64,000 nucleotides of DNA from Chthonomonadales bacterium (lineage in GTDB: Bacteria > Armatimonadota > Chthonomonadetes > Chthonomonadales > CAJBBX01). The stretch lies in contig DAIDHP010000005.1 in the NCBI GenBank assembly GCA_027459625.1, positions 1-64,000 on the forward strand, written 5' to 3'. The translations under genes were made by a program, and so were the position numbers. Below the pieces are notes generated by a model, which saw nothing but the letters and a program-made list of their open reading frames with translations, made no database searches and was not told the DNA's origin. This document shows, in pieces, positions 1 to 64,000 of this stretch (the first letter of the stretch is position 1; each line of letters starts with the position of its first letter).

Positions 1-173
1 GTGTAGAGTTCGGTATCTTTCATAATGTATCATTATGGATAATTCCCGGGGGTTTCCACAAACTTCCCCATAGAGCCAAATAATTAATCCGAAATCCGCT
101 TATGGATGGTTCTCTTTCCTTGGCGATGTCCGGTATCATTAAGGCGTCAAGTTTCAAGTCAAGGATATCCGGT

Positions 174-1286
174 ATGTCAGAAAACCAACTCTCCATAAAA
201 ACAGGGCTGCATTCCCGTGTTCATTGTCCCGTTCGCTTTCAAACGGAATCAGCGGAAAATATATTAGCCGTTCGTATCGGCGAAACCACGGTTCCCGTTC
301 AACGGGATGGCGAGGGATACGCTCTCCTCCTGCCCGCCGCCTCTCCGGATATGGAGTTACATATTGAACCCGCTCAAAGCGACTTCGAGAACGCTGTCTC
401 CTTGAAGGATACCGGGCGGGAGGTGGAGGTGGATATAGATGGAGAGAGGTTCGCCGCTTATCGCTACTCCGATACGCCCGCGCGACCATGGATTTATCCC
501 GTTTTGGCTCCTGGCGGAATCCCAGTAACGCGAGCCTGGCCTATCGTGAAGGACATTCCCGGCGAGGTGACCGATCACCCCCATCATCGCTCCCTCTACT
601 TCGCCCACGGGGATGTGAACGGCGAGGATAACTGGTCGGAGGAGAAGGGGCACGCATCCACAATCCATTTGAAAATCACCGAGTTAACCAGCGGCCCGGT
701 CTACGGACGCTTATCCACTCTCTCCCGATGGGTGGGACGAGACGGCGATTATCTGCTCACGCAACGCTTGAAACTCACCTTCTGGAAAGGATGCCCGCAG
801 TTTCGCCTCATGGACGCGGAACTGGAGTTATGCGCCGAGGAGAAGGATGTTACCTTTGGCGACACCAAGGAGGGTGGCGTGATCGCCGTGAGAGTGGCTA
901 CATCGATGGATGCGGATCACGGAGGACACTTCGAGAACAGCTACGGCGGCAAGGATGAGGCGGAGATATGGGGGCGACCGTCGCATTGGTGCGATTACTA
1001 CGGGGAATCACATGGGCGAACGGTGGGCGTTGCCGTAATGGATCACACCGAGAGCTTCCGGCATCCCGCATGGTGGCATGCGCGCAACTACGGACTGATG
1101 ACCGTTAACCCGTTCGCGCTCTCGGAATTTACTCATCATCGACTTGATGGCTCCTATCTTTTGGAAAAGGGGCAAACGATACGATTTCTATTTCGCGTAA
1201 TGGTCCATATAGGAGACGCCACGGAGGCGGATGTCCGCGGAAGATATCTGGATTTCGTGTCGCCCCCTCGTATCGTGTCGGGTTAA
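174..1286 (+). CDS. DUF6807 / PmoA-like protein
   Basis: The protein matches the family annotated as PmoA-like or DUF6807, common in CAZyme loci of Planctomycetota, Armatimonadota and Bacteroidota. The motif DHPHHRSLYFAHGDVNG, with clustered His, and a following NWSEE are the family's hallmark; later HWCDYYG, HARNYG and NPF are also typical. The name 'methane oxygenase PmoA' is historical, and no such activity is implied. Members look like beta-sandwich proteins encoded beside sugar-acting enzymes. No clear signal peptide is visible. ATG 174 is preferred (370 aa) because AAGGAT lies just upstream; in-frame ATGs at 102 and 126 would add up to 24 residues. The next two genes follow on the same strand, so it may share a transcript with the secreted glycosidase at 1660. 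Confidence 0.75.
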   Translation: MSENQLSIKTGLHSRVHCPVRFQTESAENILAVRIGETTVPVQRDGEGYALLLPAASPDMELHIEPAQSDFENAVSLKDTGREVEVDIDGERFAAYRYSDTPARPWIYPVLAPGGIPVTRAWPIVKDIPGEVTDHPHHRSLYFAHGDVNGEDNWSEEKGHASTIHLKITELTSGPVYGRLSTLSRWVGRDGDYLLTQRLKLTFWKGCPQFRLMDAELELCAEEKDVTFGDTKEGGVIAVRVATSMDADHGGHFENSYGGKDEAEIWGRPSHWCDYYGESHGRTVGVAVMDHTESFRHPAWWHARNYGLMTVNPFALSEFTHHRLDGSYLLEKGQTIRFLFRVMVHIGDATEADVRGRYLDFVSPPRIVSG

Positions 1287-1313
1287 CATCTTTTGGGAAA
1301 GGAGCTTGGAGAA

Positions 1314-1598
1314 ATGAAGGTTCGAGTGACCTATAAAACCGGTGATATTGATCTCGACGACGTCTTCGCGGGAGAGAACGCCAAGGAGATAGTCTCCTCA
1401 ATTCAAAAAACAACCGCCTCGCGATCCTCCAACATGGGGTATATGATTCAAGGGCTCACCCCTGAGGAGTTTGCATGGGAAGCCATTAAGTATGTAAACA
1501 ATGAGAGGGGTTGGGATCTCCCCATCCCATACAACTGCGATCAATTCGTGGATGTCGGGATGAAAGGGGGCTTCATCAAGCCCGTGCCCAATGAATAA
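1314..1598 (+). CDS. Small conserved-type hypothetical protein
   Basis: A 94-residue protein that I do not recognise. ATG 1314 is chosen because GGAGCTTGGAGAA precedes it; an in-frame TTG at 1293 would add seven residues. The sequence opens with an alternating strand-like segment (MKVRVTYKTGDIDLDDVF), then a helix rich in Lys/Ser and an acidic-aromatic C-terminal half (GLTPEEFAWEAIKYVNNERG, then NCDQFVDVG). It has no signal peptide, membrane segment or cysteine pair. It lies 27 nt after the PmoA-like gene and 61 nt before the glycosidase gene. Codon use resembles its neighbours, so it is probably a real gene. Confidence 0.6.
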   Translation: MKVRVTYKTGDIDLDDVFAGENAKEIVSSIQKTTASRSSNMGYMIQGLTPEEFAWEAIKYVNNERGWDLPIPYNCDQFVDVGMKGGFIKPVPNE

Positions 1599-1659
1599 CG
1601 CTTTTCACGCAACGGATTTTTCGACATCGAAGCCAAACTTAAACTAATCAGTATCGGCA

Positions 1660-3960
1660 ATGAAATTTTGGAAGAGTGAATGCCGTTTTGGTTTTTTCCT
1701 CGCGGCGATTATAGTTCTCATCCAGGCGGTCGGCGTATCAAATGCGTCCGACCGCCTTGGGCGTATCTCGCCAAATTCCGGGCTATTTCCGGATTCATCC
1801 CTTGTGGACTTCAGCTTCTTGCTCTCGCCTCCCGCAGGTAAAAACGGGTTTTTGCAAGTAGAATCCGACGGTCATTTTCACTGGCGCAACGGACGACGCG
1901 CAAAATTCTGGGGGGTGAACGTCAGCAACCAGAGCGTCTTCTGCTCCAAGGCGGAGATCGACAAGGTGACGCGGATATTCGCTCGGGCGGGCGTGAACAT
2001 GGTGCGTTTCGAGGCTCTTGATTCCTACGGGGGATTGTTGGATGTTCCGGGAAAGGACGATAGCCGCCATCTCGACCCCGCCAAGCTGAACCTACTTGAC
2101 TACTGGACGAGTCGACTTCGCGCACTGGGCATCTACTATTACTTCGACCTGCTCGACTTTCGCACTTTCAAAAAGGGCGACGATGTGCCCGAGTGGGACA
2201 AACTGGGGAGAGCCGCCAAACCGGAGGTCTTCTTCGATCCGAGTTTAATCAAACTCCAGGAGGAGTACGCCCGGGAGTTACTGTTGCACAAGAACCCCTA
2301 CACCGGATTGCGTTACGTGGATGACCCCGCTCTCGCGTTGCTGGAGATATGCAATGAGAACGGGATGTTTATGAGCGCGGACACTCTCGATAACCTCCCC
2401 GAGCCGTATCAAACCGAGTTGGACAAGCTCTGGTCGGCATGGTTGCTGAAAAAATATCTCAACCGTCCCGCTCTCAAAGCCGTTTGGGGGATGATGGGCG
2501 CGGATACGGTGTTGCAGGATCAGGAGGATCCAAGCAAAGGCAACGTGATGCTGGGCTTGCTCACACCCGCGCCGCCCGCCGATTCCAATGTGACGGATGT
2601 GCGCCGCGCTCCGGCCCGAATCTCGGACACCATTCACTTCCTTTACGATCTTCAGATAGATTATTGCCTGGAAATGAAGGCGTATCTGCGGGGAATAGGC
2701 TTAAGGGTACCCGTCACGGCGGTCGTATCCGGCAACATTGTCCCCGACGTAGCCTCCGTGGCGCAGGCGATGGACTTCACTGCGGAAAACTACTACGCAG
2801 ATCACCCCCAGTTCGCGGACGGCGATGAATGGAAAGGAAAATTTTTTTACAACGATACAAATCCCCTTCGCGGTAGTTCCATTTATCAACTGATGCCCTG
2901 GGTGAGCGCTTTGCGATGGGAGAACAAACCGGTGGTCGTGCGGGAATACGCGACGGTTTGGCCTAACCAATACCGCTGCATCTCCATACCGGAGATGGCG
3001 GCATACGCCGACTTTCAGGACTTGGACGCCGTTTTGCTTTTCGGATATCGAATCACGGACAAACCGGATATCCTGCAGGATTTCGCGCACCAATGCGATC
3101 CCACCGTGTGGGGGCTCTTCGCCATGGGGGCTTACGCTTTCCTGCGCAACGCCTTCATTCCCGCACAGGACGACGTGACGATTCGTTACTCCGATGATGA
3201 TCTTTTCAAGTGGCACGACACCATAAACAGCCAGCTTCGGCTCTCTTGGTTCGCCAAACTGAACAACACCGCCGCAAATAACATTCTCACCGATCCGCAT
3301 CGACCGTTTTTGGCGGTCCCTCGGGACAACGGAGATATCGCTCCTGTGCTGGAGAGGTTGCAAAAGATGGGCGTGCGAGTGAACCCCTATATGGCGCAAG
3401 CCCCCATCCTCCGCACCCCCACCAGGCAAATCATTCGCAATACGAAGACGGGCGTTCTCACCATCGCAAGTCCCACCGTTGCCGGCGTTTGCGGTGAGTT
3501 GCCGGTAGGGAAGCCGGTTTACGCCGGTCCTTTCGCGCTGATATCTCAAAGCCATATCGGCGCATTCATGGCGGTGTCTCTCGACGGTCTACCACTCGCC
3601 AAATCAAAAAGATACGTTTTGAAAATGGTTACCACGGCGCAAAACACCGACCAAAAGCTAAGTCCCGCTCCCGCCGGATCCCCCGGAAAACTCTACATCG
3701 CCAATTGGGGACACGCCCCGGTGATCACCCTCGGACGCAAGAGCCCCTCTCCTCTGATCCTGAAGCGAAATGGCAAGACCATTCTCTCACTGAACCTAAC
3801 CGACGGATACTGGGAGATCGCAGTGAGAGACGGCGTGGTGAATTTCGCATGCGACAAGGAGGGAATTCCCATGGCGATGTTCGGAAGAAGATTCATTACC
3901 GCGCAAGCGCCCATTACGGTTGATTTTTCGAAGGAGACAAACACAGCTATGATGAGGTGA
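1660..3960 (+). CDS. Secreted clan GH-A glycoside hydrolase (GH5-like)
   Basis: A 766-residue secreted enzyme. Residues 1-30 are a signal peptide (basic start, FFLAAIIVLIQAVGV core, SNAS end). The rest reads as a cellulase-superfamily TIM barrel: KFWGVNVSN near 82-90 and a GVNMVRFEALD strand near 111-121. LEICNEN near 228-234 gives a candidate acid/base Glu at about 233. PVVVREYAT near 424-432 gives a candidate nucleophile Glu at about 429. The last 230 residues look like a beta-sandwich module without catalytic motifs. Large members of this type act on beta-linked polysaccharides, but the substrate cannot be read from sequence. It is exported and probably acts in the periplasm or outside the cell. 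Confidence 0.75.
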   Translation: MKFWKSECRFGFFLAAIIVLIQAVGVSNASDRLGRISPNSGLFPDSSLVDFSFLLSPPAGKNGFLQVESDGHFHWRNGRRAKFWGVNVSNQSVFCSKAEIDKVTRIFARAGVNMVRFEALDSYGGLLDVPGKDDSRHLDPAKLNLLDYWTSRLRALGIYYYFDLLDFRTFKKGDDVPEWDKLGRAAKPEVFFDPSLIKLQEEYARELLLHKNPYTGLRYVDDPALALLEICNENGMFMSADTLDNLPEPYQTELDKLWSAWLLKKYLNRPALKAVWGMMGADTVLQDQEDPSKGNVMLGLLTPAPPADSNVTDVRRAPARISDTIHFLYDLQIDYCLEMKAYLRGIGLRVPVTAVVSGNIVPDVASVAQAMDFTAENYYADHPQFADGDEWKGKFFYNDTNPLRGSSIYQLMPWVSALRWENKPVVVREYATVWPNQYRCISIPEMAAYADFQDLDAVLLFGYRITDKPDILQDFAHQCDPTVWGLFAMGAYAFLRNAFIPAQDDVTIRYSDDDLFKWHDTINSQLRLSWFAKLNNTAANNILTDPHRPFLAVPRDNGDIAPVLERLQKMGVRVNPYMAQAPILRTPTRQIIRNTKTGVLTIASPTVAGVCGELPVGKPVYAGPFALISQSHIGAFMAVSLDGLPLAKSKRYVLKMVTTAQNTDQKLSPAPAGSPGKLYIANWGHAPVITLGRKSPSPLILKRNGKTILSLNLTDGYWEIAVRDGVVNFACDKEGIPMAMFGRRFITAQAPITVDFSKETNTAMMR

Positions 3961-4210
3961 ACCACTAGACTTCGTGCTGTATTCATCTCATTGAGAAATG
4001 AACTCATACAGTTCTATTTCGTCAAAACAACATACGAGGGAAGTGAAAATTCATTCTGACAGACCTTATATGGCGATGGGGCTATTACGAACGAGGTCAA
4101 GCGGTGTAATTGGCAATTGCCTCTTTTTTTTCGTTACCTTACGATTTCCGGATATCAATCCTTGTTTCACCTTTCGATCCACTCTATTGCGACAGGAAAG
4201 GAGTAATATC
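3961..4210. other. Intergenic leader with a weak hairpin
   Basis: 250 bases between the glycosidase stop and the preferred TTG start of the phosphoesterase. CTGTAT (3977-3982) can pair with ATACAG (4006-4011), and TCAT with ATGA inside that with a bulge; this is a possible weak terminator followed by a T-rich stretch. The reading frame of the next gene is open back to 3998, but the upstream part lacks a ribosome binding site and would bury the signal peptide. Confidence 0.3.
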
Positions 4211-5605
4211 TTGCGAAAAGAAATGATTTCGACGGCTATTCTCATCGTCATTTTGTGTTTAGCATCCTCGGCATCGATGGCGGTGAAGCCCGTAAAAATG
4301 CCAATTAAGCATTTTATCTACATCATCCAGGAGAATATCTCCTTCGATCACTACTTCGGCACCTACCCCGGAGCCAACGGCATCCCACCGAACGTAAAGC
4401 TTCCCTATCGTCCCGGAGGTACTCCGGAGTTGGCGCCGTTCCATTTGCATCAGACATTCATCCCGCACGACCTAGATCATAGCTGGCAGGCGGCGCACAC
4501 CTCCTGGGATAACGGGAAAATGGACGGCTTCCTCTGGGGAGAATGGCCCATGGCGTTGCGTTACTATTGGAATCAACCTGTTCCCCAGCCAGATCCTAAT
4601 CTCGTGATCCCGAAACAAGGAGCCTTCCTTCGCCCGAGAAGGGGAATCCGCAGACCCATGAGCAGACCCGCAGGGGAGAACGAGGCGATACGCGCGGGGC
4701 AAGGCCCCAACGGTCGGTTAAAGAATCCGCCTGCCGGTCCGCCGCCAGCGTGGGTGCTGAACACCCTCTCCTACTACGACTATCATGAGATTCCCAACTA
4801 CTGGGAGTATGCACGCCGCTTCACCCTATGCGATGACTTCTTCTCATCCCTGATGGGACCAAGCGAGCCGAACCACCTCTACACCGTCGCGGCGCAATCG
4901 GGGGGAATGGTGAACAATCCGCCTCCGGGGGTGGCGGGACAAGAAGGCGTGTACAACTACCCCACCATGGCGGAGCTATTGGGCGATTCGCATGTAAGCT
5001 GGAGATATTACGACGAAAACAACCCCAAGATACACACGCTATGGAACCCGCTTGCGGGATTTATCAGCTTCGAGAAAAACCCAAAATTGATGAATAATCT
5101 TGTGGACCTGGGGCGGTTCTACAGCGATTTGCGCGATCACAACCTTCCAGAAGTCTCCTGGATCGTACCCACCGCCGTCAATAGCGAGCATCCGCCGGCG
5201 TATTCCGACCAAGGGATGTGGCATGTGACCCATCTCATCAACGCAGTGATGGAGAGTTCCTACTGGAAGGATTCCGTCATCATCCTCACTTGGGACGACT
5301 ATGGCGGATTTTACGATCACGTGCCGCCACCTAATGTAGACCTTTACGGTTTTGGCCCCAGAGTGCCCGCGCTCATTATCTCGCCTTACGCCAAGCCGGG
5401 CTTCATCTGCCACACTCATTTCGACTTCACCTCGCCTTTGAAGCTGATCGAGACCAAGTTCGGGCTGACTTCGCTCACTTCAAGGGATAGGGATTCGAAT
5501 AATATGCTGAATTGCTTTAACTTCCATCAGAAGCCGTTGAAGCCGGACATCATAACCGTGGCGCGCAAACTCAACTTTAGCAACATGAAGCCTACTCGCC
5601 CGTAA
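4211..5605 (+). CDS. Secreted phospholipase C / acid phosphatase family phosphoesterase
   Basis: A 464-residue member of the PF04185 phosphoesterase family, which includes non-specific phospholipases C and acid phosphatases. Start TTG 4211 is chosen because AGGAAAGGAG lies eight bases upstream and it leaves a clean signal peptide ([19 protein letters not shown]). [17 protein letters not shown] near residues 38-54 holds the metal-binding Glu/Asn. [15 protein letters not shown] is the conserved middle block, and [17 protein letters not shown] carries the C-terminal Asp and His of the metal site. The expected role is hydrolysis of phosphate esters such as phospholipids outside the cytoplasm. A proline-rich insert lies between the first two motifs. 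It converges on the minus-strand operon that ends at 5634. Confidence 0.85.
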
Positions 5606-5618
5606 CTCTCGAAGATGC

Positions 5619-5654
5619 GCCGGATCGGTCGGATTAGTCCGATCCCGATCCGGC
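5619..5654. terminator. Bidirectional hairpin between convergent genes
   Basis: GCCGGATCGGTCGGA (5619-5633), then TTAG, pairs with TCCGATCCCGATCCGGC (5638-5654) with a two-base bulge. It lies just after the phosphoesterase stop and covers the last codons of the minus-strand gene. There is no clear T tract on either side, so termination efficiency is uncertain. Confidence 0.5.
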
Positions 5655-8279
5655 AGATTCCCGGTTCCGCACAGCAACAGTGGACTGAGAAGCAATTTTC
5701 ACTCCGCTCCTGCCGTAAATCGCGAACTGGTCCATTCCGAGTATCCGCTTCGGCTCGGTCGGCAAGTGCAGCCCCTTCGCGGAAAAGCCGAGTGCGTACT
5801 CGTCAAGGTCGGAGCAGCGACAATAGCCGAAATCCCCAAGAAACCCTTCATCCGACAGATGGATCACGGCGGGGATCGGCTTAAGATCGCCCTGATGCCC
5901 CAGCACGGCGCAAAGCAACGCACCCGCAAAGGTCTCCTCGAAAGGTGCGGGTTTGTTCCGCCAATAGACGCCATCCTCTCGAATGGAAAGAGTGCCAAGC
6001 CCTTTTTGATAGGATTGAAGATAGTGTGCGTCGCCCGTGGCGTCGTAGGCGCGAAGCAATGCGATCATGCATCGCAACTGCCAGTTCAGCCACTCCCAGG
6101 AGCCATCCGGTTTCTGCATTCGCACCACGCGGTTCGCCCAAACCTTCAAATCCTCCTCGTACCGAGGTTGCCCTGCGAGGATCAGATATTCGCAGGCGGC
6201 GATGGGATGGTACAGTTCGTTGCTCTGAACTCCGGCTTTTTGCAATTTCATGTAATAATCCGTCGTTTGTTCCGCAAGCCGCAATGCGGCTGGGTACTCC
6301 GCGCAATGATATTTCCGAAAGAGATATGCAGCAGCAGCAAAACCGGCGAGAACGGTGTTATCCCTGTTCAGAGTACGCACGGGGTCAAAACCGTGCGTAC
6401 TCACCCTGCCGTCCCCCTTGCGTAATAAACGCGCCATTGTGATCGGGTAATCCATGGCGGGGGATATTCCGTCAATCGGCATCACCCATACTCGCCCGAA
6501 TAGCCCCTTCCCGGCGCGGTAGGCAATCACGATATCGCGGATGTGGTTCCCCTCCTTGGAGCAGATTATTTGGTCGGGATTCCCAGTCCACCCTATCACC
6601 AAAGCCCTGCCAAAGGTGTACTCGCCGCTGTTGACACCGTGGAGGATCATCCAATGGAATCCCGGATGGCTCCAGGAGACCGGAGCAGGATGACTCATAT
6701 CGAACGAAGAGCCGTTGGATAGAACCATGCTATCCGGTCCCCAGGAGTAGGGGATGAACCAGTCGCCCTGCGCGGCGATTCCGCTGATCCGCACCCGCGC
6801 CTCCGTTCCCGCCGGCGCATGGAACCGTACATAAGGTGCGATGAGCGGCTGCGCAACGCCGTAACCGAACCGCAACGCGCCTACCGGTATGTCGGAGTAC
6901 GTCGCAGTGTAACCGATCTCGCCGCCGCGATGAAATAGAATCGGAGCGGAAAGAGATGACTCCGGACTCCATTCGGAGGTGCTGGGAGCCATCTTGCCGA
7001 TTTTTGCGTCCAGCGTGCACACCGGCTCGGTGTTATCCTGATGATAGGACACACGAAATCCACCGGTTTTAATGGGCGCTACCGTCAGAGGGTGAGAATC
7101 CAGCTTCATGGAGTAGTTTGGGTTCGGACCGGGCAATCTGGCGAAAGCAATCCCCTTGAAGAGAAGCCGTGCAAACTGCAGCCGCACCACCGGCGTGTAA
7201 CGCTCCTCGTCCGCCAAAGCGAGCAGCACCCTCGCACTGTCGTGTACGAAGTGATAGTTGGTGGGCGCGCCTTGGGCGTCGGTGGTGAAAGGGAGGAGAT
7301 CGTAGCGTTTGTCGAGGATGCTTTGCAGATAGTTTCCGGAGAGCCAATTGAGCTTTGTTAGAGTGTATGGCGCGTAGCGCCTCTCCAGCGGCAGAGCATG
7401 TTGGTTCAAAGTGCGCACGGCGTGAGGCGTGGCTGCAAGATCGGTCAAGCCTATCTCCATGGGCGCCCATAACCCGATCTCACGAGAGTCGCCTGCGTCG
7501 AGACGGATCGTCAACCGCGCTCTTTCCCCTGCTCGAACCGATGGAAGCGCGTAAACATTCTCTTCCCTATCCGGATCAGTCCCCAAAAGCTTGCCGTTCC
7601 ATATCACCTCGGAGCGTGCAGTCCCTCCTGCGAAATAAATCGAAACCGCCTTACCCGTCCATCCCTTTGGGATGAGTACCGTCCTCGTGAACGACACCGA
7701 TTTCCGAGCGGGATTGTTCATGAGGATGGTTTTCCCCGCCGAGTAGGATCGCCCTGACAGATTCCATTCGCTGTTGATATTCATCGTTAGTTTTGGACAC
7801 TCATGGGCGGAGCCAATATCCACCAACCACAGGTGCGTCAGATATGGCCCCCAGCCGTTTTCAGGATAGCGATCCTGAAACCTAAGGGTAACCGCGTCAT
7901 AATACCGCGCTATGGAAGTTAGATCATAGGAGAGAGAACCGGGCGTCTGACCGAGTTTGGAGCAATCGAATATCGGATGCCAAGTTCGATCATTCGTCGA
8001 AATGGAAACGAGATACTGGTTAGAGAGGTCCAGCTTCAGATATTCCGCATCGCCTCGCCTTAGGGGCAGACGATACTCCCACATCTCCCTCCCGTCAGCA
8101 ACCCTCGCCACGCTTGGCGACGAGCCGTTATCGCTTTTCAAATAGGAGTCTGAAGCCATGAGGTAAGAAGCTTCCAATGATGATCCCGGCGTGAAATCTA
8201 TCACCGTTGCATGGGAGACGAACGGCGATATCAGAAAAAGGATTACGAATGAAAAGCAAATTCCGGAAAGTAGACGCAT
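5634..8279 (-). CDS. Large secreted protein with toroid-like C-terminal half
   Basis: An 881-residue exported protein of unassigned family. Residues 1-24 are a signal peptide (FSFVILFLISPFVSHA). About 25-300 are beta-sandwich-like: LDLSNQYLVSISTNDRTWHPIFD resembles a discoidin-type module, and VSIYFAGGTARSEVIWNGKLLG resembles a GH2-type sugar-binding domain. From about 640 onward, paired helices with ELYHPIAACEYLILAG, MQKPDGSWEWLNWQLRCMI and EETFAGALLCAVLGHQG suggest an alpha/alpha toroid as in unsaturated glucuronyl hydrolases, lyases or GH families with (alpha/alpha)6 barrels. No catalytic pair can be named. It follows the DUF4038-type glycosidase by nine bases, so it is probably co-transcribed and works on the same glycan. 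Confidence 0.6.
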   Translation of the reverse strand: MRLLSGICFSFVILFLISPFVSHATVIDFTPGSSLEASYLMASDSYLKSDNGSSPSVARVADGREMWEYRLPLRRGDAEYLKLDLSNQYLVSISTNDRTWHPIFDCSKLGQTPGSLSYDLTSIARYYDAVTLRFQDRYPENGWGPYLTHLWLVDIGSAHECPKLTMNINSEWNLSGRSYSAGKTILMNNPARKSVSFTRTVLIPKGWTGKAVSIYFAGGTARSEVIWNGKLLGTDPDREENVYALPSVRAGERARLTIRLDAGDSREIGLWAPMEIGLTDLAATPHAVRTLNQHALPLERRYAPYTLTKLNWLSGNYLQSILDKRYDLLPFTTDAQGAPTNYHFVHDSARVLLALADEERYTPVVRLQFARLLFKGIAFARLPGPNPNYSMKLDSHPLTVAPIKTGGFRVSYHQDNTEPVCTLDAKIGKMAPSTSEWSPESSLSAPILFHRGGEIGYTATYSDIPVGALRFGYGVAQPLIAPYVRFHAPAGTEARVRISGIAAQGDWFIPYSWGPDSMVLSNGSSFDMSHPAPVSWSHPGFHWMILHGVNSGEYTFGRALVIGWTGNPDQIICSKEGNHIRDIVIAYRAGKGLFGRVWVMPIDGISPAMDYPITMARLLRKGDGRVSTHGFDPVRTLNRDNTVLAGFAAAAYLFRKYHCAEYPAALRLAEQTTDYYMKLQKAGVQSNELYHPIAACEYLILAGQPRYEEDLKVWANRVVRMQKPDGSWEWLNWQLRCMIALLRAYDATGDAHYLQSYQKGLGTLSIREDGVYWRNKPAPFEETFAGALLCAVLGHQGDLKPIPAVIHLSDEGFLGDFGYCRCSDLDEYALGFSAKGLHLPTEPKRILGMDQFAIYGRSGVKIASQSTVAVRNRESAGSGSD

Positions 8280-8288
8280 GATAAAATC

Positions 8289-10562
8289 TCATCGCTCCTT
8301 TAAGGGGTTTTCGCTGACTTGAGTTGGGGGTCTCGCCGATTCGACAATTCGCAAATCGCAAACATCCCCTCTCATTGAGTTCATGTTCAGGTTGTTCGAT
8401 TTGCCCAACTCCAAGGGTCCGGAACTAAGCGCAACCGGACCGGCGACAAGCGGCTGTGACGCCCCGCACAACCTTCCATCCTGGTAGACGCTGATGGTCT
8501 GCCCGTCATACACGCCTGTCATGACAACCCATTTGCGAAGGGGAATGGAAATCGAGCTTTCCGCCACGGTGCCATCCGAATACCATGGGCTACCGCTGGT
8601 AGCCAACTCGAAATGCCAGGAGCCGTGGGCGTCCACGCTGAAGCGATACGATCCTTCCTTGCTCACTATCGCCGCATTTTGGGCTGGATAGGCGTTCAAG
8701 CGCACTTTCACGGACACCGTCAACGCCTTCATGCCATCCAGATTCACCGAGCCGGGCAACTCCGCGTAGGAATCCCGACCTGTGAGGGATAGGAACCCTT
8801 GCCCCGATTCCGACAGATACGTTCCACCGACAACCTTCGGAGCCTGAGCCCTGTTTGACGCACCGTTCAGAAGCCACTCGCCCGCGAGGACTATCGATGG
8901 CTTGGGATAGCTGGGCGGAGACGCTTCGGCATCGCTCGCTTGAACCAAGAGCGCCCAATCCGATGAATTCGGTTTTGCAGGGATCGTCCATGCGCCATGA
9001 CTATCCGGTTTGATGCTTGAGCCTATAGGCGTGTACTCCCCCGTTCTCGGATCGTACCAGCGTGCGGTGTATTGGGTATGATTGTTCATGCCCTCCAACG
9101 ATCCGGTGTCCGTGGTCTTATTATAGAAGAACGCGACATACATCTTCCAGCCATCCGTCGCCAACCGCGCCTCGGATGGTCGTATGAAATGCTGCCACTT
9201 CGCATCCCCGTAACGCGGGATCAACCTCCACCACTTCAACTTTAAGAAGAAATCGCGCATACGGGTCATGTCATTGCCACTCTTGCGGTTCATCCCGACG
9301 TACCATGGCACAAAATGCGGATCGTAAGTGGTGCCGCTGTCCCGAACCGGGCTGTCGGAGTAGTTATCATCCCAAACGCCCGCCACGCCATAGCCGAATC
9401 CGTAAAAGCCGGAAAGATAAGCGACATACCCGCGGATACGCTCCCCCGCTCTGTCCGTCCAAAAATCCTCGTAAGGAGATTCATACACGATTGCGGGCTT
9501 GATCGGCGGGGTATCCCGGAAATCCTCGGCGACGCCCACCGGTAGCGGCGCTCCCTGAACCTGCGCCGCGTACCATGTGTGATAGGGTTTGTCGCGCCAA
9601 AGGGAGTTTGAGGCGACGGTCGTGCCGGTATTGCACATATGCGCACTCAGCGGATGATGGTATGCATCGTTCTCGCTTAAAGCTTTCGCCACAACCTGCC
9701 ACTTTTCATCCAAGTTTCGAGGGTCATCCGGATAGAGACCATCCGTCTCCTGCCCCATGGTCCATAGGACGGGGTACGCCCCATATCTTGCCGCCCAGTA
9801 TCGCCCGAGTTTTCGCAGGTAATCGTCGTTGTATTTCGGAATGAGTCCGCGCCAGTTCATCGCGTTGGCGACAACCAAGCCATGATCCGCAAGGTACTGG
9901 AATTTGCGATCCGCATTCCGAAAACCGGGCATGTCCGCATCGGAAATCCCATCGTCCCAATCATAGACCGGCTCGTTGGGGTTTGGCAATCCTCCCGCCA
10001 TCCACTCGGTTTGATATACAGTGAACCCTTGTTTAACACGTTTATCCACCTCGCATTTGAACTGCGAGGAACATCCTGGGTAGTTGCTCGTGTTGAACCG
10101 CTCGTGCATGATCTCCCAGTGCGTGTCTCCCAAATAGAAGAAGGGGGTCCCGTCGGCGTATGTGAAATAGCGATGGTTGGCGCTCACCTTCACGAAACCG
10201 TGCTTGTAGATGGCGAGATCACCCCGATACGGAACGCATTGAATGACACCTGTGCGCCCCTCCAAGCCAATGTCCGTCGGATCGCTGCAGGTTGTTCTGT
10301 AATGCCACATTCCGATCTCCGTCGGAGCAAACCGGATTTTCCATACGTTCCCGCCGTCCCAAAAAGCAGGTCGAACGATCGCAACCTTACCGTGTGTGAA
10401 CGTGGCGGAAACCGTCACATCGTTGAACGGATCTTTGTAGGCGTGAGAACTGGTTAATGTTATCTCGGCAATACGCCATCTCTCCGCCTTTTGAGTGGTT
10501 GGCTGAGCAAAGGCGCTTATTGTGGGCATCACAAATATCAGAACAAGGATGATGGATCGCAT
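8289..10562 (-). CDS. Secreted DUF5060/DUF4038-type glycosidase with LamG domain
   Basis: A 757-residue exported enzyme. Start ATG 10562 is used because AGGAG precedes it and a signal peptide begins there (SIILVLIFVMPTISAFA). Residues about 30-115 match the DUF5060 beta-domain (WRIAEITLTSS, FWDGGNVWKIRFAPTEIGMWHYRT). About 125-470 match the DUF4038 apiosidase-like barrel: GTPFFYLGDTHWEIMHERF, VLWTMGQETDG with a candidate acid Glu, and KPAIVYESPYED with a candidate nucleophile Glu. The last 170 residues form a LamG/concanavalin-like module ending in VCDLRIVESA. Known relatives release terminal sugars such as apiose from plant glycans; the substrate here is unknown. It lies seven bases after the SGNH hydrolase and nine before the toroid protein. 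Confidence 0.75.
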   Translation of the reverse strand: MRSIILVLIFVMPTISAFAQPTTQKAERWRIAEITLTSSHAYKDPFNDVTVSATFTHGKVAIVRPAFWDGGNVWKIRFAPTEIGMWHYRTTCSDPTDIGLEGRTGVIQCVPYRGDLAIYKHGFVKVSANHRYFTYADGTPFFYLGDTHWEIMHERFNTSNYPGCSSQFKCEVDKRVKQGFTVYQTEWMAGGLPNPNEPVYDWDDGISDADMPGFRNADRKFQYLADHGLVVANAMNWRGLIPKYNDDYLRKLGRYWAARYGAYPVLWTMGQETDGLYPDDPRNLDEKWQVVAKALSENDAYHHPLSAHMCNTGTTVASNSLWRDKPYHTWYAAQVQGAPLPVGVAEDFRDTPPIKPAIVYESPYEDFWTDRAGERIRGYVAYLSGFYGFGYGVAGVWDDNYSDSPVRDSGTTYDPHFVPWYVGMNRKSGNDMTRMRDFFLKLKWWRLIPRYGDAKWQHFIRPSEARLATDGWKMYVAFFYNKTTDTGSLEGMNNHTQYTARWYDPRTGEYTPIGSSIKPDSHGAWTIPAKPNSSDWALLVQASDAEASPPSYPKPSIVLAGEWLLNGASNRAQAPKVVGGTYLSESGQGFLSLTGRDSYAELPGSVNLDGMKALTVSVKVRLNAYPAQNAAIVSKEGSYRFSVDAHGSWHFELATSGSPWYSDGTVAESSISIPLRKWVVMTGVYDGQTISVYQDGRLCGASQPLVAGPVALSSGPLELGKSNNLNMNSMRGDVCDLRIVESARPPTQVSENPLKER

Positions 10563-10569
10563 GGCATTA

Positions 10570-11253
10570 TCATTTCTCCTTGAGAGCTTTGAGGACGTAT
10601 TCCGCCACTTGATTAGCCAGCGCCGCGTACCCCTGATCGTTGAAATGCACCCCGTCATTCGCCTTCCAATCCGGATGATCCGCCACAAGACCGTATAGAT
10701 CATCAATTGGGATATCATCCTTGGATACAATCTGGTCGGCGATGCGATTACGATTTATCACACGCACGTTGTTCGGATGGAACTGATCCAAGTTCGGAGC
10801 CGACTCCCTCCATGAGGTGCTGTTCGCCCATATGAGTTTCGCCTGAGGTTGCATCTTGCGGAACAACTTGATCAGATCGGGGAGATGGCGTTCGTACTCC
10901 CGCTCGGTGTAGTCCATGCCATGCAATCCGTTATTAAAATGAATGACATCGAACTTGTACTCATCGAGCAAAGTCTGCACCTCCTCCAAATAAGCGGGAT
11001 CGGGAATCGCCTTGGAGGTCGCGAGATACGCCATGGATTCCTTGCCTTGAAGGAGAGTCTGCACCTTGCCGAAATACCCGAGGCAGATCGAATCGCCGAC
11101 AAGCAAAACACGGGGCAATTTGGTTCCCCTCCCGTCAAATACTCGCGTATCCAGCCATTCGATATCCTCCCTGTGAATGACCGTGCTTCGAGCCACGCTC
11201 CTTATCGCTGACGACAAGCATACAAGACTGAAGAGCGGAATAAGCAGTTTCAT
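10570..11253 (-). CDS. Secreted SGNH/GDSL-family hydrolase
   Basis: A 227-residue lipase/esterase-fold protein. ATG 11253 is used because GGAGG lies six bases upstream. A signal peptide follows (LLIPLFSLVCLSSAIRSVA). Block I is VLLVGDSICLGYFG with the nucleophilic Ser, block III is HFNNGLHGMD with the oxyanion Asn, and block V is DGVHFNDQGYAAL with the catalytic Asp and His. Enzymes of this family in CAZyme loci often remove acetyl or other acyl groups from glycans. It is the first gene of a three-gene minus-strand operon whose other members are a glycosidase and a large secreted protein, so a deacylation step before glycan cleavage is plausible. Confidence 0.8.
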   Translation of the reverse strand: MKLLIPLFSLVCLSSAIRSVARSTVIHREDIEWLDTRVFDGRGTKLPRVLLVGDSICLGYFGKVQTLLQGKESMAYLATSKAIPDPAYLEEVQTLLDEYKFDVIHFNNGLHGMDYTEREYERHLPDLIKLFRKMQPQAKLIWANSTSWRESAPNLDQFHPNNVRVINRNRIADQIVSKDDIPIDDLYGLVADHPDWKANDGVHFNDQGYAALANQVAEYVLKALKEK

Positions 11254-11331
11254 CGTTAACCTCCAATAAGGATGATAGTTGATCATCGTTCCCATTGGTT
11301 CATTGCCATGAACGAGCGAATGAATTTCAAG

Positions 11332-14310
11332 CTATTCGTTAGTCGATGTGTCTGGCGCGAACCCCCGTCGAATGGTATTCTCCGTGATTACCCTCATCAC
11401 CATGAAAAGTTTCAAGTAATCCGGTCCTCCCGCCTTGCTTCCCGTGCCGGACATCATATAGCCTCCAAATGGTTGCCGTCCGACCAATGCGCCGGTGATC
11501 TTGCGATTAACATACAAATTCCCCACCCTGAATTCCCGACAAACGTAATCTATGTTGGACGGACTCCGTGAATAGACGCCTCCGGTCAATCCATAGGCGG
11601 TCTGATTCGCTATTGTCACAGCATGTTCGATATCCTTCGCCGGAATGACGCACAGCACCGGACCGAATATCTCCTCCTGCGCCAGGAAGCAATTCGGATC
11701 CACATCGCGAAAGATTACCGGACCGACATAGAATCCTCCATCCCGTTCGGAAACCGGAATTTCCAATGCGACCTTAGCTTCTCGCTTCCCTTTCTCGATA
11801 GTGTCGCGAATGCGGTTCATCGCAGTGGTGTCAATCACCGGGCCCAAGCGATAATAGGGGTTGTCGGCGGGACCAATCGGAAGAGTCTTGGTGGCTTCTA
11901 TCACTCTTTTCAGGAATGGCTCATAGACGGACCCCACGCAAATCACCCTCGAACAAGCCGAGCATTTCTGTCCTTGGTACCCAAAAGCCGACGTCACCAC
12001 CCCGCTAACCACTTCATCTAAATCTGCGTCGGAATCGATTATCAGCGCGTTCTTGCCACCCATCTCGGCGATAACGTGTTTCAGTGCTCGCTGCCCTTCG
12101 CGCATCACAGAAGCGCGATGATAAATTCGCTCGCCAATCTTGCGCGAGCCTGTAAAAGCAATCATGGCGATATCCGGGTGATCCACGAGATAATCTCCTA
12201 TCACCGCATTCTCGCCGGGAATATAATTCAGAACACCGTCGGGGAGTCCCGCTTCCGCCATGATCCGCACGAATAACGCGCCGATCACAGGCGTTTGCGG
12301 TGCGGGCTTTAGCACCACGGTATTCCCTGTAACCAGAGATGCCACCGTCATGCCGGAGAGGATTGCGAGAGGAAAATTCCAAGGGGATATCACCGCCACC
12401 ACGCCGCGCGGTTCGTACAGGGTGCGGTTCTCCTCGCCGGGGTAACTCTCGACTAATCGTGCGGATTCAATCTCCCGCATACAATGGGAGTAATATTCCA
12501 GATAATCGATGCATTCACTGATATCCGCATCCGCTTCATGCCAACGCTTTCCCGCCTCGAACACCTCCCACGCCGCCAACTCATCCCGACGTTCTCTGAT
12601 CAAGCCTGCGGCTTTTCGCAGGATCGCCGTGCGCTGTTCCGTTCCTGCGTCTCTCCAAGAGGGAAAAGAATCCATCGCAACGCGGATCGCCTTATCCACA
12701 TGGCTTTGGTCAGCGGATGCCACTCGTCCTACCACCGTTTCCGGTCGGGATGGGTTTACGGAGACCAGCCATTTGCCTGTTTGAACCGGACGATTGGCTA
12801 TCCAGAGCGGAAAATCCCCGCCGAGTTTCCTCCTTACGCTCTCCACGGCGTGGGAAAACGCCTCCCTCTGCTCCGGGTCTGCAAAATCCCTATCCGGGAC
12901 ATTTACAAAATATCGTGTTTTCTCCTCGGACACTCCCTCAGCCGAAGTACGAGGAGGAGCCAGCACTTCCTCCGGCGAGCCGCCAGCCACCCAGTTTAGG
13001 CTGATCATGGAGTTGTTGCTCGAGTTCTCCAACAGTCTGCGCACCAAGTACGCCATCCCCGGAAGCAGTTCGCCATATGGGGTGTAAACGCGCAGCCTGT
13101 AGCCCATATCCGCTATCACCCGCTTGACCGGATCCGCCATGCCGTAGAGCATCTGAAATTCGATCGCGTTTTTCGGCAAACCGGCGCGCTCCTGCAACGC
13201 CATCGCCAAAGCGATGCTGCGCAGATTATGGGTCGCCGCCGCCGTTCGCACGGTGGGATACGCCTCTATCATCATTCGCAAGCATTTTTCGTAGGATTGA
13301 TCCGTGGCGGCTTTTTCGGTGAAGACCGGTATGCACCACTGCCGCTGACGCGCAATGATAGTCTCGTAATCCCAATAGGCTCCTCGCACCAATCGTATTG
13401 AAACAGATCGATTTCGCTGCTTCGCCCATTCAATCAATCCCTCAATATCGTGAACTGTATCCTTCAAATAAGCTTGCATGGCGATGCCGCAATATTGCCA
13501 TTCCTCGAATTCCTGCTCCTCCAAGGCGTCTCGAAACACCCTGATTGTCACATCCTTCAGTGAATATTGCTCCATATCCACGTTTACCGCGACATTGCCA
13601 TTTTTCGCCCGTTGTAAAATGCGGCGCAATCGCTTCCGCACTTCCAGGCTGCTCTCCTCGGGGGCGGATGGGTCGAGCATTGAATTCAGGGAGGATAGCT
13701 TCACGGAGACGTTTGTGGATGGAATCCGTTCCCCATCGCTTACGTCCAGCAGTGGGTCATTCTTCCATTTCACCGCCTCCTGAACCAAACTATTCAAAAG
13801 ATCCAGATACTGTCCCTCGTAAAACGCCGCCTCCTCGTCGCTGACGGTCGCTTCGCCAAGGATGTCCACGGTCGTGGCGTAATGTTCCTTGCGCAACGAA
13901 CGAACTGTCGAGATAACCTCGGAAAGCTTCTCCCCTGCGAAAAAACGCCGAGCCAGATGCACTATATTCGCCTTAATGACTGATGCGGCGGCTTTTTGAG
14001 CGAGTCGGTTGTTTGCAGCAACATCCAGCCCGATACGCCCAATGCCTGGAAAGGGGATATCCGGCCGCAGCAGATATTCACGCAAATGCGCCGCGATCTC
14101 CTCGGGCGAGCGCAGAGCCGGCACGGCATCTATGAATCGAAGAAGTTGAGTCTTAAGCTGTTCATCACGGGTAACCCAATCCATCACCATACGATCAAAC
14201 AGACTGACTCGCTCCGCAGAAGGGGCGACTTTGGAGGCTTTTTCCAGAATTTGACGACCAATACGCTGCACCTCATTTTCGAGAGATTCATCACTTAAAT
14301 CATTTGACAT
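11332..14310 (-). CDS. putA: Bifunctional proline dehydrogenase / glutamate-semialdehyde dehydrogenase
   Basis: A 992-residue fusion that converts proline to glutamate. ATG 14310 is chosen because GAGGAG precedes it. The N-terminal half is the FAD proline dehydrogenase barrel (about 100-430; SIRLVRGAYWDYE, EFQMLYGMAD and YRLRVYTPYG are typical). The C-terminal half is an aldehyde dehydrogenase (about 510-985): SPWNFPLAI, FTGSRKIG in the NAD site, VIAEMGGKNALIID with the general-base Glu, GYQGQKCSACSR with the catalytic Cys, and EEIFGPVL. The layout with no N-terminal DNA-binding domain matches short, non-regulatory PutA enzymes. It is a single-gene transcript divergent from the Sel1-repeat gene. 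Confidence 0.93.
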   Translation of the reverse strand: MSNDLSDESLENEVQRIGRQILEKASKVAPSAERVSLFDRMVMDWVTRDEQLKTQLLRFIDAVPALRSPEEIAAHLREYLLRPDIPFPGIGRIGLDVAANNRLAQKAAASVIKANIVHLARRFFAGEKLSEVISTVRSLRKEHYATTVDILGEATVSDEEAAFYEGQYLDLLNSLVQEAVKWKNDPLLDVSDGERIPSTNVSVKLSSLNSMLDPSAPEESSLEVRKRLRRILQRAKNGNVAVNVDMEQYSLKDVTIRVFRDALEEQEFEEWQYCGIAMQAYLKDTVHDIEGLIEWAKQRNRSVSIRLVRGAYWDYETIIARQRQWCIPVFTEKAATDQSYEKCLRMMIEAYPTVRTAAATHNLRSIALAMALQERAGLPKNAIEFQMLYGMADPVKRVIADMGYRLRVYTPYGELLPGMAYLVRRLLENSSNNSMISLNWVAGGSPEEVLAPPRTSAEGVSEEKTRYFVNVPDRDFADPEQREAFSHAVESVRRKLGGDFPLWIANRPVQTGKWLVSVNPSRPETVVGRVASADQSHVDKAIRVAMDSFPSWRDAGTEQRTAILRKAAGLIRERRDELAAWEVFEAGKRWHEADADISECIDYLEYYSHCMREIESARLVESYPGEENRTLYEPRGVVAVISPWNFPLAILSGMTVASLVTGNTVVLKPAPQTPVIGALFVRIMAEAGLPDGVLNYIPGENAVIGDYLVDHPDIAMIAFTGSRKIGERIYHRASVMREGQRALKHVIAEMGGKNALIIDSDADLDEVVSGVVTSAFGYQGQKCSACSRVICVGSVYEPFLKRVIEATKTLPIGPADNPYYRLGPVIDTTAMNRIRDTIEKGKREAKVALEIPVSERDGGFYVGPVIFRDVDPNCFLAQEEIFGPVLCVIPAKDIEHAVTIANQTAYGLTGGVYSRSPSNIDYVCREFRVGNLYVNRKITGALVGRQPFGGYMMSGTGSKAGGPDYLKLFMVMRVITENTIRRGFAPDTSTNE

Positions 14311-14808
14311 GGATAAATATCTTCTCCTCATATTGTAGTCACTGCAAGGCAAGAGAGGAATTAACTTGCCGTGTGATCCAAAGACTGGATTCCTTTTACT
14401 CACTACAGGTAATTGAAAATTCGAATGCGAGGTGTTTCGGCGAATTTGAAAAGAACGATCAGCTGCGAATTTTGCTTTTTGAAATTACCTCGCTTCATAT
14501 CTATTAAGTATATCCTTATATCATTAATCCCAATCCTCCCCCCTGCAGGAAATTAAAAGGTTTTTAAGAGAGAGTTGCATTCAGGACTTAGGAGATGATA
14601 AAGGAGCGTTTTCCATCTCTTGACGTTCCATATTCGGAATGATATACTTCTATACATCGCCCGCTCCAATTTTCTCACGGGAGTTAGCGCGTGCACATCA
14701 TCCGTTCGCCTTTCATGAGCATCACACATAATCAATCTCAATCCCGGGATAGCTTCCATCCCGCTCAGTAACATCGTGTTTTCGTTCTATGAATACAAGG
14801 AGTATGAT
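14311..14808. promoter_or_regulatory. Divergent putA / Sel1 intergenic region with a sigma70-like promoter
   Basis: About 500 bases separate the two divergent genes. On the plus strand TTGACG (14620-14625), a 17-base spacer and TATACT (14643-14648) form a strong sigma70-like promoter that would give a leader of roughly 155 bases before the Sel1 gene. I see no convincing coding sequence or riboswitch in that leader. The putA promoter on the other strand could not be placed with confidence. Confidence 0.6.
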
Positions 14809-17226
14809 ATGGACGAGCTTGACGACATCACCTTTTTGGCGGAGATAGGATACGATCCGGCGCAGTTGGAACTCGCCGAGATGTACTCCCTCGGAATTGG
14901 ACGCCCGCAAGACGAAGCGGAGGCGGCAAAGTGGTTCCGCAAGGCAGCGGAGCAAGGGGCTGTTGAAGCGCAACAAAACATTGCATACCGCTATATCCAA
15001 GGCGTTGGGGTGGACAAGGATTTATCACAAGCCTATTTTTGGTTTCAAGAAGCCGCCGCCAAAGGATTGAGCGACGCCCAGGTCTTCTTGGGAATTATGC
15101 ATGCGCAAGGCATCGGAGTCCCGCAGGATTACGAAAAGGCGGTGGAATGGTTTCAAAAAGCGGTGGAACAAGGTGATTCGGAGGCGAAATACAATCTCGC
15201 ATACCACTATCTGCAAGGCTTAGGAGTTCCGAAAGACGAATCGGAAGCCTATTACTTGTTTCTCGAAGCGGCGGAATCCGGATTGGATCGCGCCCAATAC
15301 TTGGTGGGAAAGATGTTGGATGAAGGGGTTGGAACGGAGCGCAATGGTGCGGAAGCGGTGCGATGGATTCGCATGGCGGCGGAAAATGGATTGGGCGATG
15401 CGCAGTTCTCTCTGGGGTTAATGCATCACAACGGGAAAAACGTCGAACAGGATGATGCGGAGGCTGTGGAGTGGTTCCGAAAAGCGGCGGAGCAGGGAGT
15501 ATCCAATGCCCAGCATCTTCTCGCGCACCACTACCATTATGGAATGGGCATTCCGCAAGATGATTCCCAAACGTTCTATTGGATAACCAAGGCGGCGGAA
15601 AACGGATTGAGCGATGCTCAGTTTATACTGGGGCGGATGTTAGATGAAGGGGTTGGAACGGAGCGCAATGGTGCGGAGGCGGTGGTGTGGTTTCAAAAAG
15701 CGGCGGAGCAGGGAGTGTCCGAAGCGCAATACCATCTCGCGCACCACTACCATTATGGAATGGGTGTTCCTCAAGATGATTCCCAAGCGTTCTATTGGAT
15801 GACCAAGGCGGCGGAAATCGGACTGGATCGCGCTCAGTATATGCTGGGACGGATGTTGGATGAGGGAGTCGTAACGGAGCGCAATGGCGCGGAAGCGGTG
15901 CGATGGATCCACATGGCGGCGGAAAACGGATTGAGCAGCGCTCAGTACACTCTTGGGTTGATGTATCACAAGGGGCAAAACGTCGGACAGGACGATGCGG
16001 AAGCGGAGAAATGGTTTCGTAAAGCCGCGGAACAAGGGTTGATTGATGCGCAGATCAGCATCGCCCTACTTTACATAGATGGAAAAGGAGTGCCGCAAAA
16101 TGATTCCGTAGCCTATAATTGGGTTCGTTTGGCGGCGGAAAGCGGTTCCGCCGATGCGCAACACATGATCGGTTGGATGTACAGACAGGGCAGAGGAACG
16201 ACGCAAAACTATGAAGAGGCGATCAAATGGTTTCGCAAAGCTGCGGAAAACAACATCCCCGGCGCATGCTCGGATTTGGGAAAGTTGTATATGAACGGCA
16301 AAGGCGCTGAAAAAAATTATGATGAGGCAATGAAGTGGTTTCAAAAAGGCTCCGAATTAGGGCACAATGTGGCTCAATACTACCAAGGGCTTTTTTACCT
16401 TAAGGGTTACACGGTCGCGAAAGATATCAACCAAGCGATAAATTGGTTCCGCTTATCCGCTAAAAAAGGGTACGCTCCGGCGCATTATCAACTCGGCTTG
16501 ATCTACAAAAATGGATGGGGAGTGGCAAGAAATTATAATAAAGCTTTTGAATATTTACAAGCCGCCGCCGTAAGAGGGTCGCAGTCGGCGCAAATGAATC
16601 TGGGGGTTCTCTATCTTGCCGGACATGGCGTACATAGGAACTTTTCCAAAGCTTTTGCATGGAACCTTCTAGCCGCAGAGAGAGATTACGCCCCTGCTCA
16701 ATATAACATCGGTTTTTTTTATTCTCATGGTCAAGGGGTGAGGCGGAACTACGCCAATGCGTACTTATGGCTTGAAAAATCCGCTGATAAGGGTTACTCC
16801 ATGGCTCAGTATTATCTGGGGATTCTACATGGAAAGGGCATTGGAGCGCCCAAGAACAAAAAGGAGGCTCTCAAGTGGTTTGAAAAATCCGCCGAACAGG
16901 GTGATGCCGAGGTATTGTACAAGTTAGGACTTCTGTATCATTTCGGACGCATCATTCCTCTAAATTATCGAAAAGCGATGCAATACTACCGAACAGCGGC
17001 TGAGAAGGGTTCAATAGATGCGAAAAACATGCTTTCGCCCCTCTATCGCCATGGCAAATGGATCCCCAAAAACCCATCGGATGAGAAACGTAAAACGATC
17101 ATGGTTTACGCCAATTGGACAATTCACTCACTGATACTTATGTATATTTTGATTATGTTGACAATATTGGTTTGCCGTTTCCTTTACCACGATGTGTTGA
17201 TGGCGTTCAAAATGGTTCACGGTTAA
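14809..17226 (+). CDS. Sel1-repeat protein with C-terminal membrane anchor
   Basis: An 805-residue protein built from about twenty Sel1-like repeats of 36 residues (consensus A.Y.LG.MY..G.GV..D..EA..WF.KAAEQG). ATG 14809 is used because AAGGAG lies six bases upstream. No signal peptide is seen. Near the C-terminus a hydrophobic helix (SLILMYILIMLTILVCRFLY) would anchor the solenoid, leaving the bulk of the protein on the cytoplasmic side if the N-terminus stays inside. Sel1 solenoids act as protein-binding scaffolds; the partner here is unknown. Repeats in the first half are near-identical over 108-base multiples, a sign of recent internal duplication. It is probably a single-gene transcript from the promoter at 14620-14648. 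Confidence 0.85.
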   Translation: MDELDDITFLAEIGYDPAQLELAEMYSLGIGRPQDEAEAAKWFRKAAEQGAVEAQQNIAYRYIQGVGVDKDLSQAYFWFQEAAAKGLSDAQVFLGIMHAQGIGVPQDYEKAVEWFQKAVEQGDSEAKYNLAYHYLQGLGVPKDESEAYYLFLEAAESGLDRAQYLVGKMLDEGVGTERNGAEAVRWIRMAAENGLGDAQFSLGLMHHNGKNVEQDDAEAVEWFRKAAEQGVSNAQHLLAHHYHYGMGIPQDDSQTFYWITKAAENGLSDAQFILGRMLDEGVGTERNGAEAVVWFQKAAEQGVSEAQYHLAHHYHYGMGVPQDDSQAFYWMTKAAEIGLDRAQYMLGRMLDEGVVTERNGAEAVRWIHMAAENGLSSAQYTLGLMYHKGQNVGQDDAEAEKWFRKAAEQGLIDAQISIALLYIDGKGVPQNDSVAYNWVRLAAESGSADAQHMIGWMYRQGRGTTQNYEEAIKWFRKAAENNIPGACSDLGKLYMNGKGAEKNYDEAMKWFQKGSELGHNVAQYYQGLFYLKGYTVAKDINQAINWFRLSAKKGYAPAHYQLGLIYKNGWGVARNYNKAFEYLQAAAVRGSQSAQMNLGVLYLAGHGVHRNFSKAFAWNLLAAERDYAPAQYNIGFFYSHGQGVRRNYANAYLWLEKSADKGYSMAQYYLGILHGKGIGAPKNKKEALKWFEKSAEQGDAEVLYKLGLLYHFGRIIPLNYRKAMQYYRTAAEKGSIDAKNMLSPLYRHGKWIPKNPSDEKRKTIMVYANWTIHSLILMYILIMLTILVCRFLYHDVLMAFKMVHG

Positions 17227-17594
17227 ATGACATGGTGAAGAGTACGTTTTCCTCAGTGGATGGCGTTGGTTCCATTCGGTTTTAACCCTAATTGCAAGAC
17301 ATTCCGTTATGAAAAGGGATTCAGCAAACTACAGCCGCAACATCCCTGTAAAAGGTTGAACCCAATCGAGGATTTCCCTCCGCATATCCTTCCCGGGATA
17401 TGGTAGGAGGACGCACGCCAGCCCGCTCTTTCGAAATCGGCCCATATAACTCCGTATATATTTAAAATGAGCTCTGCGTCTTTTTCTTATTAAATCGGCA
17501 ATTAAATATCATTGAATATATTAACTTTATCAAGAGTGTTTCACATATTTTATCAACTATTTAATAGCCGATTTAATAATATCTGAAGGGTTTA
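17227..17594. repeat. Convergent intergenic region with a long AT-rich inverted repeat
   Basis: Between two convergent genes. TTATTAAATCGGCAATTAAAT (17487-17507) is the reverse complement of 17559-17579 with one mismatch in 21 bases, separated by 51 bases. The stretch is far more AT-rich than its surroundings. It may act as a bidirectional terminator, or be the remains of a small mobile element with terminal inverted repeats; no coding sequence lies between the arms. The rest of the interval shows nothing recognisable. Confidence 0.55.
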
Positions 17595-18563
17595 TCACCA
17601 GATATCGTGAAAAGACTCTCTCCGAGGTCGAACGCTTTCGGATCTTGAAGTCAGTACGGAAAGATGAATGCACACCCCTTGGTACCATAGCGACGAGCCA
17701 GTCATCTTTTCGTCTTCGAACCGCCATTCGTCCCCGAGCCCTTCTGATTGGTATCGTTCCATTTTAACCTCTTCCAACCCTTTGAGAAAATCCCGGACTA
17801 TGTCCAACTCCTTGCCAGCCGATTTCTCATCCTTCATTCGCATCGCCTCAAGAGCGTAACTGCGAACTAGTTTCGGAAAGGATTCCGCGAACGCCTTATC
17901 CTGAGAGAAATAATCGATTCCCGCCACATTACCGTTGAACAATACGATCATCCCTGTTTGCATGGTGTGAAGATGAAAGTCCTTAAGATATTCCTCAATG
18001 GTCTTCTTCTCCTTCACATAGACATCCTGCAACGCCATTGTGGGTGAACTCACATCATAAATGGCATGAAATCTAGCTACATCCTGCCACACACTACCCT
18101 GATCCGTTCGCCTTTCACCTTTGATGTTGAGTGAGGAATGAACCATTTTTTTGACGTTCTCCCGCATGGTGGGGGGCAACATGTTATCGGAGGCGTCAAA
18201 ATTTCGAGTATTGGAACTCCATCTTCCCTGCTCCACACAGGTGACAGGTATGAATGTCACCTTCCCGCTTTCGGCGAGAATTGTGGCGTTGATGATTCGA
18301 TTTTGCTTCGCCCCTTTTATCTCCTCCCCTTCAACCAAGAGCAAAGGATGGATTTCTTCATTGATAACCTTCGCCTTGGAGACTATTCCTCCGTCACTAA
18401 CCTCGCAAATGTTGATGCGTTCGTTTCTTGCAGCGTCGGATAGTATCAGGTATTCCGGACCATCCGATGGGGTGTTGAAAATGGGAATTACGCTCATCGC
18501 GCCGTGGCTCTGAACCTCGCCAAGTTTCATCATGATTACTAATTGTCTCATTTCCGCAATCAT
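17595..18563 (-). CDS. ARPP-1 / DUF6569 domain protein
   Basis: A 322-residue cytoplasmic-looking protein. The body matches the ARPP-1 (DUF6569) domain: LGEVQSHGAMSVIPIF near the start, a HPLLLVEGEEIKGAKQNRI block near 88-106, IPVTCVEQGRW near 125, and a C-terminal GDEWRFEDEKMTGSSLWYQG with HLSVL. The family occurs with ADP-ribosylation and phosphatase genes in some genomes, and its biochemical role is not established as far as I know. ATG 18563 follows GGGGAAAGG. It converges on the Sel1 gene, and about 150 bases separate it from the giant glycosidase upstream, so it may have its own promoter. Confidence 0.7.
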   Translation of the reverse strand: MIAEMRQLVIMMKLGEVQSHGAMSVIPIFNTPSDGPEYLILSDAARNERINICEVSDGGIVSKAKVINEEIHPLLLVEGEEIKGAKQNRIINATILAESGKVTFIPVTCVEQGRWSSNTRNFDASDNMLPPTMRENVKKMVHSSLNIKGERRTDQGSVWQDVARFHAIYDVSSPTMALQDVYVKEKKTIEEYLKDFHLHTMQTGMIVLFNGNVAGIDYFSQDKAFAESFPKLVRSYALEAMRMKDEKSAGKELDIVRDFLKGLEEVKMERYQSEGLGDEWRFEDEKMTGSSLWYQGVCIHLSVLTSRSESVRPRRESFHDIW

Positions 18564-18715
18564 TATCGTTACCTTTCCCCTCGCCTGTGTGTGTTTCCGT
18601 TACGACAGTTCACGTGGTTGAATAGCCACTACGTCGGTTTTCGACACTTTTTTCGAGGAACTTCAATACGATAATCGTTTCCATCGTGACAATGCGGAAA
18701 TGCATTATGAGAAAA

Positions 18716-21700
18716 TCATGGGAACACCCTTTTGGCATAAAACCGAACCTCAACTTTTTGAATGGTTTTACTTCCGGAGCCTCCCGCAATTTCGACAAGA
18801 TTCGATTCACCGAACTTAATCATCGGGGTCACATTGAATTGAAAGGAGCGTCCGCGCCACAATCCCGCGCTATTGAGACGCATACCGTTGATCAGCGCTC
18901 CAAAGCGATCCCCGGACGCCTCCAAATGAATGACAACGTTTTGTCCGCGATGGATGTTTTCTATCACAACCTCGCGCGAAAGATACATGCCGGTTGCGGT
19001 TCCCGGAAGCCGCACCGCGCCTATTTTGCGGATCGCATCGGCGTACTGCATCCATTCCCCCGACAAATCAAGCCGCTCCTCCGGTTCCGGCAGCCAGTAC
19101 AGCCATGCCGGTCCGCGTGAACCTGTCAGGGAACCCTCTCCTTGAATATCGAATGCGAGAAGATGAGTTGTCCCTGGTTTCAAGACTCCGCCAAATGAGT
19201 TGAAATAGGGTCCATCCAGCAGTTTGCGTCCATCGAAACAGACAGCGCCATCCAAGAATGTACGGGTCTGATCGAAGAACTGCTCCGCAGGCAGATCGGC
19301 GCAGAGCACGATCTCACCTTTCCTCCAATGCTCGGGAACGGTGAATTTGCGTCGGAGAAGATGTCTTTTACGCCCCATCGCCCCTGGTGTCAGCCAGAGA
19401 TTAAGTTCCCTACGCTCCCAGTGAGTGTCATTCACTTCGGGAGAGGTTAAAGCCGCCACCTGATCGTCAGTCATCCCTTGCGTGTTTTTATACGCCCAGT
19501 CTTCGGTCAAATCCACGCTGAAACGTTGCTCGTCCCTCGGTATGGGAAATCTCTTCGGAATCGGTTTACGCACACCCTGCCACCAGCCGCATTGCAGTCT
19601 CAGCCATTCCACCGGTGCGAGAGCCGTTTCTCTGCGCGGAGAAAGGAACATCCTTGTTTGCCATTTGTCCAGGGAGATGTTTGGAACGACATCGGCTTTC
19701 GATACGCGCGCGATTTCCATCGTACGTCCTGAGACCACTTCTCTCAAGGAGAAAGGATGCATTTCTTGAAGAAAGTTGAGATCGGTGACACAGGGAGTGT
19801 CCGATTCATTGAAAAGCGCCCATACATCGAAAAGACCGGAATTGCTCGTGAATTGCCTCAGGTGTAAACCTGACTTCGGATTGACGGTGGCGGGCACGCG
19901 ATCCCGAACGCCGAAATGACGGAGAATCGCCCCGATCACCGCTACGAACATCGCGCCACGAATCTGCGGAGTGAGGGAGACGACCCAGCCCTTGCCACGC
20001 GGATGCATCCCTATGGCAACCGATCCATCGTCCCAGTTCACGAGGGGAAGGCAATCATGCGAATCGGGTTTAAGCGATTGCCCGAGGGCGCGCGTGCCGG
20101 CGGGAATTTCCTCCGCGCTTAAAACGGATTGCCCGGGAGCCACATTCAAAGACCTCCCATCCCCCCACTCAAAGATGCGCAGAGTGGAGTAGCCGGTCAA
20201 TCTTCGTATCGGCCAGGTGTCAGGCGCAGTTGGAGAGTGCCTTCCCGTCTCGCCGTAAGTGATGAAAATGCCCCCTCGGCACACGTATCGGTCGATGCCG
20301 GCGACCAATTCCTCGCTCATGAAGCTTGTGTTGGAATCGATGATGACACGGTACTTTTCCACGAGAGGAGTGTCGAAGTCCTTCGCATCCACTCCGTCCC
20401 TGGGGCAGTAATCAATGAGTTGCACGGCGGAATCATATAGCGAATAGACTCCCCCGTTGCTTTCGGCTCGTTCACTCCTCCATGGAAAGCCAATCAGGCA
20501 GTCATTGAGATTGCTGTAAAGCGTCGCCACCCTGGCGAACGGTGAGTGGTACTTTCCAATCATGCGATACATCGCGAGGTTCTCGTTGAAAGCCTTCAGC
20601 ACATCCGGGTTCCAAGCGATATCGCCCCAGTTTTGGAAATAGTGCACCCCATTCACGCCCTCCGTCAGCCATCGTCCGAAAAAGAGTTGCAGATTTCGGG
20701 GATCCGGCGCACCGTTTCCCGGCTCCGCTGACACTGGCAACCCCGCACCGGACATCATCAAGGTGTTCCATTCCGTCCAGAATCCCGCCATCGCACCCGT
20801 ATCGTGAAATCGCCCACCGTAATCCTGGCAGATTTTCTTGATCGTCTCGTAATAATCATACGGAGCCATGAAATTGATAGAACTGTTCGGGTCGGCTTGA
20901 CGAATCATTTCCGCGCCGCGCCGAATCTGGGCGCCTCGGGTTTCCAGATTCCACTCCACGAAATCCACCCACCGCGCGTTTCGCCCTTCGTCCATGTAAG
21001 GATAAAAATGTTGCCGTCCCTTGCTCAGATAGGCGCGATAACATATGATGGCTCTCGGCATGAGGATCGCAAAACTGTTTTCACCTTTATGCAACGCGCC
21101 CGTAAGCTCGAACTGACTCCAGTGCTGTTCGTTCGCCAGATGAGATTGCTCGGGAATCCGTTGACCATTCACATACACCTCCGTGACATCCCGGTCCCTG
21201 TTCGCCATATCCCAAATCGTCAAAAAGATTTGAGGATTCCCCTCAAGCCATTCGGACGGAATGGTGATCGTGCGGCGATAAACAAAAGGCGAGCGAGCCA
21301 TGTAGAGCATGCGATCGTTGCCGGGAGCGATCAGTTCATCCCAATCGCTGTCAACATATGCGGGTTGAAACCACTCCGATGGAATCGGAGCGACTGGCGG
21401 AGGCGAGGGGAGACTGCGAGCCTCATCCGGAGTGTATATATGACCATCCGGGGCGGGGACATATCTCACTTTCCATACACCTCGAAGATCGATCGCATCC
21501 CGTCCGAAGCCCGCGAACTCCGCCACCTCTGGCGTACGAACCTCCGCCCAGGATTTGATGGCGGTGGAATCCTCGCACCAGTGCTTGGACAATGCTGCAA
21601 GGGTTTTATAGCGTTTTTTCAGGAAGGCGCGCCATGCTTCATCGGCGTATTCCCCCGAATCAAGAAAATACTTCTGCGGAGTCTCTCCTGTCTCACCGTG

Positions 21701-22672
21701 CGGTTCAAGCCATCCGACGATATTCGAAGCGTTCGCGAACCTCTTCACGATGGATTGAAAGATGCCGAATTGGGCGTCCCATCCCTCCTGGGACAACCAC
21801 GACATCGCCCCAACCACGGCGGAATCGTGCGCGACGCCGTAATACCCGCCCAGAAATTGCGGGGATTTGAGCATCGTCTGCTCCCGATACCTGTTGGCGA
21901 GCCAAAGTTGCGGAGGAGAAATGGAGGTGTTAAGATGAATGGGAACTCTCCTCCTGCGGGCGCCCCCCTGAACCCAGTTCCAATCCTGCAAGTTGGTTAG
22001 CCCCTCGGAGTGATCATCGGTCAATGGGTTGACCCATGGGATCAAACCCGCCGGGTCATGATCCTTCACAAAGGAGAAAACCGAGCCGTAATCATATGTT
22101 TGCCCCAAATCCGGTGTGCCGGGAGGGGTGGCGTCGGGGGCCATGTAGAAAAGCAGACCGTAACGATCCCATCGGTCCAAATACATTGGGACGGACGACC
22201 TAACGGTGAAATCGATTGGTCGAAAATTCGAGAGGGATTTTTCGGATAGAAGTCGCTTCAGGTTTTCCATGCTGTTACCGGCGAAGATGAGAACCTCCCT
22301 TCCCGCCGCCATGCATGTCAAGGCTCCCCCCGTCTCCGTAAGAAGAACGGGTATTGATAGCCCCCGACTGGGGATACGGATGGTTTTCAACCCAGGAATA
22401 CTTTGCGCATCCGATAGATATTTCGCCTGTACGAGAAGCGCTTTCGAATGGGATTCGCAGGAGACGCTTGTAATGGAAGATTGGTGATCATCAGTGAAAC
22501 GCACGGTGGCGGTGATTAATCCGTATCCATGCAATGCGACGGAGGGGAAATGCAGCGTCAAAGGATATACCCTTGAGTTCTCGCTTCCGGGGGACTCCCC
22601 TTTCGGATTTTTCCCGAGGGGAAAAGCCAATGCCGTAACGCTTTCGATGAAGGCGCGACGAGTTATCTCCAT
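18716..22672 (-). CDS. Giant exported glycoside hydrolase (beta-galactosidase-like, multi-domain)
   Basis: A 1318-residue protein. ATG 22672 is fixed by GGAGG five bases upstream. The N-terminus ITRRAFIESVTALAFPLG has the twin-arginine and hydrophobic pattern of a Tat signal. The middle region (about 180-380) is GH42/clan-A-like, with NASNIVGWLEPHGETG as a candidate acid-Glu strand and WRAFLKKRYKTLAALSKHW typical of GH42 relatives. About 400-560 is a GH2-type jelly roll (DRDVTEVYVNGQRI). A class-I amidotransferase-like trimerisation domain follows (VIIDSNTSFMSEELVAGIDRYVCRGGIFITYGETG). The C-terminus has one more sugar-binding jelly roll. It lies 18 bases after the SWIM gene. The exact GH family and substrate are uncertain. 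Confidence 0.7.
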   Translation of the reverse strand: MEITRRAFIESVTALAFPLGKNPKGESPGSENSRVYPLTLHFPSVALHGYGLITATVRFTDDHQSSITSVSCESHSKALLVQAKYLSDAQSIPGLKTIRIPSRGLSIPVLLTETGGALTCMAAGREVLIFAGNSMENLKRLLSEKSLSNFRPIDFTVRSSVPMYLDRWDRYGLLFYMAPDATPPGTPDLGQTYDYGSVFSFVKDHDPAGLIPWVNPLTDDHSEGLTNLQDWNWVQGGARRRRVPIHLNTSISPPQLWLANRYREQTMLKSPQFLGGYYGVAHDSAVVGAMSWLSQEGWDAQFGIFQSIVKRFANASNIVGWLEPHGETGETPQKYFLDSGEYADEAWRAFLKKRYKTLAALSKHWCEDSTAIKSWAEVRTPEVAEFAGFGRDAIDLRGVWKVRYVPAPDGHIYTPDEARSLPSPPPVAPIPSEWFQPAYVDSDWDELIAPGNDRMLYMARSPFVYRRTITIPSEWLEGNPQIFLTIWDMANRDRDVTEVYVNGQRIPEQSHLANEQHWSQFELTGALHKGENSFAILMPRAIICYRAYLSKGRQHFYPYMDEGRNARWVDFVEWNLETRGAQIRRGAEMIRQADPNSSINFMAPYDYYETIKKICQDYGGRFHDTGAMAGFWTEWNTLMMSGAGLPVSAEPGNGAPDPRNLQLFFGRWLTEGVNGVHYFQNWGDIAWNPDVLKAFNENLAMYRMIGKYHSPFARVATLYSNLNDCLIGFPWRSERAESNGGVYSLYDSAVQLIDYCPRDGVDAKDFDTPLVEKYRVIIDSNTSFMSEELVAGIDRYVCRGGIFITYGETGRHSPTAPDTWPIRRLTGYSTLRIFEWGDGRSLNVAPGQSVLSAEEIPAGTRALGQSLKPDSHDCLPLVNWDDGSVAIGMHPRGKGWVVSLTPQIRGAMFVAVIGAILRHFGVRDRVPATVNPKSGLHLRQFTSNSGLFDVWALFNESDTPCVTDLNFLQEMHPFSLREVVSGRTMEIARVSKADVVPNISLDKWQTRMFLSPRRETALAPVEWLRLQCGWWQGVRKPIPKRFPIPRDEQRFSVDLTEDWAYKNTQGMTDDQVAALTSPEVNDTHWERRELNLWLTPGAMGRKRHLLRRKFTVPEHWRKGEIVLCADLPAEQFFDQTRTFLDGAVCFDGRKLLDGPYFNSFGGVLKPGTTHLLAFDIQGEGSLTGSRGPAWLYWLPEPEERLDLSGEWMQYADAIRKIGAVRLPGTATGMYLSREVVIENIHRGQNVVIHLEASGDRFGALINGMRLNSAGLWRGRSFQFNVTPMIKFGESNLVEIAGGSGSKTIQKVEVRFYAKRVFP

Positions 22673-22690
22673 CCCTTCCTCCCGTTTATC

Positions 22691-23590
22691 TTATTCGTCG
22701 GAAAGTTTCATGCTTTCGGATTCGCAAGCATCGGAGATATTTTCCCCGGACGCAATTCGCAAACCTATTTTCGATGCTTCGCGATACACAGTCTCCAAAG
22801 TGTTGAACACGGAATAACTCCCCTTCCACAAGGGGAAAACACCCAACCTTCGTAGCAAGGAGGCGGAAATCGCCGGTTGCACGAGGGTATCCGCAGGTAA
22901 CGAAGCGGAAACCGTGCCGCCTTTCCAAAACTCCCTAGGGTTGTCAGGGAGAGGATCGGAGGGGTAGGCGATTAGCGAGAAATCATCCGGTCCCGCGGCG
23001 GGAATGAGTCCCATCTTGGCGAGTAACTCTTCACGGGTCATCCCGCGCAGTGTGAAGATTAGAAATGGATCGCGATCAAACTCCTCACCCATGATATAAT
23101 AGACAGCCGCGATATGCTTGCATGGATTGGCCCAATCGGGGCAGGTACAGTCGGATTCCATGCATCTCTCACTGTCTGGAAAGAGCGGGCATTTCGCCTC
23201 GTTGAAGACGTTTTCGATATCCTCCGGCATCTCCCCGGAAAGCAGTAGCGCGGCGTAATGCGCCTGACCGGATAGTTTCGGAATCACCCTGTCCCATTTC
23301 TCCGGTGAGATGGGGGCTATCTCAATCACCACCGAGTACGGGGTTTTGCGCGATCCCTGCACCCGGGCATCCACCCTGCCACCGGATATCACAATATCCA
23401 ACACCTGCCCGCTCCTCGCGTAGGTTGCGCCTCGGGTCAGGCGGGCGCCCATATTGAAGGATTTCAGGATATCGATCCATCGTTTCGCCCACCACCGATC
23501 CCCGCCCAGAGCCTTTTTCCCGCCCTGCGCTTTAATACCTCCTTGCACATGGATGCGCTCTTTGCGCTCGTAATAATAATCATATCCCAT
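22691..23590 (-). CDS. SWIM zinc-finger protein partner of SNF2 helicase
   Basis: A 299-residue protein with a SWIM zinc finger, CTC..WANPCKH: Cys148, Cys150, Cys157 and His159. The upstream region (WWAKRWIDIL, MGARLTRGATYARSGQVLDIVI, GSRKTPYSVVIEI) is the conserved N-terminal part of bacterial SWIM proteins encoded next to SNF2-type helicases. SWIM fingers bind DNA or protein partners. It starts 28 bases after the stop of the SNF2 gene, so the two are probably one transcript and one complex. The start at 23590 keeps the family's usual beginning with Tyr-rich and basic residues. Confidence 0.88.
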   Translation of the reverse strand: MGYDYYYERKERIHVQGGIKAQGGKKALGGDRWWAKRWIDILKSFNMGARLTRGATYARSGQVLDIVISGGRVDARVQGSRKTPYSVVIEIAPISPEKWDRVIPKLSGQAHYAALLLSGEMPEDIENVFNEAKCPLFPDSERCMESDCTCPDWANPCKHIAAVYYIMGEEFDRDPFLIFTLRGMTREELLAKMGLIPAAGPDDFSLIAYPSDPLPDNPREFWKGGTVSASLPADTLVQPAISASLLRRLGVFPLWKGSYSVFNTLETVYREASKIGLRIASGENISDACESESMKLSDE

Positions 23591-23618
23591 GGTGTTATTT
23601 CGTCTTTTCTGGCAAGGT

Positions 23619-26600
23619 TCAATCTCCGATCGCTTCGGCGTTTAACGTGAAAAGTTCCTTGAGCGCATCAGTGGATAGCTCGGTCAGCCATCCCTCCCCT
23701 TCGCTTACAACCTGCGCGGCGATCTCCCTCTTGCGCTCGATCATCACGTCAACTTTCTCCTCGATCGTTCCGGCACACAAGAATTTATGCACTTGGACGT
23801 TCCTCTTTTGCCCGATTCTATAGGCGCGATCCGTCGCCTGGTTCTCCACGGCTGGGTTCCACCACCTGTCAAAATGGAAGACATGGCTGGCGCGCGTCAG
23901 ATTTAGACCCGTTCCGCCCGCTTTAAGGGAGAGGATGAATATTTTATTTCCATCCTCCGCTTGAAATCGTTCGACCATTCGCTCTCTTTGCTCTCTTGAT
24001 ACTCCGCCATGTAAAAACGGTACTTCCATTCCGAAAGACTCTTGCAGGTATCTTTGGAGGATGTCTCCCATCTCCATATACTGTGTGAAAATAAGAGCGT
24101 ATTCCCCCACCTCCAACATCTCTTCCAGCATCTCCTTCAAGCGGTCCAGCTTGCGGGATCTGTTAGGAATGGAGGAGTGATCCCCAAGGAAATGCGCGGG
24201 ATGATTGCATATTTGCTTCAGCTTGGTGAGTGCGGCAAGAACCATCCCCTTACGCTGGATGCCATCCGATTCATTCACCGCCTCCTTCGCCTCTTCCGCC
24301 ACTGCCATGTAAAGCGAAGCCTGCTCCTTCGTGAGGGAGCAATAGACCTTCATCTCCTGCTTTTCCGGCAAATCCGCAATGATGCTTTTATCGGATTTCA
24401 GTCTGCGAAGGATGAAAGGCTCCGTAAGCCGTTTGAGCGCTTCCACCTTGATTTGATCGTTGCCGCTCTGGATGGGCAGGAAGAAACGCGTGTGGAAATC
24501 CGAACGCGAGCCGAGAAGTCCGGAATTGAGAAACTCCATGATGGACCATAACTCTCCGACGTGATTCTCAACAGGAGTGCCGGTTAGCGCGATCCGATAG
24601 TCCGCCTTGATCGAACGGGCTGCGGAGGCCTGACGCGTATCCGGGTTTTTGATGTTCTGGGCTTCGTCAAGGATGATTCCAGCCCATTGAACTTTCTCCA
24701 AATCTGTCTTGTCCCTATGCAACAGCGAGTAGCTGGAGAATACTAGACCGCTTTTCCGCGCTTTTTTGACGAAGGACTCCCCTCTGCTCCTACCTGGACC
24801 ATAATGGATAAGAATCGGTATATCCGGAGTGAAACGTTCCGATTCCTTGCGCCAATTCTCCACCACGGAAGTCGGACAGATGAGCAGAACGGGGCGACGA
24901 ACGCCATTCTCCCTGTCCCGTTGAACCACTGCAAGCGTCTGAACCGTTTTCCCAAGCCCCATGTCATCCGCAAGGCATGCCCCCAACCCCCATTGGCGCA
25001 GGAAGGATAACCAAGTGTAGCCACGTCTTTGATAGGGGCGCAACTCCCCATTGAACCTTGCAGGTTGCGTCAACTCCTCCAGTTTGCTTGATTCCTTCAA
25101 ACGCTCAAGCAGATCACCGAACCAACCTTTGGCGTCAACGCCTTTCAATTCCATGCCTGACGGGGTGTCCCCTCTTCCCAACGCCATGCGGATGAGATCC
25201 GAACCGGTCATTTTATCCGATTTGCTCTTGAGGTAATTGAGCGCCTCCCTAATCTCCTCCGATCGAAGCTCGACCCACTGCCCGCGCACCCGCACAAGCG
25301 GCTCTTTCAGTTTCGCAAGCTCCCGAAGCTCCTTATCGGTTATGTCGCTATCACCAAGGGAGAGTTGCCATCTGAATTCCAAAGCGTCGCCGAGGGATAT
25401 TCCTGCAGGCGGAGAGGAGGAAGAGGAGACCATCGCCTTGATTCCAACCCGTACTTTTGTGCCGTATTTGGACCACCATGCGGGGAGAAACACACCGTAT
25501 CCCGCCTGCTCCAAGGCTGGAGCCTCGTATGTCAGAAATGAGTGCGCCTCCGCTGTGTTTAGAACCGTCATGTCCGGTTTGGCGTTCTTCAAGCTGCCGC
25601 GAACATGAGGTGACAATGCGGATGCCTGTCCCAAAGCCATCAAGGCGTATTGCATAGGAAGAATTCCATCCCGAGTCAAACGTTTCGAAACAACGTTTTT
25701 CTTATCCCATATCTCCGAAAGGGGAATGAGTAGACTCAGGTCGTCCACAGGTTGAAGCAGATAACTTAAACACCATTCCGCGCCGTTCAGAACCGGCTCC
25801 TCCAAACGGAAACACAATCGAAAAGGCGCGGAAACCGAGAACGTGATCGATCGCTTCCACTCCTCCATATGTCCAGCAAAATCCTTAAGACTCTCCTCCT
25901 TATCCTTGATCACCCCATCCGAAGCATGCAACGCAAGCAACCACTTATCGTGCAAGGGCATCGCGAGAATATCACCTGACTTCAACAAATTAGGGAGTGT
26001 GGTTTTTGATACCTCTCCAGCGGCGGTGCGCACGAGATGATCCACCATCATTTGCAGGAGTTCCAGCATCACCTTTTCGTTTGACGCCGTCGGAGGGTCG
26101 GATGCCACCCCCATGGCTCGTATCGATGCGGGAGCCGCAGAAACGATTGACTTCCAGTGCCGAAGTTCCTCCACAGCCAGTACAGGTGTCCAGCAGGCTT
26201 TCGCAGTATTCTCCTCGAATTTCATATCGGGCAGGAAGCGCTCTCCCGCCACAAGTGCGCCTGCGAAACGCAGCATCTGCGTAAGATAGGTGATATCCTC
26301 GCCCATGAATAGTCCCGTCTCCAAGGTGGTTTTACCCACGCAGGCGCAGAGCAAATCCACCGCCCGAATGGGATCCAACGCCAGAGCGTTCACTTTCCAA
26401 GGGGATAAACGTGGTTCCATACTCTTATCCGGGATATCGGAGATCAGTCGGCTGGATGGAAAGGGAAGATTGTCGACGGATGGCAGCCAGATGACTTTGC
26501 TTTTTGGAAAGGGGATGTCAGAGATTGAAACGACTCCGATCTTCATGCCAACGGATTGAAGCGTGTTCGTCTCGCAAGTGAATGGAGACGCGGGGGGAGA

Positions 26601-26699
26601 GTTCTTTCGTGACTTGGGAGAGGGTGACAAAATGTCGGGGGAACACTCCCCCCATAACTGCATCCTTCCCTCAAACCAGGAGGCATGGAGGATGATCAT
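23619..26699 (-). CDS. SNF2-family DNA-dependent ATPase / helicase
   Basis: A 1026-residue SWI2/SNF2 ATPase. The first half carries the bacterial SNF2-associated region, followed by the RecA-like core: RPYQRRGYTWLSFL (Q-motif region, near 550), DDMGLGKT (Walker A, near 575), ILDEAQ (motif II, near 680), LTGTPVEN (motif III), and in the C-terminal lobe FILSLKAGGTGLNLT plus DRAYRIGQKRNVQV (motifs V and VI). Family members translocate on duplex DNA and remodel protein-DNA complexes; bacterial versions paired with SWIM proteins have been suggested to act in DNA repair or transcription recycling. The start at ATG 26699 has GGAG 13 bases upstream; a start some residues later is possible. It lies downstream of arsR-arsC but 109 bases apart. 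Confidence 0.92.
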   Translation of the reverse strand: MIILHASWFEGRMQLWGECSPDILSPSPKSRKNSPPASPFTCETNTLQSVGMKIGVVSISDIPFPKSKVIWLPSVDNLPFPSSRLISDIPDKSMEPRLSPWKVNALALDPIRAVDLLCACVGKTTLETGLFMGEDITYLTQMLRFAGALVAGERFLPDMKFEENTAKACWTPVLAVEELRHWKSIVSAAPASIRAMGVASDPPTASNEKVMLELLQMMVDHLVRTAAGEVSKTTLPNLLKSGDILAMPLHDKWLLALHASDGVIKDKEESLKDFAGHMEEWKRSITFSVSAPFRLCFRLEEPVLNGAEWCLSYLLQPVDDLSLLIPLSEIWDKKNVVSKRLTRDGILPMQYALMALGQASALSPHVRGSLKNAKPDMTVLNTAEAHSFLTYEAPALEQAGYGVFLPAWWSKYGTKVRVGIKAMVSSSSSPPAGISLGDALEFRWQLSLGDSDITDKELRELAKLKEPLVRVRGQWVELRSEEIREALNYLKSKSDKMTGSDLIRMALGRGDTPSGMELKGVDAKGWFGDLLERLKESSKLEELTQPARFNGELRPYQRRGYTWLSFLRQWGLGACLADDMGLGKTVQTLAVVQRDRENGVRRPVLLICPTSVVENWRKESERFTPDIPILIHYGPGRSRGESFVKKARKSGLVFSSYSLLHRDKTDLEKVQWAGIILDEAQNIKNPDTRQASAARSIKADYRIALTGTPVENHVGELWSIMEFLNSGLLGSRSDFHTRFFLPIQSGNDQIKVEALKRLTEPFILRRLKSDKSIIADLPEKQEMKVYCSLTKEQASLYMAVAEEAKEAVNESDGIQRKGMVLAALTKLKQICNHPAHFLGDHSSIPNRSRKLDRLKEMLEEMLEVGEYALIFTQYMEMGDILQRYLQESFGMEVPFLHGGVSREQRERMVERFQAEDGNKIFILSLKAGGTGLNLTRASHVFHFDRWWNPAVENQATDRAYRIGQKRNVQVHKFLCAGTIEEKVDVMIERKREIAAQVVSEGEGWLTELSTDALKELFTLNAEAIGD

Positions 26700-26808
26700 G
26701 ATGTTAAACGGTTGCTCCGATGATTACCATGGCGATGAGGAACAGATAATTATAGCTCATTCCCACCGCCGGTATGAACCTCCATCGGAAAATCCAAACA
26801 GAGAAAAT

Positions 26809-27231
26809 TCATTTTGCAGATGAGACCAAACTCTCCGCCAAACGCTCCACCCTCTCCCAAACTTGATCGCGAATCTCCCGCACCTTCTCCAAAGGTTGAC
26901 CTGCGGGATCGTCCAGCCCCCAATCCTCGGTCACTATGAACCGCGCCGGGCAGGCTTCCGCATCCACGCCGCATCCCATGGTGATCACTCGAGCAGCCCC
27001 ATCAACCATCTCCTGGGTCAGTTGCTTCGGCTTCATTCCATCCATCCAAAACCCTATCTCCCCCATCGCCGCGACGACAACGGGATTGAGTGCGCTTCCC
27101 GCGATGGTGCCGGCGGAGACCGCCCGCAACGGCAGATTCCTCTCTTCTGCGAATCTATTCATGAACGCCTCCGCCATTTGCGATCGACCGGAGTTATGCA
27201 CGCAGACAAACAATACCGTTTTCACTTTCAT
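26809..27231 (-). CDS. arsC: Arsenate reductase, thioredoxin-coupled (LMW phosphatase fold)
   Basis: A 140-residue enzyme reducing As(V) to As(III). The P-loop is VCVHNSGRSQ with nucleophilic Cys10. The relay cysteines are Cys87 and Cys94 in MGCGVDAEACP, and EDWGLDDP near 102-109 holds the general acid Asp. This pattern marks the thioredoxin-dependent class related to low-molecular-weight tyrosine phosphatases, not the glutaredoxin class. It lies 69 bases after arsR on the same strand and would be repressed from the arsR promoter. A small thioredoxin-like protein encoded across the divergent promoter region (28018) is a possible electron donor, although the general cell thioredoxin is equally likely. 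Confidence 0.93.
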   Translation of the reverse strand: MKVKTVLFVCVHNSGRSQMAEAFMNRFAEERNLPLRAVSAGTIAGSALNPVVVAAMGEIGFWMDGMKPKQLTQEMVDGAARVITMGCGVDAEACPARFIVTEDWGLDDPAGQPLEKVREIRDQVWERVERLAESLVSSAK

Positions 27232-27300
27232 CCTTATATGCCTTGTATCTCTAATTTAGTATGGGAATATTGCGTGAAACAGGCTTGAGAAGCCGACTTC

Positions 27301-27684
27301 TTATTCGCATCGCATCTCATTTTCGCAACAACCCGATCCATTTTCCGAGGAGATCATACCCAAATAGCTTGTCAAATCCTCCAGAGCTTTGCGATCGACT
27401 TGACAGATCATGTTCTTGCCCTTGCGCTGCATCGAAATCAAGCCCGCGTTTCTCAGCTCCTTGAGGTGAAAGGATATGGTGGAGGTGATTCGATCCTCCC
27501 CTGTTACATGGCAGCAAACCTCCCCGGCGGTTGCTCCGTGGAGCATCTGAACCTCGCCGGATTCACCTAACGCCACAGGCTCGCAAAGGGAGCACAGGAA
27601 CTCGAAAATCCTCAAGCGCGTGTGATCCCCCAAAGCCTTGAACATCGTCGATATCTTATTTAAGCTTGTTGATTGTTTTAACAT
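27301..27684 (-). CDS. arsR: ArsR-family metalloregulatory repressor
   Basis: A 127-residue winged-helix repressor: MFKALGDHTRLRIFEFL near 14-30 and the recognition helix in STISFHLKELRNAGLI near 68-83, followed by a RKGKNMICQVD wing. Candidate As(III) ligands are Cys31, Cys34, Cys57 and Cys58 in the first half; a further cluster sits at the tail (Cys119, Cys120, Cys126). Which set binds arsenic cannot be told from sequence. The N-terminal insert between 31 and 58 is longer than in the short plasmid ArsR proteins. It heads a minus-strand arsR-arsC unit whose promoter is overlapped by a perfect palindrome, so autorepression is very likely. Confidence 0.93.
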   Translation of the reverse strand: MLKQSTSLNKISTMFKALGDHTRLRIFEFLCSLCEPVALGESGEVQMLHGATAGEVCCHVTGEDRITSTISFHLKELRNAGLISMQRKGKNMICQVDRKALEDLTSYLGMISSENGSGCCENEMRCE

Positions 27685-27688
27685 TCTT

Positions 27689-27714
27689 CATATTTCCATG
27701 ATTATGGAAATATG
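27689..27714. promoter_or_regulatory. ArsR operator (perfect palindrome)
   Basis: CATATTTCCAT (27689-27699), a GATT spacer and ATGGAAATATG (27704-27714) form a perfect 11-base palindrome four bases upstream of the arsR start codon. It overlaps the arsR -10 box and the expected transcription start, the classic position for repression. A related palindrome lies in the arsM promoter. Confidence 0.85.
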
Positions 27715-27740
27715 CTAACCTATATGAGGGAATTTGTCAA
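27712..27740 (-). promoter_or_regulatory. arsR promoter
   Basis: On the minus strand TTGACA (27740 to 27735), a 17-base spacer and TAGCAT (27717 to 27712) form a sigma70-like promoter. Transcription would start near 27704, inside the operator, giving a leader of about 20 bases. Confidence 0.75.
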
Positions 27741-27750
27741 TGGATGCGAT

Positions 27751-27783
27751 TGAACGATCTGTCAGGGGATCTATTATCGTTCA
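27751..27783. promoter_or_regulatory. Inverted repeat in the arsR / redox-cluster divergent region
   Basis: TGAACGAT (27751-27758) and ATCGTTCA (27776-27783) are perfect inverted arms 17 bases apart; one more matching pair follows one mismatch. The element does not match the ArsR palindromes. It may be the site of a second regulator or a simple stem-loop. Confidence 0.35.
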
Positions 27784-27912
27784 TTTCATGAGCGAGGATG
27801 CTCTTGTGACATGCATCCAATCGCACCAAGAAGGGTGGGTTAATGACCATCGCCCGATTTCATAAATTTTGAGGTTAAATTCCTGAAAACTTAAAAAAAC
27901 ATGGGACTGGAC

Positions 27913-27941
27913 TTGACAAATATATGGCATAATGGTAAAAT
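27913..27941 (+). promoter_or_regulatory. Promoter of the lipoyl/DGC redox cluster
   Basis: TTGACA (27913-27918), a 17-base spacer and TAAAAT (27936-27941) form a near-consensus sigma70-like promoter about 76 bases before the first gene. ATATGGC and GCCAATAT flank the -10 box as an imperfect inverted repeat, a possible operator. No copy of the ArsR palindrome was found here. Confidence 0.7.
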
Positions 27942-28017
27942 AGCCAATATAATTACGCTATCTGATCTATCCTGCGAGATCACAGTCATACCGACTCAAA
28001 ATGGCGGAGGAGGAGCG

Positions 28018-28272
28018 ATGAAAATTCAAATTCTGGGAACGGGCTGCGCCAAGTGCAACGCTTTGGCGGCGAACGCGGAACAAGCCCTGAAGGAAACGGG
28101 GATAAAGGCCGAGATCGAAAAGGTTACGGACATACAGGAGATCATGAAATTCAAGGTGCTCATGACTCCCGCGATAGCGATAGACGGAAAAGTGTTGGCG
28201 GCGGGAAGGGTGGTTTCACCTGAGGATATCGGGAAATTCCTAGTCGCGGCGGGAGGAGATCAACATGGATGA
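28018..28272 (+). CDS. Mini-thioredoxin (TM0996/MTH895-type small redox protein)
   Basis: An 84-residue thioredoxin-fold protein of the short archaeal/anaerobe type. It opens MKIQILGTGCAKCNAL with the redox pair Cys10 and Cys13, and has a cis-proline at MTPAIAIDG (Pro51). ATG 28018 is chosen because GGCGGAGGAGGAGCG lies directly upstream; the frame is open back to 27901, but that part carries the promoter. Such proteins are often encoded with permeases or arsenic genes and carry electrons between thiols. It overlaps the next gene by eight bases and starts a cluster of six genes. It could serve the lipoyl carrier at 28919 or the arsenate reductase; neither is shown. Confidence 0.85.
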   Translation: MKIQILGTGCAKCNALAANAEQALKETGIKAEIEKVTDIQEIMKFKVLMTPAIAIDGKVLAAGRVVSPEDIGKFLVAAGGDQHG

Positions 28273-28642
28273 GCAATTGCCGGGCTTGGTCATGTGTGTT
28301 TGCACGGGAAAATGCCCCGGGTTTTCCAAAATGGACATTTGGGATTTTATCAATCGCGCACGCGTGGAGTTGCCGGTTGAATACGGTATGATCCACCCTC
28401 AGCTATGCGAGGAGGATGGCGATAGATTTTTGGCGGACCTTCTTAAATCCAAACGTCCTCTGGTGGTTGCAGCCTGCGCACCAAACATGCAAAGGAAAAT
28501 GTTTCGAGACTCATTCGCCGCCGAAGGCATGGATATGAAAAAAGATATGATCCCATTGGATATTCGGGACATGACCACCGACGAGGCGATAAATCTCGTG
28601 GCGAAAGCGCTGGAAGAGGAAACGGAGGAAGAGAATGTCTGA
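28265..28642 (+). CDS. Stand-alone HdrA N-terminal-domain-like protein
   Basis: A 125-residue protein that lines up with the first ~140 residues of heterodisulfide reductase subunit A and lacks its FAD and ferredoxin domains. VMCVCTGKCPGF (Cys11, Cys13, Cys17) stands where HdrA has its first Cys-rich strand. A PQLC at Cys48 follows, and LVVAACAPNMQRKMFRDSF with Cys71 matches the HdrA ASCSPR..E..FR block. In HdrA this domain binds an extra iron-sulfur centre; whether the isolated domain does so is inference. GGAGGAG precedes ATG 28265. It overlaps both neighbours by eight bases, so translation is coupled and it probably pairs with the ferredoxin that follows. Confidence 0.65.
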   Translation: MDEQLPGLVMCVCTGKCPGFSKMDIWDFINRARVELPVEYGMIHPQLCEEDGDRFLADLLKSKRPLVVAACAPNMQRKMFRDSFAAEGMDMKKDMIPLDIRDMTTDEAINLVAKALEEETEEENV

Positions 28643-28922
28643 GACAACCTTCATGGGTGTTCCTCGGGAAAAGATCCCTTGGTATCCAACCATCGATTAT
28701 GATAAATGCAATTTTTGCATGGAGTGTGATGCGTTTTGCCCGCATCAGGTGTACGAGCACCGGGAGGGGGATCGTAAACTCGTGGTGGCGAACCCAAATA
28801 ACTGCGTGGTTTTCTGCCGGGCATGCGGAAAGACCTGTGGTCCGGACGCCATCTCCTTCCCCGTCAAATCAGAGATTCTAACGCTGATTAAAAATCTTCG
28901 AACAGAGGAGTTGGTGGGATGA
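28635..28922 (+). CDS. Two-cluster 4Fe-4S ferredoxin-like protein
   Basis: A 95-residue electron carrier. The first motif is CNFCMECDAFC (Cys25, 28, 31, 35; CxxCxxCxxxC). The second is CVVFCRACGKTC (Cys57, 61, 64, 68), with one extra residue in the first gap compared with a standard bacterial ferredoxin and Gly instead of Cys-Pro at the end. It overlaps the HdrA-like gene by eight bases and the next gene by ATGA. Its probable role is to feed electrons to or from the HdrA-like protein and, through it, to a dithiol/disulfide centre. A signal peptide is absent, so it is cytoplasmic. Confidence 0.85.
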   Translation: MSETTFMGVPREKIPWYPTIDYDKCNFCMECDAFCPHQVYEHREGDRKLVVANPNNCVVFCRACGKTCGPDAISFPVKSEILTLIKNLRTEELVG

Positions 28923-29770
28923 AACGCGCCATTCTTTCCTGCTCCGGCATGGACAAACAGATGGGATCGTTGGCAAGGGAGTTAGCGATCCGATTGAATG
29001 AAAAAACCGGTGATGAGGTTGTTTGCCCTACCCTTCTCGCCTCGCTTCCCGCAAGGTATGAAGAGCTGTTGAAGGCGGCGTCCTTGGTTGTCATTGACGG
29101 ATGCGGCACTCGTTGTGCTTCCAAACTGGCAAACAAATACAACGCCAAGGTTGAGAAGAAAATCCTTGTGTCCGAAGCGGCGAGGGAATTGGGAATCGAT
29201 CCGGAGAGTGGACTCACCCCGGGACCCAATGGGTTGAAACTGGTGGAACAACTTCTGCGGGATGTGGAGCGCGACCTAAGCGAGGAGACAACACCCGGTA
29301 ATTCCGTTATGGAGTTGGCTCCGCCGGAGGACTTTCTCATCGTCACCCACGACAAATACCAGTTTAAGATTCCAAAGGAGGGGTTCCTCTTCAACGAAAA
29401 CGATTCCTGGGTGCGCCCCGTTGGCGACAAAGCGCGTGTCGGAGTCTCGGATTACGTGCAACAGAAGCTTACGGATATCACCTATTTCGAACCTCCCGCG
29501 TTAAACGCGAATGTGGAGCAGTTCGGAGAGTTGGGAACGATCGAATCCACCAAATCCCTTCTGGAAATCGTCGCCCCGGTGGCTGGCAAGGTGACGGCCA
29601 TGAACATGGAGTTGACGGATAACCCCGGACTGATTAACGAAGACCCCTACGGTTCGGGATGGATTGCGGAAATGGAGATGTCGGATTTGGCAAGCGATAC
29701 GGAGTTGCTTCTGGACGGAGAGGCGTATGCGGAGGTCGTGAAAAGAAAGGCGGCCGAGGACGCCGGTTAA
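28919..29770 (+). CDS. DGC domain fused to a GcvH-like lipoyl carrier
   Basis: A 283-residue fusion. Residues 1-115 form a DGC (putative zinc-binding) domain: SCSGMDKQMG at Cys8, Cys36, then VVIDGCGTRCAS with Asp60-Gly61-Cys62 and Cys66. Residues about 155-275 match glycine-cleavage H protein: NDSWVRPVGDKARVGVSDY, GELGTIESTKSLLEIVAPVAG with the lipoylation Lys at 212, and NPGLINEDPYGSGWIAEME. No P, T or L proteins of glycine cleavage are encoded nearby, so a role in glycine breakdown is unlikely. Lipoate-binding H-like proteins are known to serve Hdr-like sulfur oxidation complexes, and dihydrolipoyl thiols bind As(III). Here the carrier sits in an arsenic island between a ferredoxin and two more DGC proteins. 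The start overlaps the ferredoxin stop as ATGA. Confidence 0.8.
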   Translation: MKRAILSCSGMDKQMGSLARELAIRLNEKTGDEVVCPTLLASLPARYEELLKAASLVVIDGCGTRCASKLANKYNAKVEKKILVSEAARELGIDPESGLTPGPNGLKLVEQLLRDVERDLSEETTPGNSVMELAPPEDFLIVTHDKYQFKIPKEGFLFNENDSWVRPVGDKARVGVSDYVQQKLTDITYFEPPALNANVEQFGELGTIESTKSLLEIVAPVAGKVTAMNMELTDNPGLINEDPYGSGWIAEMEMSDLASDTELLLDGEAYAEVVKRKAAEDAG

Positions 29771-29794
29771 ACGAAAAACGAGGGATTGTGAGAA

Positions 29795-30211
29795 ATGAAT
29801 GGAAAAACCGTGTTAGTGATCCCATGCAGCGGGATGGGAAAGGTGCATGGGCTGATAGGCAGAGAAGCGACATACATGGCCGTTGAGGATTTGGCTCCGG
29901 ACCGCGCCGATACGATATGTCTTGCGATGTTAGTCAAGGGCGAGCCTGCAGCTTTAACGACGGTTCGAAAACATACCTGCATAACGCTCGATGGTTGTCC
30001 GAAGGCGTGCGCCCGTAAAAACGTGGAGATGGCGGGCGGGGAGGTGGCAAAGGCGATTCGCATCGTGGACGCCTTTCGCAATCATCGCGGCGCACAGCCC
30101 GGCACCGCCACCACGCTCGCGGAGGATGGATGGGTGATCGCCCGAGAAATCGCGGAGAATGTGGTGGAGGAAATCAATAGGATATGCAAGGGCATGGAGG
30201 ATATGCAATGA
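29795..30211 (+). CDS. DGC-domain putative zinc-binding protein
   Basis: A 138-residue protein made of one DGC domain: VIPCSGMGKVHG with Cys11, Cys42, Cys62, then ITLDGCPKACARK with Asp66-Gly67-Cys68 and Cys72. The family is named for the conserved Asp-Gly-Cys and is proposed to bind zinc through its cysteines; no reaction is known to me. It lies 24 bases after the DGC-lipoyl fusion and ends inside the start of the next DGC gene (ATGA overlap), so the three DGC proteins are made together. The C-terminal half has two helices (EVAKAIRIVDAF and VIAREIAENVVEEINRI) as in its paralogue. Confidence 0.78.
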   Translation: MNGKTVLVIPCSGMGKVHGLIGREATYMAVEDLAPDRADTICLAMLVKGEPAALTTVRKHTCITLDGCPKACARKNVEMAGGEVAKAIRIVDAFRNHRGAQPGTATTLAEDGWVIAREIAENVVEEINRICKGMEDMQ

Positions 30212-30927
30212 GTGCGGAAACGGTCAAAGTGGGAATCATCTCCTGCAGCGGAGAGGAGATTCCAGGCGGCGCCATTTCCCGCCTTGCAGCAAGACGCGTG
30301 CTGGAGTTGTTGCGCCCGAACAGTACAGTGACTATCTGCCTCCCGCTTTTTTTGGCTGGCAATGAGGCCGAGCAAGATTTCGCAAGGACACATCCCACCA
30401 TCGTAGTGGACGGATGCGACAAACGATGCGCCAAGTGGGGAACCGAGCAATACAGCGGGCCGGTGAATGCGGCGCTGGTCGTGGAGGATGTTATCGGTGC
30501 GGACAGATTATCAAAATGCCATCGTTCCCTGAGAAACCAGAACGCCGATGACGAGGAGGCGGTACGGATACTCGCGGACAGGATATCCGAGGAGGTGGAC
30601 GCCATTCTCGCCATGGAGAACGGTGCGGCAATCGAGAACGCTTCGCCGAAGGAATGCGTATGCTCCTGTTCCAGCCCCATTCCCGCATCGTTGTTAACGA
30701 TTGACGGGGAACGAGTGGAGATCCCCGGACTGATGCTCATTTTCGAACAATGCATGAAAAAAGAAGTCTCCATGGGTGAGAAGGGGTCGGAGGAGCTATT
30801 GAGGACAGTTCAGGTGTATCACCCGATTGAAACGGATAAGGAACCCGCCTACCGCGAAGCATTGATGAATGCGTATCGGGAATATTTCCGTTCCCATCAA
30901 TTCGTGCCGCTGAGTTCCATCAGATAA
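30208..30927 (+). CDS. DGC-domain protein with Cys-rich linker and extra C-terminal domain
   Basis: A 239-residue protein. ATG 30208 overlaps the stop of the previous gene as ATGA, which decides the start over the in-frame ATG at 30184. Residues 1-135 are a DGC domain: IISCSGEEIPGG with Cys13, Cys44, and VVDGCDKRCAK with Asp68-Gly69-Cys70 and Cys74. A linker holds CVCSC (Cys150, 152, 154), a possible metal or As(III) site. The C-terminal 75 residues (LTIDGERVEIPGLMLIFEQC, then ELLRTVQVYHPI and YREALMNAYREYF) form a small helical domain that I have seen attached to similar redox proteins but cannot name. It is the last gene of the six-gene cluster; 205 bases then lead to arsM. Confidence 0.75.
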   Translation: MSAETVKVGIISCSGEEIPGGAISRLAARRVLELLRPNSTVTICLPLFLAGNEAEQDFARTHPTIVVDGCDKRCAKWGTEQYSGPVNAALVVEDVIGADRLSKCHRSLRNQNADDEEAVRILADRISEEVDAILAMENGAAIENASPKECVCSCSSPIPASLLTIDGERVEIPGLMLIFEQCMKKEVSMGEKGSEELLRTVQVYHPIETDKEPAYREALMNAYREYFRSHQFVPLSSIR

Positions 30928-31043
30928 TCCAACCTGGTTGGCGCAATGGGACGCCGACCTTACCACTTACAAACGTTTTAAGCATTTCAGGGATGAGTTG
31001 AAGAGAAGACAATGAATCCCGATGTTTTAATTTCAAAAGAGTA

Positions 31044-31073
31044 GTTACATTTCGATAATTATAGAAGTATAAT
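31044..31073 (+). promoter_or_regulatory. arsM promoter with embedded ArsR-like operator
   Basis: GTTACA (31044-31049), an 18-base spacer and TATAAT (31068-31073) form the likely promoter. The spacer itself, TTTCGATAATTATAGAAG (31050-31067), is an imperfect palindrome (7 of 9 arm pairs). It agrees with the arsR operator core at 17 of 22 positions. A repressor bound here would block RNA polymerase. Confidence 0.7.
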
Positions 31074-31132
31074 AACAATAAGCGTGCCGAGTTCACGCTG
31101 AAATATCCTTTTTCATTTATAGGAGGCTGAGC

Positions 31133-32053
31133 GTGGAAACAAACAGTAATTTAACAGATCGTTCGGATGTGCGCGATTTGGTTCGTGAAAAATATGGTGA
31201 AGTGGCGATCAAGGTTTTAAACGGTCAAAGGGCGTCCTGCTGCGGCGGGGATTCCCCGTGTTGCGAGGATCTATCGAACCTTCAATTTGGAATAGGCGGA
31301 AAAAATAGCGTAGCTGAAAGCGTCTGCAGTTCGGATGTGATGGTTTCCGGTCACTATTCGGACAAGGAAGCTTCGGAAATTCCGGAGGCGGCTTTATTAG
31401 CAAGCCTTGGCTGCGGCAATCCAACGGCTTTGGCTGAGTTAAAACCGGGAGAGACGGTTCTTGACCTCGGTTCCGGCGGTGGCATCGATGTGCTGCTATC
31501 GGCAAGGCGAGTGGGGCCGGCCGGATTCGCCTACGGCTTGGATATGACGGATGCCATGCTTGAATTGGCAAACCGGAACAAAGCGGAAAGCGATGTCGAA
31601 AACGTCGAGTTTCTCAAGGGGAACATCGAGGCGATGCCGCTTCCCGATAACATGATGGACGTGATCATTTCCAACTGCGTCATCAATCTTTCCGGTGACA
31701 AATTGTCGGTGTTCCGCGAGGCGTATCGCGTCCTGAAACCCGGGGGAAGGTTCGCCGTTTCGGATATCGTGACGGATGGTGAATTGCCGGAGTTCATTCG
31801 AAAGAACCCCTCGGCGTATGTGGGGTGTGTGGCGGGAGCGCTTCGAAAGGAGGAGTATCTCGCTCTGCTCTCAAATGCCGGCTTCACGGAATGCTCGGCG
31901 GAACCCACTCGAAAATACACCTTCGAGGATTTGGCGTCGATTTTGGGCAGCCCTCCGGAATTGACCGATCTGCCGGATGAGGAGAAGCAAAGCATGAATG
32001 GAAAGGTGATGAGCGCTTTTATTCGGGCTTCAAAGCCAAAAGGAGAGTTGTGA
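31133..32053 (+). CDS. arsM: Arsenite S-adenosylmethionine methyltransferase
   Basis: A 306-residue enzyme that methylates As(III). GTG 31133 is used because AGGAGG lies six bases upstream. The SAM site is [14 protein letters not shown] near 109-122, with [12 protein letters not shown] and [16 protein letters not shown] following. Cys94 (SLGCGNPT), Cys182 (ISNCVINL) and Cys232 (YVGCVAGAL) match the conserved As(III)-binding positions of ArsM. An extra N-terminal cluster, CCGGDSPCC (36-44), is common in bacterial ArsM proteins. Its stop codon overlaps the start of acr3, so methylation and export are coupled. It is probably controlled by ArsR through the palindrome at 31050-31067. Confidence 0.95.
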
Positions 32054-33162
32054 TGAGCGACGGCAAAGAGGGAACGGCTCCCAACTGTCATCCCCGCATG
32101 GGAGGAAAGCTATCCTTCCTGGATAGGTTCCTTACGCTCTGGATTTTCCTCGCCATGGCGGTCGGAGTGGGATTGGGGTATTTCGTGCCATCGGTGGTGC
32201 GCGATATCACCGGCATGTCCGTAGGAACCACCTCGATCCCTATTGCAATCGGCTTGATATTGATGATGTACCCGCCTCTCGCCAAGGTGAAGTACGAGGA
32301 GTTGGGTGAGGTGTTTCGCAACTGGAAAATCCTGACCCTCTCTCTGGTGCAAAACTGGATCATCGGACCCATCTTGATGTTTGCGTTGGCGTTGGCTTTC
32401 CTTGCGGACAAACCGCAATTCGCCATCGGTCTTATCATGATCGGCTTGGCGCGATGCATCGCCATGGTGATCGTATGGAACGAACTCGCCAAAGGCGATA
32501 CGGAGTATGCTGCGGGTCTGGTGGCGTTCAACTCCATCTTCCAGGTGCTGTTCTATTCCGTCTACGCTTGGTTCTTCATCAAAGTTCTGCCGCCTCTCTT
32601 CGGGGTGCATTTCACAGGCGTGGACCTCTCCAGGATCACCATCGGAGCGATTGCGGAGAGCGTGGCTCTTTACCTCGGCATTCCTTTCGCCGCAGGCATC
32701 GTCACGCGCTTCACTCTGATCCGTGCTCGGGGCAGGGAGTGGTATGAGAGGAGTTTCATCCCGCGTATCTCCCCGATCACGCTCGTGGCGCTGCTCTTCA
32801 CCATCATCGTGATGTTTTCGCTCAAAGGCGGATACATCGTGCGCATCCCCATGGATGTCGTGAGGGTGGCTATACCTCTGTTGATCTATTTCGTGGTGAT
32901 GTTCCTGATCTCATTTTACATGGGAAGCAAATTGGACGCTGACTATTCCAAGACCGCCACGATCTCCTTCACCGCGGCCAGCAATAACTTCGAGTTGGCG
33001 ATCGCCGTGGCGGTGGCGGTATTCGGCATCAACTCGGGAGCGGCGTTCGCCGCGGTGATTGGCCCTTTGGTGGAGGTACCCGTCCTGATCAGCTTGGTAA
33101 ATGTCGCGCTCTACTTCCAGAAAAGATACTTCCCCACTGGAATCGTAATGCAGAATGGCTAG
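32053..33162 (+). CDS. acr3: Arsenite efflux permease, ACR3 family
   Basis: A 369-residue inner-membrane transporter with about ten hydrophobic helices. [35 protein letters not shown] and [19 protein letters not shown], with the conserved Cys at about 135, are ACR3 signatures. A late block [18 protein letters not shown] carries the second conserved transport motif. It exports As(OH)3 using the proton gradient. ATG 32053 overlaps the arsM stop (ATGA), with AGGAGAG upstream; an in-frame GTG at 32050 is an alternative. A strong hairpin follows at 33173-33207, closing the arsM-acr3 unit. Confidence 0.95.
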
Positions 33163-33172
33163 TCTCATGCGG

Positions 33173-33207
33173 AAAGATGGGATTTCCCCAACTGAAATCC
33201 CATCTTT
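33173..33207 (+). terminator. Terminator hairpin after acr3
   Basis: AAAGATGGGATTTC (33173-33186) and GAAATCCCATCTTT (33194-33207) are perfect 14-base arms around a seven-base loop, ten bases after the acr3 stop. The T run is short, but the stem is strong. Confidence 0.7.
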
Positions 33208-33726
33208 AATTGGGACGTAACCCGGTTTAATGGGTGTTTGGCGCCGCCGCTGTTTGAAGATAAATGATCGCCTTGAGATATTTTAGGGGTCGACAATTGA
33301 TACCAAGCGTCAAATGGCATGGGCATAATTTTGGTTCCTCTCTGTATTGTGTGGTTATACGACAGGCGGGTATCTCTGCATTGAACTCATTCCATCCCGA
33401 AAAAGATGTCCAATGGAGTGTGCCGATACGCTTGCAAAGCCCGAAGGAGGATGTGTTGCGGGCGAACCGAGTTATTAATATTCAACTCCGTCGAGGTTGG
33501 CGGATGGATTTCAAGCCATTTGGGATATCGTACATCGGGATTCATCCCGGTGGGAATACGGAGCGGAACCATGATAAACGCCGTCTTATTCAATATCGCT
33601 GCTTACTCATCCGTTCATCACCCACAGGAAACAGCGAAGAACCTTTAATTATTTCACCATAACATGAAACTAAATCAACATGAAATCCTGCAACACCATC
33701 TTTTGAAATTTCTAATTTAGGCGAGT
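33208..33726. other. Intergenic stretch without recognisable gene
   Basis: About 520 bases between the acr3 terminator and the RHS locus. Short open frames exist on both strands (for example 33264-33662), but none has a ribosome binding site, a familiar motif or matching codon use. Base composition falls from GC-balanced to strongly AT-rich at about 33650, which marks the edge of the RHS region. Confidence 0.4.
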
Positions 33727-33945
33727 CTACAAAACATTCACGAAATATATATAAAATGACAATGAAATAAATTGGTAATTTGAGATAAAAATATGATTTA
33801 TAATGTATACTACAAACTTTAATAGTATTAGTGTAAATATATCACTTAATAAATCTGAAAATAATCTTATTTTAATATGAATAATAATTGGATATATGAG
33901 CAATAATGTTTTATATCTTTTATGATAAATAATAAATGTATTCAT
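33727..33945 (-). CDS. Small AT-rich hydrophobic protein, candidate immunity gene or remnant
   Basis: A 72-residue, strongly hydrophobic protein with two likely membrane helices (TLLLIYPIIIHIKI and DIFTLILLKFVVYIINHIFI). The DNA is very AT-rich, so an open frame of this size could arise by chance. Its position is what makes it of interest: it lies directly downstream of the third RHS tip, after a hairpin, exactly as the two other membrane-protein genes follow their tips. It may be an immunity protein, or a truncated one. Confidence 0.35.
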   Translation of the reverse strand: MNTFIIYHKRYKTLLLIYPIIIHIKIRLFSDLLSDIFTLILLKFVVYIINHIFISNYQFISLSFYIYFVNVL

Positions 33946-33990
33946 AAATCTTTCTCATGATACGCATAATTTATTGTATTATTAATATAA

Positions 33991-34022
33991 TATATATCCG
34001 ATATATAATAATCGGATATATA
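33991..34022 (-). terminator. Hairpin after RHS tip 3
   Basis: TATATATCCGAT (33991-34002) and ATCGGATATATA (34011-34022) are perfect 12-base arms with an eight-base loop. The hairpin starts 21 bases after the tip's stop codon and precedes the small membrane gene. Confidence 0.5.
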
Positions 34023-34043
34023 TTATATATTTAGAATATATCA

Positions 34044-34492
34044 CTAATGATTTATTATATTTTTTAATATAGATGCTTTTGCCATCATTTCCAAATACTC
34101 ATAAAACTCACCAGGGGAAAAATGACAAAATGCAATGCCTGCTTTAAGAACTTTAGTGATATAACCTGTAGTCCACCAATAATATAAACCTCCAGCTACA
34201 GTCCCATCTACTAACGAACTTGATGTACTCTCACCATCTCCATAATATGCTCCAAGTGAGGTACCAATTGCAGATCCGATTGCCCCTCCAACATCAGCTA
34301 CCCAAGGGGCGACTGTAATTCCAAATCCAGGCAGTAAAATATTTACTATACCTACTCCTATAGCCGCACCTACAATTCCACCTCCAATTGCCCATGATAA
34401 ATGCCCGCCAATAAGCATATGGAAGTTGATTCAGATCTGTATCCCTGGTCAGGAAGCTTCCGGTGGCAGGGTCGTAATACCGTGTGCCAACC
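34044..34492 (-). pseudogene. Displaced RHS C-terminal tip 3, frameshifted from its core fragment
   Basis: Reading leftward from about 34492, the sequence encodes VGTRYYDPATGSFLTRDTDL and NQLPYAY, the closing motif of the RHS core found in the full gene at 36982. The core frame then runs off. The tip continues in another frame from ATG 34418 (124 residues), and the expected DPSG junction is missing, so a small deletion and frameshift separate them. The tip is glycine-rich and hydrophobic (AIGGGIVGAAIGVGIVNILL, GGAIGSAIGTSLGAYYG), like a glycine-zipper membrane segment. It is probably silent until recombined onto an intact core, or it is a relic. Confidence 0.7.
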
Positions 34493-34601
34493 AGAGACTA
34501 TATGTCAACTGACATGTTAATCTGTCGTCATTATCATTGTTTTGACAGCTAATGTACGAAAACAAGTGCTGAAATAAGGTTATGTCTTTAGCACCATTTG
34601 T

Positions 34602-35183
34602 TCATAGCATATTATTGTTAGTTGTTTTAAATTCGAATCGCCAGACGCCTTCTCTTTCTATAATAAGTGTATCTTGTTTGCTTGTGACCAAACGTCCAAT
34701 CTGTCGATTTATAATGATAGATAATGTAAGTGCGACAACAAAAAGAAGAAATAATATCAATGCAACTATTTCTACCATAATGTGAATTGATCCAATATCA
34801 ACTTTTGATATGTTCTCTTGGATATACACAATAACGAATTGCAATCCTAGTAATATCCCCATAAATCCGTGGGAAATATTTGCTGCGTTTCGTTTTTGAT
34901 TATATAACAGCCAATTTTGTGACATTAATTCAAGTGCTGTAAATATTTTAAGTTTATCTGTATCGTCAAAAATTATTTTATCCTCTTTAACTGATTCATA
35001 GGGTTCATTTTTATCTCTTACAAATTTCAAGTTTGGGAACTTGTTATCTATAATATCGCATAGATATTTAGACCATGGATTGACATTTGATTTTAATGCT
35101 TCTAATACGCAAATGAGAATACCGCCTATTATAGATAAGAGTCCTGCTATTAATATAATTATTGATAGAAAAGAGTTTTCCAT
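34602..35183 (-). CDS. Three-helix membrane protein, candidate immunity protein for RHS tip 2
   Basis: A 193-residue protein with a hydrophobic N-terminal helix (SIIILIAGLLSIIGGILICVL) and two more helices (HGFMGILLGLQFVIVYIQ and VEIVALILFLLFVVALTLSII). A charged cytoplasmic stretch lies between the first two (about 33-95), and a short basic tail follows the last. I recognise no family. The gene is AT-rich like the other two membrane genes of the locus and lies just downstream of the displaced RHS tip at 35314, in the same direction. The standard layout of RHS loci places the cognate immunity gene there; the function is inferred from position and membrane nature only. Confidence 0.6.
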   Translation of the reverse strand: MENSFLSIIILIAGLLSIIGGILICVLEALKSNVNPWSKYLCDIIDNKFPNLKFVRDKNEPYESVKEDKIIFDDTDKLKIFTALELMSQNWLLYNQKRNAANISHGFMGILLGLQFVIVYIQENISKVDIGSIHIMVEIVALILFLLFVVALTLSIIINRQIGRLVTSKQDTLIIEREGVWRFEFKTTNNNML

Positions 35184-35264
35184 TATTTATATTGTCTCCT
35201 CTTCCAGTATTATATTTATATATTATTCTAAAATACTATAATGTGATATTTTGCATAATATCTA

Positions 35265-35301
35265 AATCGGCATCGAATATTAAATATATTCGACGCCGAT
35301 T
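35265..35301 (-). terminator. Hairpin after RHS tip 2
   Basis: AATCGGCATCGAATA (35265-35279) and TATTCGACGCCGATT (35287-35301) pair over 15 bases with one mismatch (wobble in RNA) around a seven-base loop. It begins 12 bases after the stop codon of tip 2. Confidence 0.5.
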
Positions 35302-35313
35302 ATAGAAACATAA

Positions 35314-36101
35314 TTAATAGGCACCCATATTATGCATGGCTCTGCCTAACCAACTAGTTAACGATTGGCCCATCTCAGTTTTAGTTACGAACCAATTACT
35401 CATTTTGTATCCGCAGTAGGCGCCCCCAATGACAGCTGCTGGATATAAAAGGGTGATATCAATGGTTGTGAGGCCAATACCCGTTACAGTGGTAGTGGTT
35501 TCTGTCGATATTGAATAACCACTCATCATTGTAAAGTTATCTCCAGCTTTATAAATACCCCACCATTGAGACAATTGTCCTGGAGTCGTATAAGTTGTTG
35601 TTGATCCTTTACCCAACATTGAAAAGATATATCCCAATGAACCCAATAAGCCGCCACTTTCGGCAACTGGTGTATCATCATGCCCGCTCGGATCCACCCC
35701 GTCTATAGGGTCATCCCCGCAGTACGCATACGCCAGTTGGCTAAGATCGGTGTCCCTGGTCAGGAAGCTTCCGGTTGCAGGGTCGTAATACCTCGCGCCG
35801 ACCTGCATGATCCCCGCGTCCCCGTCGTTGCGGTAGCCCGAGGTGGCTCCGAACTGGTATGGCGATGAGGTTGAATCGCTGGTTGCCACCGTGTTCCCGT
35901 AGCCGTCGTACGTCATTGCGGCGGTCACAACACCCGAGGCGTTAGTGAAGGTTCTCGCGGAGCCGAGAGCGTCGTACTGGAAAAACTCCCCGTTCCTTCG
36001 GATGAGGGAAACTCCGTAAGTGTAGGTTCCAGTGAAATTCCCTCCCTGCTCTTCAAGTATAACCCTTCCGCCGTCGTAGAGGGAGACGGTGGTCACGCCG
36101 C
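35314..36101 (-). pseudogene. Displaced RHS C-terminal module (core end plus tip 2)
   Basis: A 5'-truncated RHS gene. It opens abruptly at about 36101 with GGVTTVSLYDGGRVILEEQGG, nearly identical to the last core repeats of the full RHS gene, and a stop codon lies just upstream. It continues through GARYYDPATGSFLTRD and the DPSG junction (residue 138 counting from GTG 36096). The remaining 122 residues are a new tip unrelated to tip 1, with a hydrophobic glycine-containing segment (LLYPAAVIGGAYCGYKMSNWF). The shared core of about 410 bases would allow the tip to be swapped onto the full gene by homologous recombination. Whether the fragment is translated from GTG 36096 is unclear. Confidence 0.8.
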
Positions 36102-36324
36102 CCAGCCCTATTTACACTTGACATATGGATACTCGAAATGAATACGAAACTCCATTATTTCCAGGTTACAATCATTATTAAGAAATTAATATGATGAGTG
36201 CATTCCATGTTCGGCGGCGAGAAGAGCGTTTTTGTGGGTCCTTTTGATGTCTTCCCTATGGATGCAATTGATTTGGAGCTATGATACCCGGCTATCGTTT
36301 GTATATAAAAAAAAGCGAAAACAT

Positions 36325-36846
36325 TTAATTACATATATCCAATTCTTTTTCTAATGGTAGCCATTTAGATATTTCTGTTTTTATATGATTTATGTATTCT
36401 CTATCTCCAAACAGAGAAAATAATATATTCAATCCATTTGTATATTTTATGCTTAACACATATTGATCATTCAACATATATATTGTCCAATATTCAATAT
36501 CATTATTTTGAAGTTTATTTGTGAATTTATAATATTTCTTAGAGCAATAGCCATCAAATTCCACAAAATTAGTAATTATGTGATTATTTTTAAATATAAT
36601 TGTTTGAGATCGCAATGAAAAAATTAAAACAATATATAATATAATACTAAATGGATTATAGTTAGATTTGATAAATGTTATTAATATGTGACATACTAAA
36701 TAAGCCAATAATGAATTCCTTATAATTGTTAATAATATATATTTCTTCCAAAATTTATAAAACTCTGATGATGGATTCTTAATAACCATCTTTTGTTCAT
36801 TATGATAATATTCAATATAGGTATGCTGAGATTTAAACATAAGCAA
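36325..36846 (-). CDS. Two-helix membrane protein, candidate immunity protein for RHS tip 1
   Basis: A 173-residue AT-rich gene product with two membrane helices (ILLTIIRNSLLAYLVCHILI and FSIILYIVLIFSL). A C-terminal soluble part of about 100 residues follows, rich in Tyr, Asn and Ile and strand-like, resembling in layout the two-helix plus beta-domain membrane proteins of the bacterial PH type; that resemblance is loose. It lies 135 bases downstream of the full-length RHS gene, after a strong hairpin. By the usual order of polymorphic toxin loci it is the immunity gene for the active tip. Confidence 0.6.
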   Translation of the reverse strand: MLMFKSQHTYIEYYHNEQKMVIKNPSSEFYKFWKKYILLTIIRNSLLAYLVCHILITFIKSNYNPFSIILYIVLIFSLRSQTIIFKNNHIITNFVEFDGYCSKKYYKFTNKLQNNDIEYWTIYMLNDQYVLSIKYTNGLNILFSLFGDREYINHIKTEISKWLPLEKELDICN

Positions 36847-36887
36847 TTGGAAATTAATTATAGATGCAATTTGTTGATGATCGAAAA

Positions 36888-36933
36888 TTTATATATGGGA
36901 TAAAAAAATTCCTATTTCTATCCCATATATAAA
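36888..36933 (-). terminator. Hairpin between RHS tip 1 and its immunity candidate
   Basis: TTTATATATGGGATA (36888-36902) and TATCCCATATATAAA (36919-36933) are perfect 15-base arms with a 16-base loop. It lies 48 bases after the RHS stop codon and about 40 before the next start, so it could attenuate read-through or protect the transcript end. Confidence 0.6.
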
Positions 36934-36981
36934 GATAAATAATAAAAAATATTTATTTATGATTAAATGTTAAAATTCATA

Positions 36982-39900
36982 TTACCAGCGTCGCCACCAT
37001 TTCGAAAGGTAGCCAACACCATCGCCAATAACATCATGCAATTTCCCTATGCTAAGATTATCACCGATATTATGTAAAATCAATGATCTCATTGCTTGGG
37101 AAAAACCATATTCAGGTGTTTTACCTAATAAACCTCCTTCACCGAACAAATATCCTACAGTTGCAGCAGTAAAGCCATCGCCAATTGATTCCAATTGACC
37201 ATCACCTTCATATCGATCCCAAAAATACGTTGCAACTCCAGACCCTAATGCAGCTCCTAATGGATCACATCCTGTTAACCAAAATCCAATAAACGCACCA
37301 GCAGCAGGTATGATTATATTCATGGGATCATATCCTGAAGGATCCAACATATTAATCGGATTATTTGCGCAGTATATATATGCTAATTGGTTGAGGTTTA
37401 TGTCAAGTGTAAGAAAGCTTCCGGTAACCGGGTCGTAATACCTTGCGCCGACCTGCATGATCCCCACGTCCCCGTCGCAGCGGTAGCCTGACGTGGCTCC
37501 GAATTGGTAGGGGGAGGAGGTGGATCCCAATGTTGCGACGGTGTTCCCGAAGCCATCGTAAGTGGCGACTGCGGTCACAACGCCGGAGGCGTTCGTGAAG
37601 GTTCTCGCGGAGCCGAGACCGTCGTACTGGAAAAAATCCCCGTTCCTTCGGATGAGGGAAACTCCGTAAGTGTAGGTTCCGGTGAACATGCCGCCCTGCT
37701 CTTCAAGAATAACCCTGCCGCCGTCGTAGAGGGAGACGGTGGTCACCCCGCCCGCCGTGCGGCTTACCCTTCTTCCGAGGGCGTCGTAGGCGTAACCGAC
37801 AACGGACGTTCCGGTGGTTATCGACACAAGCTGGTTGTCGTAATCATACCCGAATGCCGTCGTCACCCCGTTGATCGTCTCCGAAATCCTGTCCCCGTCT
37901 GCGTCGTAAGTGTAACCGTTGTTTCCGGCGGAGAGAAGTTCGTCATCGCTGTCGTAATTATACGTTATCAGGTTACCGTTCAGCGTCTCGCTTAATCGGT
38001 TGCCCATCGCGTCGTAAGAGAAGCTCTCCGAGTAGGCGTTGGTCCCGGTTCGAACCTCCTGCGTCAACTCGTTCATCGCGTCGTAGGCGTAGGATACGAC
38101 GCTTCCGTCGGCCTCCGTAACTCCGGTGCGCATCTCGTCCGCGTTGTAGGCGTATGCGAACGAACTGAGAACCGTTCCCCCGGGCGACTTGTTCGCGACG
38201 CTCGTCAGTTCGCCGTCGGAGTTGTACGCGTTCGTAACCGCGCAGCCGTTGGGAAGGGTCTCGCCGGTTACGTGTCCGTCGCCGTCATACGAGTAGGTCG
38301 TCGATCCTGCGTTATCGGTCACTTCGCTGATCGCGTTCCGAGGCGTGTAGGAGTAGGAGATCACCCTTCCGCTCTGGTCCGTCTCGGAGGAGAGCAGACC
38401 GATCTGACCCGCACCGTCGTATGCGTAACTGATTGTCGAACCGTTCTTGCTCTCGTTCGTCATCCGGTTGTCCGCGTCGTAGGCTCTGGTCGTGGTTCCG
38501 GTTCCGTCCGCGAAGCCGGTCAGGTTGGAGTCCGCGTCGTAGGAAAAAGTGTGCGCGCTTCCGTCGGGGTAGTTGGCGGCGGTCACGCGCTCCCAGTTGT
38601 CAAGGGTGTATGTTACGAGGTTGCCCATGGCGTCGGTTTTGGACGTTCTCGTCCCCATCGCGTCGTACTGGAATCCCGTCATATTCCCCAGCGGGGTGGT
38701 GACGCTCGCGAGGTCCCCGTTGGCGTCGTAAGCGAAGCTGGTGTTGTGATTGTTCGCGTCCGTGCGAAGCGTCAGCTCGCCGTAACCGTTGTAGGTGGCG
38801 GTGGAGGAGGAGAGAACCGTCCCCGCCGAGTTCTCCTTTTGAATCTCGATCAGGTTGTCATGGGTGTCGTACGTGTTGACCGTCTTGTTCCCCATGGGGT
38901 CCGTCACCGTCAGAACCTTGTTGTGCGAGTTGTAGGTGTACGCGGTCGTCTCGCCGAGAGGGGTCTTCACGGTCAGGACGTTTCCGTTTCCGTCGTATGT
39001 GTAACTCGTCGCGTACCCGTTCGCGTCCGTCACGGATGTTTTGTTGTTATTGACGTCCCAGGCGTACGTTGTCGTGTACCCCGCAGCGTCAAGAATGGTA
39101 ATCGTTCTTCCGTTGCCGTCGTAAGTGTATGTCACGGCGTTGTTGTTCGGGTCGGTTACGGTTGTCGTCACCGGGTTGGTCGCGTAAGCGTAACTTGTCT
39201 TGTGTCCCATCGGGTCCGTTTCGCTCACGCACGCGTCCGCGCTCACAGGATACTGACTGTTGGTATTATACGCGTAATCGCTCGTCTCGCCTCGCGGATC
39301 CGTGAAGCTTGTGATGTCGTTGGTGGAGTTGTAGGTGAAACTCTCCGTGTCATACGCGCCGGACAGCGGGGGCAATGTCACGGTGGAGAGTTGCCCCGAG
39401 CCGTTGTAACCGAACGTCCAGGATCTCCCCAGGGGGTCCGTTACGCTCGTAAGTTTGTTTGACGCGTTGTAGCCGAACGTTAGCTCCCTGCCGGTCGGAT
39501 CGGTGACCAGGGTCGGGAGATTGTTCGCGTTTCGCGTGATCGTGATCGCGTTGCCGTTTTCGTCGCTGATTGACGTGCAGTAGCCCGTTCCGTTAATTGC
39601 GCTTGACGAGGAAAACCGATATGTGATCTGATTCCTGGTCGTAAGCGTGAAATAACCGTTTGCATTGTAAACGAGCGTGTCGTGGATTCCCGCAGGCGGA
39701 ACGTACGCTCCGTTGGAAAGGGTGAAAGCGTAGCCCTGATCGTCGCCCCAGTGAACGGAGGCGTTTCCGGAGCCGTCGGTAATGACGCAAATGTCATAGG
39801 TTCCCGACCACTTCGGCCCCAGTTCCGCGTTCGTGCCGCTCAGACTGCTGTGACAAATCGTGAAATCCACAGGCATCCCGCCCCTGGCGGTCCAGGAGAC

Positions 39901-40155
39901 TATCGGGATTTTCGTGCACTTGTTCCCCGTGCCTGTGTTCACGTCGGAAACGACGGTTTGCCAGTTGTATCCAGGTCCGCATACGGGACTCACCGTGTAG
40001 GGCGGAGGTCCTGAATATTTAATCATTGGTCCAAGGCTGGAAATGTTTGTTACCGCCGCGCTCGCGCTTACACCATGAACGAGACATGGCAAGGCAGCGA
40101 AGCAAAGCGTTATCGTTAATTTGATGAGTTTGAAGCATTCCTGAAATCGTGACAT
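36982..40155 (-). CDS. Full-length RHS/YD-repeat polymorphic toxin
   Basis: A 1057-residue exported RHS-type protein. Residues 1-34 are a signal peptide (LTITLCFAALPCLVHGVSASA). A DUF6531-like start follows (ARGGMPVDFTICHSS), then some twenty-five YD repeats of the form GRELTFGYNASNKLTSVTDPLG up to about 890. These build the hollow RHS shell. The core closes with GARYYDPVTGSFLTLD and DPSG at 938-941. The last 116 residues are a variable tip: glycine-rich and hydrophobic (NIIIPAAGAFIGFWLTGC, GAALGSGVATYFW), suggesting a membrane-acting effector and not a nuclease. Its size, signal peptide and lack of VgrG or PAAR partners point to a WapA-like, Sec-exported form. The core is GC-rich while the tip is AT-rich. 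Confidence 0.88.
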   Translation of the reverse strand: MSRFQECFKLIKLTITLCFAALPCLVHGVSASAAVTNISSLGPMIKYSGPPPYTVSPVCGPGYNWQTVVSDVNTGTGNKCTKIPIVSWTARGGMPVDFTICHSSLSGTNAELGPKWSGTYDICVITDGSGNASVHWGDDQGYAFTLSNGAYVPPAGIHDTLVYNANGYFTLTTRNQITYRFSSSSAINGTGYCTSISDENGNAITITRNANNLPTLVTDPTGRELTFGYNASNKLTSVTDPLGRSWTFGYNGSGQLSTVTLPPLSGAYDTESFTYNSTNDITSFTDPRGETSDYAYNTNSQYPVSADACVSETDPMGHKTSYAYATNPVTTTVTDPNNNAVTYTYDGNGRTITILDAAGYTTTYAWDVNNNKTSVTDANGYATSYTYDGNGNVLTVKTPLGETTAYTYNSHNKVLTVTDPMGNKTVNTYDTHDNLIEIQKENSAGTVLSSSTATYNGYGELTLRTDANNHNTSFAYDANGDLASVTTPLGNMTGFQYDAMGTRTSKTDAMGNLVTYTLDNWERVTAANYPDGSAHTFSYDADSNLTGFADGTGTTTRAYDADNRMTNESKNGSTISYAYDGAGQIGLLSSETDQSGRVISYSYTPRNAISEVTDNAGSTTYSYDGDGHVTGETLPNGCAVTNAYNSDGELTSVANKSPGGTVLSSFAYAYNADEMRTGVTEADGSVVSYAYDAMNELTQEVRTGTNAYSESFSYDAMGNRLSETLNGNLITYNYDSDDELLSAGNNGYTYDADGDRISETINGVTTAFGYDYDNQLVSITTGTSVVGYAYDALGRRVSRTAGGVTTVSLYDGGRVILEEQGGMFTGTYTYGVSLIRRNGDFFQYDGLGSARTFTNASGVVTAVATYDGFGNTVATLGSTSSPYQFGATSGYRCDGDVGIMQVGARYYDPVTGSFLTLDINLNQLAYIYCANNPINMLDPSGYDPMNIIIPAAGAFIGFWLTGCDPLGAALGSGVATYFWDRYEGDGQLESIGDGFTAATVGYLFGEGGLLGKTPEYGFSQAMRSLILHNIGDNLSIGKLHDVIGDGVGYLSKWWRRW

Positions 40156-40826
40156 TAACTGATCCTTTCGCCGTTCAAATCTCTTGCTTTTAACATGTTT
40201 GGGATTAAGGAATGGAACTTGGTATTACGAAAGGGCGCCGTTAGTCCTCCATGACGATGGCCATGGGGGAGCGATGTCAGGATTGGAGGCGGTCGGGATA
40301 AGCGGGGCGGGCGCAACGCGCGTCCCCCCCCCCCCGCGGTAATTAAAGAAGGGGATCACCGTATGCGAGAGATGTAATTTCCTTGCAAGCATATTCGTGT
40401 TCCTCCGGTTGGGTCGCATAGGTAACACGCGGTGCAAAAAAGGATTACATAAGGTGAATGAAACTCCTCCGCCCGTGCGTCCGGGGATGGTTCGCGCTCA
40501 TCCCTCGCGGCGGATTTTTAATGTCTGCGATAGAATAACACTTTTGATTGAGGTTGTCAATGGGTTTTATGAAAATGTTGAGAAATATTTAATCATATAA
40601 AAAGAGATTCCATTGAAGTAAATGCAAAATTTAGAAAATGAGGATATTCAAAATCTTTCTACATCAGTTGAAACATCTGTAAAACGATTAATGCACTTAC
40701 CTGCATTTACACATAGAACTTTTGTTCACGCATAATTCGTGCCGAGAATATCATTTAATATATAAAAAGAAGTGAATAATTCTTGGCGTATATATGTCAT
40801 GTATTATGAAATAATCAGCCATCTCC
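40156..40826. other. Upstream region of the RHS gene, with C12 tract
   Basis: About 670 bases. A run of twelve C (40324-40335 on the plus strand; G on the RHS-coding strand) lies 170 bases upstream of the RHS start, a possible slippage site in its promoter or leader. From 40500 on the sequence is AT-rich. A 37-codon open frame at 40622-40735 (MQNLENEDIQ...) lacks a ribosome binding site and is not called as a gene. No promoter could be placed firmly. Confidence 0.4.
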
Positions 40827-43568
40827 TCAAATATTCCTATAACACCGCTTGGGATTGGTTTTTCGAAGCCATGTGCGGTCCAAAGGTTTCACACCTTTTG
40901 TGACGGCCTCCCTCCCCTCCGGAGTGGCTAAATACTCCTCCATCTTCTCCTTGTAGAAGAGTAATTCCTTCTCCTGGGTCTCCGTCACGAAGCCGTCGCA
41001 TTGGAAATCCTCCCACAATATCCCGGGAATCCCGCCCTCTTCAATCATCGCCTGGAACCAGGGGAAGACCGGCGTAAGCACATGCATCATCGCCCCCTTC
41101 GCGGGACCGTTTACGTTGTAGGTCGTTTCGTAGTCGGTGCCATATTTCGAGTTTACAGCGATATCCCGCATATTATCAAACTGCGGTAACCAGGCGGGGA
41201 CGATCCCCCCTCGCACCCCCAAGCTCGTGATGCGCCGCAACTCCTCGGGCGAATAAGGCAGCGTGGTGTAATCGGAATGATAGGCGAGAACCTTTGATGG
41301 AATCATCTGATCAGCGGTCGCCGCCACTCGTCGTTGGCTGTAAAAGATGTGACGATAATGGGGATTCGTCTCCGAAGGTTTCACCTCCTCGATGATCGCG
41401 TTCCCCCCTTCCGTTCGCAAGAGCATCCTCGCCTGAGGAACGTTTCGATGTATCAGAGAGAGGCTGTCCCTGTAATTCCGGATTCTCAGATCGACTCTCC
41501 ATTCGTCAAAATCCGCTATCGCCTTGTCCCAATCGTGAAAGACCTTCGCAGGGTTCGTATACTCCCAGTGGTGACCGAAGATATTCACCACGCCGTCCGC
41601 CTCCGGATCAATAACATCAAAGGAGGTGTAATTGGACCCCCAAGCTGAGTTTAGCCTTCCTATCTCTCCGTATTTATCTCGCAACCAGGATCGAAAAGCC
41701 TGCTTGGAAAGCTCGCCGATGGGGAATCGGATATTCTCATCCTGACGCATCCAGCCGCGAGTGTCCTCAGTGCTGAACGGCAGAACGCCCGCCTCGAACT
41801 GTGCGCATGCGTCGCCCCACCGCTTGAACTGATACATCCAGAGGGCGACGTTCGCCTTCGCGATGTTGGGGTCGGACTGGCTGACGGCGACGTAGCCATC
41901 GCTTGGAAAGGTGTTGAGCGGAGTGGGATCTCCGGTCAATTCGTGGTAGATGTCGGCTACGCTGCTACGATCGAACGGATACGATCCCCACGCCTCGAAC
42001 TTCATGCCCATCTTTCGCGCCACATCCAGCGAGTATTTCATGGCGTCGCCGTTGTAGTTGAACTCGGGATTGTGGAAATCGTCGTAGAGCCAGGGCATGG
42101 CGGTGGTGGCGCAGACGTTCACGCCGCACTCCATCATCCGGCGGATATCCTCCTTAATGTATTGCTCGGGCCACGGGCTGACCTGAACGTTTCCGCGCAT
42201 GTCGCTCATAAGCTGCGAATAGACCACGGGTATGCGCTTGCCATCCTTGACGAGGCAGTTACCCGGATGAAGTTTCGGATGCAGTTTGATGGAGGAGTTA
42301 TCCACTTCTATCGGGGTTGCGAGGGTCTTGCAGCGGACGGGGTTCACGTCGATCAATTTGACCGTGATATCCTTCGTCCATGGCGCCACCTGCAGATAGA
42401 GGGTTCCGGATAGTGAGTTGCCCGACTCGGGAGCCTTTTGCCAGCAGTCGAAGGAGGTCATGAACTCCTCGAAGGTATGGATGTAGCGGGTTAGTTTGTC
42501 CTCCTGACCACCGTTTGTCATCGTTACCCTGATCGGCTCCACCGGAGCATTCTCAGGATTTTGCGCAACGGTTATAGGCATCTCCGCCTGATACATCCAC
42601 GCCCCGTCCCACATGTTCAGCCAGTCGTTCCAATCCCTGTAATAGCGATAGTAGGCTCTAAAATCAATTCGATATTCTCCCGGTTCAATGCGGAAGGAGT
42701 TCATATTTCCCTGCGCTGTGAAGTTGATCCAGAAGTCATGTAATTCACCGGGATAGAAATAATGGCGGTCTCGGATGTACAGATTGTAGGGGTAGCTGTG
42801 AAACTTATATTCGCCCGTTGCGTCTTTTACGTAAAGCGCTGGGTAGAGCGCCCATCCCCCCAAGCCTTCGGGAGCGAGGATGGTGTCGCCGGCGTTCGTC
42901 ACGCGGAATTTGAACCAGATAATATCCCCGCTCTCCGCCACTCCGGAACGAACCATTGGCTTGCGGGTGAACGCGGGATAAACGCCGGGATGATCGGACA
43001 TATTCGGCTTGATGTTCTGTTTCGCCCCGGGATTGACATGCGCGGTGATGGAGCCGAGATACTCCACCTTTAGGTCAAGCTTTCCGGGCAGAGCGAGGTC
43101 GAAAAGATTTCTTCCCTTCCCGCGCGATGGTTCCTCAAACGCCGTCGCCTCCACCGCCAGGGGGAACGGTCGTTCACCAGTCCAACGCACCTTGTATGGG
43201 ATGGGAATGACATCGTATCCCACTGCATTGACCGGGACGAGATAGGTGAGGGTGCAGTTATCGAGGCGGATGGTCTTGCGCTCCTTGGGGGCGTTGGCGT
43301 AGCGCAAAAGACGTTCGGAATCGTTCGCCATCCTATAGAGCGGGTTATATATGAGCCCGCCGTCGGCGTGAATCGGATAGGAGTGGATCGGGGATGGCGG
43401 GGGTACGCTCGTAAAACTACCGTGCGCTGGAATGGAATTCCGATTCATTGACGGGGATGTTGTCGCCTCCGCGTGACCGTTTCCTCCCATGAGGGCTACT
43501 CCGCCTCCCGCCGCGACAATCCTCAAGAATTTGCGTCTCGTTAGCGGCTTTCCGTTTGTATTAACCAA
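40827..43568 (-). CDS. Tat-exported beta-galactosidase-like glycoside hydrolase
   Basis: A 913-residue protein. TTG 43568 is the likely start, as AAAGGAG lies seven bases upstream. The N-terminus has a Tat signal: LTRRKFLRIVAAGGGVALMGG. About 60-340 is an all-beta region. About 440-860 is GH42-like: ERMPVVYSQL-type entry, MMECGVNVCATTAMPWLYDD, FRSWLRDKYGEIGRLNSAWGSNY (the typical GH42 helix), FDEWRVDLRIRNYRD, and a late GIPGILWEDFQCDGF strand. The last could supply a catalytic Glu. Such proteins occur widely in Armatimonadota and Planctomycetota; the substrate is unknown. It stands alone between the RHS gene and the REP field and reads leftward toward the RHS gene. Confidence 0.68.
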   Translation of the reverse strand: MVNTNGKPLTRRKFLRIVAAGGGVALMGGNGHAEATTSPSMNRNSIPAHGSFTSVPPPSPIHSYPIHADGGLIYNPLYRMANDSERLLRYANAPKERKTIRLDNCTLTYLVPVNAVGYDVIPIPYKVRWTGERPFPLAVEATAFEEPSRGKGRNLFDLALPGKLDLKVEYLGSITAHVNPGAKQNIKPNMSDHPGVYPAFTRKPMVRSGVAESGDIIWFKFRVTNAGDTILAPEGLGGWALYPALYVKDATGEYKFHSYPYNLYIRDRHYFYPGELHDFWINFTAQGNMNSFRIEPGEYRIDFRAYYRYYRDWNDWLNMWDGAWMYQAEMPITVAQNPENAPVEPIRVTMTNGGQEDKLTRYIHTFEEFMTSFDCWQKAPESGNSLSGTLYLQVAPWTKDITVKLIDVNPVRCKTLATPIEVDNSSIKLHPKLHPGNCLVKDGKRIPVVYSQLMSDMRGNVQVSPWPEQYIKEDIRRMMECGVNVCATTAMPWLYDDFHNPEFNYNGDAMKYSLDVARKMGMKFEAWGSYPFDRSSVADIYHELTGDPTPLNTFPSDGYVAVSQSDPNIAKANVALWMYQFKRWGDACAQFEAGVLPFSTEDTRGWMRQDENIRFPIGELSKQAFRSWLRDKYGEIGRLNSAWGSNYTSFDVIDPEADGVVNIFGHHWEYTNPAKVFHDWDKAIADFDEWRVDLRIRNYRDSLSLIHRNVPQARMLLRTEGGNAIIEEVKPSETNPHYRHIFYSQRRVAATADQMIPSKVLAYHSDYTTLPYSPEELRRITSLGVRGGIVPAWLPQFDNMRDIAVNSKYGTDYETTYNVNGPAKGAMMHVLTPVFPWFQAMIEEGGIPGILWEDFQCDGFVTETQEKELLFYKEKMEEYLATPEGREAVTKGVKPLDRTWLRKTNPKRCYRNI

Positions 43569-43793
43569 CCTATCGCTCCTTTGTAGGAATATCCGCGATG
43601 GAGTGTCCTTTACAGCCGGAAATTCCCCATAACATTAACACATAATACCTGATACGGATTTGAGGCGTACGGGAAATACAATTTTATGTTTTGATGAAAA
43701 TGCATACAGTTTATGAGTATCGCCATTCCCCCCAAAATATGAATACATGTCCCACCGCATTCCCGCATGGCTTTCGTATTTTGCACAGCCCAT

Positions 43794-44080
43794 ATCACAC
43801 CGCACGATGTTCCGCCGCATTTGTAGGGGCGATCCCTTGTGGTCGCCCGCAATCCCGGTAACCGAAACAACCATCATATCCCGCACAACGCAGGGTTTGC
43901 GGCATATTCAAAAAACGGGAAATTAAACATATACCGATAAACAAACGATTTCGCCAACCGATCACACCGCACAATGTTCCGCCGCATTTGTAGGGGCGAT
44001 CCCTTGTGGTCGCCCGCAATCCCGGCAAACGAAACAACCATCGAATCACGCGTCATACCCGGTTTGCGCGGCATTCAAAA
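43794..44080. repeat. Tandem pair of 120-base REP-containing units
   Basis: 43794-43913 and 43961-44080 are near-identical direct repeats with a 167-base period. Each contains the palindromic REP core GGGGCGATCCCTTGTGG followed by TCGCCCGC (cores at about 43825 and 43992). Similar but more degenerate copies lie to the right of the transposase gene. The interval 43569-43793 shows no gene. Confidence 0.8.
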
Positions 44081-44134
44081 CGGATAACGACATCCCGCGC
44101 CGCAACACAAACAATTTCGGGTGCACGCAGCATT

Positions 44135-44157
44135 GCGGGCGACCACAAAGGTCGCCT
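44135..44157. repeat. REP palindrome, inverted orientation
   Basis: GCGGGCGACCACAAAGG followed by TCGCCT is the reverse complement of the REP core with minor changes. It lies 120 bases before the RAYT gene and faces the forward copies to its left, as in paired REP (BIME-like) arrays. Confidence 0.75.
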
Positions 44158-44278
44158 AGATATTTCAAAATCGTTAATCGAGTTAATGCGAATGCGTTTA
44201 ATATGCGCACTGGCTATTAAAAATTGGCGGAGACGTATTTTTATATGTGAATTTGAATGCGACGGGAGGCAAATAAAC

Positions 44279-44776
44279 ATGGAGAGCGAAAGAACCAGCA
44301 GACGCTCCATTCGGTTGACTGAATATGATTATTCCTTGGCTGGGATGTATTTCGTAACCGTGGTCGCCCAATTAAAACTATGCTTGTTTGGTCATGTTAC
44401 AAATGAGAAGATGGTACTGAATGACGCAGGCAACATGATCATGAATTCATTGCTGGAAATTCCTAACAGGTACCCATACGTAGTCTGTGATGTGTTTATA
44501 GTGATGCCCAATCATCTACACGGCATTCTTTGTTTTGAAAACGAATATCCGGAAAAGCCATTAAGCCTGGTAATTGGATCGTTCAAATCCTTGACGACAG
44601 TATCATACATCCATGGGGTTGAACAATATAAATGGGATGTATTTCAGAAGCGTCTCTGGCAACGAAATTATTATGAACACATCATCCGTAACGAGGAATC
44701 ACTAAACAATATTCGCGATTATATCTTATACAACCCCACCCATTGGAACACCGATACTGATAATCCACTCCTGTAG
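44279..44776 (+). CDS. REP-associated tyrosine transposase (RAYT, Y1/HUH family)
   Basis: A 165-residue Y1-type HUH nuclease related to IS200/IS605 transposases. ATG 44279 is fixed by GGGAGGC upstream. VFIVMPNHLHGI near 72-83 holds the HxH metal site (His79, His81), and LWQRNYYEHIIRNEE near 127-140 carries the catalytic tyrosine (Tyr131 or Tyr132). It opens YSLAGMYFVTVVAQ, as usual for RAYTs. The gene is embedded in REP palindromes, and its TAG stop lies inside a REP copy (44772-44808). RAYTs bind and cut REP hairpins as single strands and are thought to spread them. The gene looks intact, so the element may be active. Confidence 0.85.
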   Translation: MESERTSRRSIRLTEYDYSLAGMYFVTVVAQLKLCLFGHVTNEKMVLNDAGNMIMNSLLEIPNRYPYVVCDVFIVMPNHLHGILCFENEYPEKPLSLVIGSFKSLTTVSYIHGVEQYKWDVFQKRLWQRNYYEHIIRNEESLNNIRDYILYNPTHWNTDTDNPLL

Positions 44777-44808
44777 GGGCGATCCCTTGTGGTCGCCCGC
44801 AAGCCCGG
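44772..44808. repeat. REP palindrome overlapping the RAYT stop codon
   Basis: TGTAGGGGCGATCCCTTGTG followed by GTCGCCCGCAAGCCCGG. The first bases supply the TAG stop of the transposase gene. Confidence 0.85.
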
Positions 44809-44914
44809 CGAATAAAACAGCCATCGAATCACGCACCACATCCGCATAGCCACGCATCCAAAACCGGAAACGGCGCACCTGCCGTTAAACTAACAATTTC
44901 GGAAACCGATACCC

Positions 44915-45098
44915 TGCGGGCGACCACAAGGGATCGCCCCTACGGAGGAATTTACCAAACCCCGGCTTACGAAACAGCCATCGAAACACGCACCACGTTG
45001 GATTAACAACACAGCCAAACCCCGGTAACGCAACAATCCCCCGCCTCTCGAACAATAACGGACACCGTTACGATGCAGGCGACCACGAGGGTCGCCCA
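44915..45098. repeat. Two inverted-orientation REP copies
   Basis: 44915-44944 (TGCGGGCGACCACAAGGG...) and 45077-45098 (AGGCGACCACGAGGGTCGCC) are reverse-orientation REP cores. The sequence between and around them (44809-45239) repeats degenerate pieces of the 120-base unit, such as CAGCCATCGAA.CACGCACCAC. It holds no gene. Confidence 0.75.
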
Positions 45099-45239
45099 TA
45101 GAGAAGTATCAACCAAACCGCGTGAAACGGGTAAGATATAATCCAATCCGAACTGGCGCCCCATTGGGCGGCTATTTCCGATGCCGTTCGTTTCATCGCG
45201 AATTCAAACCGCAATCATTAACTTTCCATAGAGTGAGTC

Positions 45240-47450
45240 ATGAAATTTGTGATCCCGTATCTACTTATCACCGTATGTCTTTTCGCCTGCATATTAACCG
45301 CCGTAGGAGCCACAACACCCCCGAGCGGTTTGGTTTTGCATCTGGACGCCTCGCACCTGGCTTCAGGACCTCTAATGACTTGGACAGATACGTCGGGCAA
45401 GGGAAACGACGTAAGCCAGTCCGATCCCGCTTGTCAACCTTTCGTTCGCGCGAAGGAGCTGAACGGGAAACCCGCCGTCGTGTTCTCCGGAAACCAATAT
45501 CTGGACGGCGCCGCAGTCCTACCGGAGGGTGTGAAATCGTTCACCTACGTGGTCGTATGGAAACGAGACGCAACGGGAGGGAGCCAGACGATCGTGGAGC
45601 AGGCGGCGGAGGGGGTTGGGAGGAGGGCGTGCCTGCTCACCACCGATTACGCTTACGGCTACAACGGCGAGTTCAACGATCAGCACGGGCTGATGCCCTA
45701 CACTCCCGGCAAGTTCGCGGTGACGGTCCTTCGCATGTTCGACGACGGAATCATCAGCGTCACCCACAACGGCGCGACCAGGAAGGGCGTGATCAATATC
45801 CGCACGCGAAACATCGGCGCTGTGAAGGAGCGCGTGGGCGGGAAGATATACGGGCTCGAACGCTTGAAGGGCGCCATCGCGGAGATTATGGTATACGATC
45901 ACACGCTGAGTGACACGCAAGTGCAAGATATCAGTCGTGAATTAGGAAGGAAATGGGGGATTGCCATGGATTCAAGAGACCCGGTCATTGTATCCTACGA
46001 GAAAATGATACGCGAAAATGAGAGGAACAAGGAGCGCTACACGGAGACGTACCGTCCTCAGTTCCATTTCACGCCGATATCCGGATGGATGAACGATCCC
46101 AACGGTTTGTGTTATTTCAACGGCGAGTGGCACATGTTTTATCAAACGCTATACCTCATTGATGAGCAAAGCTGGGGGCACGCCGTGAGCCGCGATCTGG
46201 TGCACTGGACTCATCTGCCGCCGGCGATCCTTCCCGACGAGAAGGGGGCGATTTGGTCAGGAAGTGCGGTGGTGGATTCAAAGGACTCCAGCGGATTGTT
46301 TCACGGCAAGCCGGGGATGGTGTGCATCTTCACCTACATGAACCCGGGCGAGGGCGGTCGGCAATCGCAGGGAATGGCGTACAGCCCGGACGGAATCCAC
46401 TTCACAAAGTACGCTCATAACCCGATTATCCCCCAGCTTCGTTACCAGCCCGGTCAACCGGATGACGCCGACTTCCGGGACCCCAAGGTGTTCTGGTACG
46501 CGCCGGACAAAAAGTGGATGATGATCACCGGGGGCGGAACGGTGCGGTTCTATTCCTCGCCGAATCTGCGCGATTGGAAGTTTGAGAGCATCAACGAGGG
46601 AATCAACACGGAGTGCCCAGACTTTTTCGAGCTTCCCGCGGATGGCGACAAATCCAATAGCAGGTGGGTGTTGAACGGCGCGGGGGACTGGTATATCCTC
46701 GGAGATTTCAACGGCAAGGTGTTCACTCCGAAAAGCGATCGCATCCGGATCAATTACGGCAACGATTTTTACGCCTCGCAAACGTGGAGCGATACGCCGG
46801 ACGGCAGGAGGATCATGATAGGCTGGATGTATAAATGGGGCTACACCGGCGATCTTCCCGCGCCTCTCAGCAACGGCGGCATGATGACGATCCCCACGGT
46901 CTTAAGCCTGAAAACCACATCGAAGGGGGTGCGTCTATTCCAGACCCCCATCCATGAGCTCCGGGAGCTGCGCGAAAAGCCCTTCGAAATGTCGAACAAG
47001 ACGTTCGGACCGGACGATCCTCCCCCCATTGATCTCAGAGGAAAATGCCTTGAGATCGTGGCGGAGTTCCAAAACGAGGGCTCGAAGGAGTTTGGGATAC
47101 GCGTTCGAACGGACACCGAGGGCGATCAGACCACTGCGGGATACGACGCGAAGGATCAGCAAATATTCGTGGATCGCAGGAAATCCGGGTATTCAAAAAT
47201 CAACAACTTCGCAAACATTTACAAGGCTCCTTTGCAGCCGGAAAACGGCGTCATCAAGATGCATATCTTCGTCGATTGGTCCTCGATAGAGCTTTTCGCA
47301 AACTACGGCAGGAGGGTCATCACCTGCGATCTCTTGCCGCCCCCCACGGCGGATGGCTTGGAGCTTTACTCGACAGGCGGCAAGGTGAAGTTGGTGTCGT
47401 TAAAGATATATCCGTTAAAGTCCATCTGGCGAAGCGATTCGAACCCGTAG
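45240..47450 (+). CDS. Secreted GH32 fructan hydrolase with N-terminal LamG domain
   Basis: A 736-residue exported enzyme. Residues 1-24 are a signal peptide (LLITVCLFACILTAVGA). About 25-240 form a LamG/concanavalin-like domain (LVLHLDAS, MVYDHTLSDTQVQDISRELG). GH32 follows at about 265-570: SGWMNDPNGL with the nucleophile Asp286, DADFRDPKVFW with the transition-state Asp414, and NTECPDFFEL with the acid/base Glu458. A C-terminal beta-sandwich ends in DWSSIELFANYG. These motifs mark levanases, inulinases and invertases; exo- versus endo-action cannot be told. A binding module at the N-terminus is unusual for simple invertases and favours a polymeric substrate. The start has only a weak ribosome binding site. 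Confidence 0.92.
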   Translation: MKFVIPYLLITVCLFACILTAVGATTPPSGLVLHLDASHLASGPLMTWTDTSGKGNDVSQSDPACQPFVRAKELNGKPAVVFSGNQYLDGAAVLPEGVKSFTYVVVWKRDATGGSQTIVEQAAEGVGRRACLLTTDYAYGYNGEFNDQHGLMPYTPGKFAVTVLRMFDDGIISVTHNGATRKGVINIRTRNIGAVKERVGGKIYGLERLKGAIAEIMVYDHTLSDTQVQDISRELGRKWGIAMDSRDPVIVSYEKMIRENERNKERYTETYRPQFHFTPISGWMNDPNGLCYFNGEWHMFYQTLYLIDEQSWGHAVSRDLVHWTHLPPAILPDEKGAIWSGSAVVDSKDSSGLFHGKPGMVCIFTYMNPGEGGRQSQGMAYSPDGIHFTKYAHNPIIPQLRYQPGQPDDADFRDPKVFWYAPDKKWMMITGGGTVRFYSSPNLRDWKFESINEGINTECPDFFELPADGDKSNSRWVLNGAGDWYILGDFNGKVFTPKSDRIRINYGNDFYASQTWSDTPDGRRIMIGWMYKWGYTGDLPAPLSNGGMMTIPTVLSLKTTSKGVRLFQTPIHELRELREKPFEMSNKTFGPDDPPPIDLRGKCLEIVAEFQNEGSKEFGIRVRTDTEGDQTTAGYDAKDQQIFVDRRKSGYSKINNFANIYKAPLQPENGVIKMHIFVDWSSIELFANYGRRVITCDLLPPPTADGLELYSTGGKVKLVSLKIYPLKSIWRSDSNP

Positions 47451-47461
47451 ACTCTCCGGGA

Positions 47462-48850
47462 TTATTGCGCCCTGCCCCCCGGCGGGATTCGGCACAGACG
47501 GCTGAGCGGGACATCCCCCGTCTCCAGCAACCATCTCTCAATCCTGGATCGCATCCCGAAAAGCGTCTCACGAAACTCCTTCAACGGGGCGAGGTTCCTC
47601 GTTTCCAGGGCATCTTCGCTCATATTGTAAAGTTCATCCTGGTCCGCCAGATACCAGTTGTATTTCCATCTTTCGGTGCGGACGCTGAGAATTGGACAGG
47701 AGCATCCGTACGCCTCCCATATCTCCGCGAAGACCGCGTCCCGGTGGTTGTCGGAGTGATCCCACAAGGCTCGCATCGACCTTCCCTGCATGCATGCAGG
47801 CTGGGGAACGCCCATTAAATCCAGCAAGGTGGGGACGATGTCCACCGCGCTGCTTAGCCAGGATACGCGGCGACCCGCTGGAATTCGCCCCGTCCAGCGA
47901 ATTACGCAGGGGATACGGTTCGATCCCTCGTACATGAACAACCCTTTAGCGAACAGCCCGTGCTCGCCCATCATGTCGCCATGATCCGCCATGAACACCA
48001 CGATCGTATCCCCCGCGAGGGATAAGTCGTCAAGACATTGCAGAACCCGCCCCACATTCGTATCCACGAGATGCACCAGTCCCCAATAGCGAGCGATGAT
48101 GCGCCGCAACTCCTCCACGTCATATGCGGCGGGGTCGCTTCCAATCCACCGATGAAACCAATCCCTCGGCGCCCCTCGGAGTTGCGCATGGGGTTTGTCG
48201 TGAAAATCCTCCCGAAACGTAGGCGGTAGGGGAACATCCGCTGGGTCGTAAAGATCATTGAAAGGTCCCGTATACGGATCGTGCGGCGCTCGCATGGAGC
48301 AGATGACCACAAACGGCTCCTCGCGTCGCTCTTCAATGAATTCGATGGTTTTCGTGGCGACCACGGTATCATGCGCAAGTTCGAAGGGAACCAACCCGCG
48401 CTGGGAACCTCTGTCGGTGTCCTTCGGGAAGACGAAACCGGATTCCTCCAGCGATTGCTCGTAACTTCCTCGCAAGTGAGTCCACCAGCCATCGGTGAAG
48501 CCATGCTGCGCCACGTTCTCCCGCCCCACGTGCCACTTGCCGAAGTACCCGCAGCGATATCCCGCAGCTTTCGCCGCGTCGCCGAAGGTGAGCGCGTCAT
48601 CCGCCATGGCAACGGAGCGATCGTCGTCATTCACCATCACTCCGTTGCAGTGGGGATATCGGGAGGACCAGATGCTACCGCGACTGGGCACGCACAACGG
48701 CGCACTCACATAATGACGCTCGAAAAGCGCCCCTTCCGAAGCCAGGCGGTCGATGTGGGGCGTTCGTATGATGGAGTTACCGTAACACCCCAGGGTGTTG
48801 GTGTTCTGCTGATCCGTCATGATGAAGACAACGTTCGGCTTTTTGCTCAT
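47462..48850 (-). CDS. Type I sulfatase
   Basis: A 462-residue arylsulfatase-superfamily enzyme. ATG 48850 is used because GAGGA lies upstream, and the protein then begins with the family's first strand, KKPNVVFIMTDQQ. The formylglycine motif is APLCVPSRGS, with Cys53 to be converted in CxPSR; YPHCNGV follows. VVFMADHGDMMGEHGLFAKG is the second metal-site block. No signal peptide is present, so it is either cytoplasmic or exported in another way. It needs a formylglycine-generating enzyme, not seen in the window. It converges on the GH32 gene with 11 bases between stops. It may act on sulfated sugars freed by the secreted glycosidases. Confidence 0.9.
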   Translation of the reverse strand: MSKKPNVVFIMTDQQNTNTLGCYGNSIIRTPHIDRLASEGALFERHYVSAPLCVPSRGSIWSSRYPHCNGVMVNDDDRSVAMADDALTFGDAAKAAGYRCGYFGKWHVGRENVAQHGFTDGWWTHLRGSYEQSLEESGFVFPKDTDRGSQRGLVPFELAHDTVVATKTIEFIEERREEPFVVICSMRAPHDPYTGPFNDLYDPADVPLPPTFREDFHDKPHAQLRGAPRDWFHRWIGSDPAAYDVEELRRIIARYWGLVHLVDTNVGRVLQCLDDLSLAGDTIVVFMADHGDMMGEHGLFAKGLFMYEGSNRIPCVIRWTGRIPAGRRVSWLSSAVDIVPTLLDLMGVPQPACMQGRSMRALWDHSDNHRDAVFAEIWEAYGCSCPILSVRTERWKYNWYLADQDELYNMSEDALETRNLAPLKEFRETLFGMRSRIERWLLETGDVPLSRLCRIPPGGRAQ

Positions 48851-48989
48851 GATTTTCCTCGGAGACAATCGTTTACGGCGAAAAATTGCATCTGTTTGTA
48901 TTTTATCCTTAAACACTTGCTTTTCTCCTGCTTTTTGGCGGTAATGTTTTGATATACCATGACGATTCTTTGCAGTAACGGAGGGTGAG

Positions 48990-49706
48990 ATGACCGAATT
49001 GGAGCGCGTCTTGCCGGGTGTCGAGGTGTCTTACGCCCCATGGGGCAAGGCTTATGTCATAACAAGCTCTCTAAAGAGCTACGTTCCGGACGCGAAGAGC
49101 CTTGAAATGGAGATCGCATCCGGCTTGGAGAGCTTTCCCTCCGATAGAATTGTAGCTTGGCTAAATAAGTACGAGGAGATTCGTTCAAGCGACATCATGT
49201 TTTTCGACTTGGAGACTTGCGGATTGGCATACGAGCCCATCTTCCTCAGCGGGATCCTCATTGAAGAAGAGGGGGAGTTTTTCATTCGTCAGTTTCTCGC
49301 CCGCGATTTTGACGAGGAATCCGCGATCCTTGCCATGACTTTGATGATGATGGATACGAAAAAGCTGCTCGTTACGTTCAACGGGAAGAGCTTTGACGTG
49401 CCCTATCTCTTAAGAAGATCCGACGCCGGCGATATTCCCGTTGGCGGGATGCCAGCTCACTTGGATATGCTGCACATCGCGAAGCGGCATTGGGCGAAAA
49501 ATCTTCCAAACTGCCAATTAATCACACTGGAATCGCATCTATTAAACCGTCACAGGGAGGGGGATATCCCGGGCTCGCGGATTCCGGCGGCGTACCATCG
49601 TTTTGTGCGCACGGGAAATCCGTCCGAATTGACACGCATCATCTATCACAACGCGTTTGACCTCATCACTCTTGCGCAACTCACCGCGCTTTATGCAAAA
49701 TCCTGA
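48990..49706 (+). CDS. RNase H-like (YprB-type) exonuclease-domain protein
   Basis: A 238-residue protein with the RNase_H_2 / YprB fold: IMFFDLETCGL near 67-77 (first acidic pair DxE), LVTFNGKSFDVPYL near 128-141 with the second Asp, LDMLHIAKRHW near 155-165, and YHNAFDLITLAQL near 221-233 with the last Asp. These are the four acidic blocks of DnaQ-related exonucleases. The substrate is unknown; relatives are often fused to TPR segments. GGAGGGTGAG precedes ATG 48990. It is divergent from the sulfatase, and 203 bases upstream of parA. Confidence 0.82.
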   Translation: MTELERVLPGVEVSYAPWGKAYVITSSLKSYVPDAKSLEMEIASGLESFPSDRIVAWLNKYEEIRSSDIMFFDLETCGLAYEPIFLSGILIEEEGEFFIRQFLARDFDEESAILAMTLMMMDTKKLLVTFNGKSFDVPYLLRRSDAGDIPVGGMPAHLDMLHIAKRHWAKNLPNCQLITLESHLLNRHREGDIPGSRIPAAYHRFVRTGNPSELTRIIYHNAFDLITLAQLTALYAKS

Positions 49707-49909
49707 CACGCGGTTTTTTTGGGGATGGTATCAACTCTGCTTCAAACACGGCGGCGAACTCTCGCAACCATTCCCGCTTTGACGGTAAACTAATGGAGGC
49801 GAATGCAAAAATGGAACTCCGTGTGTTTGGAGAATCCATTTTCAACTGGGATTCACTGCAAGCAACCAACTTTCGCAATTGCCAACCTGTTTACATAGGG
49901 GATATTCAA

Positions 49910-50770
49910 ATGGGTTTGATCTATTCCGTAGTCAATCAAAAGGGAGGTGTCGGCAAAACGACCACGGCGGTCAATCTTTCCGCTTGTCTTGCGGATGCTG
50001 GCAAGCGTGTCCTCCTGATTGACTCCGATCCTCAGGGAAATGCATCCGGAGGATTGGGAGTGGACAAGCACTCCATCGGCGCGGATGGCAGTGTTGCACC
50101 GTACTCCACCTATGATATCCTCGTCAACAACCGACCGATTTCCGAAGCGCATGTGCAAACCTGCGTGGAGAGATTAAGTCTTGTTCCCGCAAACATGGAC
50201 TTGGCGGGAGCGGAAGTGGAACTCACATCCAACGAGGGGTGGGAATTTACGCTTGGCAACTCCTTGAGAGAGGCGAGGGATGAGTTCGACTTCATCCTCA
50301 TAGATTCACCACCTTCCCTTGGTGCGCTTACGGTTAACGCATTGGTCGCGTCGGATTACGGGATAATCCCCATTCAGTGCGAGTATTATGCCTTGGAGGG
50401 GGTGAGCCAGTTGATGAAGACCGTTCAATTGGTGCAAAAAAGGTTAAACCCATCCTTTGAGATCGGTCTGGTGATCCTGACGATGTACGACAATCGCATC
50501 CGCCTGGCGCGGGATGTGGTGTCGGAGGTGAGGAGCACCTTTGCGGGGAGGGTGTCCGCCACAATCATTCCGAGAAACGTCCGTCTTTCCGAGGCTCCAA
50601 GCCATGGAAAGCCGGTTACGCTTTACGATCCAAAATCCACCGGAGCGAAGGCGTATCGAGAAATCGCAAAAGAGGTGATGGCGAATGGAAAAAAGAGGGC
50701 TGGGGAAGGGGTTGGGAGCGCTCATCGCGGACAACCTTTCCGAGGATTGTTCAAGCGTACAGGAGATTAA
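49910..50770 (+). CDS. parA: Chromosome-partitioning ATPase ParA/Soj
   Basis: A 286-residue deviant Walker ATPase. ATG 49910 is chosen because AGGGGAT lies upstream and the protein then begins with YSVVNQKGGVGKTTTAVNLS (signature Lys11, P-loop Lys16). The frame is open back to 49793, but that part has no ParA homology. VLLIDSDPQGN is the Walker A' Asp, and FDFILIDSPPSLG Walker B. It works with ParB-parS in segregating the chromosome origin region. Its last 29 codons overlap the start of parB in another frame; the C-terminus (GEGVGSAHRGQPFRGLFKRT) therefore is not family-like and results from the overlap. Confidence 0.93.
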   Translation: MGLIYSVVNQKGGVGKTTTAVNLSACLADAGKRVLLIDSDPQGNASGGLGVDKHSIGADGSVAPYSTYDILVNNRPISEAHVQTCVERLSLVPANMDLAGAEVELTSNEGWEFTLGNSLREARDEFDFILIDSPPSLGALTVNALVASDYGIIPIQCEYYALEGVSQLMKTVQLVQKRLNPSFEIGLVILTMYDNRIRLARDVVSEVRSTFAGRVSATIIPRNVRLSEAPSHGKPVTLYDPKSTGAKAYREIAKEVMANGKKRAGEGVGSAHRGQPFRGLFKRTGD

Positions 50771-51554
50771 CGTCGCGAGGATTCAGGCGAATCCATTTCA
50801 GCCGCGGCAGGATTTCAACGAGGAGAGACTTGCGGAGCTAACCGATTCGATCCGAGAGCATGGAATTCTGCAGCCCATTCTCATGCGGCGCGTCGGCATG
50901 GATCACTACGAAATCATCGCGGGCGAACGGCGCTACCGTGCCGCATGCAAGCTTGGACTGAAGACCGTGCCCGCCATTGTGCGAGAGTGCGTGGACGGCC
51001 AGGCGCTGGAAATCGCGCTTATCGAGAACGTGCAGCGGGAGGATATCAACGTTTTGGAGGCGGCTCAAGCCTATAAGAGGTTGATTGACGAATTCGGGAT
51101 GACGCAATCGGAAGTCGCAAAGCGCGTTGGCAAATCCCAGCCATCCATAGCCAACGCATTGCGGCTGCTCTTCCTTCCCGATCCGATACTCACCTCCCTT
51201 TACAGCGGGGAGATCACGGAAGGCCATGCGCGCTGCCTGCTGTCGCTGGAGGGTGCGGCTCAATTATCCGCATTCCAGCGTATCGTGCGCGACAAGCTAT
51301 CCGTGAGAGATGCGGAGAGGCTTGTGAAAAACGCAAAATCCACAGAAGAGATCAAACCTTCCGCGATGAGGAAAGCCGATCCCCCCGTCAATCCTAATCT
51401 GACATATCTGGAGGACCAACTGCAGGTCGCGCTTGGCACGCGCGTACGAATACGTCCCAACGGCAACGGGGGGAGAATTGAGATCGAATATTTTTCCGAG
51501 GAGGAACTGGAGGGGGTTTTTCAAAAAATAGTCGGCGAGGAGGCGAAGTTTTGA
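50685..51554 (+). CDS. parB: Chromosome-partitioning protein ParB/Spo0J
   Basis: A 289-residue ParB. The start RGLGKGLGALIADN is the usual N-terminal ParA-interacting motif and confirms ATG 50685, deep inside parA. ANPFQPRQDF and GERRYRAACKLG form the CTPase/ParB core, followed by the helix-turn-helix TQSEVAKRVGKSQPSIANALRLL that binds parS. The C-terminal part (LTYLEDQLQVALGTRVRI) is the dimerisation strand. An 18-base parS-like palindrome lies 470 bases downstream of the gene. The stop overlaps the TTG start of the NUDIX gene. Confidence 0.95.
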   Translation: MEKRGLGKGLGALIADNLSEDCSSVQEINVARIQANPFQPRQDFNEERLAELTDSIREHGILQPILMRRVGMDHYEIIAGERRYRAACKLGLKTVPAIVRECVDGQALEIALIENVQREDINVLEAAQAYKRLIDEFGMTQSEVAKRVGKSQPSIANALRLLFLPDPILTSLYSGEITEGHARCLLSLEGAAQLSAFQRIVRDKLSVRDAERLVKNAKSTEEIKPSAMRKADPPVNPNLTYLEDQLQVALGTRVRIRPNGNGGRIEIEYFSEEELEGVFQKIVGEEAKF

Positions 51555-52027
51555 AGGAGGAACGTTTTTATTACGACGATCCCGATGCTCCAAAACCCAA
51601 TGTTCCTCTCCAGCCTGGCGTTGCCGCGATCCTGTTTGACGACCGCGACAGGATTCTTATCCTGAAACGCACCAAGGGGCCCTATTGGTGCATCCCGGGC
51701 GGAAGAATGGAGATTGGGGAATCCGCGCAGGAGTGTTGCGTCCGAGAGACGGAGGAGGAGACCGGGTTGAAGACCGCGGTGAAAAAGCTGATCGGCCTTT
51801 ACACCAATCCTCGCAGCATCTGCTCCTACCCCGACGGCAACGTACACCAAAGCTTCATTGCGCTCTTTCTCTGCGAGATCATCGGCGGATTGATGCGCGA
51901 GAGCGAAGAGACCACCCGTTTCCATTGGATGAGCCGTAAGGAGTTGGATCGATACCTTCTTCTCCCGGACAACGTCCTCTGCTGCAAGGACGCATGGGAG
52001 CATCGTGATGATGCATTCATACGCTAG
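51551..52027 (+). CDS. NUDIX hydrolase
   Basis: A 158-residue NUDIX pyrophosphatase. The NUDIX box GGRMEIGESAQECCVRETEEE..G is complete (Gx5Ex7REUxEExGU). TTG 51551 is the likely start: GAGGAGG lies eight bases upstream and the codon overlaps the parB stop, so translation is coupled. The substrate (nucleoside diphosphate derivative) cannot be predicted. Its stop codon touches the parS palindrome. Confidence 0.9.
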   Translation: MKEERFYYDDPDAPKPNVPLQPGVAAILFDDRDRILILKRTKGPYWCIPGGRMEIGESAQECCVRETEEETGLKTAVKKLIGLYTNPRSICSYPDGNVHQSFIALFLCEIIGGLMRESEETTRFHWMSRKELDRYLLLPDNVLCCKDAWEHRDDAFIR

Positions 52028-52044
52028 TATTTCACGTGAAATAC
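52027..52044. promoter_or_regulatory. parS: parS centromere site
   Basis: GTATTTCACGTGAAATAC is a perfect 18-base palindrome. Its core TTTCACGTGAAA is identical to the canonical bacterial parS (TGTTTCACGTGAAACA); only the flanking pair differs (A/T for G/C). It lies just downstream of parAB-nudix, the expected place. No second copy was seen in the window. Confidence 0.88.
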
Positions 52045-52206
52045 TTCGGGTTGATGTCGTTTGAACACACGGACATGACTGCCAAATAGTTTCCCGCTGT
52101 CCGTATGTGCTAAGAGTTCGCCGGGAAGGCGGACCGGGATTTCGGTGAGACATTTGTATCCTGTTTTTGTTCCACGCGGACTCGCGTAGGAAGGAGATAC
52201 GGCGAC

Positions 52207-53865
52207 ATGGCTGTCACTAACGATTCGCCGCAACCCATGCCTCCTGTGATTTCAAGTGCGGTTCCGGTACGTGCTCTCGCAAAAAACGATGCGTGGTTCC
52301 GAATCGCCCTGTGGCTGATGATCGCCTACTACTTCGCGCTCTTTTGCGCTTTTTCCCTGTATCGCTTCAATCATTTCGGCACGGGAATCTTCGACCTAGG
52401 CATTTTCGATCAGGCGACTTGGCTCATCAGCCGCGGAAAGCCTCCGATTCTGTCCTCCCGAGGCATGAACGCCTTCGGGGATCACTTCAGTCCCATTCTC
52501 TTCCTCATTGCACCCATGTATCGGATTTGGGACACCCCAAAAACGCTTCTCGTGCTCCAGACATTCGCCTGTTCGATAGGAGCCTATCCTGTGTACCTGT
52601 TGGCACGCAAGAGAACCGGCAGTTTTCGAATTGCCACGCTTTTTTCCATCGCCTATTTTCTTTGCCCCTCCCTTCAAGGCATTAACAGCTTCGATTTTCA
52701 TCCGGAATCTCTCGCCATCCCCATGCTCCTCTTCGCCTGCTGGTTCTTGGAGACAAAACGCCCCATTCCTCTCATTCTGTCCCTGCTTCCAACCCTGCTT
52801 TGCAAAGAGACCATGGGACTTACGGTGATCCTCGTCGGGGCGCTGGCATTTTTCATGATAAACAAAGGGACGGGGACTGTAATCATTCTGCTTGGCACAC
52901 TCGGACAGATTATCAGCCTTGGGACGATGCGTTACGTCAACCACGGGCAACCCTCCGCTTACGCAAGCTTGTACTCCGCCTTTGGTGCAACCCTGCCTCA
53001 GATTGCATGGAATCTGATTTCTCATCCGCTTCACACGCTATCCGTCCTATTCACTGCGGGAAATATGGGGTATGCGGCTGAGATTATTTTCCCGCTGGGG
53101 TTCCTATCTCTATTCGCTCCGCGTTTCTTGCTGCCCGCCGCGCCCGCATTCCTCGCCAATATGCTATCCAATCGAGATTCGATGCAGATGGTCTATTTTC
53201 AATATGGCGCCACGATCATCCCATTCGTCTTTTATTCCGCCATTGCCGGATACCCGGTATGCTACGGAATGCTGATGCGCCGTTTTAGAAGGCATCCATT
53301 AAGGGTTCGAAAGGGTCTGGGAATATATCTCGCCTACTGTGTCTTCCTTGGCATGGGCATGAACCTCTTCAATCTTTTTTTCAAAATATACATGTGCTCT
53401 TCCGCCGCAGACACCAGAATTATGAGAATCGCTATCGAAAGGATACCGAATGACGCTTCCGTAAGCGCGGAGATGATGCTCGGAGGAGGAATGATGCATC
53501 GCGAGAGTCTCTATATGTTTCCAAACCCCTTCCAAAAGGAGTGCTGGGGGAACAGCGTACGTGCCTTAAATCAGGAGAGGGAAAGGGATTTCACCCTTCT
53601 GCCTCCTCACCAGCTTCGCGCTGTCATCGCAAGGAGCGATGTTCAATTTGTGGTTTTTGGCAATGTGAAGAAATTCCACTATCCGCTCTCCGATGCGTAT
53701 TATAAATACTATGCCAGAATATTCCTCACCGATCCGCACTACGGGGTTATCTGGGCGAACAAGATATTTGTTCTGCAGCGCGGGGCGAATTTCGCCGCAG
53801 GTTGGAAATTGCTTCGCATGTATCGTGAGAACAGAATATTTTTACACGAAATCGGGTTGCATTAG
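52207..53865 (+). CDS. DUF2079 polytopic membrane protein
   Basis: A 552-residue inner-membrane protein with about ten helices. The N-terminal block HFGTGIFDLGIFDQATWL, then NAFGDHFSPILFLIAPMYRI, is the DUF2079 signature; related proteins share the GT-C glycosyltransferase-like layout with an acidic first loop (FDLGIFDQ). A family role in lipid-linked sugar transfer is suspected but not proven. The C-terminal soluble part (about 415-552; ERIPNDASVSAEMMLGG and RSDVQFVVFGNV) is periplasmic. AAGGAGAT precedes ATG 52207. Confidence 0.85.
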   Translation: MAVTNDSPQPMPPVISSAVPVRALAKNDAWFRIALWLMIAYYFALFCAFSLYRFNHFGTGIFDLGIFDQATWLISRGKPPILSSRGMNAFGDHFSPILFLIAPMYRIWDTPKTLLVLQTFACSIGAYPVYLLARKRTGSFRIATLFSIAYFLCPSLQGINSFDFHPESLAIPMLLFACWFLETKRPIPLILSLLPTLLCKETMGLTVILVGALAFFMINKGTGTVIILLGTLGQIISLGTMRYVNHGQPSAYASLYSAFGATLPQIAWNLISHPLHTLSVLFTAGNMGYAAEIIFPLGFLSLFAPRFLLPAAPAFLANMLSNRDSMQMVYFQYGATIIPFVFYSAIAGYPVCYGMLMRRFRRHPLRVRKGLGIYLAYCVFLGMGMNLFNLFFKIYMCSSAADTRIMRIAIERIPNDASVSAEMMLGGGMMHRESLYMFPNPFQKECWGNSVRALNQERERDFTLLPPHQLRAVIARSDVQFVVFGNVKKFHYPLSDAYYKYYARIFLTDPHYGVIWANKIFVLQRGANFAAGWKLLRMYRENRIFLHEIGLH

Positions 53866-54472
53866 AGAAGGAGTCGTTGCGGAAAAAAGCCCGCCCACTC
53901 CCACCATTTCGCATAATTCGTGCGAACACCCGTCTCACACCCGCCATTAATTGCGTTGCGTATTTGGATGCTTTACCACACCAACCATCATTCATGCAAT
54001 GCATTCTCATGTGCGCATTACAACACCTGCCATCATGGGCACACGTATTCGCATGTGCGCCTTCTCAAGCCCGCTATCAACGAAAATTTCGTAGGGGCGA
54101 CCCTTGTGGTCGCCCGCACCCAGGTATCAATTACCCCAACATGTTGCGTTGTTCGATGCATGTTTCATTACCGATACGCTGCGGGCGACCACAAGGGTCG
54201 CCCCTACGGACACACGCAAGGTATCAATTACCCAACATGTTGCGTTATTCGATGCATATTTCATTACCGATACGTTGAGGCCGACCACAAGGGTCGCCCC
54301 TACATATGGATTTCCGCGATGTTCATTTACCTATGCATTTGAAAGCAACATGAATATGTATATATTAGATTCACCTCACACAAATTCATAATGCGGTGGT
54401 ATAATTGGTTCAATAGTATGAATTATCAACCGTTCGCAACTCCTTCCATGATGTCATCAATGGAGATATGAA
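53866..54472. repeat. REP cluster with tandem 86-base unit upstream of the pseudopilin gene
   Basis: A forward REP core lies at 54090-54117, and reverse cores at 54181-54207 and 54276-54303. The last two end a direct repeat, 54122-54207 and 54219-54303 (AGGTATCAATTACCC start). The forward/reverse pair is a BIME-like arrangement. No transposase lies here; the RAYT at 44279 could act in trans. TATAAT at 54400-54405 is a plausible -10 box for the pseudopilin gene, though the -35 box is poor. The interval 53866-54089 holds no gene. Confidence 0.75.
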
Positions 54473-55285
54473 ATGCGCTTTTCACAACGGGGAAAGCCTA
54501 TATCACACGGTTTCACCTTGGTTGAGCTATTAGTTGTGATAGCAATAATCGCTTTGCTTGCGGCGATGCTTTTTCCCGTTTTCTTGAAAGCCCGTGAACA
54601 GGCGCGATCCATAACATGCATCTCCAACCTGAAACAAATAGGCGTCGCGGTTCTCCTCTATCTTCAGGATTATGATTCCGCCTTCCCGATGAGTCGTCTT
54701 CCGGACCCGAGCCATCCCATATCCGGTTGCACGAGCATCGGGCCCCTCAAGCAACCTGATTGCATGCTAAACGGCAGCAGCATCAACTGGAAACGCGAAA
54801 TCGGAGCATACCTCAAAAACACCGGCGTTTGGACATGCCCCTCAAATAGTTATGCATGGGACGGCGTAGGGGATGAAACAAATATCTACTTTCCTAAAAG
54901 CCAGTGGCTGCCTATCTCCTACGCCTATAACGGAAGTTTCTTCAATGAGGCGGTGCCGCCATGCTGGTACGGAGAGCAAAGGGCTCGCCCACGCTACGAA
55001 TCGGAAATTCAATCGGAATCCACCCTGATTATAGTACTGGAATCCCGTTTCAAATTTCCCGATCTGGGAGACTGGTATCTCATGCAACTCGGACCCGCCG
55101 GCGGCAGCCAAGGTCCGTTTCAATCCCATAATGGCGCCTGCAACTGGCTGTTTGTGGATGGACACGCTAAACATCTCAAACCGCAATCCACCTGCTCCCA
55201 AGGGACTCAGATGTGGACGGATCGCTTTGTGGATATCTCCGACGGGTGCTCCCAGTTGCAAAACTTAGCGGGGGAATACAAATAA
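54473..55285 (+). CDS. Type II secretion pseudopilin-like protein (DUF1559 type)
   Basis: A 270-residue prepilin-like protein. The type III signal sequence is [20 protein letters not shown], with cleavage before Phe15 and Glu at +5. [12 protein letters not shown] and [20 protein letters not shown] follow, then a globular domain with four or more Cys and the conserved C-terminal [12 protein letters not shown]. Proteins of this kind are very numerous in Planctomycetota and Armatimonadota; the FPVF.KAR variant favours Armatimonadota. They are thought to build pseudopili or surface structures; a specific role is unknown. It stands alone after the REP cluster. Confidence 0.88.
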
Positions 55286-55396
55286 TTCCTCTCTCGATTT
55301 CCTTATTGTCTCTCCCATCCCCTCTATTTTCACAATTCCTGTAACCTATCCGCCTCCATATGCGTCGAAAGTGCAAAACCATTCAGGAGATTAAAA

Positions 55397-57163
55397 ATGA
55401 GATATTGGATATTGACCTTCCTTGCTCTTCTCTTATGCTCGTTTCCCCTTAGAGGGGATGCGGAGAATGCGACACCCTTGACAGCCCTCGCAAGATTGCC
55501 GATCAAGGAGATCACCGTTTTCAAGGACGGGAACACCTTCGTTCTACACCAAGGCGAAATGCCCACGGACAGCGAAGGGAATGTTGAAATGGATTATCTT
55601 CCCACGCCTGTTTTGGGGACTTTCTGGCCCTATAGCGCGGACCCTCGCGCTAAACTGATGGCGGTCACGGCGGGGCGGCGACGGGTCATCACCGAACACA
55701 CCTCGCTCGTCATTAAGGATATGCTCAAGGCGAACGTCGGACAGGATGCGGACGTCACCGTGATCCTCGACGCCAATAAAACTCCCACCATTTACACCGG
55801 CAAGATCATGGGCATCCCCACACGCTCCTCAAAGGAGATTGAACAGACAAGCCCTCCGAACAGCGGAGAATCGTTGCCGGTTGAGGGGAATATCCTCCTC
55901 ATGAAAACGCAACTGGGTGTGGCGGCGATTCCGATTGATAAGATCGTGGATGTGACGTTTAAAAACGGTTATCAACCGAAATACTCCGAGGAGGAGTTTC
56001 GTAACATGCTCACTATGAAGCTGGATTGGCAGGGCGGTGCCCCAGCCAAGACGGCGCGAGTGGGATTGCTCTATCTGCAAAAAGGAATTCAATGGATACC
56101 AGCCTACAAAATCACTCTGGATGGTAAAGGCGGCGCCACGGTCTGCCTGGAGGCGACCATAGTAAACGACATGGTGGATCTAAAGGATGTGAACTGCAAC
56201 CTAGTAATAGGAGCTCCCAAATTCGAGTTCGCGGATCAGACGGACCCCATGGCTTTGCAGCAGGCTTTGGCGCAGGTAACCGAACGATTATACACAAAAT
56301 CCCCCATAAGCAACTTCTCTAACGCGTATATGACCCAGATTGGGGGATACGGCGGAGCCATGGGTGTTCCCGCCGCACCGCCTCCCGTCAATCCTGGTCC
56401 GGAGGTGACCGGCGGAGAAAAGAACGAGGACCTGTATGTTTTCCAAGTGAAGCATATAACACTTAAAAAGGGAGAGCGAATGGTGGTTCCCGTTTCCACC
56501 TTCACAATCAAATACAAGGACCTCTATACGATGGACATACCATTCGCCCCGCCCGCAGAGGTGATGCCCGCATTCAATCAAACGCAGAACAACCAAATAG
56601 CGGACATGATAAATGCACCCCGGTTCATCCATAAAATACGTCTGATGAACTCCTCCAAAGAGCCGCTAACCACCGCCCCGGCTTTACTGATGCTCGGAGA
56701 TAAGGTTCTTGCGCAATCCCTCATGACCTACACCCCGATCGGCGGCAGCGTGGAGATTGCGCTAAATCCCGCCGTGGATATCACGGTGAAGAAGGAGGAG
56801 AAGGAGAAGGAGAGAATACCGAACGCCGCGACATGGCAGGGAAACCAATATGGTCAGATAAACTTGACGGGGGTTATTCACATCACCAACCACCAAACCA
56901 TACCCGTTGATATAGAGGTGAAACGATATGTGCTTGGAACAGCGGACACCGCAGATCATAACGGCTCGGTGGAAATGGTGAACACCTTCGAGGATAAGAA
57001 CTTCTACTCCACCGGAAACAACGCCCCATCATGGTGGGGATGGTACAACTGGCCGGATTGGTGGTACCACTTCAACGGTGTCGGGCGTATCAAATGGTCG
57101 TTGCACCTTGACCCGGGTCAGACCATAGACCTCAACTACACATGGCATTACTACTGGCGATGA
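55397..57163 (+). CDS. Secreted DUF4139-like beta protein
   Basis: A 588-residue exported protein. Residues 1-22 are a signal peptide (WILTFLALLLCSFPLRGDA). The body contains a DUF4139-like block: LLYLQKGIQWIPAYKITLDGKGGATVCLEATIVNDMVDLKDVNCNLVIGAPKFEF near 219-274 matches the family's central strands, and GTADTADHNGSVEMVNT with a C-terminal WSLHLDPGQTIDLNYTWHYYW matches its end. The N-terminal half (VTVILDANKTPTIYTGKIMG) looks like a small barrel domain. The family is of unknown function and often periplasmic. AGGAG precedes ATG 55397. A strong terminator follows at 57203. Confidence 0.7.
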   Translation: MRYWILTFLALLLCSFPLRGDAENATPLTALARLPIKEITVFKDGNTFVLHQGEMPTDSEGNVEMDYLPTPVLGTFWPYSADPRAKLMAVTAGRRRVITEHTSLVIKDMLKANVGQDADVTVILDANKTPTIYTGKIMGIPTRSSKEIEQTSPPNSGESLPVEGNILLMKTQLGVAAIPIDKIVDVTFKNGYQPKYSEEEFRNMLTMKLDWQGGAPAKTARVGLLYLQKGIQWIPAYKITLDGKGGATVCLEATIVNDMVDLKDVNCNLVIGAPKFEFADQTDPMALQQALAQVTERLYTKSPISNFSNAYMTQIGGYGGAMGVPAAPPPVNPGPEVTGGEKNEDLYVFQVKHITLKKGERMVVPVSTFTIKYKDLYTMDIPFAPPAEVMPAFNQTQNNQIADMINAPRFIHKIRLMNSSKEPLTTAPALLMLGDKVLAQSLMTYTPIGGSVEIALNPAVDITVKKEEKEKERIPNAATWQGNQYGQINLTGVIHITNHQTIPVDIEVKRYVLGTADTADHNGSVEMVNTFEDKNFYSTGNNAPSWWGWYNWPDWWYHFNGVGRIKWSLHLDPGQTIDLNYTWHYYWR

Positions 57164-57202
57164 GATGAGGCAATTGGGATTAGAAATCCTCACTTCGATC
57201 GA

Positions 57203-57233
57203 AAAACGGGCGACCCTTGCAGTCGCCCGTTTT
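57203..57233 (+). terminator. Rho-independent terminator resembling a REP element
   Basis: AAAACGGGCGAC (57203-57214) and GTCGCCCGTTTT (57222-57233) are perfect 12-base arms with a seven-base loop and a T run. The core GGGCGACCCTTGCAGTCGCC differs from the REP core at only two positions. Confidence 0.85.
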
Positions 57234-57417
57234 CTTGCCTCGGTGATAATGCTTCATTCACCAGCTCCTCAAAGTATATTTGCTGTTGTATTGATCCATT
57301 CCTCCCATCCCAACCGAAAAAATACTTTTTCACATCTTGGAACTCAGCGGACGATAAGGTAACATCATGCCATACCCTTCGCGAAAGAGGGAAAATATAC
57401 GCAAAGGAGAAACGCAC

Positions 57418-58227
57418 ATGCCGCACATAGGTACGATGATTTTCACGTTATCCGCAATTGCTATGTTTCTGGTTTCATCCGCTCTGGAAACGGACGCCTC
57501 CATGAAGAGGAAAAGATTGCTTGTTGTGGACTACACTCAGGGATTTCGCCACACCGAGGGGATTGAGGCGGGCGAACCGGTTCTACAGGCGATGGGCGAA
57601 AAGAGCGGTGCGTTCAGCGTGGACTACTGCCGGACCGCCGAGGATGTGAAGGAGATGCTCACCCCCGAACACCTTAAAAAATACGACGGGATCATCTTTC
57701 TGAACACAACCGGCGACCTTGGAATCCCCGATCTCAACGCTTTTCTGAAATGGATCAAGGAGGGGCACGCCTTCATCGGGATGCATTCGGCCACCGACAC
57801 CTACCGGGACCCCGCTCATGCAGCCTACATCGACATGATCGGCGGGGAGTTCCGCACGCACCATAATCAATGCGAGGTGAAACCCGTCCATGATGACCCG
57901 CAGCATCCCGCTGTGAAGCCGATTCCAGCGGATTTCAAGATTACCGACGAGATCTACCTCTTCACCAAAACCGACCGCAAAAAACTGCATGTCCTGCTCT
58001 CCACGCCTCAATGCCCGCCCGACGGATCAGAGGAGGCTGGGAAACCGGGCGACTATCTGCTGGCGTGGTGCAAGATGTATGGGAAGGGCAGAGTGTTCTA
58101 CTCCGCTTTCGGGCATCGCAAGGATGTGTGGGACAACGAGGTTATCCAACGTCATATGCTGGGTGGCATCGAATGGGCGCTCGGACAGGTCAAGGGCGAT
58201 TCCGCGCCATCCTCTTCATCGGACTGA
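57418..58227 (+). CDS. Secreted ThuA-domain protein
   Basis: A 269-residue ThuA (trehalose-utilisation type) protein with a class-I amidotransferase-like fold. ATG 57418 is chosen because AAAGGAGAAACGCAC precedes it; an ATG at 57367 is in frame but has no ribosome binding site. The N-terminal helix (MIFTLSAIAMFLVSSAL) is a signal peptide. LLVVDYTQGFRHTEGIEAGEPVL opens the domain, and DGIIFLNTTGDLGIPDL, GHAFIGMHSATDTY and GKGRVFYSAFGHRKDVW are conserved blocks. ThuA proteins are linked with sugar metabolism in many heterotrophs, and the reaction is not well defined. It converges on baiN. Confidence 0.88.
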   Translation: MPHIGTMIFTLSAIAMFLVSSALETDASMKRKRLLVVDYTQGFRHTEGIEAGEPVLQAMGEKSGAFSVDYCRTAEDVKEMLTPEHLKKYDGIIFLNTTGDLGIPDLNAFLKWIKEGHAFIGMHSATDTYRDPAHAAYIDMIGGEFRTHHNQCEVKPVHDDPQHPAVKPIPADFKITDEIYLFTKTDRKKLHVLLSTPQCPPDGSEEAGKPGDYLLAWCKMYGKGRVFYSAFGHRKDVWDNEVIQRHMLGGIEWALGQVKGDSAPSSSSD

Positions 58228-58246
58228 TCGGGTCAGTCGGATTGGG

Positions 58247-59515
58247 CTAATCGTCAATGGCGGCGCTCAACCCCGCCACATAACCGGTGGAAAACGCAGC
58301 CTGCAAGTTATACCCTCCCACGGGACCTGCAATATCCAATATTTCCCCGCATAGGTACAACCCTGGGATAAGGCGGGATTCCATGGTGCGCGGGTTGACC
58401 TCGCCAAGGTCAACCCCGCCCGCCGTCACTTCCCCCTTCTCCATGGGGACATGCTGAACCGAACCGATGCGATACCCCTTAATCACTTCAATCAAACGAT
58501 TACGCTGCTCGCGGGTGACCTGCGCACCATATTTCCCGGCGATGTCGGATTTTCCAAGAATATCCTCCGCAACCCGCGCGGGAGCGTAATTCACAACGTA
58601 ATAACTGAGCGATCTTTTGGGATGTTGACGGATCCATCCCATTGTCAGCTCTTTAAGTTTTTCGTAACCACTATCGGGAGCAAGATCGGCGCATAGCTCG
58701 ATTGGCCCGAATTGGCGCATCTCCGCCACCACACGACTTATATCCAGCACAGCGGGGCCGGACACCCCCCGGTGGGTGAACAGCATGTCCCCTCGCGATT
58801 TCGCAATCTCCTTTGAGCTCTGTCGAGCCTTGAGAACCGAATTACGCAGTGCGATTCCCGCCCATCCGTTGGGAGGAACAACATCCAAAAAAATCGGCGC
58901 AAGTGCGGCTCGAGGTTTCACTATGGCGTGCCCCATCTCCGCCAGCCATTTCCACCCGTCCCCCGTGGAGCCGGTCCCAGGATAGGAAAGTCCTCCGGTG
59001 CAAAGAATCACCGCATCGGAATGGATACGTAATGATGAATTTCCGGATGGGTCCACGCTCTTTGGAGGCGAAACCGACATCATCCATCCCTCTCCTTCGG
59101 ACCGATGAATTTCGGACACGGCGGCAAGTGTGCGCAACTCGACACCGGCATCCGCAAGAAGCGATTCCAAAGCCGCCGTCACCCCCTTGGCGGAGGAGGA
59201 AAGAGGAAACACTCTCCCATCCTCTCTGACGGTCAATTCCACCCCTTTGGACTCGATCAAATGACGGATATCCGCATTGGTAAATGCGTGAAATGAGGGG
59301 CGCAGGAAATCGGCTTCATTGCGCCGAAAGCATCCAAGGAGTTTTGGAATATCCCCATCATGGGTGATATTGCATTTTCCGCCACCGGAGATAAGGATTT
59401 TAAATCCTATGCGCTCTTTCTTTTCCAGAAGAGTGACATTTACGCCCGCGCGAGCGGCTTTCCACGCGGCGATGATTCCGGCGGCGCCGGCGCCTACCAC
59501 GACAATTCGTTTCAA
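58247..59515 (-). CDS. FAD-dependent oxidoreductase, HI0933/BaiN family
   Basis: A 422-residue flavoprotein. The dinucleotide-binding start KRIVVVGAGAAGIIAAWKAA and LLEKKERIGFKILISGGGKCNIT are diagnostic for the HI0933-like family (YhiN/BaiN). VILCTGGLSYPGTGSTGDG and, near the end, GLYLCGEILDIAGPVGGYNLQAAFSTG complete the FAD-binding parts. BaiN acts in bile acid dehydroxylation in clostridia, but most members have no assigned substrate. The start is TTG 59515, with GGAGG about 14 bases upstream. It is the last gene of the hslU-mntH-usp-baiN run. Confidence 0.9.
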   Translation of the reverse strand: MKRIVVVGAGAAGIIAAWKAARAGVNVTLLEKKERIGFKILISGGGKCNITHDGDIPKLLGCFRRNEADFLRPSFHAFTNADIRHLIESKGVELTVREDGRVFPLSSSAKGVTAALESLLADAGVELRTLAAVSEIHRSEGEGWMMSVSPPKSVDPSGNSSLRIHSDAVILCTGGLSYPGTGSTGDGWKWLAEMGHAIVKPRAALAPIFLDVVPPNGWAGIALRNSVLKARQSSKEIAKSRGDMLFTHRGVSGPAVLDISRVVAEMRQFGPIELCADLAPDSGYEKLKELTMGWIRQHPKRSLSYYVVNYAPARVAEDILGKSDIAGKYGAQVTREQRNRLIEVIKGYRIGSVQHVPMEKGEVTAGGVDLGEVNPRTMESRLIPGLYLCGEILDIAGPVGGYNLQAAFSTGYVAGLSAAIDD

Positions 59516-59533
59516 GATATTGTTAGAAGCCTC

Positions 59534-60451
59534 CTATATTCGCACCAGCAACAGAGGACATTTGACCTTGGAGGAGATACGTGAAGTGAAACTGCCGGAG
59601 AAAAGAGCGCTGAAACCTGTCCTTGCGTGACTGCTGAGGATAATCAAATCGGTATCGCTTCCATTGGCGTATTCCAAAACGGATTGAACCGGATCACCTC
59701 GCAATATTTCGGTATGCACATCCAATCCGGCGAAGGACTCGTTCCTTGCGATCGTTTCCACGAACTCTGATCCTTCCTGTTCGGCGATATCAAGAATGGC
59801 GCGAGTGGTTACCGGCAAAAGGGAGCCCGGCACGGATTTCTCCCCGGAGAGGGTCTCCAATGTGGGCACGACCGCCAGAAGTCTGAGGGAGGCGGAAAAC
59901 CTGTCCCCCATGGCTGCAGCGACCGAAAGAGAGGCTTCCTGATCGTGCTCCCGATCTATCGGGATGAGAATGTTTCGTAGAATAAAATCAGAAGCCATCC
60001 CCCACTGATCCGGATGAATAAGAAGGATGGGCCATTTCCCCAGATTCAAAGCCTGCTGTGCAATATTGCCGAATAACAGGTCCCGCATGCCCCCTTTTCC
60101 ATGGGTGCACAGCGCCACCAGATCAGGATGAAATTCGTTTGCGTGATCGATGATGCTCCTCGCCACGTCCCCCTCCATGGAATCATGGACGTGCCACTCC
60201 GCAGCGATACCATCTGATTGCAGCTTCTCCGCAATGGATTGCAAGTAGCGGTTGGCTTCCGCCGGATCGCTTAAATGCTTTTCACCGTGGATGGTGGAGG
60301 GGGCTTTTTGCTCTCTAATGTGAAGCAGAATGATCTTGGCTGCGAAAAGCGATGCGATTCGCATTGCGGCGGGCAGTGTGGATTCCGCCAGACGAGAGCC
60401 ATCAAGCGGAACCAGCAATTTTATTATGTTGAATGGTGTGATCTGATTCAT
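59534..60451 (-). CDS. Tandem universal stress protein
   Basis: A 305-residue protein of two UspA domains. The first starts IIKLLVPLDGSRLAESTLPAAM and ends LALCTHGKGGMRDLLFGNIAQQAL (the G-2x-G-9x-G type ATP loop). The second begins ILRNILIPIDREHDQEASL and ends IILSSHARTGFSALFSGSFTSRISSKVKCPLLLV. Both have a nucleotide-binding loop, though the second is less canonical. It starts five bases after the stop of the metal transporter gene; Nramp genes are often paired with Usp genes. Confidence 0.92.
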   Translation of the reverse strand: MNQITPFNIIKLLVPLDGSRLAESTLPAAMRIASLFAAKIILLHIREQKAPSTIHGEKHLSDPAEANRYLQSIAEKLQSDGIAAEWHVHDSMEGDVARSIIDHANEFHPDLVALCTHGKGGMRDLLFGNIAQQALNLGKWPILLIHPDQWGMASDFILRNILIPIDREHDQEASLSVAAAMGDRFSASLRLLAVVPTLETLSGEKSVPGSLLPVTTRAILDIAEQEGSEFVETIARNESFAGLDVHTEILRGDPVQSVLEYANGSDTDLIILSSHARTGFSALFSGSFTSRISSKVKCPLLLVRI

Positions 60452-60456
60452 TAAAT

Positions 60457-61755
60457 TTATCCAAGAACGAAAGTCTGATAAAGCAGGAACACATTCAAAC
60501 CGATGATCAGGAATGTAACCACATACGCCATGATTCGAGTTAACGTGGAATTCGCCAAATCCCCCATCAATTCGTGTTTGTTGGTGAAGATCACCAAGGG
60601 AAGCAATGCGAAGGGTATGCCAAAACTAAGAATGACCTGACTGATCACCAACACCTTGGTTGGCTCCAAACCCATGGCTATTACGATCAGCGAAGGTATC
60701 ATGGTTACAAGCCGACGCACCCAGATCGGTATCGAATGCTTAAGGAACCCCTGCATGACCAGTTGACCCGCCATGGTTCCGACTGCGGATGAGGAGAGTC
60801 CCGAAGCCAGAAGCGAAACGCCAAATATAACGCTTGCGGATTTGCCAAGCAAGGGAGCGAGGGTTCTATATGCCTGCTCTATCGTTCCGATGTTATTATA
60901 TGTAGGATTGTGGAATGTGGCGGCAGCCATGATGAGCATTGCCGCGTTAACAAACCCGGCCAATCCCATGGCGATGAGGATGTCCACCATCTCAAAACGG
61001 ACCAGCTTTTTTAGTTTCACAGGGTCCTTGGTGACGATACGCCCCTGAGTAAGCGCAGAATGAAGAAAGATGACATGGGGCATAACCGTCGCTCCGAGTA
61101 TACCCGCCGCCACCAACACACTATCCGTGCCTTGGAACTTCGGCACCACGCTGAAATATGCGATCAGCTTCCAGTTTGGCCGGGCGAGAATCGTCTCAAG
61201 TAGGTAACATACCGCTATAATTCCCACCAAGGCGCCAATGACGGCTTCCATGGGGCGGAATCCTCGTTTCTCCAAACTGAGAATGATTACCGTCGAAATT
61301 GCGGTGAGGATCCCTCCGATAAGCAGAGGAACATGAAAGAGCAATTGGAAACCAACTGCGGCGCCGAGGAATTCCGCCAGATCCGTTGCGATTGCCGCGA
61401 CTTCGGCGATCACCCACATCATCCAAACAAACGGCATCCGAAAATTGTCTCGGCACAACTCCGCAAGGTTCTTGCCGGTGGCTATTCCGAGCTTTGCCGA
61501 GAGCATTTGGATGAGTATCGCCATAAGGTTGCTGGCGAATATCACCCAAAGAAGCATATACCCGTATTGCGCGCCGCCTTGGATGTTCGTGGCGAAATTG
61601 CCCGGGTCGACATAGGCGACTGCGGCAATGAAAGCCGGACCAAGGAAGGGAAGAATACGCGCAATTACCCCTTTGATGTCCGTGCCACTGAGCACCTTGC
61701 TTGCAGCCGCTCGTGTTCGATCTTCGCCAAGGTTTGGGTGGTCAGATTTGGACAT
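60457..61755 (-). CDS. mntH: Nramp-family divalent metal transporter
   Basis: A 432-residue inner-membrane transporter with eleven hydrophobic helices. VAYVDPGNFATNIQGGAQYGY holds the DPGN metal-binding motif of helix 1. GATVMPHVIFLHSAL holds the MPH motif of helix 6, with the expected metal-ligand Met. The usual substrate is Mn(II), with Fe(II) also possible, taken up with protons. It lies 11 bases after hslU and five before usp, so it probably shares their transcript. No MntR or Fur site could be recognised upstream. Confidence 0.92.
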   Translation of the reverse strand: MSKSDHPNLGEDRTRAAASKVLSGTDIKGVIARILPFLGPAFIAAVAYVDPGNFATNIQGGAQYGYMLLWVIFASNLMAILIQMLSAKLGIATGKNLAELCRDNFRMPFVWMMWVIAEVAAIATDLAEFLGAAVGFQLLFHVPLLIGGILTAISTVIILSLEKRGFRPMEAVIGALVGIIAVCYLLETILARPNWKLIAYFSVVPKFQGTDSVLVAAGILGATVMPHVIFLHSALTQGRIVTKDPVKLKKLVRFEMVDILIAMGLAGFVNAAMLIMAAATFHNPTYNNIGTIEQAYRTLAPLLGKSASVIFGVSLLASGLSSSAVGTMAGQLVMQGFLKHSIPIWVRRLVTMIPSLIVIAMGLEPTKVLVISQVILSFGIPFALLPLVIFTNKHELMGDLANSTLTRIMAYVVTFLIIGLNVFLLYQTFVLG

Positions 61756-61766
61756 ATGAATTTCTT

Positions 61767-63227
61767 TTAAAGAATGTAACGGCTCAGATCCTCATCCTTG
61801 GATATGTTCTCCAACTTTTGACGAACGAAAGCCGCATCTATTTTCAAGTATTTTTCGTCCATATCCGGTGCCGTAAAGGATATATCCTCCAATAGCCGCT
61901 CCATTACGGTATGAAGACGACGCGCACCGATATTCTCGCTGCGCTGGTTCACCATGGCGGCGATGCGAGATATCTCATCGATGGAATCGGGGGTGAAATC
62001 CAAGGTGACGCCTTCCGTCGCAAGCAAGGCGGTGTATTGGCGGATGAGAGCGTTTCTAGGTTCCGTGAGGATGCGTTTGAAGTCCGCCTCCGTCAAACTT
62101 TCCAATTCCACGCGAATGGGAAGTCGCCCCTGCAATTCCGGGATCAAATCCGAGGGGCGGGAGATATGAAAAGCCCCTGCGGCGATGAAAAGAATATGAT
62201 TGGTGCGTATGGAGCCGAACTTTGTGGCGACGGTGGAGCCTTCTATGATCGGCAACAAGTCTCTTTGAACGCCCTCACGCGAGACGTCCGGCCCATGACC
62301 GCTCTCTCGCCCGGCAATTTTGTCCAGTTCATCCACGAAGATGATCCCGTTTTGCTCGGCTCTTTGAATTGCCTCCCGCACCACGACATCATGATCCACC
62401 ATCGCGGAGGCCTCTTCCTGGGCGAAGATATTACGCGCCTCGCCAATGGTGACGGTCCTCTTCTTCTTGCCGCGGTTCATGAGGCTTCCAAAAGCGTTTT
62501 GGAGATCCATCATCCCCATCTCCTCCATGCCTTGAGGGGAAAACACTTGGAGGAATGGAGTCTCACGCTGTTCGACTTCAATCTCTAATTCATCTTCGTC
62601 CCTTACTCCAGACTGTATCTGTTCCAATAGTCTCGTCCGAATGCGTCTCTCACGTTCCTCACGCTGCTTTTCCACTTGCGCATCATCCTGCTCGATAGAT
62701 GATGCGGCGTCAGGGGTGGCATTCGGTGCGGGCTGGGCTCCGAAAAGCGAACCAAAAGTCTCGCGTATCATGGCTGCGCTATCTTTGACTTCGTTCTTGC
62801 TAGATTTGCGATGTATCGGTTGCAGTATATCCACTATGCGTTGATTGGCGCGCTTTACTGCGGCATCCTGAACCTCTGCGAGCTTCTCCCCCTCCACCAT
62901 TCTCACCGCCACCTGCACCAAGTCGCGAACCATGGAATCCACATCCCTGCCCACATACCCCACTTCGGTGAACTTCGTCGCCTCCACCTTTATAAACGGA
63001 GCGTTCGAAAGGTTCGCAAGCCGTCTGGCGATCTCCGTCTTCCCCACACCCGTGGGACCGATCATCAGGATGTTTTTGGGAATGACCTCGTCGCGCAAAT
63101 CCTCATCCAACAGACGTCGGCGATAACGATTTCGCAAAGCCACGGCGACCGCCCTCTTTGCAGCCTGTTGACCAACAATATATTTATCCAGTTCCGCAAC
63201 CACCTGAATGGGGGTTAAATCTTCCAT
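61767..63227 (-). CDS. hslU: ATP-dependent protease ATPase subunit HslU
   Basis: A 486-residue AAA+ unfoldase. ATG 63227 is preferred because GAGGATAGG lies just upstream and the protein then begins [17 protein letters not shown] as in other HslU proteins; ATG 63266 has no ribosome binding site. [19 protein letters not shown] is Walker A, and [24 protein letters not shown] is specific to Hsl[12 protein letters not shown] is Walker B. The I-domain (about 110-230) is longer than in E. coli and rich in Gln, Glu and Arg. It ends DEDLSRYIL as required for docking into HslV. No hslV gene is found directly upstream; it must lie elsewhere. Confidence 0.95.
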
Positions 63228-63503
63228 ATACCTATCCTCAGCTTTCGCTGTATGCATTTTGGACATTATAACTTTAATCGAACTACAGCGTCAACAGATT
63301 AGCTTGGAGGCATAAATCATCAACTCTCTCTCGGAACACCTGAATAAAATGATGGAAACCTTATCCCGGAAAATCAATCATGCACCATACACGCCTCCCA
63401 AGGTTTGAACACACTCTTGGCACGCTCTATTTTACCATGGGCTCTTTGACGGTTAGGAAGGCATAAAAACAGACTAACCGTCATTGAGCCTATCGAAATC
63501 AAG
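63228..63503. terminator. Intergenic region with hairpin after the M32 gene
   Basis: TGACGGTTAG (63447-63456) and CTAACCGTCA (63474-63483) are perfect 10-base arms with a 17-base loop, 20 bases past the stop of the minus-strand carboxypeptidase gene. It may terminate that gene. The rest of the interval should carry the hslU promoter, but none was firmly recognised. Confidence 0.5.
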
Positions 63504-64000
63504 TCAGATATCGTATATTTGAGAGTATTTGGACTGCAGATACTCCAAAAAGTGTTTCGGGTTTAGCGGCTCTCCCGTGACGGTTGGAATCAATTCCCTT
63601 GAGAAGTATCTACTCCCATGACGATGCACATTCTCCCGCAGCCAATCCAATAGCGGGGCGAAATCCCCTTTTCGAATATGCTCCTCCGGATTCGCGATAT
63701 CCTTCCTCATGGAGCGCCATAGCTGCGCCGAGAGCAGATTCCCGAGCGTGTATGTTGGAAAATACCCGATCATTCCTCCCGCCCAATGGATATCTTGCAA
63801 CACTCCATGCGTGTCATTCGGCGGAGTAATTCCTAACATCGATTCCATTTTGGCGTTCCACGCCTCGGGAAGATCCTTTATGGTGATCTTGCCCGACAAG
63901 ATGTCCCTCTCCATCTGAAACCTTAACAGTATATGAAGATTGTAGGTGACTTCGTCCGCCTCAACCCGAATGAACGAGGGATGCACTCGGTTGATCGAAC
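63504..64000 (-). CDS. M32-family metallocarboxypeptidase, C-terminal part
   Basis: The 3' part of a gene that continues beyond the window edge; about 165 residues are visible. INRVHPSFIRVEADEVTYNLHILLRF is the conserved M32 block after the zinc-binding HEXXH (which lies outside the window). IHWAGGMIGYFPTYTLGNLLSAQLW, then REN.HRHGSRYFSRELI and GEPLNPKHFLEYLQSKY, complete the typical C-terminus. M32 enzymes such as Taq carboxypeptidase remove C-terminal residues from peptides in the cytoplasm. Confidence 0.92.
   Translation of the reverse strand, partial: SINRVHPSFIRVEADEVTYNLHILLRFQMERDILSGKITIKDLPEAWNAKMESMLGITPPNDTHGVLQDIHWAGGMIGYFPTYTLGNLLSAQLWRSMRKDIANPEEHIRKGDFAPLLDWLRENVHRHGSRYFSRELIPTVTGEPLNPKHFLEYLQSKYSQIYDI

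Follow-up and report, generated by a model that had tools for sequence, protein, structure and literature searches.

The locus described here lies within a window of 64,000 nt (the whole analysed stretch of contig DAIDHP010000005.1 from a Chthonomonadales bacterium) and raises the question of whether an RHS gene and the fragments downstream of it are a toxin gene with displaced toxin tips, each accompanied by an immunity gene of its own, and where such tips would act. At the level of sequence comparison it is well supported that the locus consists of real RHS toxin-immunity cassettes, a known kind of weapon, with new tip and immunity families, and membrane killing by the tips is likely.

The RHS gene and the displaced modules

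All parts of the locus, including the dispersed repeat at its end, are located on the minus strand in the module order full-length RHS gene with tip 1, tip 2 and tip 3. The sequence-only reading of one full RHS gene followed by two 5′-truncated core copies joined to new tips was borne out by the ORFs and by alignments of the cores. The full-length gene (36,982–40,155) codes for a 1057-aa protein consisting of a signal-peptide-like N-terminus, which was read from the sequence and not with a prediction tool, a DUF6531 domain, 19 RHS-repeat stretches (Pfam PF05593, E 5e-78; DUF6531 was also matched in Pfam), the Rhs_assc_core region and tip 1. The NCBIfam profiles TIGR01643 and TIGR03696 matched the RHS protein and core ends (TIGR03696 with E values of 4e-12 and 6e-13), and the core of the full-length protein matches solved Rhs shells, Tse5 among them. 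Regarding the aspartyl protease motif DPxG-X18-DPxG of RHS cores, both Asp residues are present, 20 positions apart rather than 22, and the first DPxG is absent. The Asp pair D918/D938 is found in nearly all related core ends, the residue before the first Asp being Leu in the full-length copy and Arg in its relatives. The DPSG sequence is followed by the 116 residues of tip 1 (36,985–37,332), which is Gly-rich and belongs to a family designated T1. The gap between tip 1 and the candidate immunity gene imm1 (36,325–36,846; 173 aa, 21% GC, two predicted transmembrane (TM) helices inside a putative PH-like domain) contains hairpin 1 (36,888–36,934; −22.2 kcal/mol, z −7.7), where the z score, here and below, compares the folding energy with that of dinucleotide shuffles of each tip-to-gene gap.

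Module 2 starts with a displaced core end (35,680–36,107) which has no obvious start signal, matches TIGR03696 and shares 84% DNA identity with copy 1 over 395 columns. It is followed by tip 2 (35,314–35,682; 122 aa and a stop codon), hairpin 2 (35,261–35,306; −25.9 kcal/mol, z −7.1) and the candidate immunity gene imm2 (34,602–35,183; 193 aa, 30% GC), with one TM helix at the N-terminus and two at the C-terminus. In module 3, a core remnant (34,406–34,497), 82% identical to copy 2 at the DNA level and in a frame different from that of the tip, precedes tip 3 (34,044–34,403; 119 aa and a stop codon, residues 34,403–34,047), a T1 family member with a glycine-zipper pattern, then hairpin 3 (33,985–34,028; −21.0 kcal/mol, z −5.8) and the relic of a third immunity gene, imm3 (33,644–33,945; a 72-aa ORF, 17% GC, continuing in another frame). 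The two displaced core ends are thus real, although their lengths, previously given as about 410 and 75 bases, are corrected to ~425 and ~90 nt. Likewise, the length of 122 residues stands for tip 2, while the ~124 residues given for tip 3 were counted from an out-of-frame ATG at 34,418, which opens a 124-aa ORF. Within the window, tips and the ORFs after them are 98–135 nt apart, with a hairpin inside each gap.

The three modules differ in their state of preservation. Copy 1 is intact, and copy 2 has open tip and imm2 frames and no shell. In module 3, to judge from copy 2, ~32 nt at the end of the core, DPSG among them, would have been lost, leaving core and tip in different frames, and the immunity ORF changes frame before it stops at a MITE-like dispersed repeat starting at 33,643 (33,331–33,643, ~313 bp, with terminal inverted repeats of ~24 bp). 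About 20 copies of this repeat are present in the genome, most of them ~90% identical, and its ends are GGTTCTTCGCTGTTT and AAACAGCGAGGAACC. By its sequence, module 3 is a decayed relic and not an intact module. The threefold repetition of tip, hairpin and AT-rich membrane gene noted earlier holds, with the correction that the third module is frameshifted and cut by the repeat. The right-flank gene, sought in five relatives as an empty-site test, was not found there.

Tips, neighbouring genes and their pairing

The tips contain 15–18% Gly, in agreement with the earlier description of them as glycine-rich; the mean hydrophobicity of tips 1 and 2 is modest, and the glycine-zipper pattern (GxxxG beyond composition) is enriched in tip 3 only (p 0.002–0.03), being not significant in tips 1 and 2. 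According to alignment and profile, tips 1 and 3 are both T1 tips, a family also represented in three other genera (genomes G006, G007 and G012). A relative of tip 2 follows an RHS core in G182, a genome that belongs to a different family of the phylum (E 7e-8, from a single comparison). The earlier remark that the tips resemble no recognised toxin family was confirmed, since neither they nor their neighbours gave anything above the cut-off in Pfam, NCBIfam, PADLOC and PDB sequence searches; weak matches to xylulokinase, DUF4079, the GORK channel and ribosomal protein S14 were judged to be due to chance. Among the PDB sequences not matched by tips 1–3 is that of Tse5, the deposited chain of which may not cover all of its CT, and tips 2 and 3 had no match in plasmids by tblastn. 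The AF2 model of tip 1 is all-helical with five helices and of low confidence (pLDDT 58), and a fold search with this low-confidence model returned no match either.

In the AF2 model of imm1 (pLDDT 69), a beta hairpin is followed by a hairpin of two long helices and then by five strands, with a helix at the C-terminus. PH domains are the closest matches to this model in Foldseek (E 2e-3 to 2e-2), with EROS at E 0.024, and one imm1 homolog matches Pfam Eros at E 0.12, below the cut-off. It is reasonable but unproven to regard imm1 as a PH-like membrane protein with two TM helices on the basis of this model; in layout it presumably resembles YcxB-type membrane PH proteins. In 291 genomes of the phylum, an imm1 profile detected, apart from imm1 itself, nothing but the genes that immediately follow T1 tips in the three other genera and two solo copies in the present genome, such solo copies being a usual sign of orphan immunity. 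The family members are only 12–29% identical to imm1 and pairwise scores are weak; the likeness of imm3 to this family was read from the alignment, and pairwise scores back it weakly. With this genome included, T1 tips and imm1-type genes occur together in four genera. The ORF after the tip 2 relative in G182 has three TM helices in the same layout as imm2 and no detectable sequence similarity to it, so that this pair is held together by the tip and by the common layout of the neighbours, and by nothing else. A match to imm2 in genome G263 turned out to be an unrelated transporter-like gene.

The locus is not the only one of its kind in this genome, where about 17 core ends of the same class, most of them without a shell, are found on eight contigs. 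Their tips are nearly all short, unmatched and different from each other, although they follow cores that are mostly 79% or more identical, and most short tips have a small ORF downstream that encodes at least two TM helices. RHS classes with longer tips are also present. Similar tip arrays occur in relatives from the same family and order; in G006, a single contig carries as many as six tips whose core ends are complete. In three relatives, the called frames of tip and neighbour share a few bases (gaps of −4 to −10), with no hairpin between them. A contig scan for related loci yielded two loci only, both in one MAG relative.

Tip similarity correlates with the similarity of the neighbours in 20 pairs across genera (Pearson 0.52, permutation p 2e-4; Spearman 0.20, p 0.002). 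These pairs were collected by hand, are partly related and include two neighbours beyond insertions of ~1 kb, so that the p-values are indicative. The clearest co-segregating pairs are C27_52182/C69_12413 and C45_28708/G007_C115/G008_C122. This co-segregation, together with position, supports the neighbours as candidate cognate immunity genes, and the earlier statement that each displaced tip has such a gene next to it is upheld on both grounds.

Site of action and alternative readings

In this genome, neighbours with at least two TM helices follow 9 of 10 short tips and 1 of 10 long ones (Fisher p 0.001), the neighbours of long tips being mostly soluble; tips with an AHH motif have soluble neighbours of 231–252 aa. 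This distribution makes the membrane the likely, and the likeliest, site of action of the short tips. The reading that we favour, and consider moderately probable, is that of a Sec-exported RHS toxin with imm1 and two older displaced cassettes, the tips acting in the membrane and being blocked by the membrane proteins encoded next to them. Under this reading, the RHS toxin carrying tip 1 would be exported via Sec, with the downstream imm1 as its own immunity. The older cassettes 2 and 3 would have been displaced together with part of the core as newer tips recombined in, leaving tip 2 and imm2 as a silent spare and tip 3 and imm3 as a decayed relic. Enclosed in the RHS shell, the tip would be cut off by self-cleavage of the shell near DPSG and passed to an adjacent cell, where it would insert into the inner membrane and disrupt it by a pore or an ion leak. 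In the producer, protection would come from the membrane protein encoded next door, which would block its cognate tip from the side of the membrane. Counted against this reading are the low-confidence model of tip 1, the non-significant zipper in tips 1 and 2, and the dissimilarity of imm2 and its G182 counterpart.

The earlier model of membrane damage countered by membrane immunity proteins fits these data, and nearly all short tips in this genome share the pattern. T1-like Gly-rich segments, however, are also found immediately ahead of enzyme-like domains, both in RHS proteins from other families and on contig C43 of this genome (AHH, PD-(D/E)xK-like and HNH-like, labels that stand for motifs read by eye and not for profile matches). 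For this reason hydrophobicity by itself does not prove membrane killing, and by analogy the Gly-rich segment before such domains may be a membrane-crossing module, a role known for the glycine zipper that translocates the nuclease effector Tde1 (PMC10240207). If so, the cassettes would still be toxin-immunity cassettes, with the Gly-rich part serving for translocation and the poison residing in a short C-terminal tail acting elsewhere. We regard this as rather unlikely: the only about 35–50 residues that follow the Gly-rich part in tips 1 and 3 are few for an enzyme and match no family, and membrane neighbours go with the short tips, soluble ones with the AHH-motif tips. That T1-like segments occur in one and the same genome both alone and ahead of an enzyme-like domain raises the question of when a translocation module becomes a toxin.

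A different doubt concerns the small membrane ORFs, which might be unrelated AT-rich genes or artefacts of composition, given that AT-rich DNA encodes hydrophobic residues and that each in-window ORF is set apart from its tip by the 98–135-nt gap with its hairpin. This is highly improbable, because the open stretches of imm1 and imm2 are longer than in 2000 of 2000 shuffles (that of imm3 is unremarkable, with 52 of 2000 shuffles), the ORF families co-segregate with the tips, and the neighbours stay hydrophobic in high-GC relatives. More weight is given, if still tentatively, to the possibility that the downstream cassettes are decayed leftovers without present function and that only tip 1 and imm1 matter, which would be compatible with a membrane mechanism for tip 1. 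Copies 2 and 3 indeed have neither a shell nor obvious start signals, and module 3 is frameshifted and interrupted by the repeat; on the other side, the long open frames of tip 2 and imm2 persist in AT-rich DNA, and orphan Rhs cassettes can use internal promoters and be swapped in by recombination (PMC7043789).

Delivery and relation to known systems

Delivery by a type VI secretion system (T6SS) was rejected because the sheath gene VipB was not found in this genome and 12 relatives (13 genomes in total), with a positive control. Rhs polymorphic toxins with displaced, or orphan, toxin-immunity cassettes have been described by Zhang et al. 2012 (PMC3482391) and for the main and orphan modules of Salmonella rhs (PMC7043789). 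The locus shares with them a full RHS gene with a variable 3′ tip, partial-core cassettes downstream and the toxin preceding the immunity gene, and its displaced cassettes fit the model of tip replacement by recombination published there (PMC3482391, PMC7043789). It differs in that no known family was matched by its tips or immunity proteins, in that the immunity genes of short tips mostly code for membrane proteins, and in that the T6SS sheath gene was not found in the genomes searched here.

Few RHS tips are known to act on membranes, namely Tse5 and the predicted Tox-WTIP. Tse5/Tsi5 of Pseudomonas aeruginosa is a published parallel (PMC10684867, PMC9637101, PMC12744356), comparable to the present system in its RHS shell, for which homology is detectable, in the C-terminal tip, here proposed to be membrane-active, and in the candidate membrane immunity protein. 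Tse5 is delivered by a T6SS, whereas the RHS protein described here appears to be exported via Sec. Tox-WTIP, an RHS-linked pore-forming tip (PMC3482391), would be similar as a short membrane-spanning tip behind RHS repeats, although its Wx[ST]IP motif was not seen by eye in tips 1–3. It is conceivable, and put forward here with reserve, that this lineage possesses a large arsenal of very short RHS tips (57–122 residues) acting in the membrane and matched by fast-evolving families of membrane immunity proteins, one of them a two-helix protein within a PH-like domain; for antibacterial toxins, no description of a PH-like two-helix immunity fold was found. If confirmed, this would provide a rich natural set of short membrane tips, each paired with its immunity protein, for testing membrane-toxin recognition.

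Outside RHS proteins, the glycine-zipper toxins EsxX and TelE (PMC12744356) are carried by LXG proteins of the T7SS, unlike the tips described here, for which the zipper is significant in tip 3 only; they have in common with them a Gly-rich toxin end and, in the reading favoured here, membrane immunity and solo immunity genes. The ionophore toxins of CDI systems have CdiA as a carrier, and the comparison with them involves the low-confidence five-helix model of tip 1 and is one of general likeness rather than of homology. In these systems, cdiA is accompanied by short ORFs of hydrophobic character (PMC11630599), and, as proposed for the present system, highly variable helical membrane toxins are combined with short, hydrophobic, fast-diverging immunity proteins, CdiI in their case (PMC11630599).

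Hairpins and insertions between tips and neighbour genes

The gaps between the variable toxin tips and their candidate immunity genes were inspected for hairpins in the window and at loci L039, L040, L041, L042 and L095. A strong hairpin is present in the gap of all uninterrupted pairs examined in the source genome and in both pairs (2/2) of the related genome G012, while in most other relatives it is weak or missing. No clear U-run was found downstream of the hairpins in the window. Interrupted arrangements occur at L040, L043 and L039: about 1 kb is inserted between the tip and the membrane gene at C27_54512 and on contig C38, and at C57_22412 the tip is followed by a transposase-like ORF of 447 aa.

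Related RHS loci and solo immunity genes

The source genome harbors a second RHS class with tips of 210–220 residues (L046 on contig C43; L050 on contig C5, 143–146 kb), some of which contain an AHH motif and are paired with homologous soluble neighbours, and others of which go with 360-aa repeat proteins. The GC-rich relative G006 carries tip arrays on short contigs, one with six tips and one with four (L084, L085), in which the core ends are complete. Two solo genes of the imm1 family, namely L133:3955-4551 (minus strand) and L134:4130-4723 (plus strand), have no RHS core seen in their vicinity and are probably orphan immunity genes.

Core residue, left flank and dispersed repeat

In the full-length copy, the first protease Asp is preceded by Leu (window 37402-37404), the residue there being Arg in nearly all related core ends. 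The left flank (26809-33162) contains putative arsenic-resistance genes, which by eye resemble ArsR, reductase, methyltransferase and ArsB/ACR3 genes. A dispersed MITE-like repeat of ~313 bp with inverted ends of ~24 bp occupies 33331-33643; the genome carries about 20 copies, several close to RHS arrays, and the repeat is likewise present in a same-genus relative.

What the first reader, a model, noticed from the sequence alone, without database searches (positions are those of the whole stretch)
43794..45098. RAYT transposase nested in its REP field, with the stop codon inside a REP
An intact Y1/HUH transposase gene is flanked by forward and reverse REP palindromes and by 120-base tandem units. 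The TAG stop of the gene is part of a REP copy, so gene and repeat are physically joined. This suggests a self-contained source locus for the repeats seen elsewhere.
Basis: partly seen in the sequence, partly recalled or inferred. Interest (0 to 1): 0.55.

Follow-up and report, generated by a model that had tools for sequence, protein, structure and literature searches.

The report
RAYT transposase gene among its repeats
A bacterial gene for a small DNA-cutting enzyme sits among copies of the short hairpin repeat it probably spreads, and one repeat supplies the gene's stop codon; this is a known kind of arrangement, seen here in a little-studied lineage whose sister species carries a broken version of the gene at a different place.

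Summary
Window 44279-44776 encodes an intact 165-aa Y1/HUH transposase of the RAYT (TnpA-REP) kind. Four identical 26-nt GTAG hairpins plus two decayed ones surround it, and the GTAG of the 3' copy supplies the TAG stop. The repeat unit is a ~171-bp REPIN, not a 120-bp tandem.

It is the only RAYT found in its 4.5-Mb genome, which has 47 exact REP cores. Of 291 genomes of the phylum, the four with two or more exact cores all have RAYT genes, one broken. A stop inside a REP is not unique: 9 of 79 related RAYTs and 9 of 376 neighbouring ORFs show it, and it is in print for REPs in general. Verdict: a new member of a known kind.

Extra: the sister species has a broken RAYT about 10 kb away, at the place of the window's second REP array, and collinearity with it breaks at the edge of the RAYT array. 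Third-position divergence (45% against 21%) favours two old copies with reciprocal loss, or fast evolution, over a recent jump.

The parts
44279..44776 (+). RAYT (TnpA-REP) gene, 165 aa, HUH motif MPNHLH (residues 76-81), WQ 127-128, Y148 in YILYNP; stop TAG 44774-44776
44773..44798 (+). REP whose GTAG (44773-44776) contains the RAYT stop codon; left end of the downstream REPIN
44773..44943 (.). downstream REPIN, 171 bp: REP, spacer, inverted REP, GTAG ends outward
44918..44943 (-). inverted REP, right end of the downstream REPIN
43990..44161 (.). upstream REPIN, 172 bp; left REP intact (43990-44015), right REP decayed (44137-44161)
43823..43848 (+). outer upstream REP, in the first copy of a 167-bp local duplication (43794-43913 repeats at 43961-44080, 86%)
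45074..45099 (-). decayed outer downstream REP; collinearity with the sister species starts at its outer edge (45096)
54091..54303 (.). second REP array (REPs at 54091+, 54207-, 54303-), at the place orthologous to the RAYT of the sister species

Best explanation
The locus is a REPtron: a single RAYT gene, closest to Corneloup subclass 2.4 (Bertels group 4), standing between two REPINs of its own cognate family. By homology the protein, as a Y1 HUH nuclease, binds the single-stranded GTAG hairpin and cuts near it using Y148, and so mobilises REPs or REPINs in trans over evolutionary time (inferred, not shown). The REP at the 3' end lies so close to the gene that its GTAG supplies the stop codon; that is a known way for a GTAG REP to abut a gene and needs no special mechanism. 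Shown: gene, motifs, predicted fold, REP structure, single RAYT, genome-wide REP family, co-occurrence with RAYT. Inferred: binding, cleavage, mobilisation.
For: RAYT family hits; nearest solved relative by sequence 4ER8, E. coli TnpA-REP; AlphaFold model mean pLDDT 88 with Foldseek top hit 4ER8, E 3.2e-7. GTAG plus hairpin in ssDNA. 47 exact cores, 1 RAYT. In 80 related loci a GTAG hairpin lies in the gene or within 600 nt of it in 76 of 80, GTAGGGGC-type in 75, against 13 and 8 of 103 equal windows about 3 kb away and 4 and 0 of 80 crude shuffles. Codon-position substitutions 35:28:74 between this RAYT and the sister's indicate past protein-level selection. The sister with a broken RAYT has 10 exact cores against 47 and fewer REPs with GTAG and stem intact (p=0.003 on conservative denominators, 40 of 57 against 4 of 15). 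Literature, passages seen: GTAG REPs often provide the stop codon of flanking ORFs (PMC3733652); REPs lie very close to or immediately downstream of rayt stops (PMC2817692).
Against: The NCBIfam score is below its curated cut-off. Subclass motifs fit imperfectly (NHLH for NH[IFV]H, YILYNP for YIxNNP; Table 1 of PMC6006769). 63 of 80 relatives carry a GTAG hairpin inside the gene; this one has none. The nearest intact REPs on either side point the same way; only the decayed upstream copy makes the flanking pair inverted. The share of exact cores among places at up to 1 mismatch does not differ between the sister and this genome (10 of 15 against 47 of 57, p=0.28).
Confidence: 0.92

Rival explanations
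1. The RAYT with its 3' REP is itself a mobile cassette that changed site: it stands at about 44.3 kb here and, in the sister species, at the place orthologous to about 54.1 kb.
For: Contig C115 of the sister is collinear with window 45096-58212; its RAYT lies between the equivalents of 53886 and 54412, and the equivalent of 45096 has neither RAYT nor REP. DNA similarity between the two RAYT loci covers only the gene and the 3' REP region (window 44297-44810, 44297-44796).
Against: The two RAYTs differ at 74 of 166 third positions against 726 of 3379 in eight flanking ORFs; leaving out one ORF that is probably not a gene, 712 of 3169, and against the most diverged flanking gene 187 of 588, p=0.003. 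That is a lot for a move after the species split unless RAYTs evolve much faster. No second copy or remnant was found in either genome. Both genomes are drafts, and several REPs lie at contig ends.
Confidence: 0.2
2. Two old RAYT copies, one at each site, existed in the ancestor of the genus and each species kept one (reciprocal loss), or one was replaced by horizontal transfer.
For: Excess third-position divergence. The sister's RAYT is followed by a spacer that matches the 54-kb array of the window, not the spacer behind the window's own RAYT.
Against: No remnant of the other copy at either site; the fast evolution reported for rayt genes (PMC2817692 abstract) could explain the divergence.
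Confidence: 0.5
3. The REP hairpin that starts at the stop codon is a built-in brake on RAYT translation: ribosomes stall at the hairpin before the stop, so RAYT output is limited by its own repeat.
For: The hairpin starts directly after the TAG. PMC12306157 (passage) cites work in which REPs less than 16 nt from a stop reduce translation. Stop-in-REP is commoner in related RAYTs (9 of 79) than in neighbouring ORFs (9 of 376; Fisher p=0.0012).
Against: 70 of 79 scored relatives do not have the stop in a strict REP hairpin. The RNA fold around the stop is not exceptional (z -0.9, 38 of 200 shuffles as good). RAYT loci are rich in REPs, so the enrichment may only reflect proximity.
Confidence: 0.15

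Closest known systems
REPtron (RAYT/TnpA-REP with flanking GTAG REPs), E. coli and Stenotrophomonas type
   Same: Y1 transposase gene beside REPs with a GTAG foot and an imperfect hairpin; REP family dispersed in the genome; REP at the 3' end of the gene.
   Different: More distant protein; REPs here form REPINs on both sides rather than one simple inverted pair; cleavage not tested.
TnpA-REP subclass 2.4 (Corneloup 2018, PMC6006769; passages and Table 1 seen) = RAYT group 4 (Bertels)
   Same: WQ motif; long REPs with GTAG and a G-C-rich stem base (GTAGGGGC...GCCC); relatives scattered over many phyla with REPs inside the gene, as described for this subclass.
   Different: No REP inside this gene, although 63 of 80 relatives have one; HUH and Y motifs each differ by one residue from the published consensus.
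GTAG-tagged REP families (Di Nocera 2013, PMC3733652; passages seen)
   Same: The GTAG end supplies the TAG stop of neighbouring genes.
   Different: A text search of the paper for GTAGGGGCG and GGGCGA found nothing; supplements were not read.

Membership tests
RAYT / TnpA-REP | Y1_Tnp domain with HUH and catalytic Tyr | tested here: met
   Pfam above cut-off; N78 H79 W127 Q128 Y148 invariant in 40 sequences, H81 at least 90%
RAYT / TnpA-REP | Fold of TnpA-REP | tested here: met
   Foldseek top hit 4ER8, E 3.2e-7, TM 0.59; IS608 and ISDra2 transposases follow closely, so the fold alone does not separate RAYT from IS200
RAYT / TnpA-REP | NCBIfam REP_Tyr_transpos above the curated cut-off | tested here: not met
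   70.7 bits against 80; the IS200 model is far lower, 23.2 against 55. I do not count a model's cut-off as a biological defining feature
RAYT / TnpA-REP | Flanked by REPs with a 5' GTAG/GTGG foot and hairpin, inverted | tested here: met
   the inverted nearest partner upstream is a decayed copy
RAYT / TnpA-REP | REP over-represented in the host genome | tested here: met
   57 places at up to 1 mismatch against 0 for the reversed control
RAYT / TnpA-REP | Cleaves single-stranded REP DNA | not testable with these tools
   needs purified protein
TnpA-REP subclass 2.4 | NH[IFV]H, WQ, YIxNNP motifs | tested here: inconclusive
   NHLH, WQ, YILYNP; the authors' HMM was not available
TnpA-REP subclass 2.4 | REP inserted within the gene (frequent, not universal) | tested here: not met
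   none in the window gene; present in 63 of 80 relatives
REPIN | Two inverted REPs around a spacer, GTAG ends outward, dispersed as a unit | tested here: met
   full-length matches of 73-84% at other places of this genome and 75-77% at two places of the sister

The most novel reading that the evidence does not exclude
RAYT genes in this lineage are mobile as a gene-plus-3'-REP cassette that moves between REPIN arrays, with the stop codon inside the REP marking the cassette's end, and such arrays act as rearrangement breakpoints.
Probability: 0.15. Interest if true: 0.55.

Novelty: new member of a known kind. Interest (0 to 1): 0.3.

Why it matters
It adds a well-formed REPtron in a phylum that no call names, and a natural pair of congeneric species, one with an intact RAYT and many REPs, one with a broken RAYT and fewer. 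More genomes of this genus would make it testable whether RAYT keeps REPs alive and whether RAYT genes themselves move.

Tried and rejected
Rejected: '120-base tandem units' as the basic unit (REPINs of about 171 bp fit better). Rejected: the longer GTG-start ORF 44006-44776, because ATG 44279 has a Shine-Dalgarno-like site and the protein alignment of five relatives begins there (their own starts were set by me). Rejected: stop-in-REP as unique to RAYT (9 of 376 neighbouring ORFs; in this genome an ORF of about 494 codons on contig C3 also ends in a REP). Weakened: a simple recent move of the RAYT (third positions).

Weak points of my own counts. Spacer identities were computed without turning units into one orientation, so the low values between groups there are partly an artefact; one search replaces them. 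The REP scoring used stretches that cover all 47 exact places of this genome and 3 further loci, missed 2 exact places (C26:946, C32:45889) and decayed copies in the window (45074, 54279), and left out 3 one-mismatch places that were not fetched (two on C2, one on C6); the sister's 15 places were all fetched. That favours this genome in the 40-of-50 against 4-of-16 comparison, hence the conservative recount. In one search frames were picked by script and at least L180 was read past internal stops; by eye some loci counted as 'none' (L108, L131, L136, L176, L184) look like decayed stop-in-REP cases. The 376 control ORFs are mechanical ORFs of at least 150 aa, not checked genes. One of the eight flanking ORFs (51524-52153) has a codon pattern that suggests a wrong frame. 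The shuffles moved dinucleotide blocks only. An exact scan of viral contigs found the 25-mer in 5 stretches and was not followed.

Full report
Observation. The region 43794-45098 holds one intact gene and a REP array. The gene (44279-44776, 165 aa) scores as a Y1 transposase and, below the curated cut-off, as a REP-associated tyrosine transposase. PDB sequence searches match 4ER8, the E. coli TnpA-REP (in one search a second, unrelated chain at E 0.96), and the AlphaFold model (mean pLDDT 88) has 4ER8 as its best Foldseek hit, with IS608 and ISDra2 transposases close behind. Four REPs are identical over 26 nt (43823+, 43990+, 44773+, 44943-) and two inverted copies are decayed (about 44137-44161 and 45074-45099).

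Unit. REPs pair head-outward into REPINs of about 171 bp (43990-44161 and 44773-44943), and the gene sits between two of them. The downstream REPIN matches full REPINs elsewhere in this genome at 84% (contig C61), 77% (C39, two copies, and C32) and 73% (C19), and a partial one at the end of C40 at 91% over 139 columns (24 stretches compared). In the sister species it matches at 75-77% over its full length at two places.

Genome scale. The genome (4.55 Mb, 114 contigs) has one RAYT by the NCBIfam model. The REP core occurs 47 times exactly, 57 times with up to one mismatch against 0 for the reversed control, and 68 times with up to two against 10. Several exact copies lie within about 300 bases of a contig end, so the count is probably a lower bound. 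Of 42 REPs with GTAG that were scored, 4 end an open frame with at least 100 codons from a start codon: the RAYT, one of about 494 codons that reaches the end of the fetched stretch, one of 150, and one of 104 that reads through repeats.

Co-occurrence. In 291 genomes of the phylum the exact core occurs in 6: this one (47), G219 (47), the sister G001 (10), G004 (2), G160 (1) and G256 (1). RAYT hits exist in all of these except G160; the hit in G001 is a broken gene. In the 61-genome sample at up to 1 mismatch, the 8 genomes with five or more places all have a RAYT hit (in one of them, G047, the control also reaches 5 against 11), while 20 of the 61 genomes have no RAYT hit; the highest count among those 20 is 3, in G038, with a control of 2. 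The pattern is tuned to this genome, so other REP types are not tested.

Relatives. 80 related loci were fetched (the search kept the best 80 of at least 541), from organisms named as Chloroflexi, Bacteroidetes, Deltaproteobacteria, Planctomycetota, Omnitrophota and others. A GTAG hairpin lies in the gene or within 600 nt of it in 76 of 80, and 75 of 80 have one starting GTAGGGGC, against 13 and 8 of 103 equal windows about 3 kb away and 4 and 0 of 80 crude shuffles. In 63 of 80 such a hairpin lies inside the matched gene stretch, and 43 of 80 have a facing pair inside it, as published for subclass 2.4 (PMC6006769, passages). The window gene has none. The exact core of the window's REP occurs in 5 of the 80 loci: a Dyadobacter, another Bacteroidetes MAG, a Chloroflexi MAG, a Prevotellaceae MAG and an Omnitrophica MAG, in or near the RAYT, whose proteins are 39-43% identical to the window's.

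Stop codon. Of 79 relatives with a stop in the locus, 9 have it in the GTAG of a strict hairpin, 11 have a REP nearby and 59 neither. Among 376 other ORFs of at least 150 aa in the same loci 9 end likewise; the odds ratio is 5.2, p=0.0012. The trait is enriched at RAYTs but not special to them. PMC3733652 states that GTAG REPs often provide the stop codon of flanking ORFs (the paper calls TAG opal), and PMC2817692 that REPs lie very close to or immediately downstream of rayt stops, with four cases of a rayt 3' end inside a BIME. I saw passages only.

Sister species. Contig C115 of G001 is collinear with window 45096-58212 in three blocks at 85-90% identity. Its RAYT is broken (one base missing relative to the window gene and a TAG inside) and ends at a TAG in a decayed REP with CTAG instead of GTAG. 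It lies where the window has only the 54-kb REP array. The place matching 45096 has no REP or RAYT, and collinearity stops at the outer edge of the last REP; the left side of the sister's junction matches contig C40 of this genome (88%), whose end also runs into a REP array. Window 28.3-43.8 kb has only scattered partial matches in G001 (G001 is 92% complete). A REPIN of G001 is missing at the orthologous place 57171-57318. The two RAYTs differ at 137 of 497 aligned sites, by codon position 35:28:74. Third positions differ at 74 of 166 (45%) against 726 of 3379 (21%) in eight flanking ORFs, 712 of 3169 without a doubtful one, and 187 of 588 (32%) in the most diverged flanking gene, p=0.003. 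I read this as two old copies with reciprocal loss, or fast evolution; a recent jump is less likely but not excluded. Draft assembly at repeats is a caveat, although the array here runs through unique sequence at both junctions.

REP decay. With a broken RAYT the sister has fewer exact cores (10 against 47; it is 4.0 Mb in 250 contigs) and fewer copies with GTAG and stem intact (4 of 16 against 40 of 50 scored, p=1e-4). My choice of stretches favours this genome there; with all places at up to one mismatch as denominators it is 4 of 15 against 40 of 57, p=0.003, and the share of exact cores alone does not differ (10 of 15 against 47 of 57, p=0.28). This agrees with RAYT-dependent upkeep, but weakly and from one pair of species.

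Mechanism. In studied RAYTs the GTAG acts in recognition and, in part, as the guide for cleavage-site choice, and CT is the common cleavage site (PMC8266576, passages). I infer the same here. Whether the REP at the stop slows RAYT translation is open; the RNA fold around the stop is not exceptional against shuffles.

Verdict. An ordinary but clear REPtron in a little-studied lineage; new member of a known kind. I saw no report of RAYT relocation between congeners in the listings and passages seen, which is a weak search; [quoted passage not shown] Mending the REP-decay and REPIN-similarity counts did not change my scores.

Noticed in passing
window 53886-54412 against L071 (G001 contig C115): The sister species carries its broken RAYT at the place of the window's 54-kb REP array.
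   Followed up: yes
window 45096; L071; L082: Collinearity with the sister breaks at the outer edge of the RAYT/REP array; the sister's left neighbour is on contig C40 here, which ends in a REP array whose unit is 91% alike to the window's downstream REPIN.
   Followed up: partly
window 28300-43790: About 15 kb with only scattered matches in the sister; it holds a methyltransferase next to an SBF-family transporter (these look like arsenic genes, from recall), a large RHS-like protein (36982-40155, from recall) and a second partial copy of part of it (35314-36096).
   Followed up: no
window 57171-57318: The sister has a REPIN here; the window has a GTAG-less hairpin with a similar stem (57208-57228), perhaps a terminator.
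   Followed up: partly
L206-L212 (genome G219, another family of the phylum): 47 exact copies of the same REP core, in the 7 stretches read as compact REPINs of about 85 bp, in a genome with several RAYT hits; one RAYT (L199) also ends in a GTAG hairpin.
   Followed up: partly
window 54473-55282: A prepilin-type protein with [24 protein letters not shown] near its start, from recall typical of Armatimonadota; no call names the host phylum.
   Followed up: no
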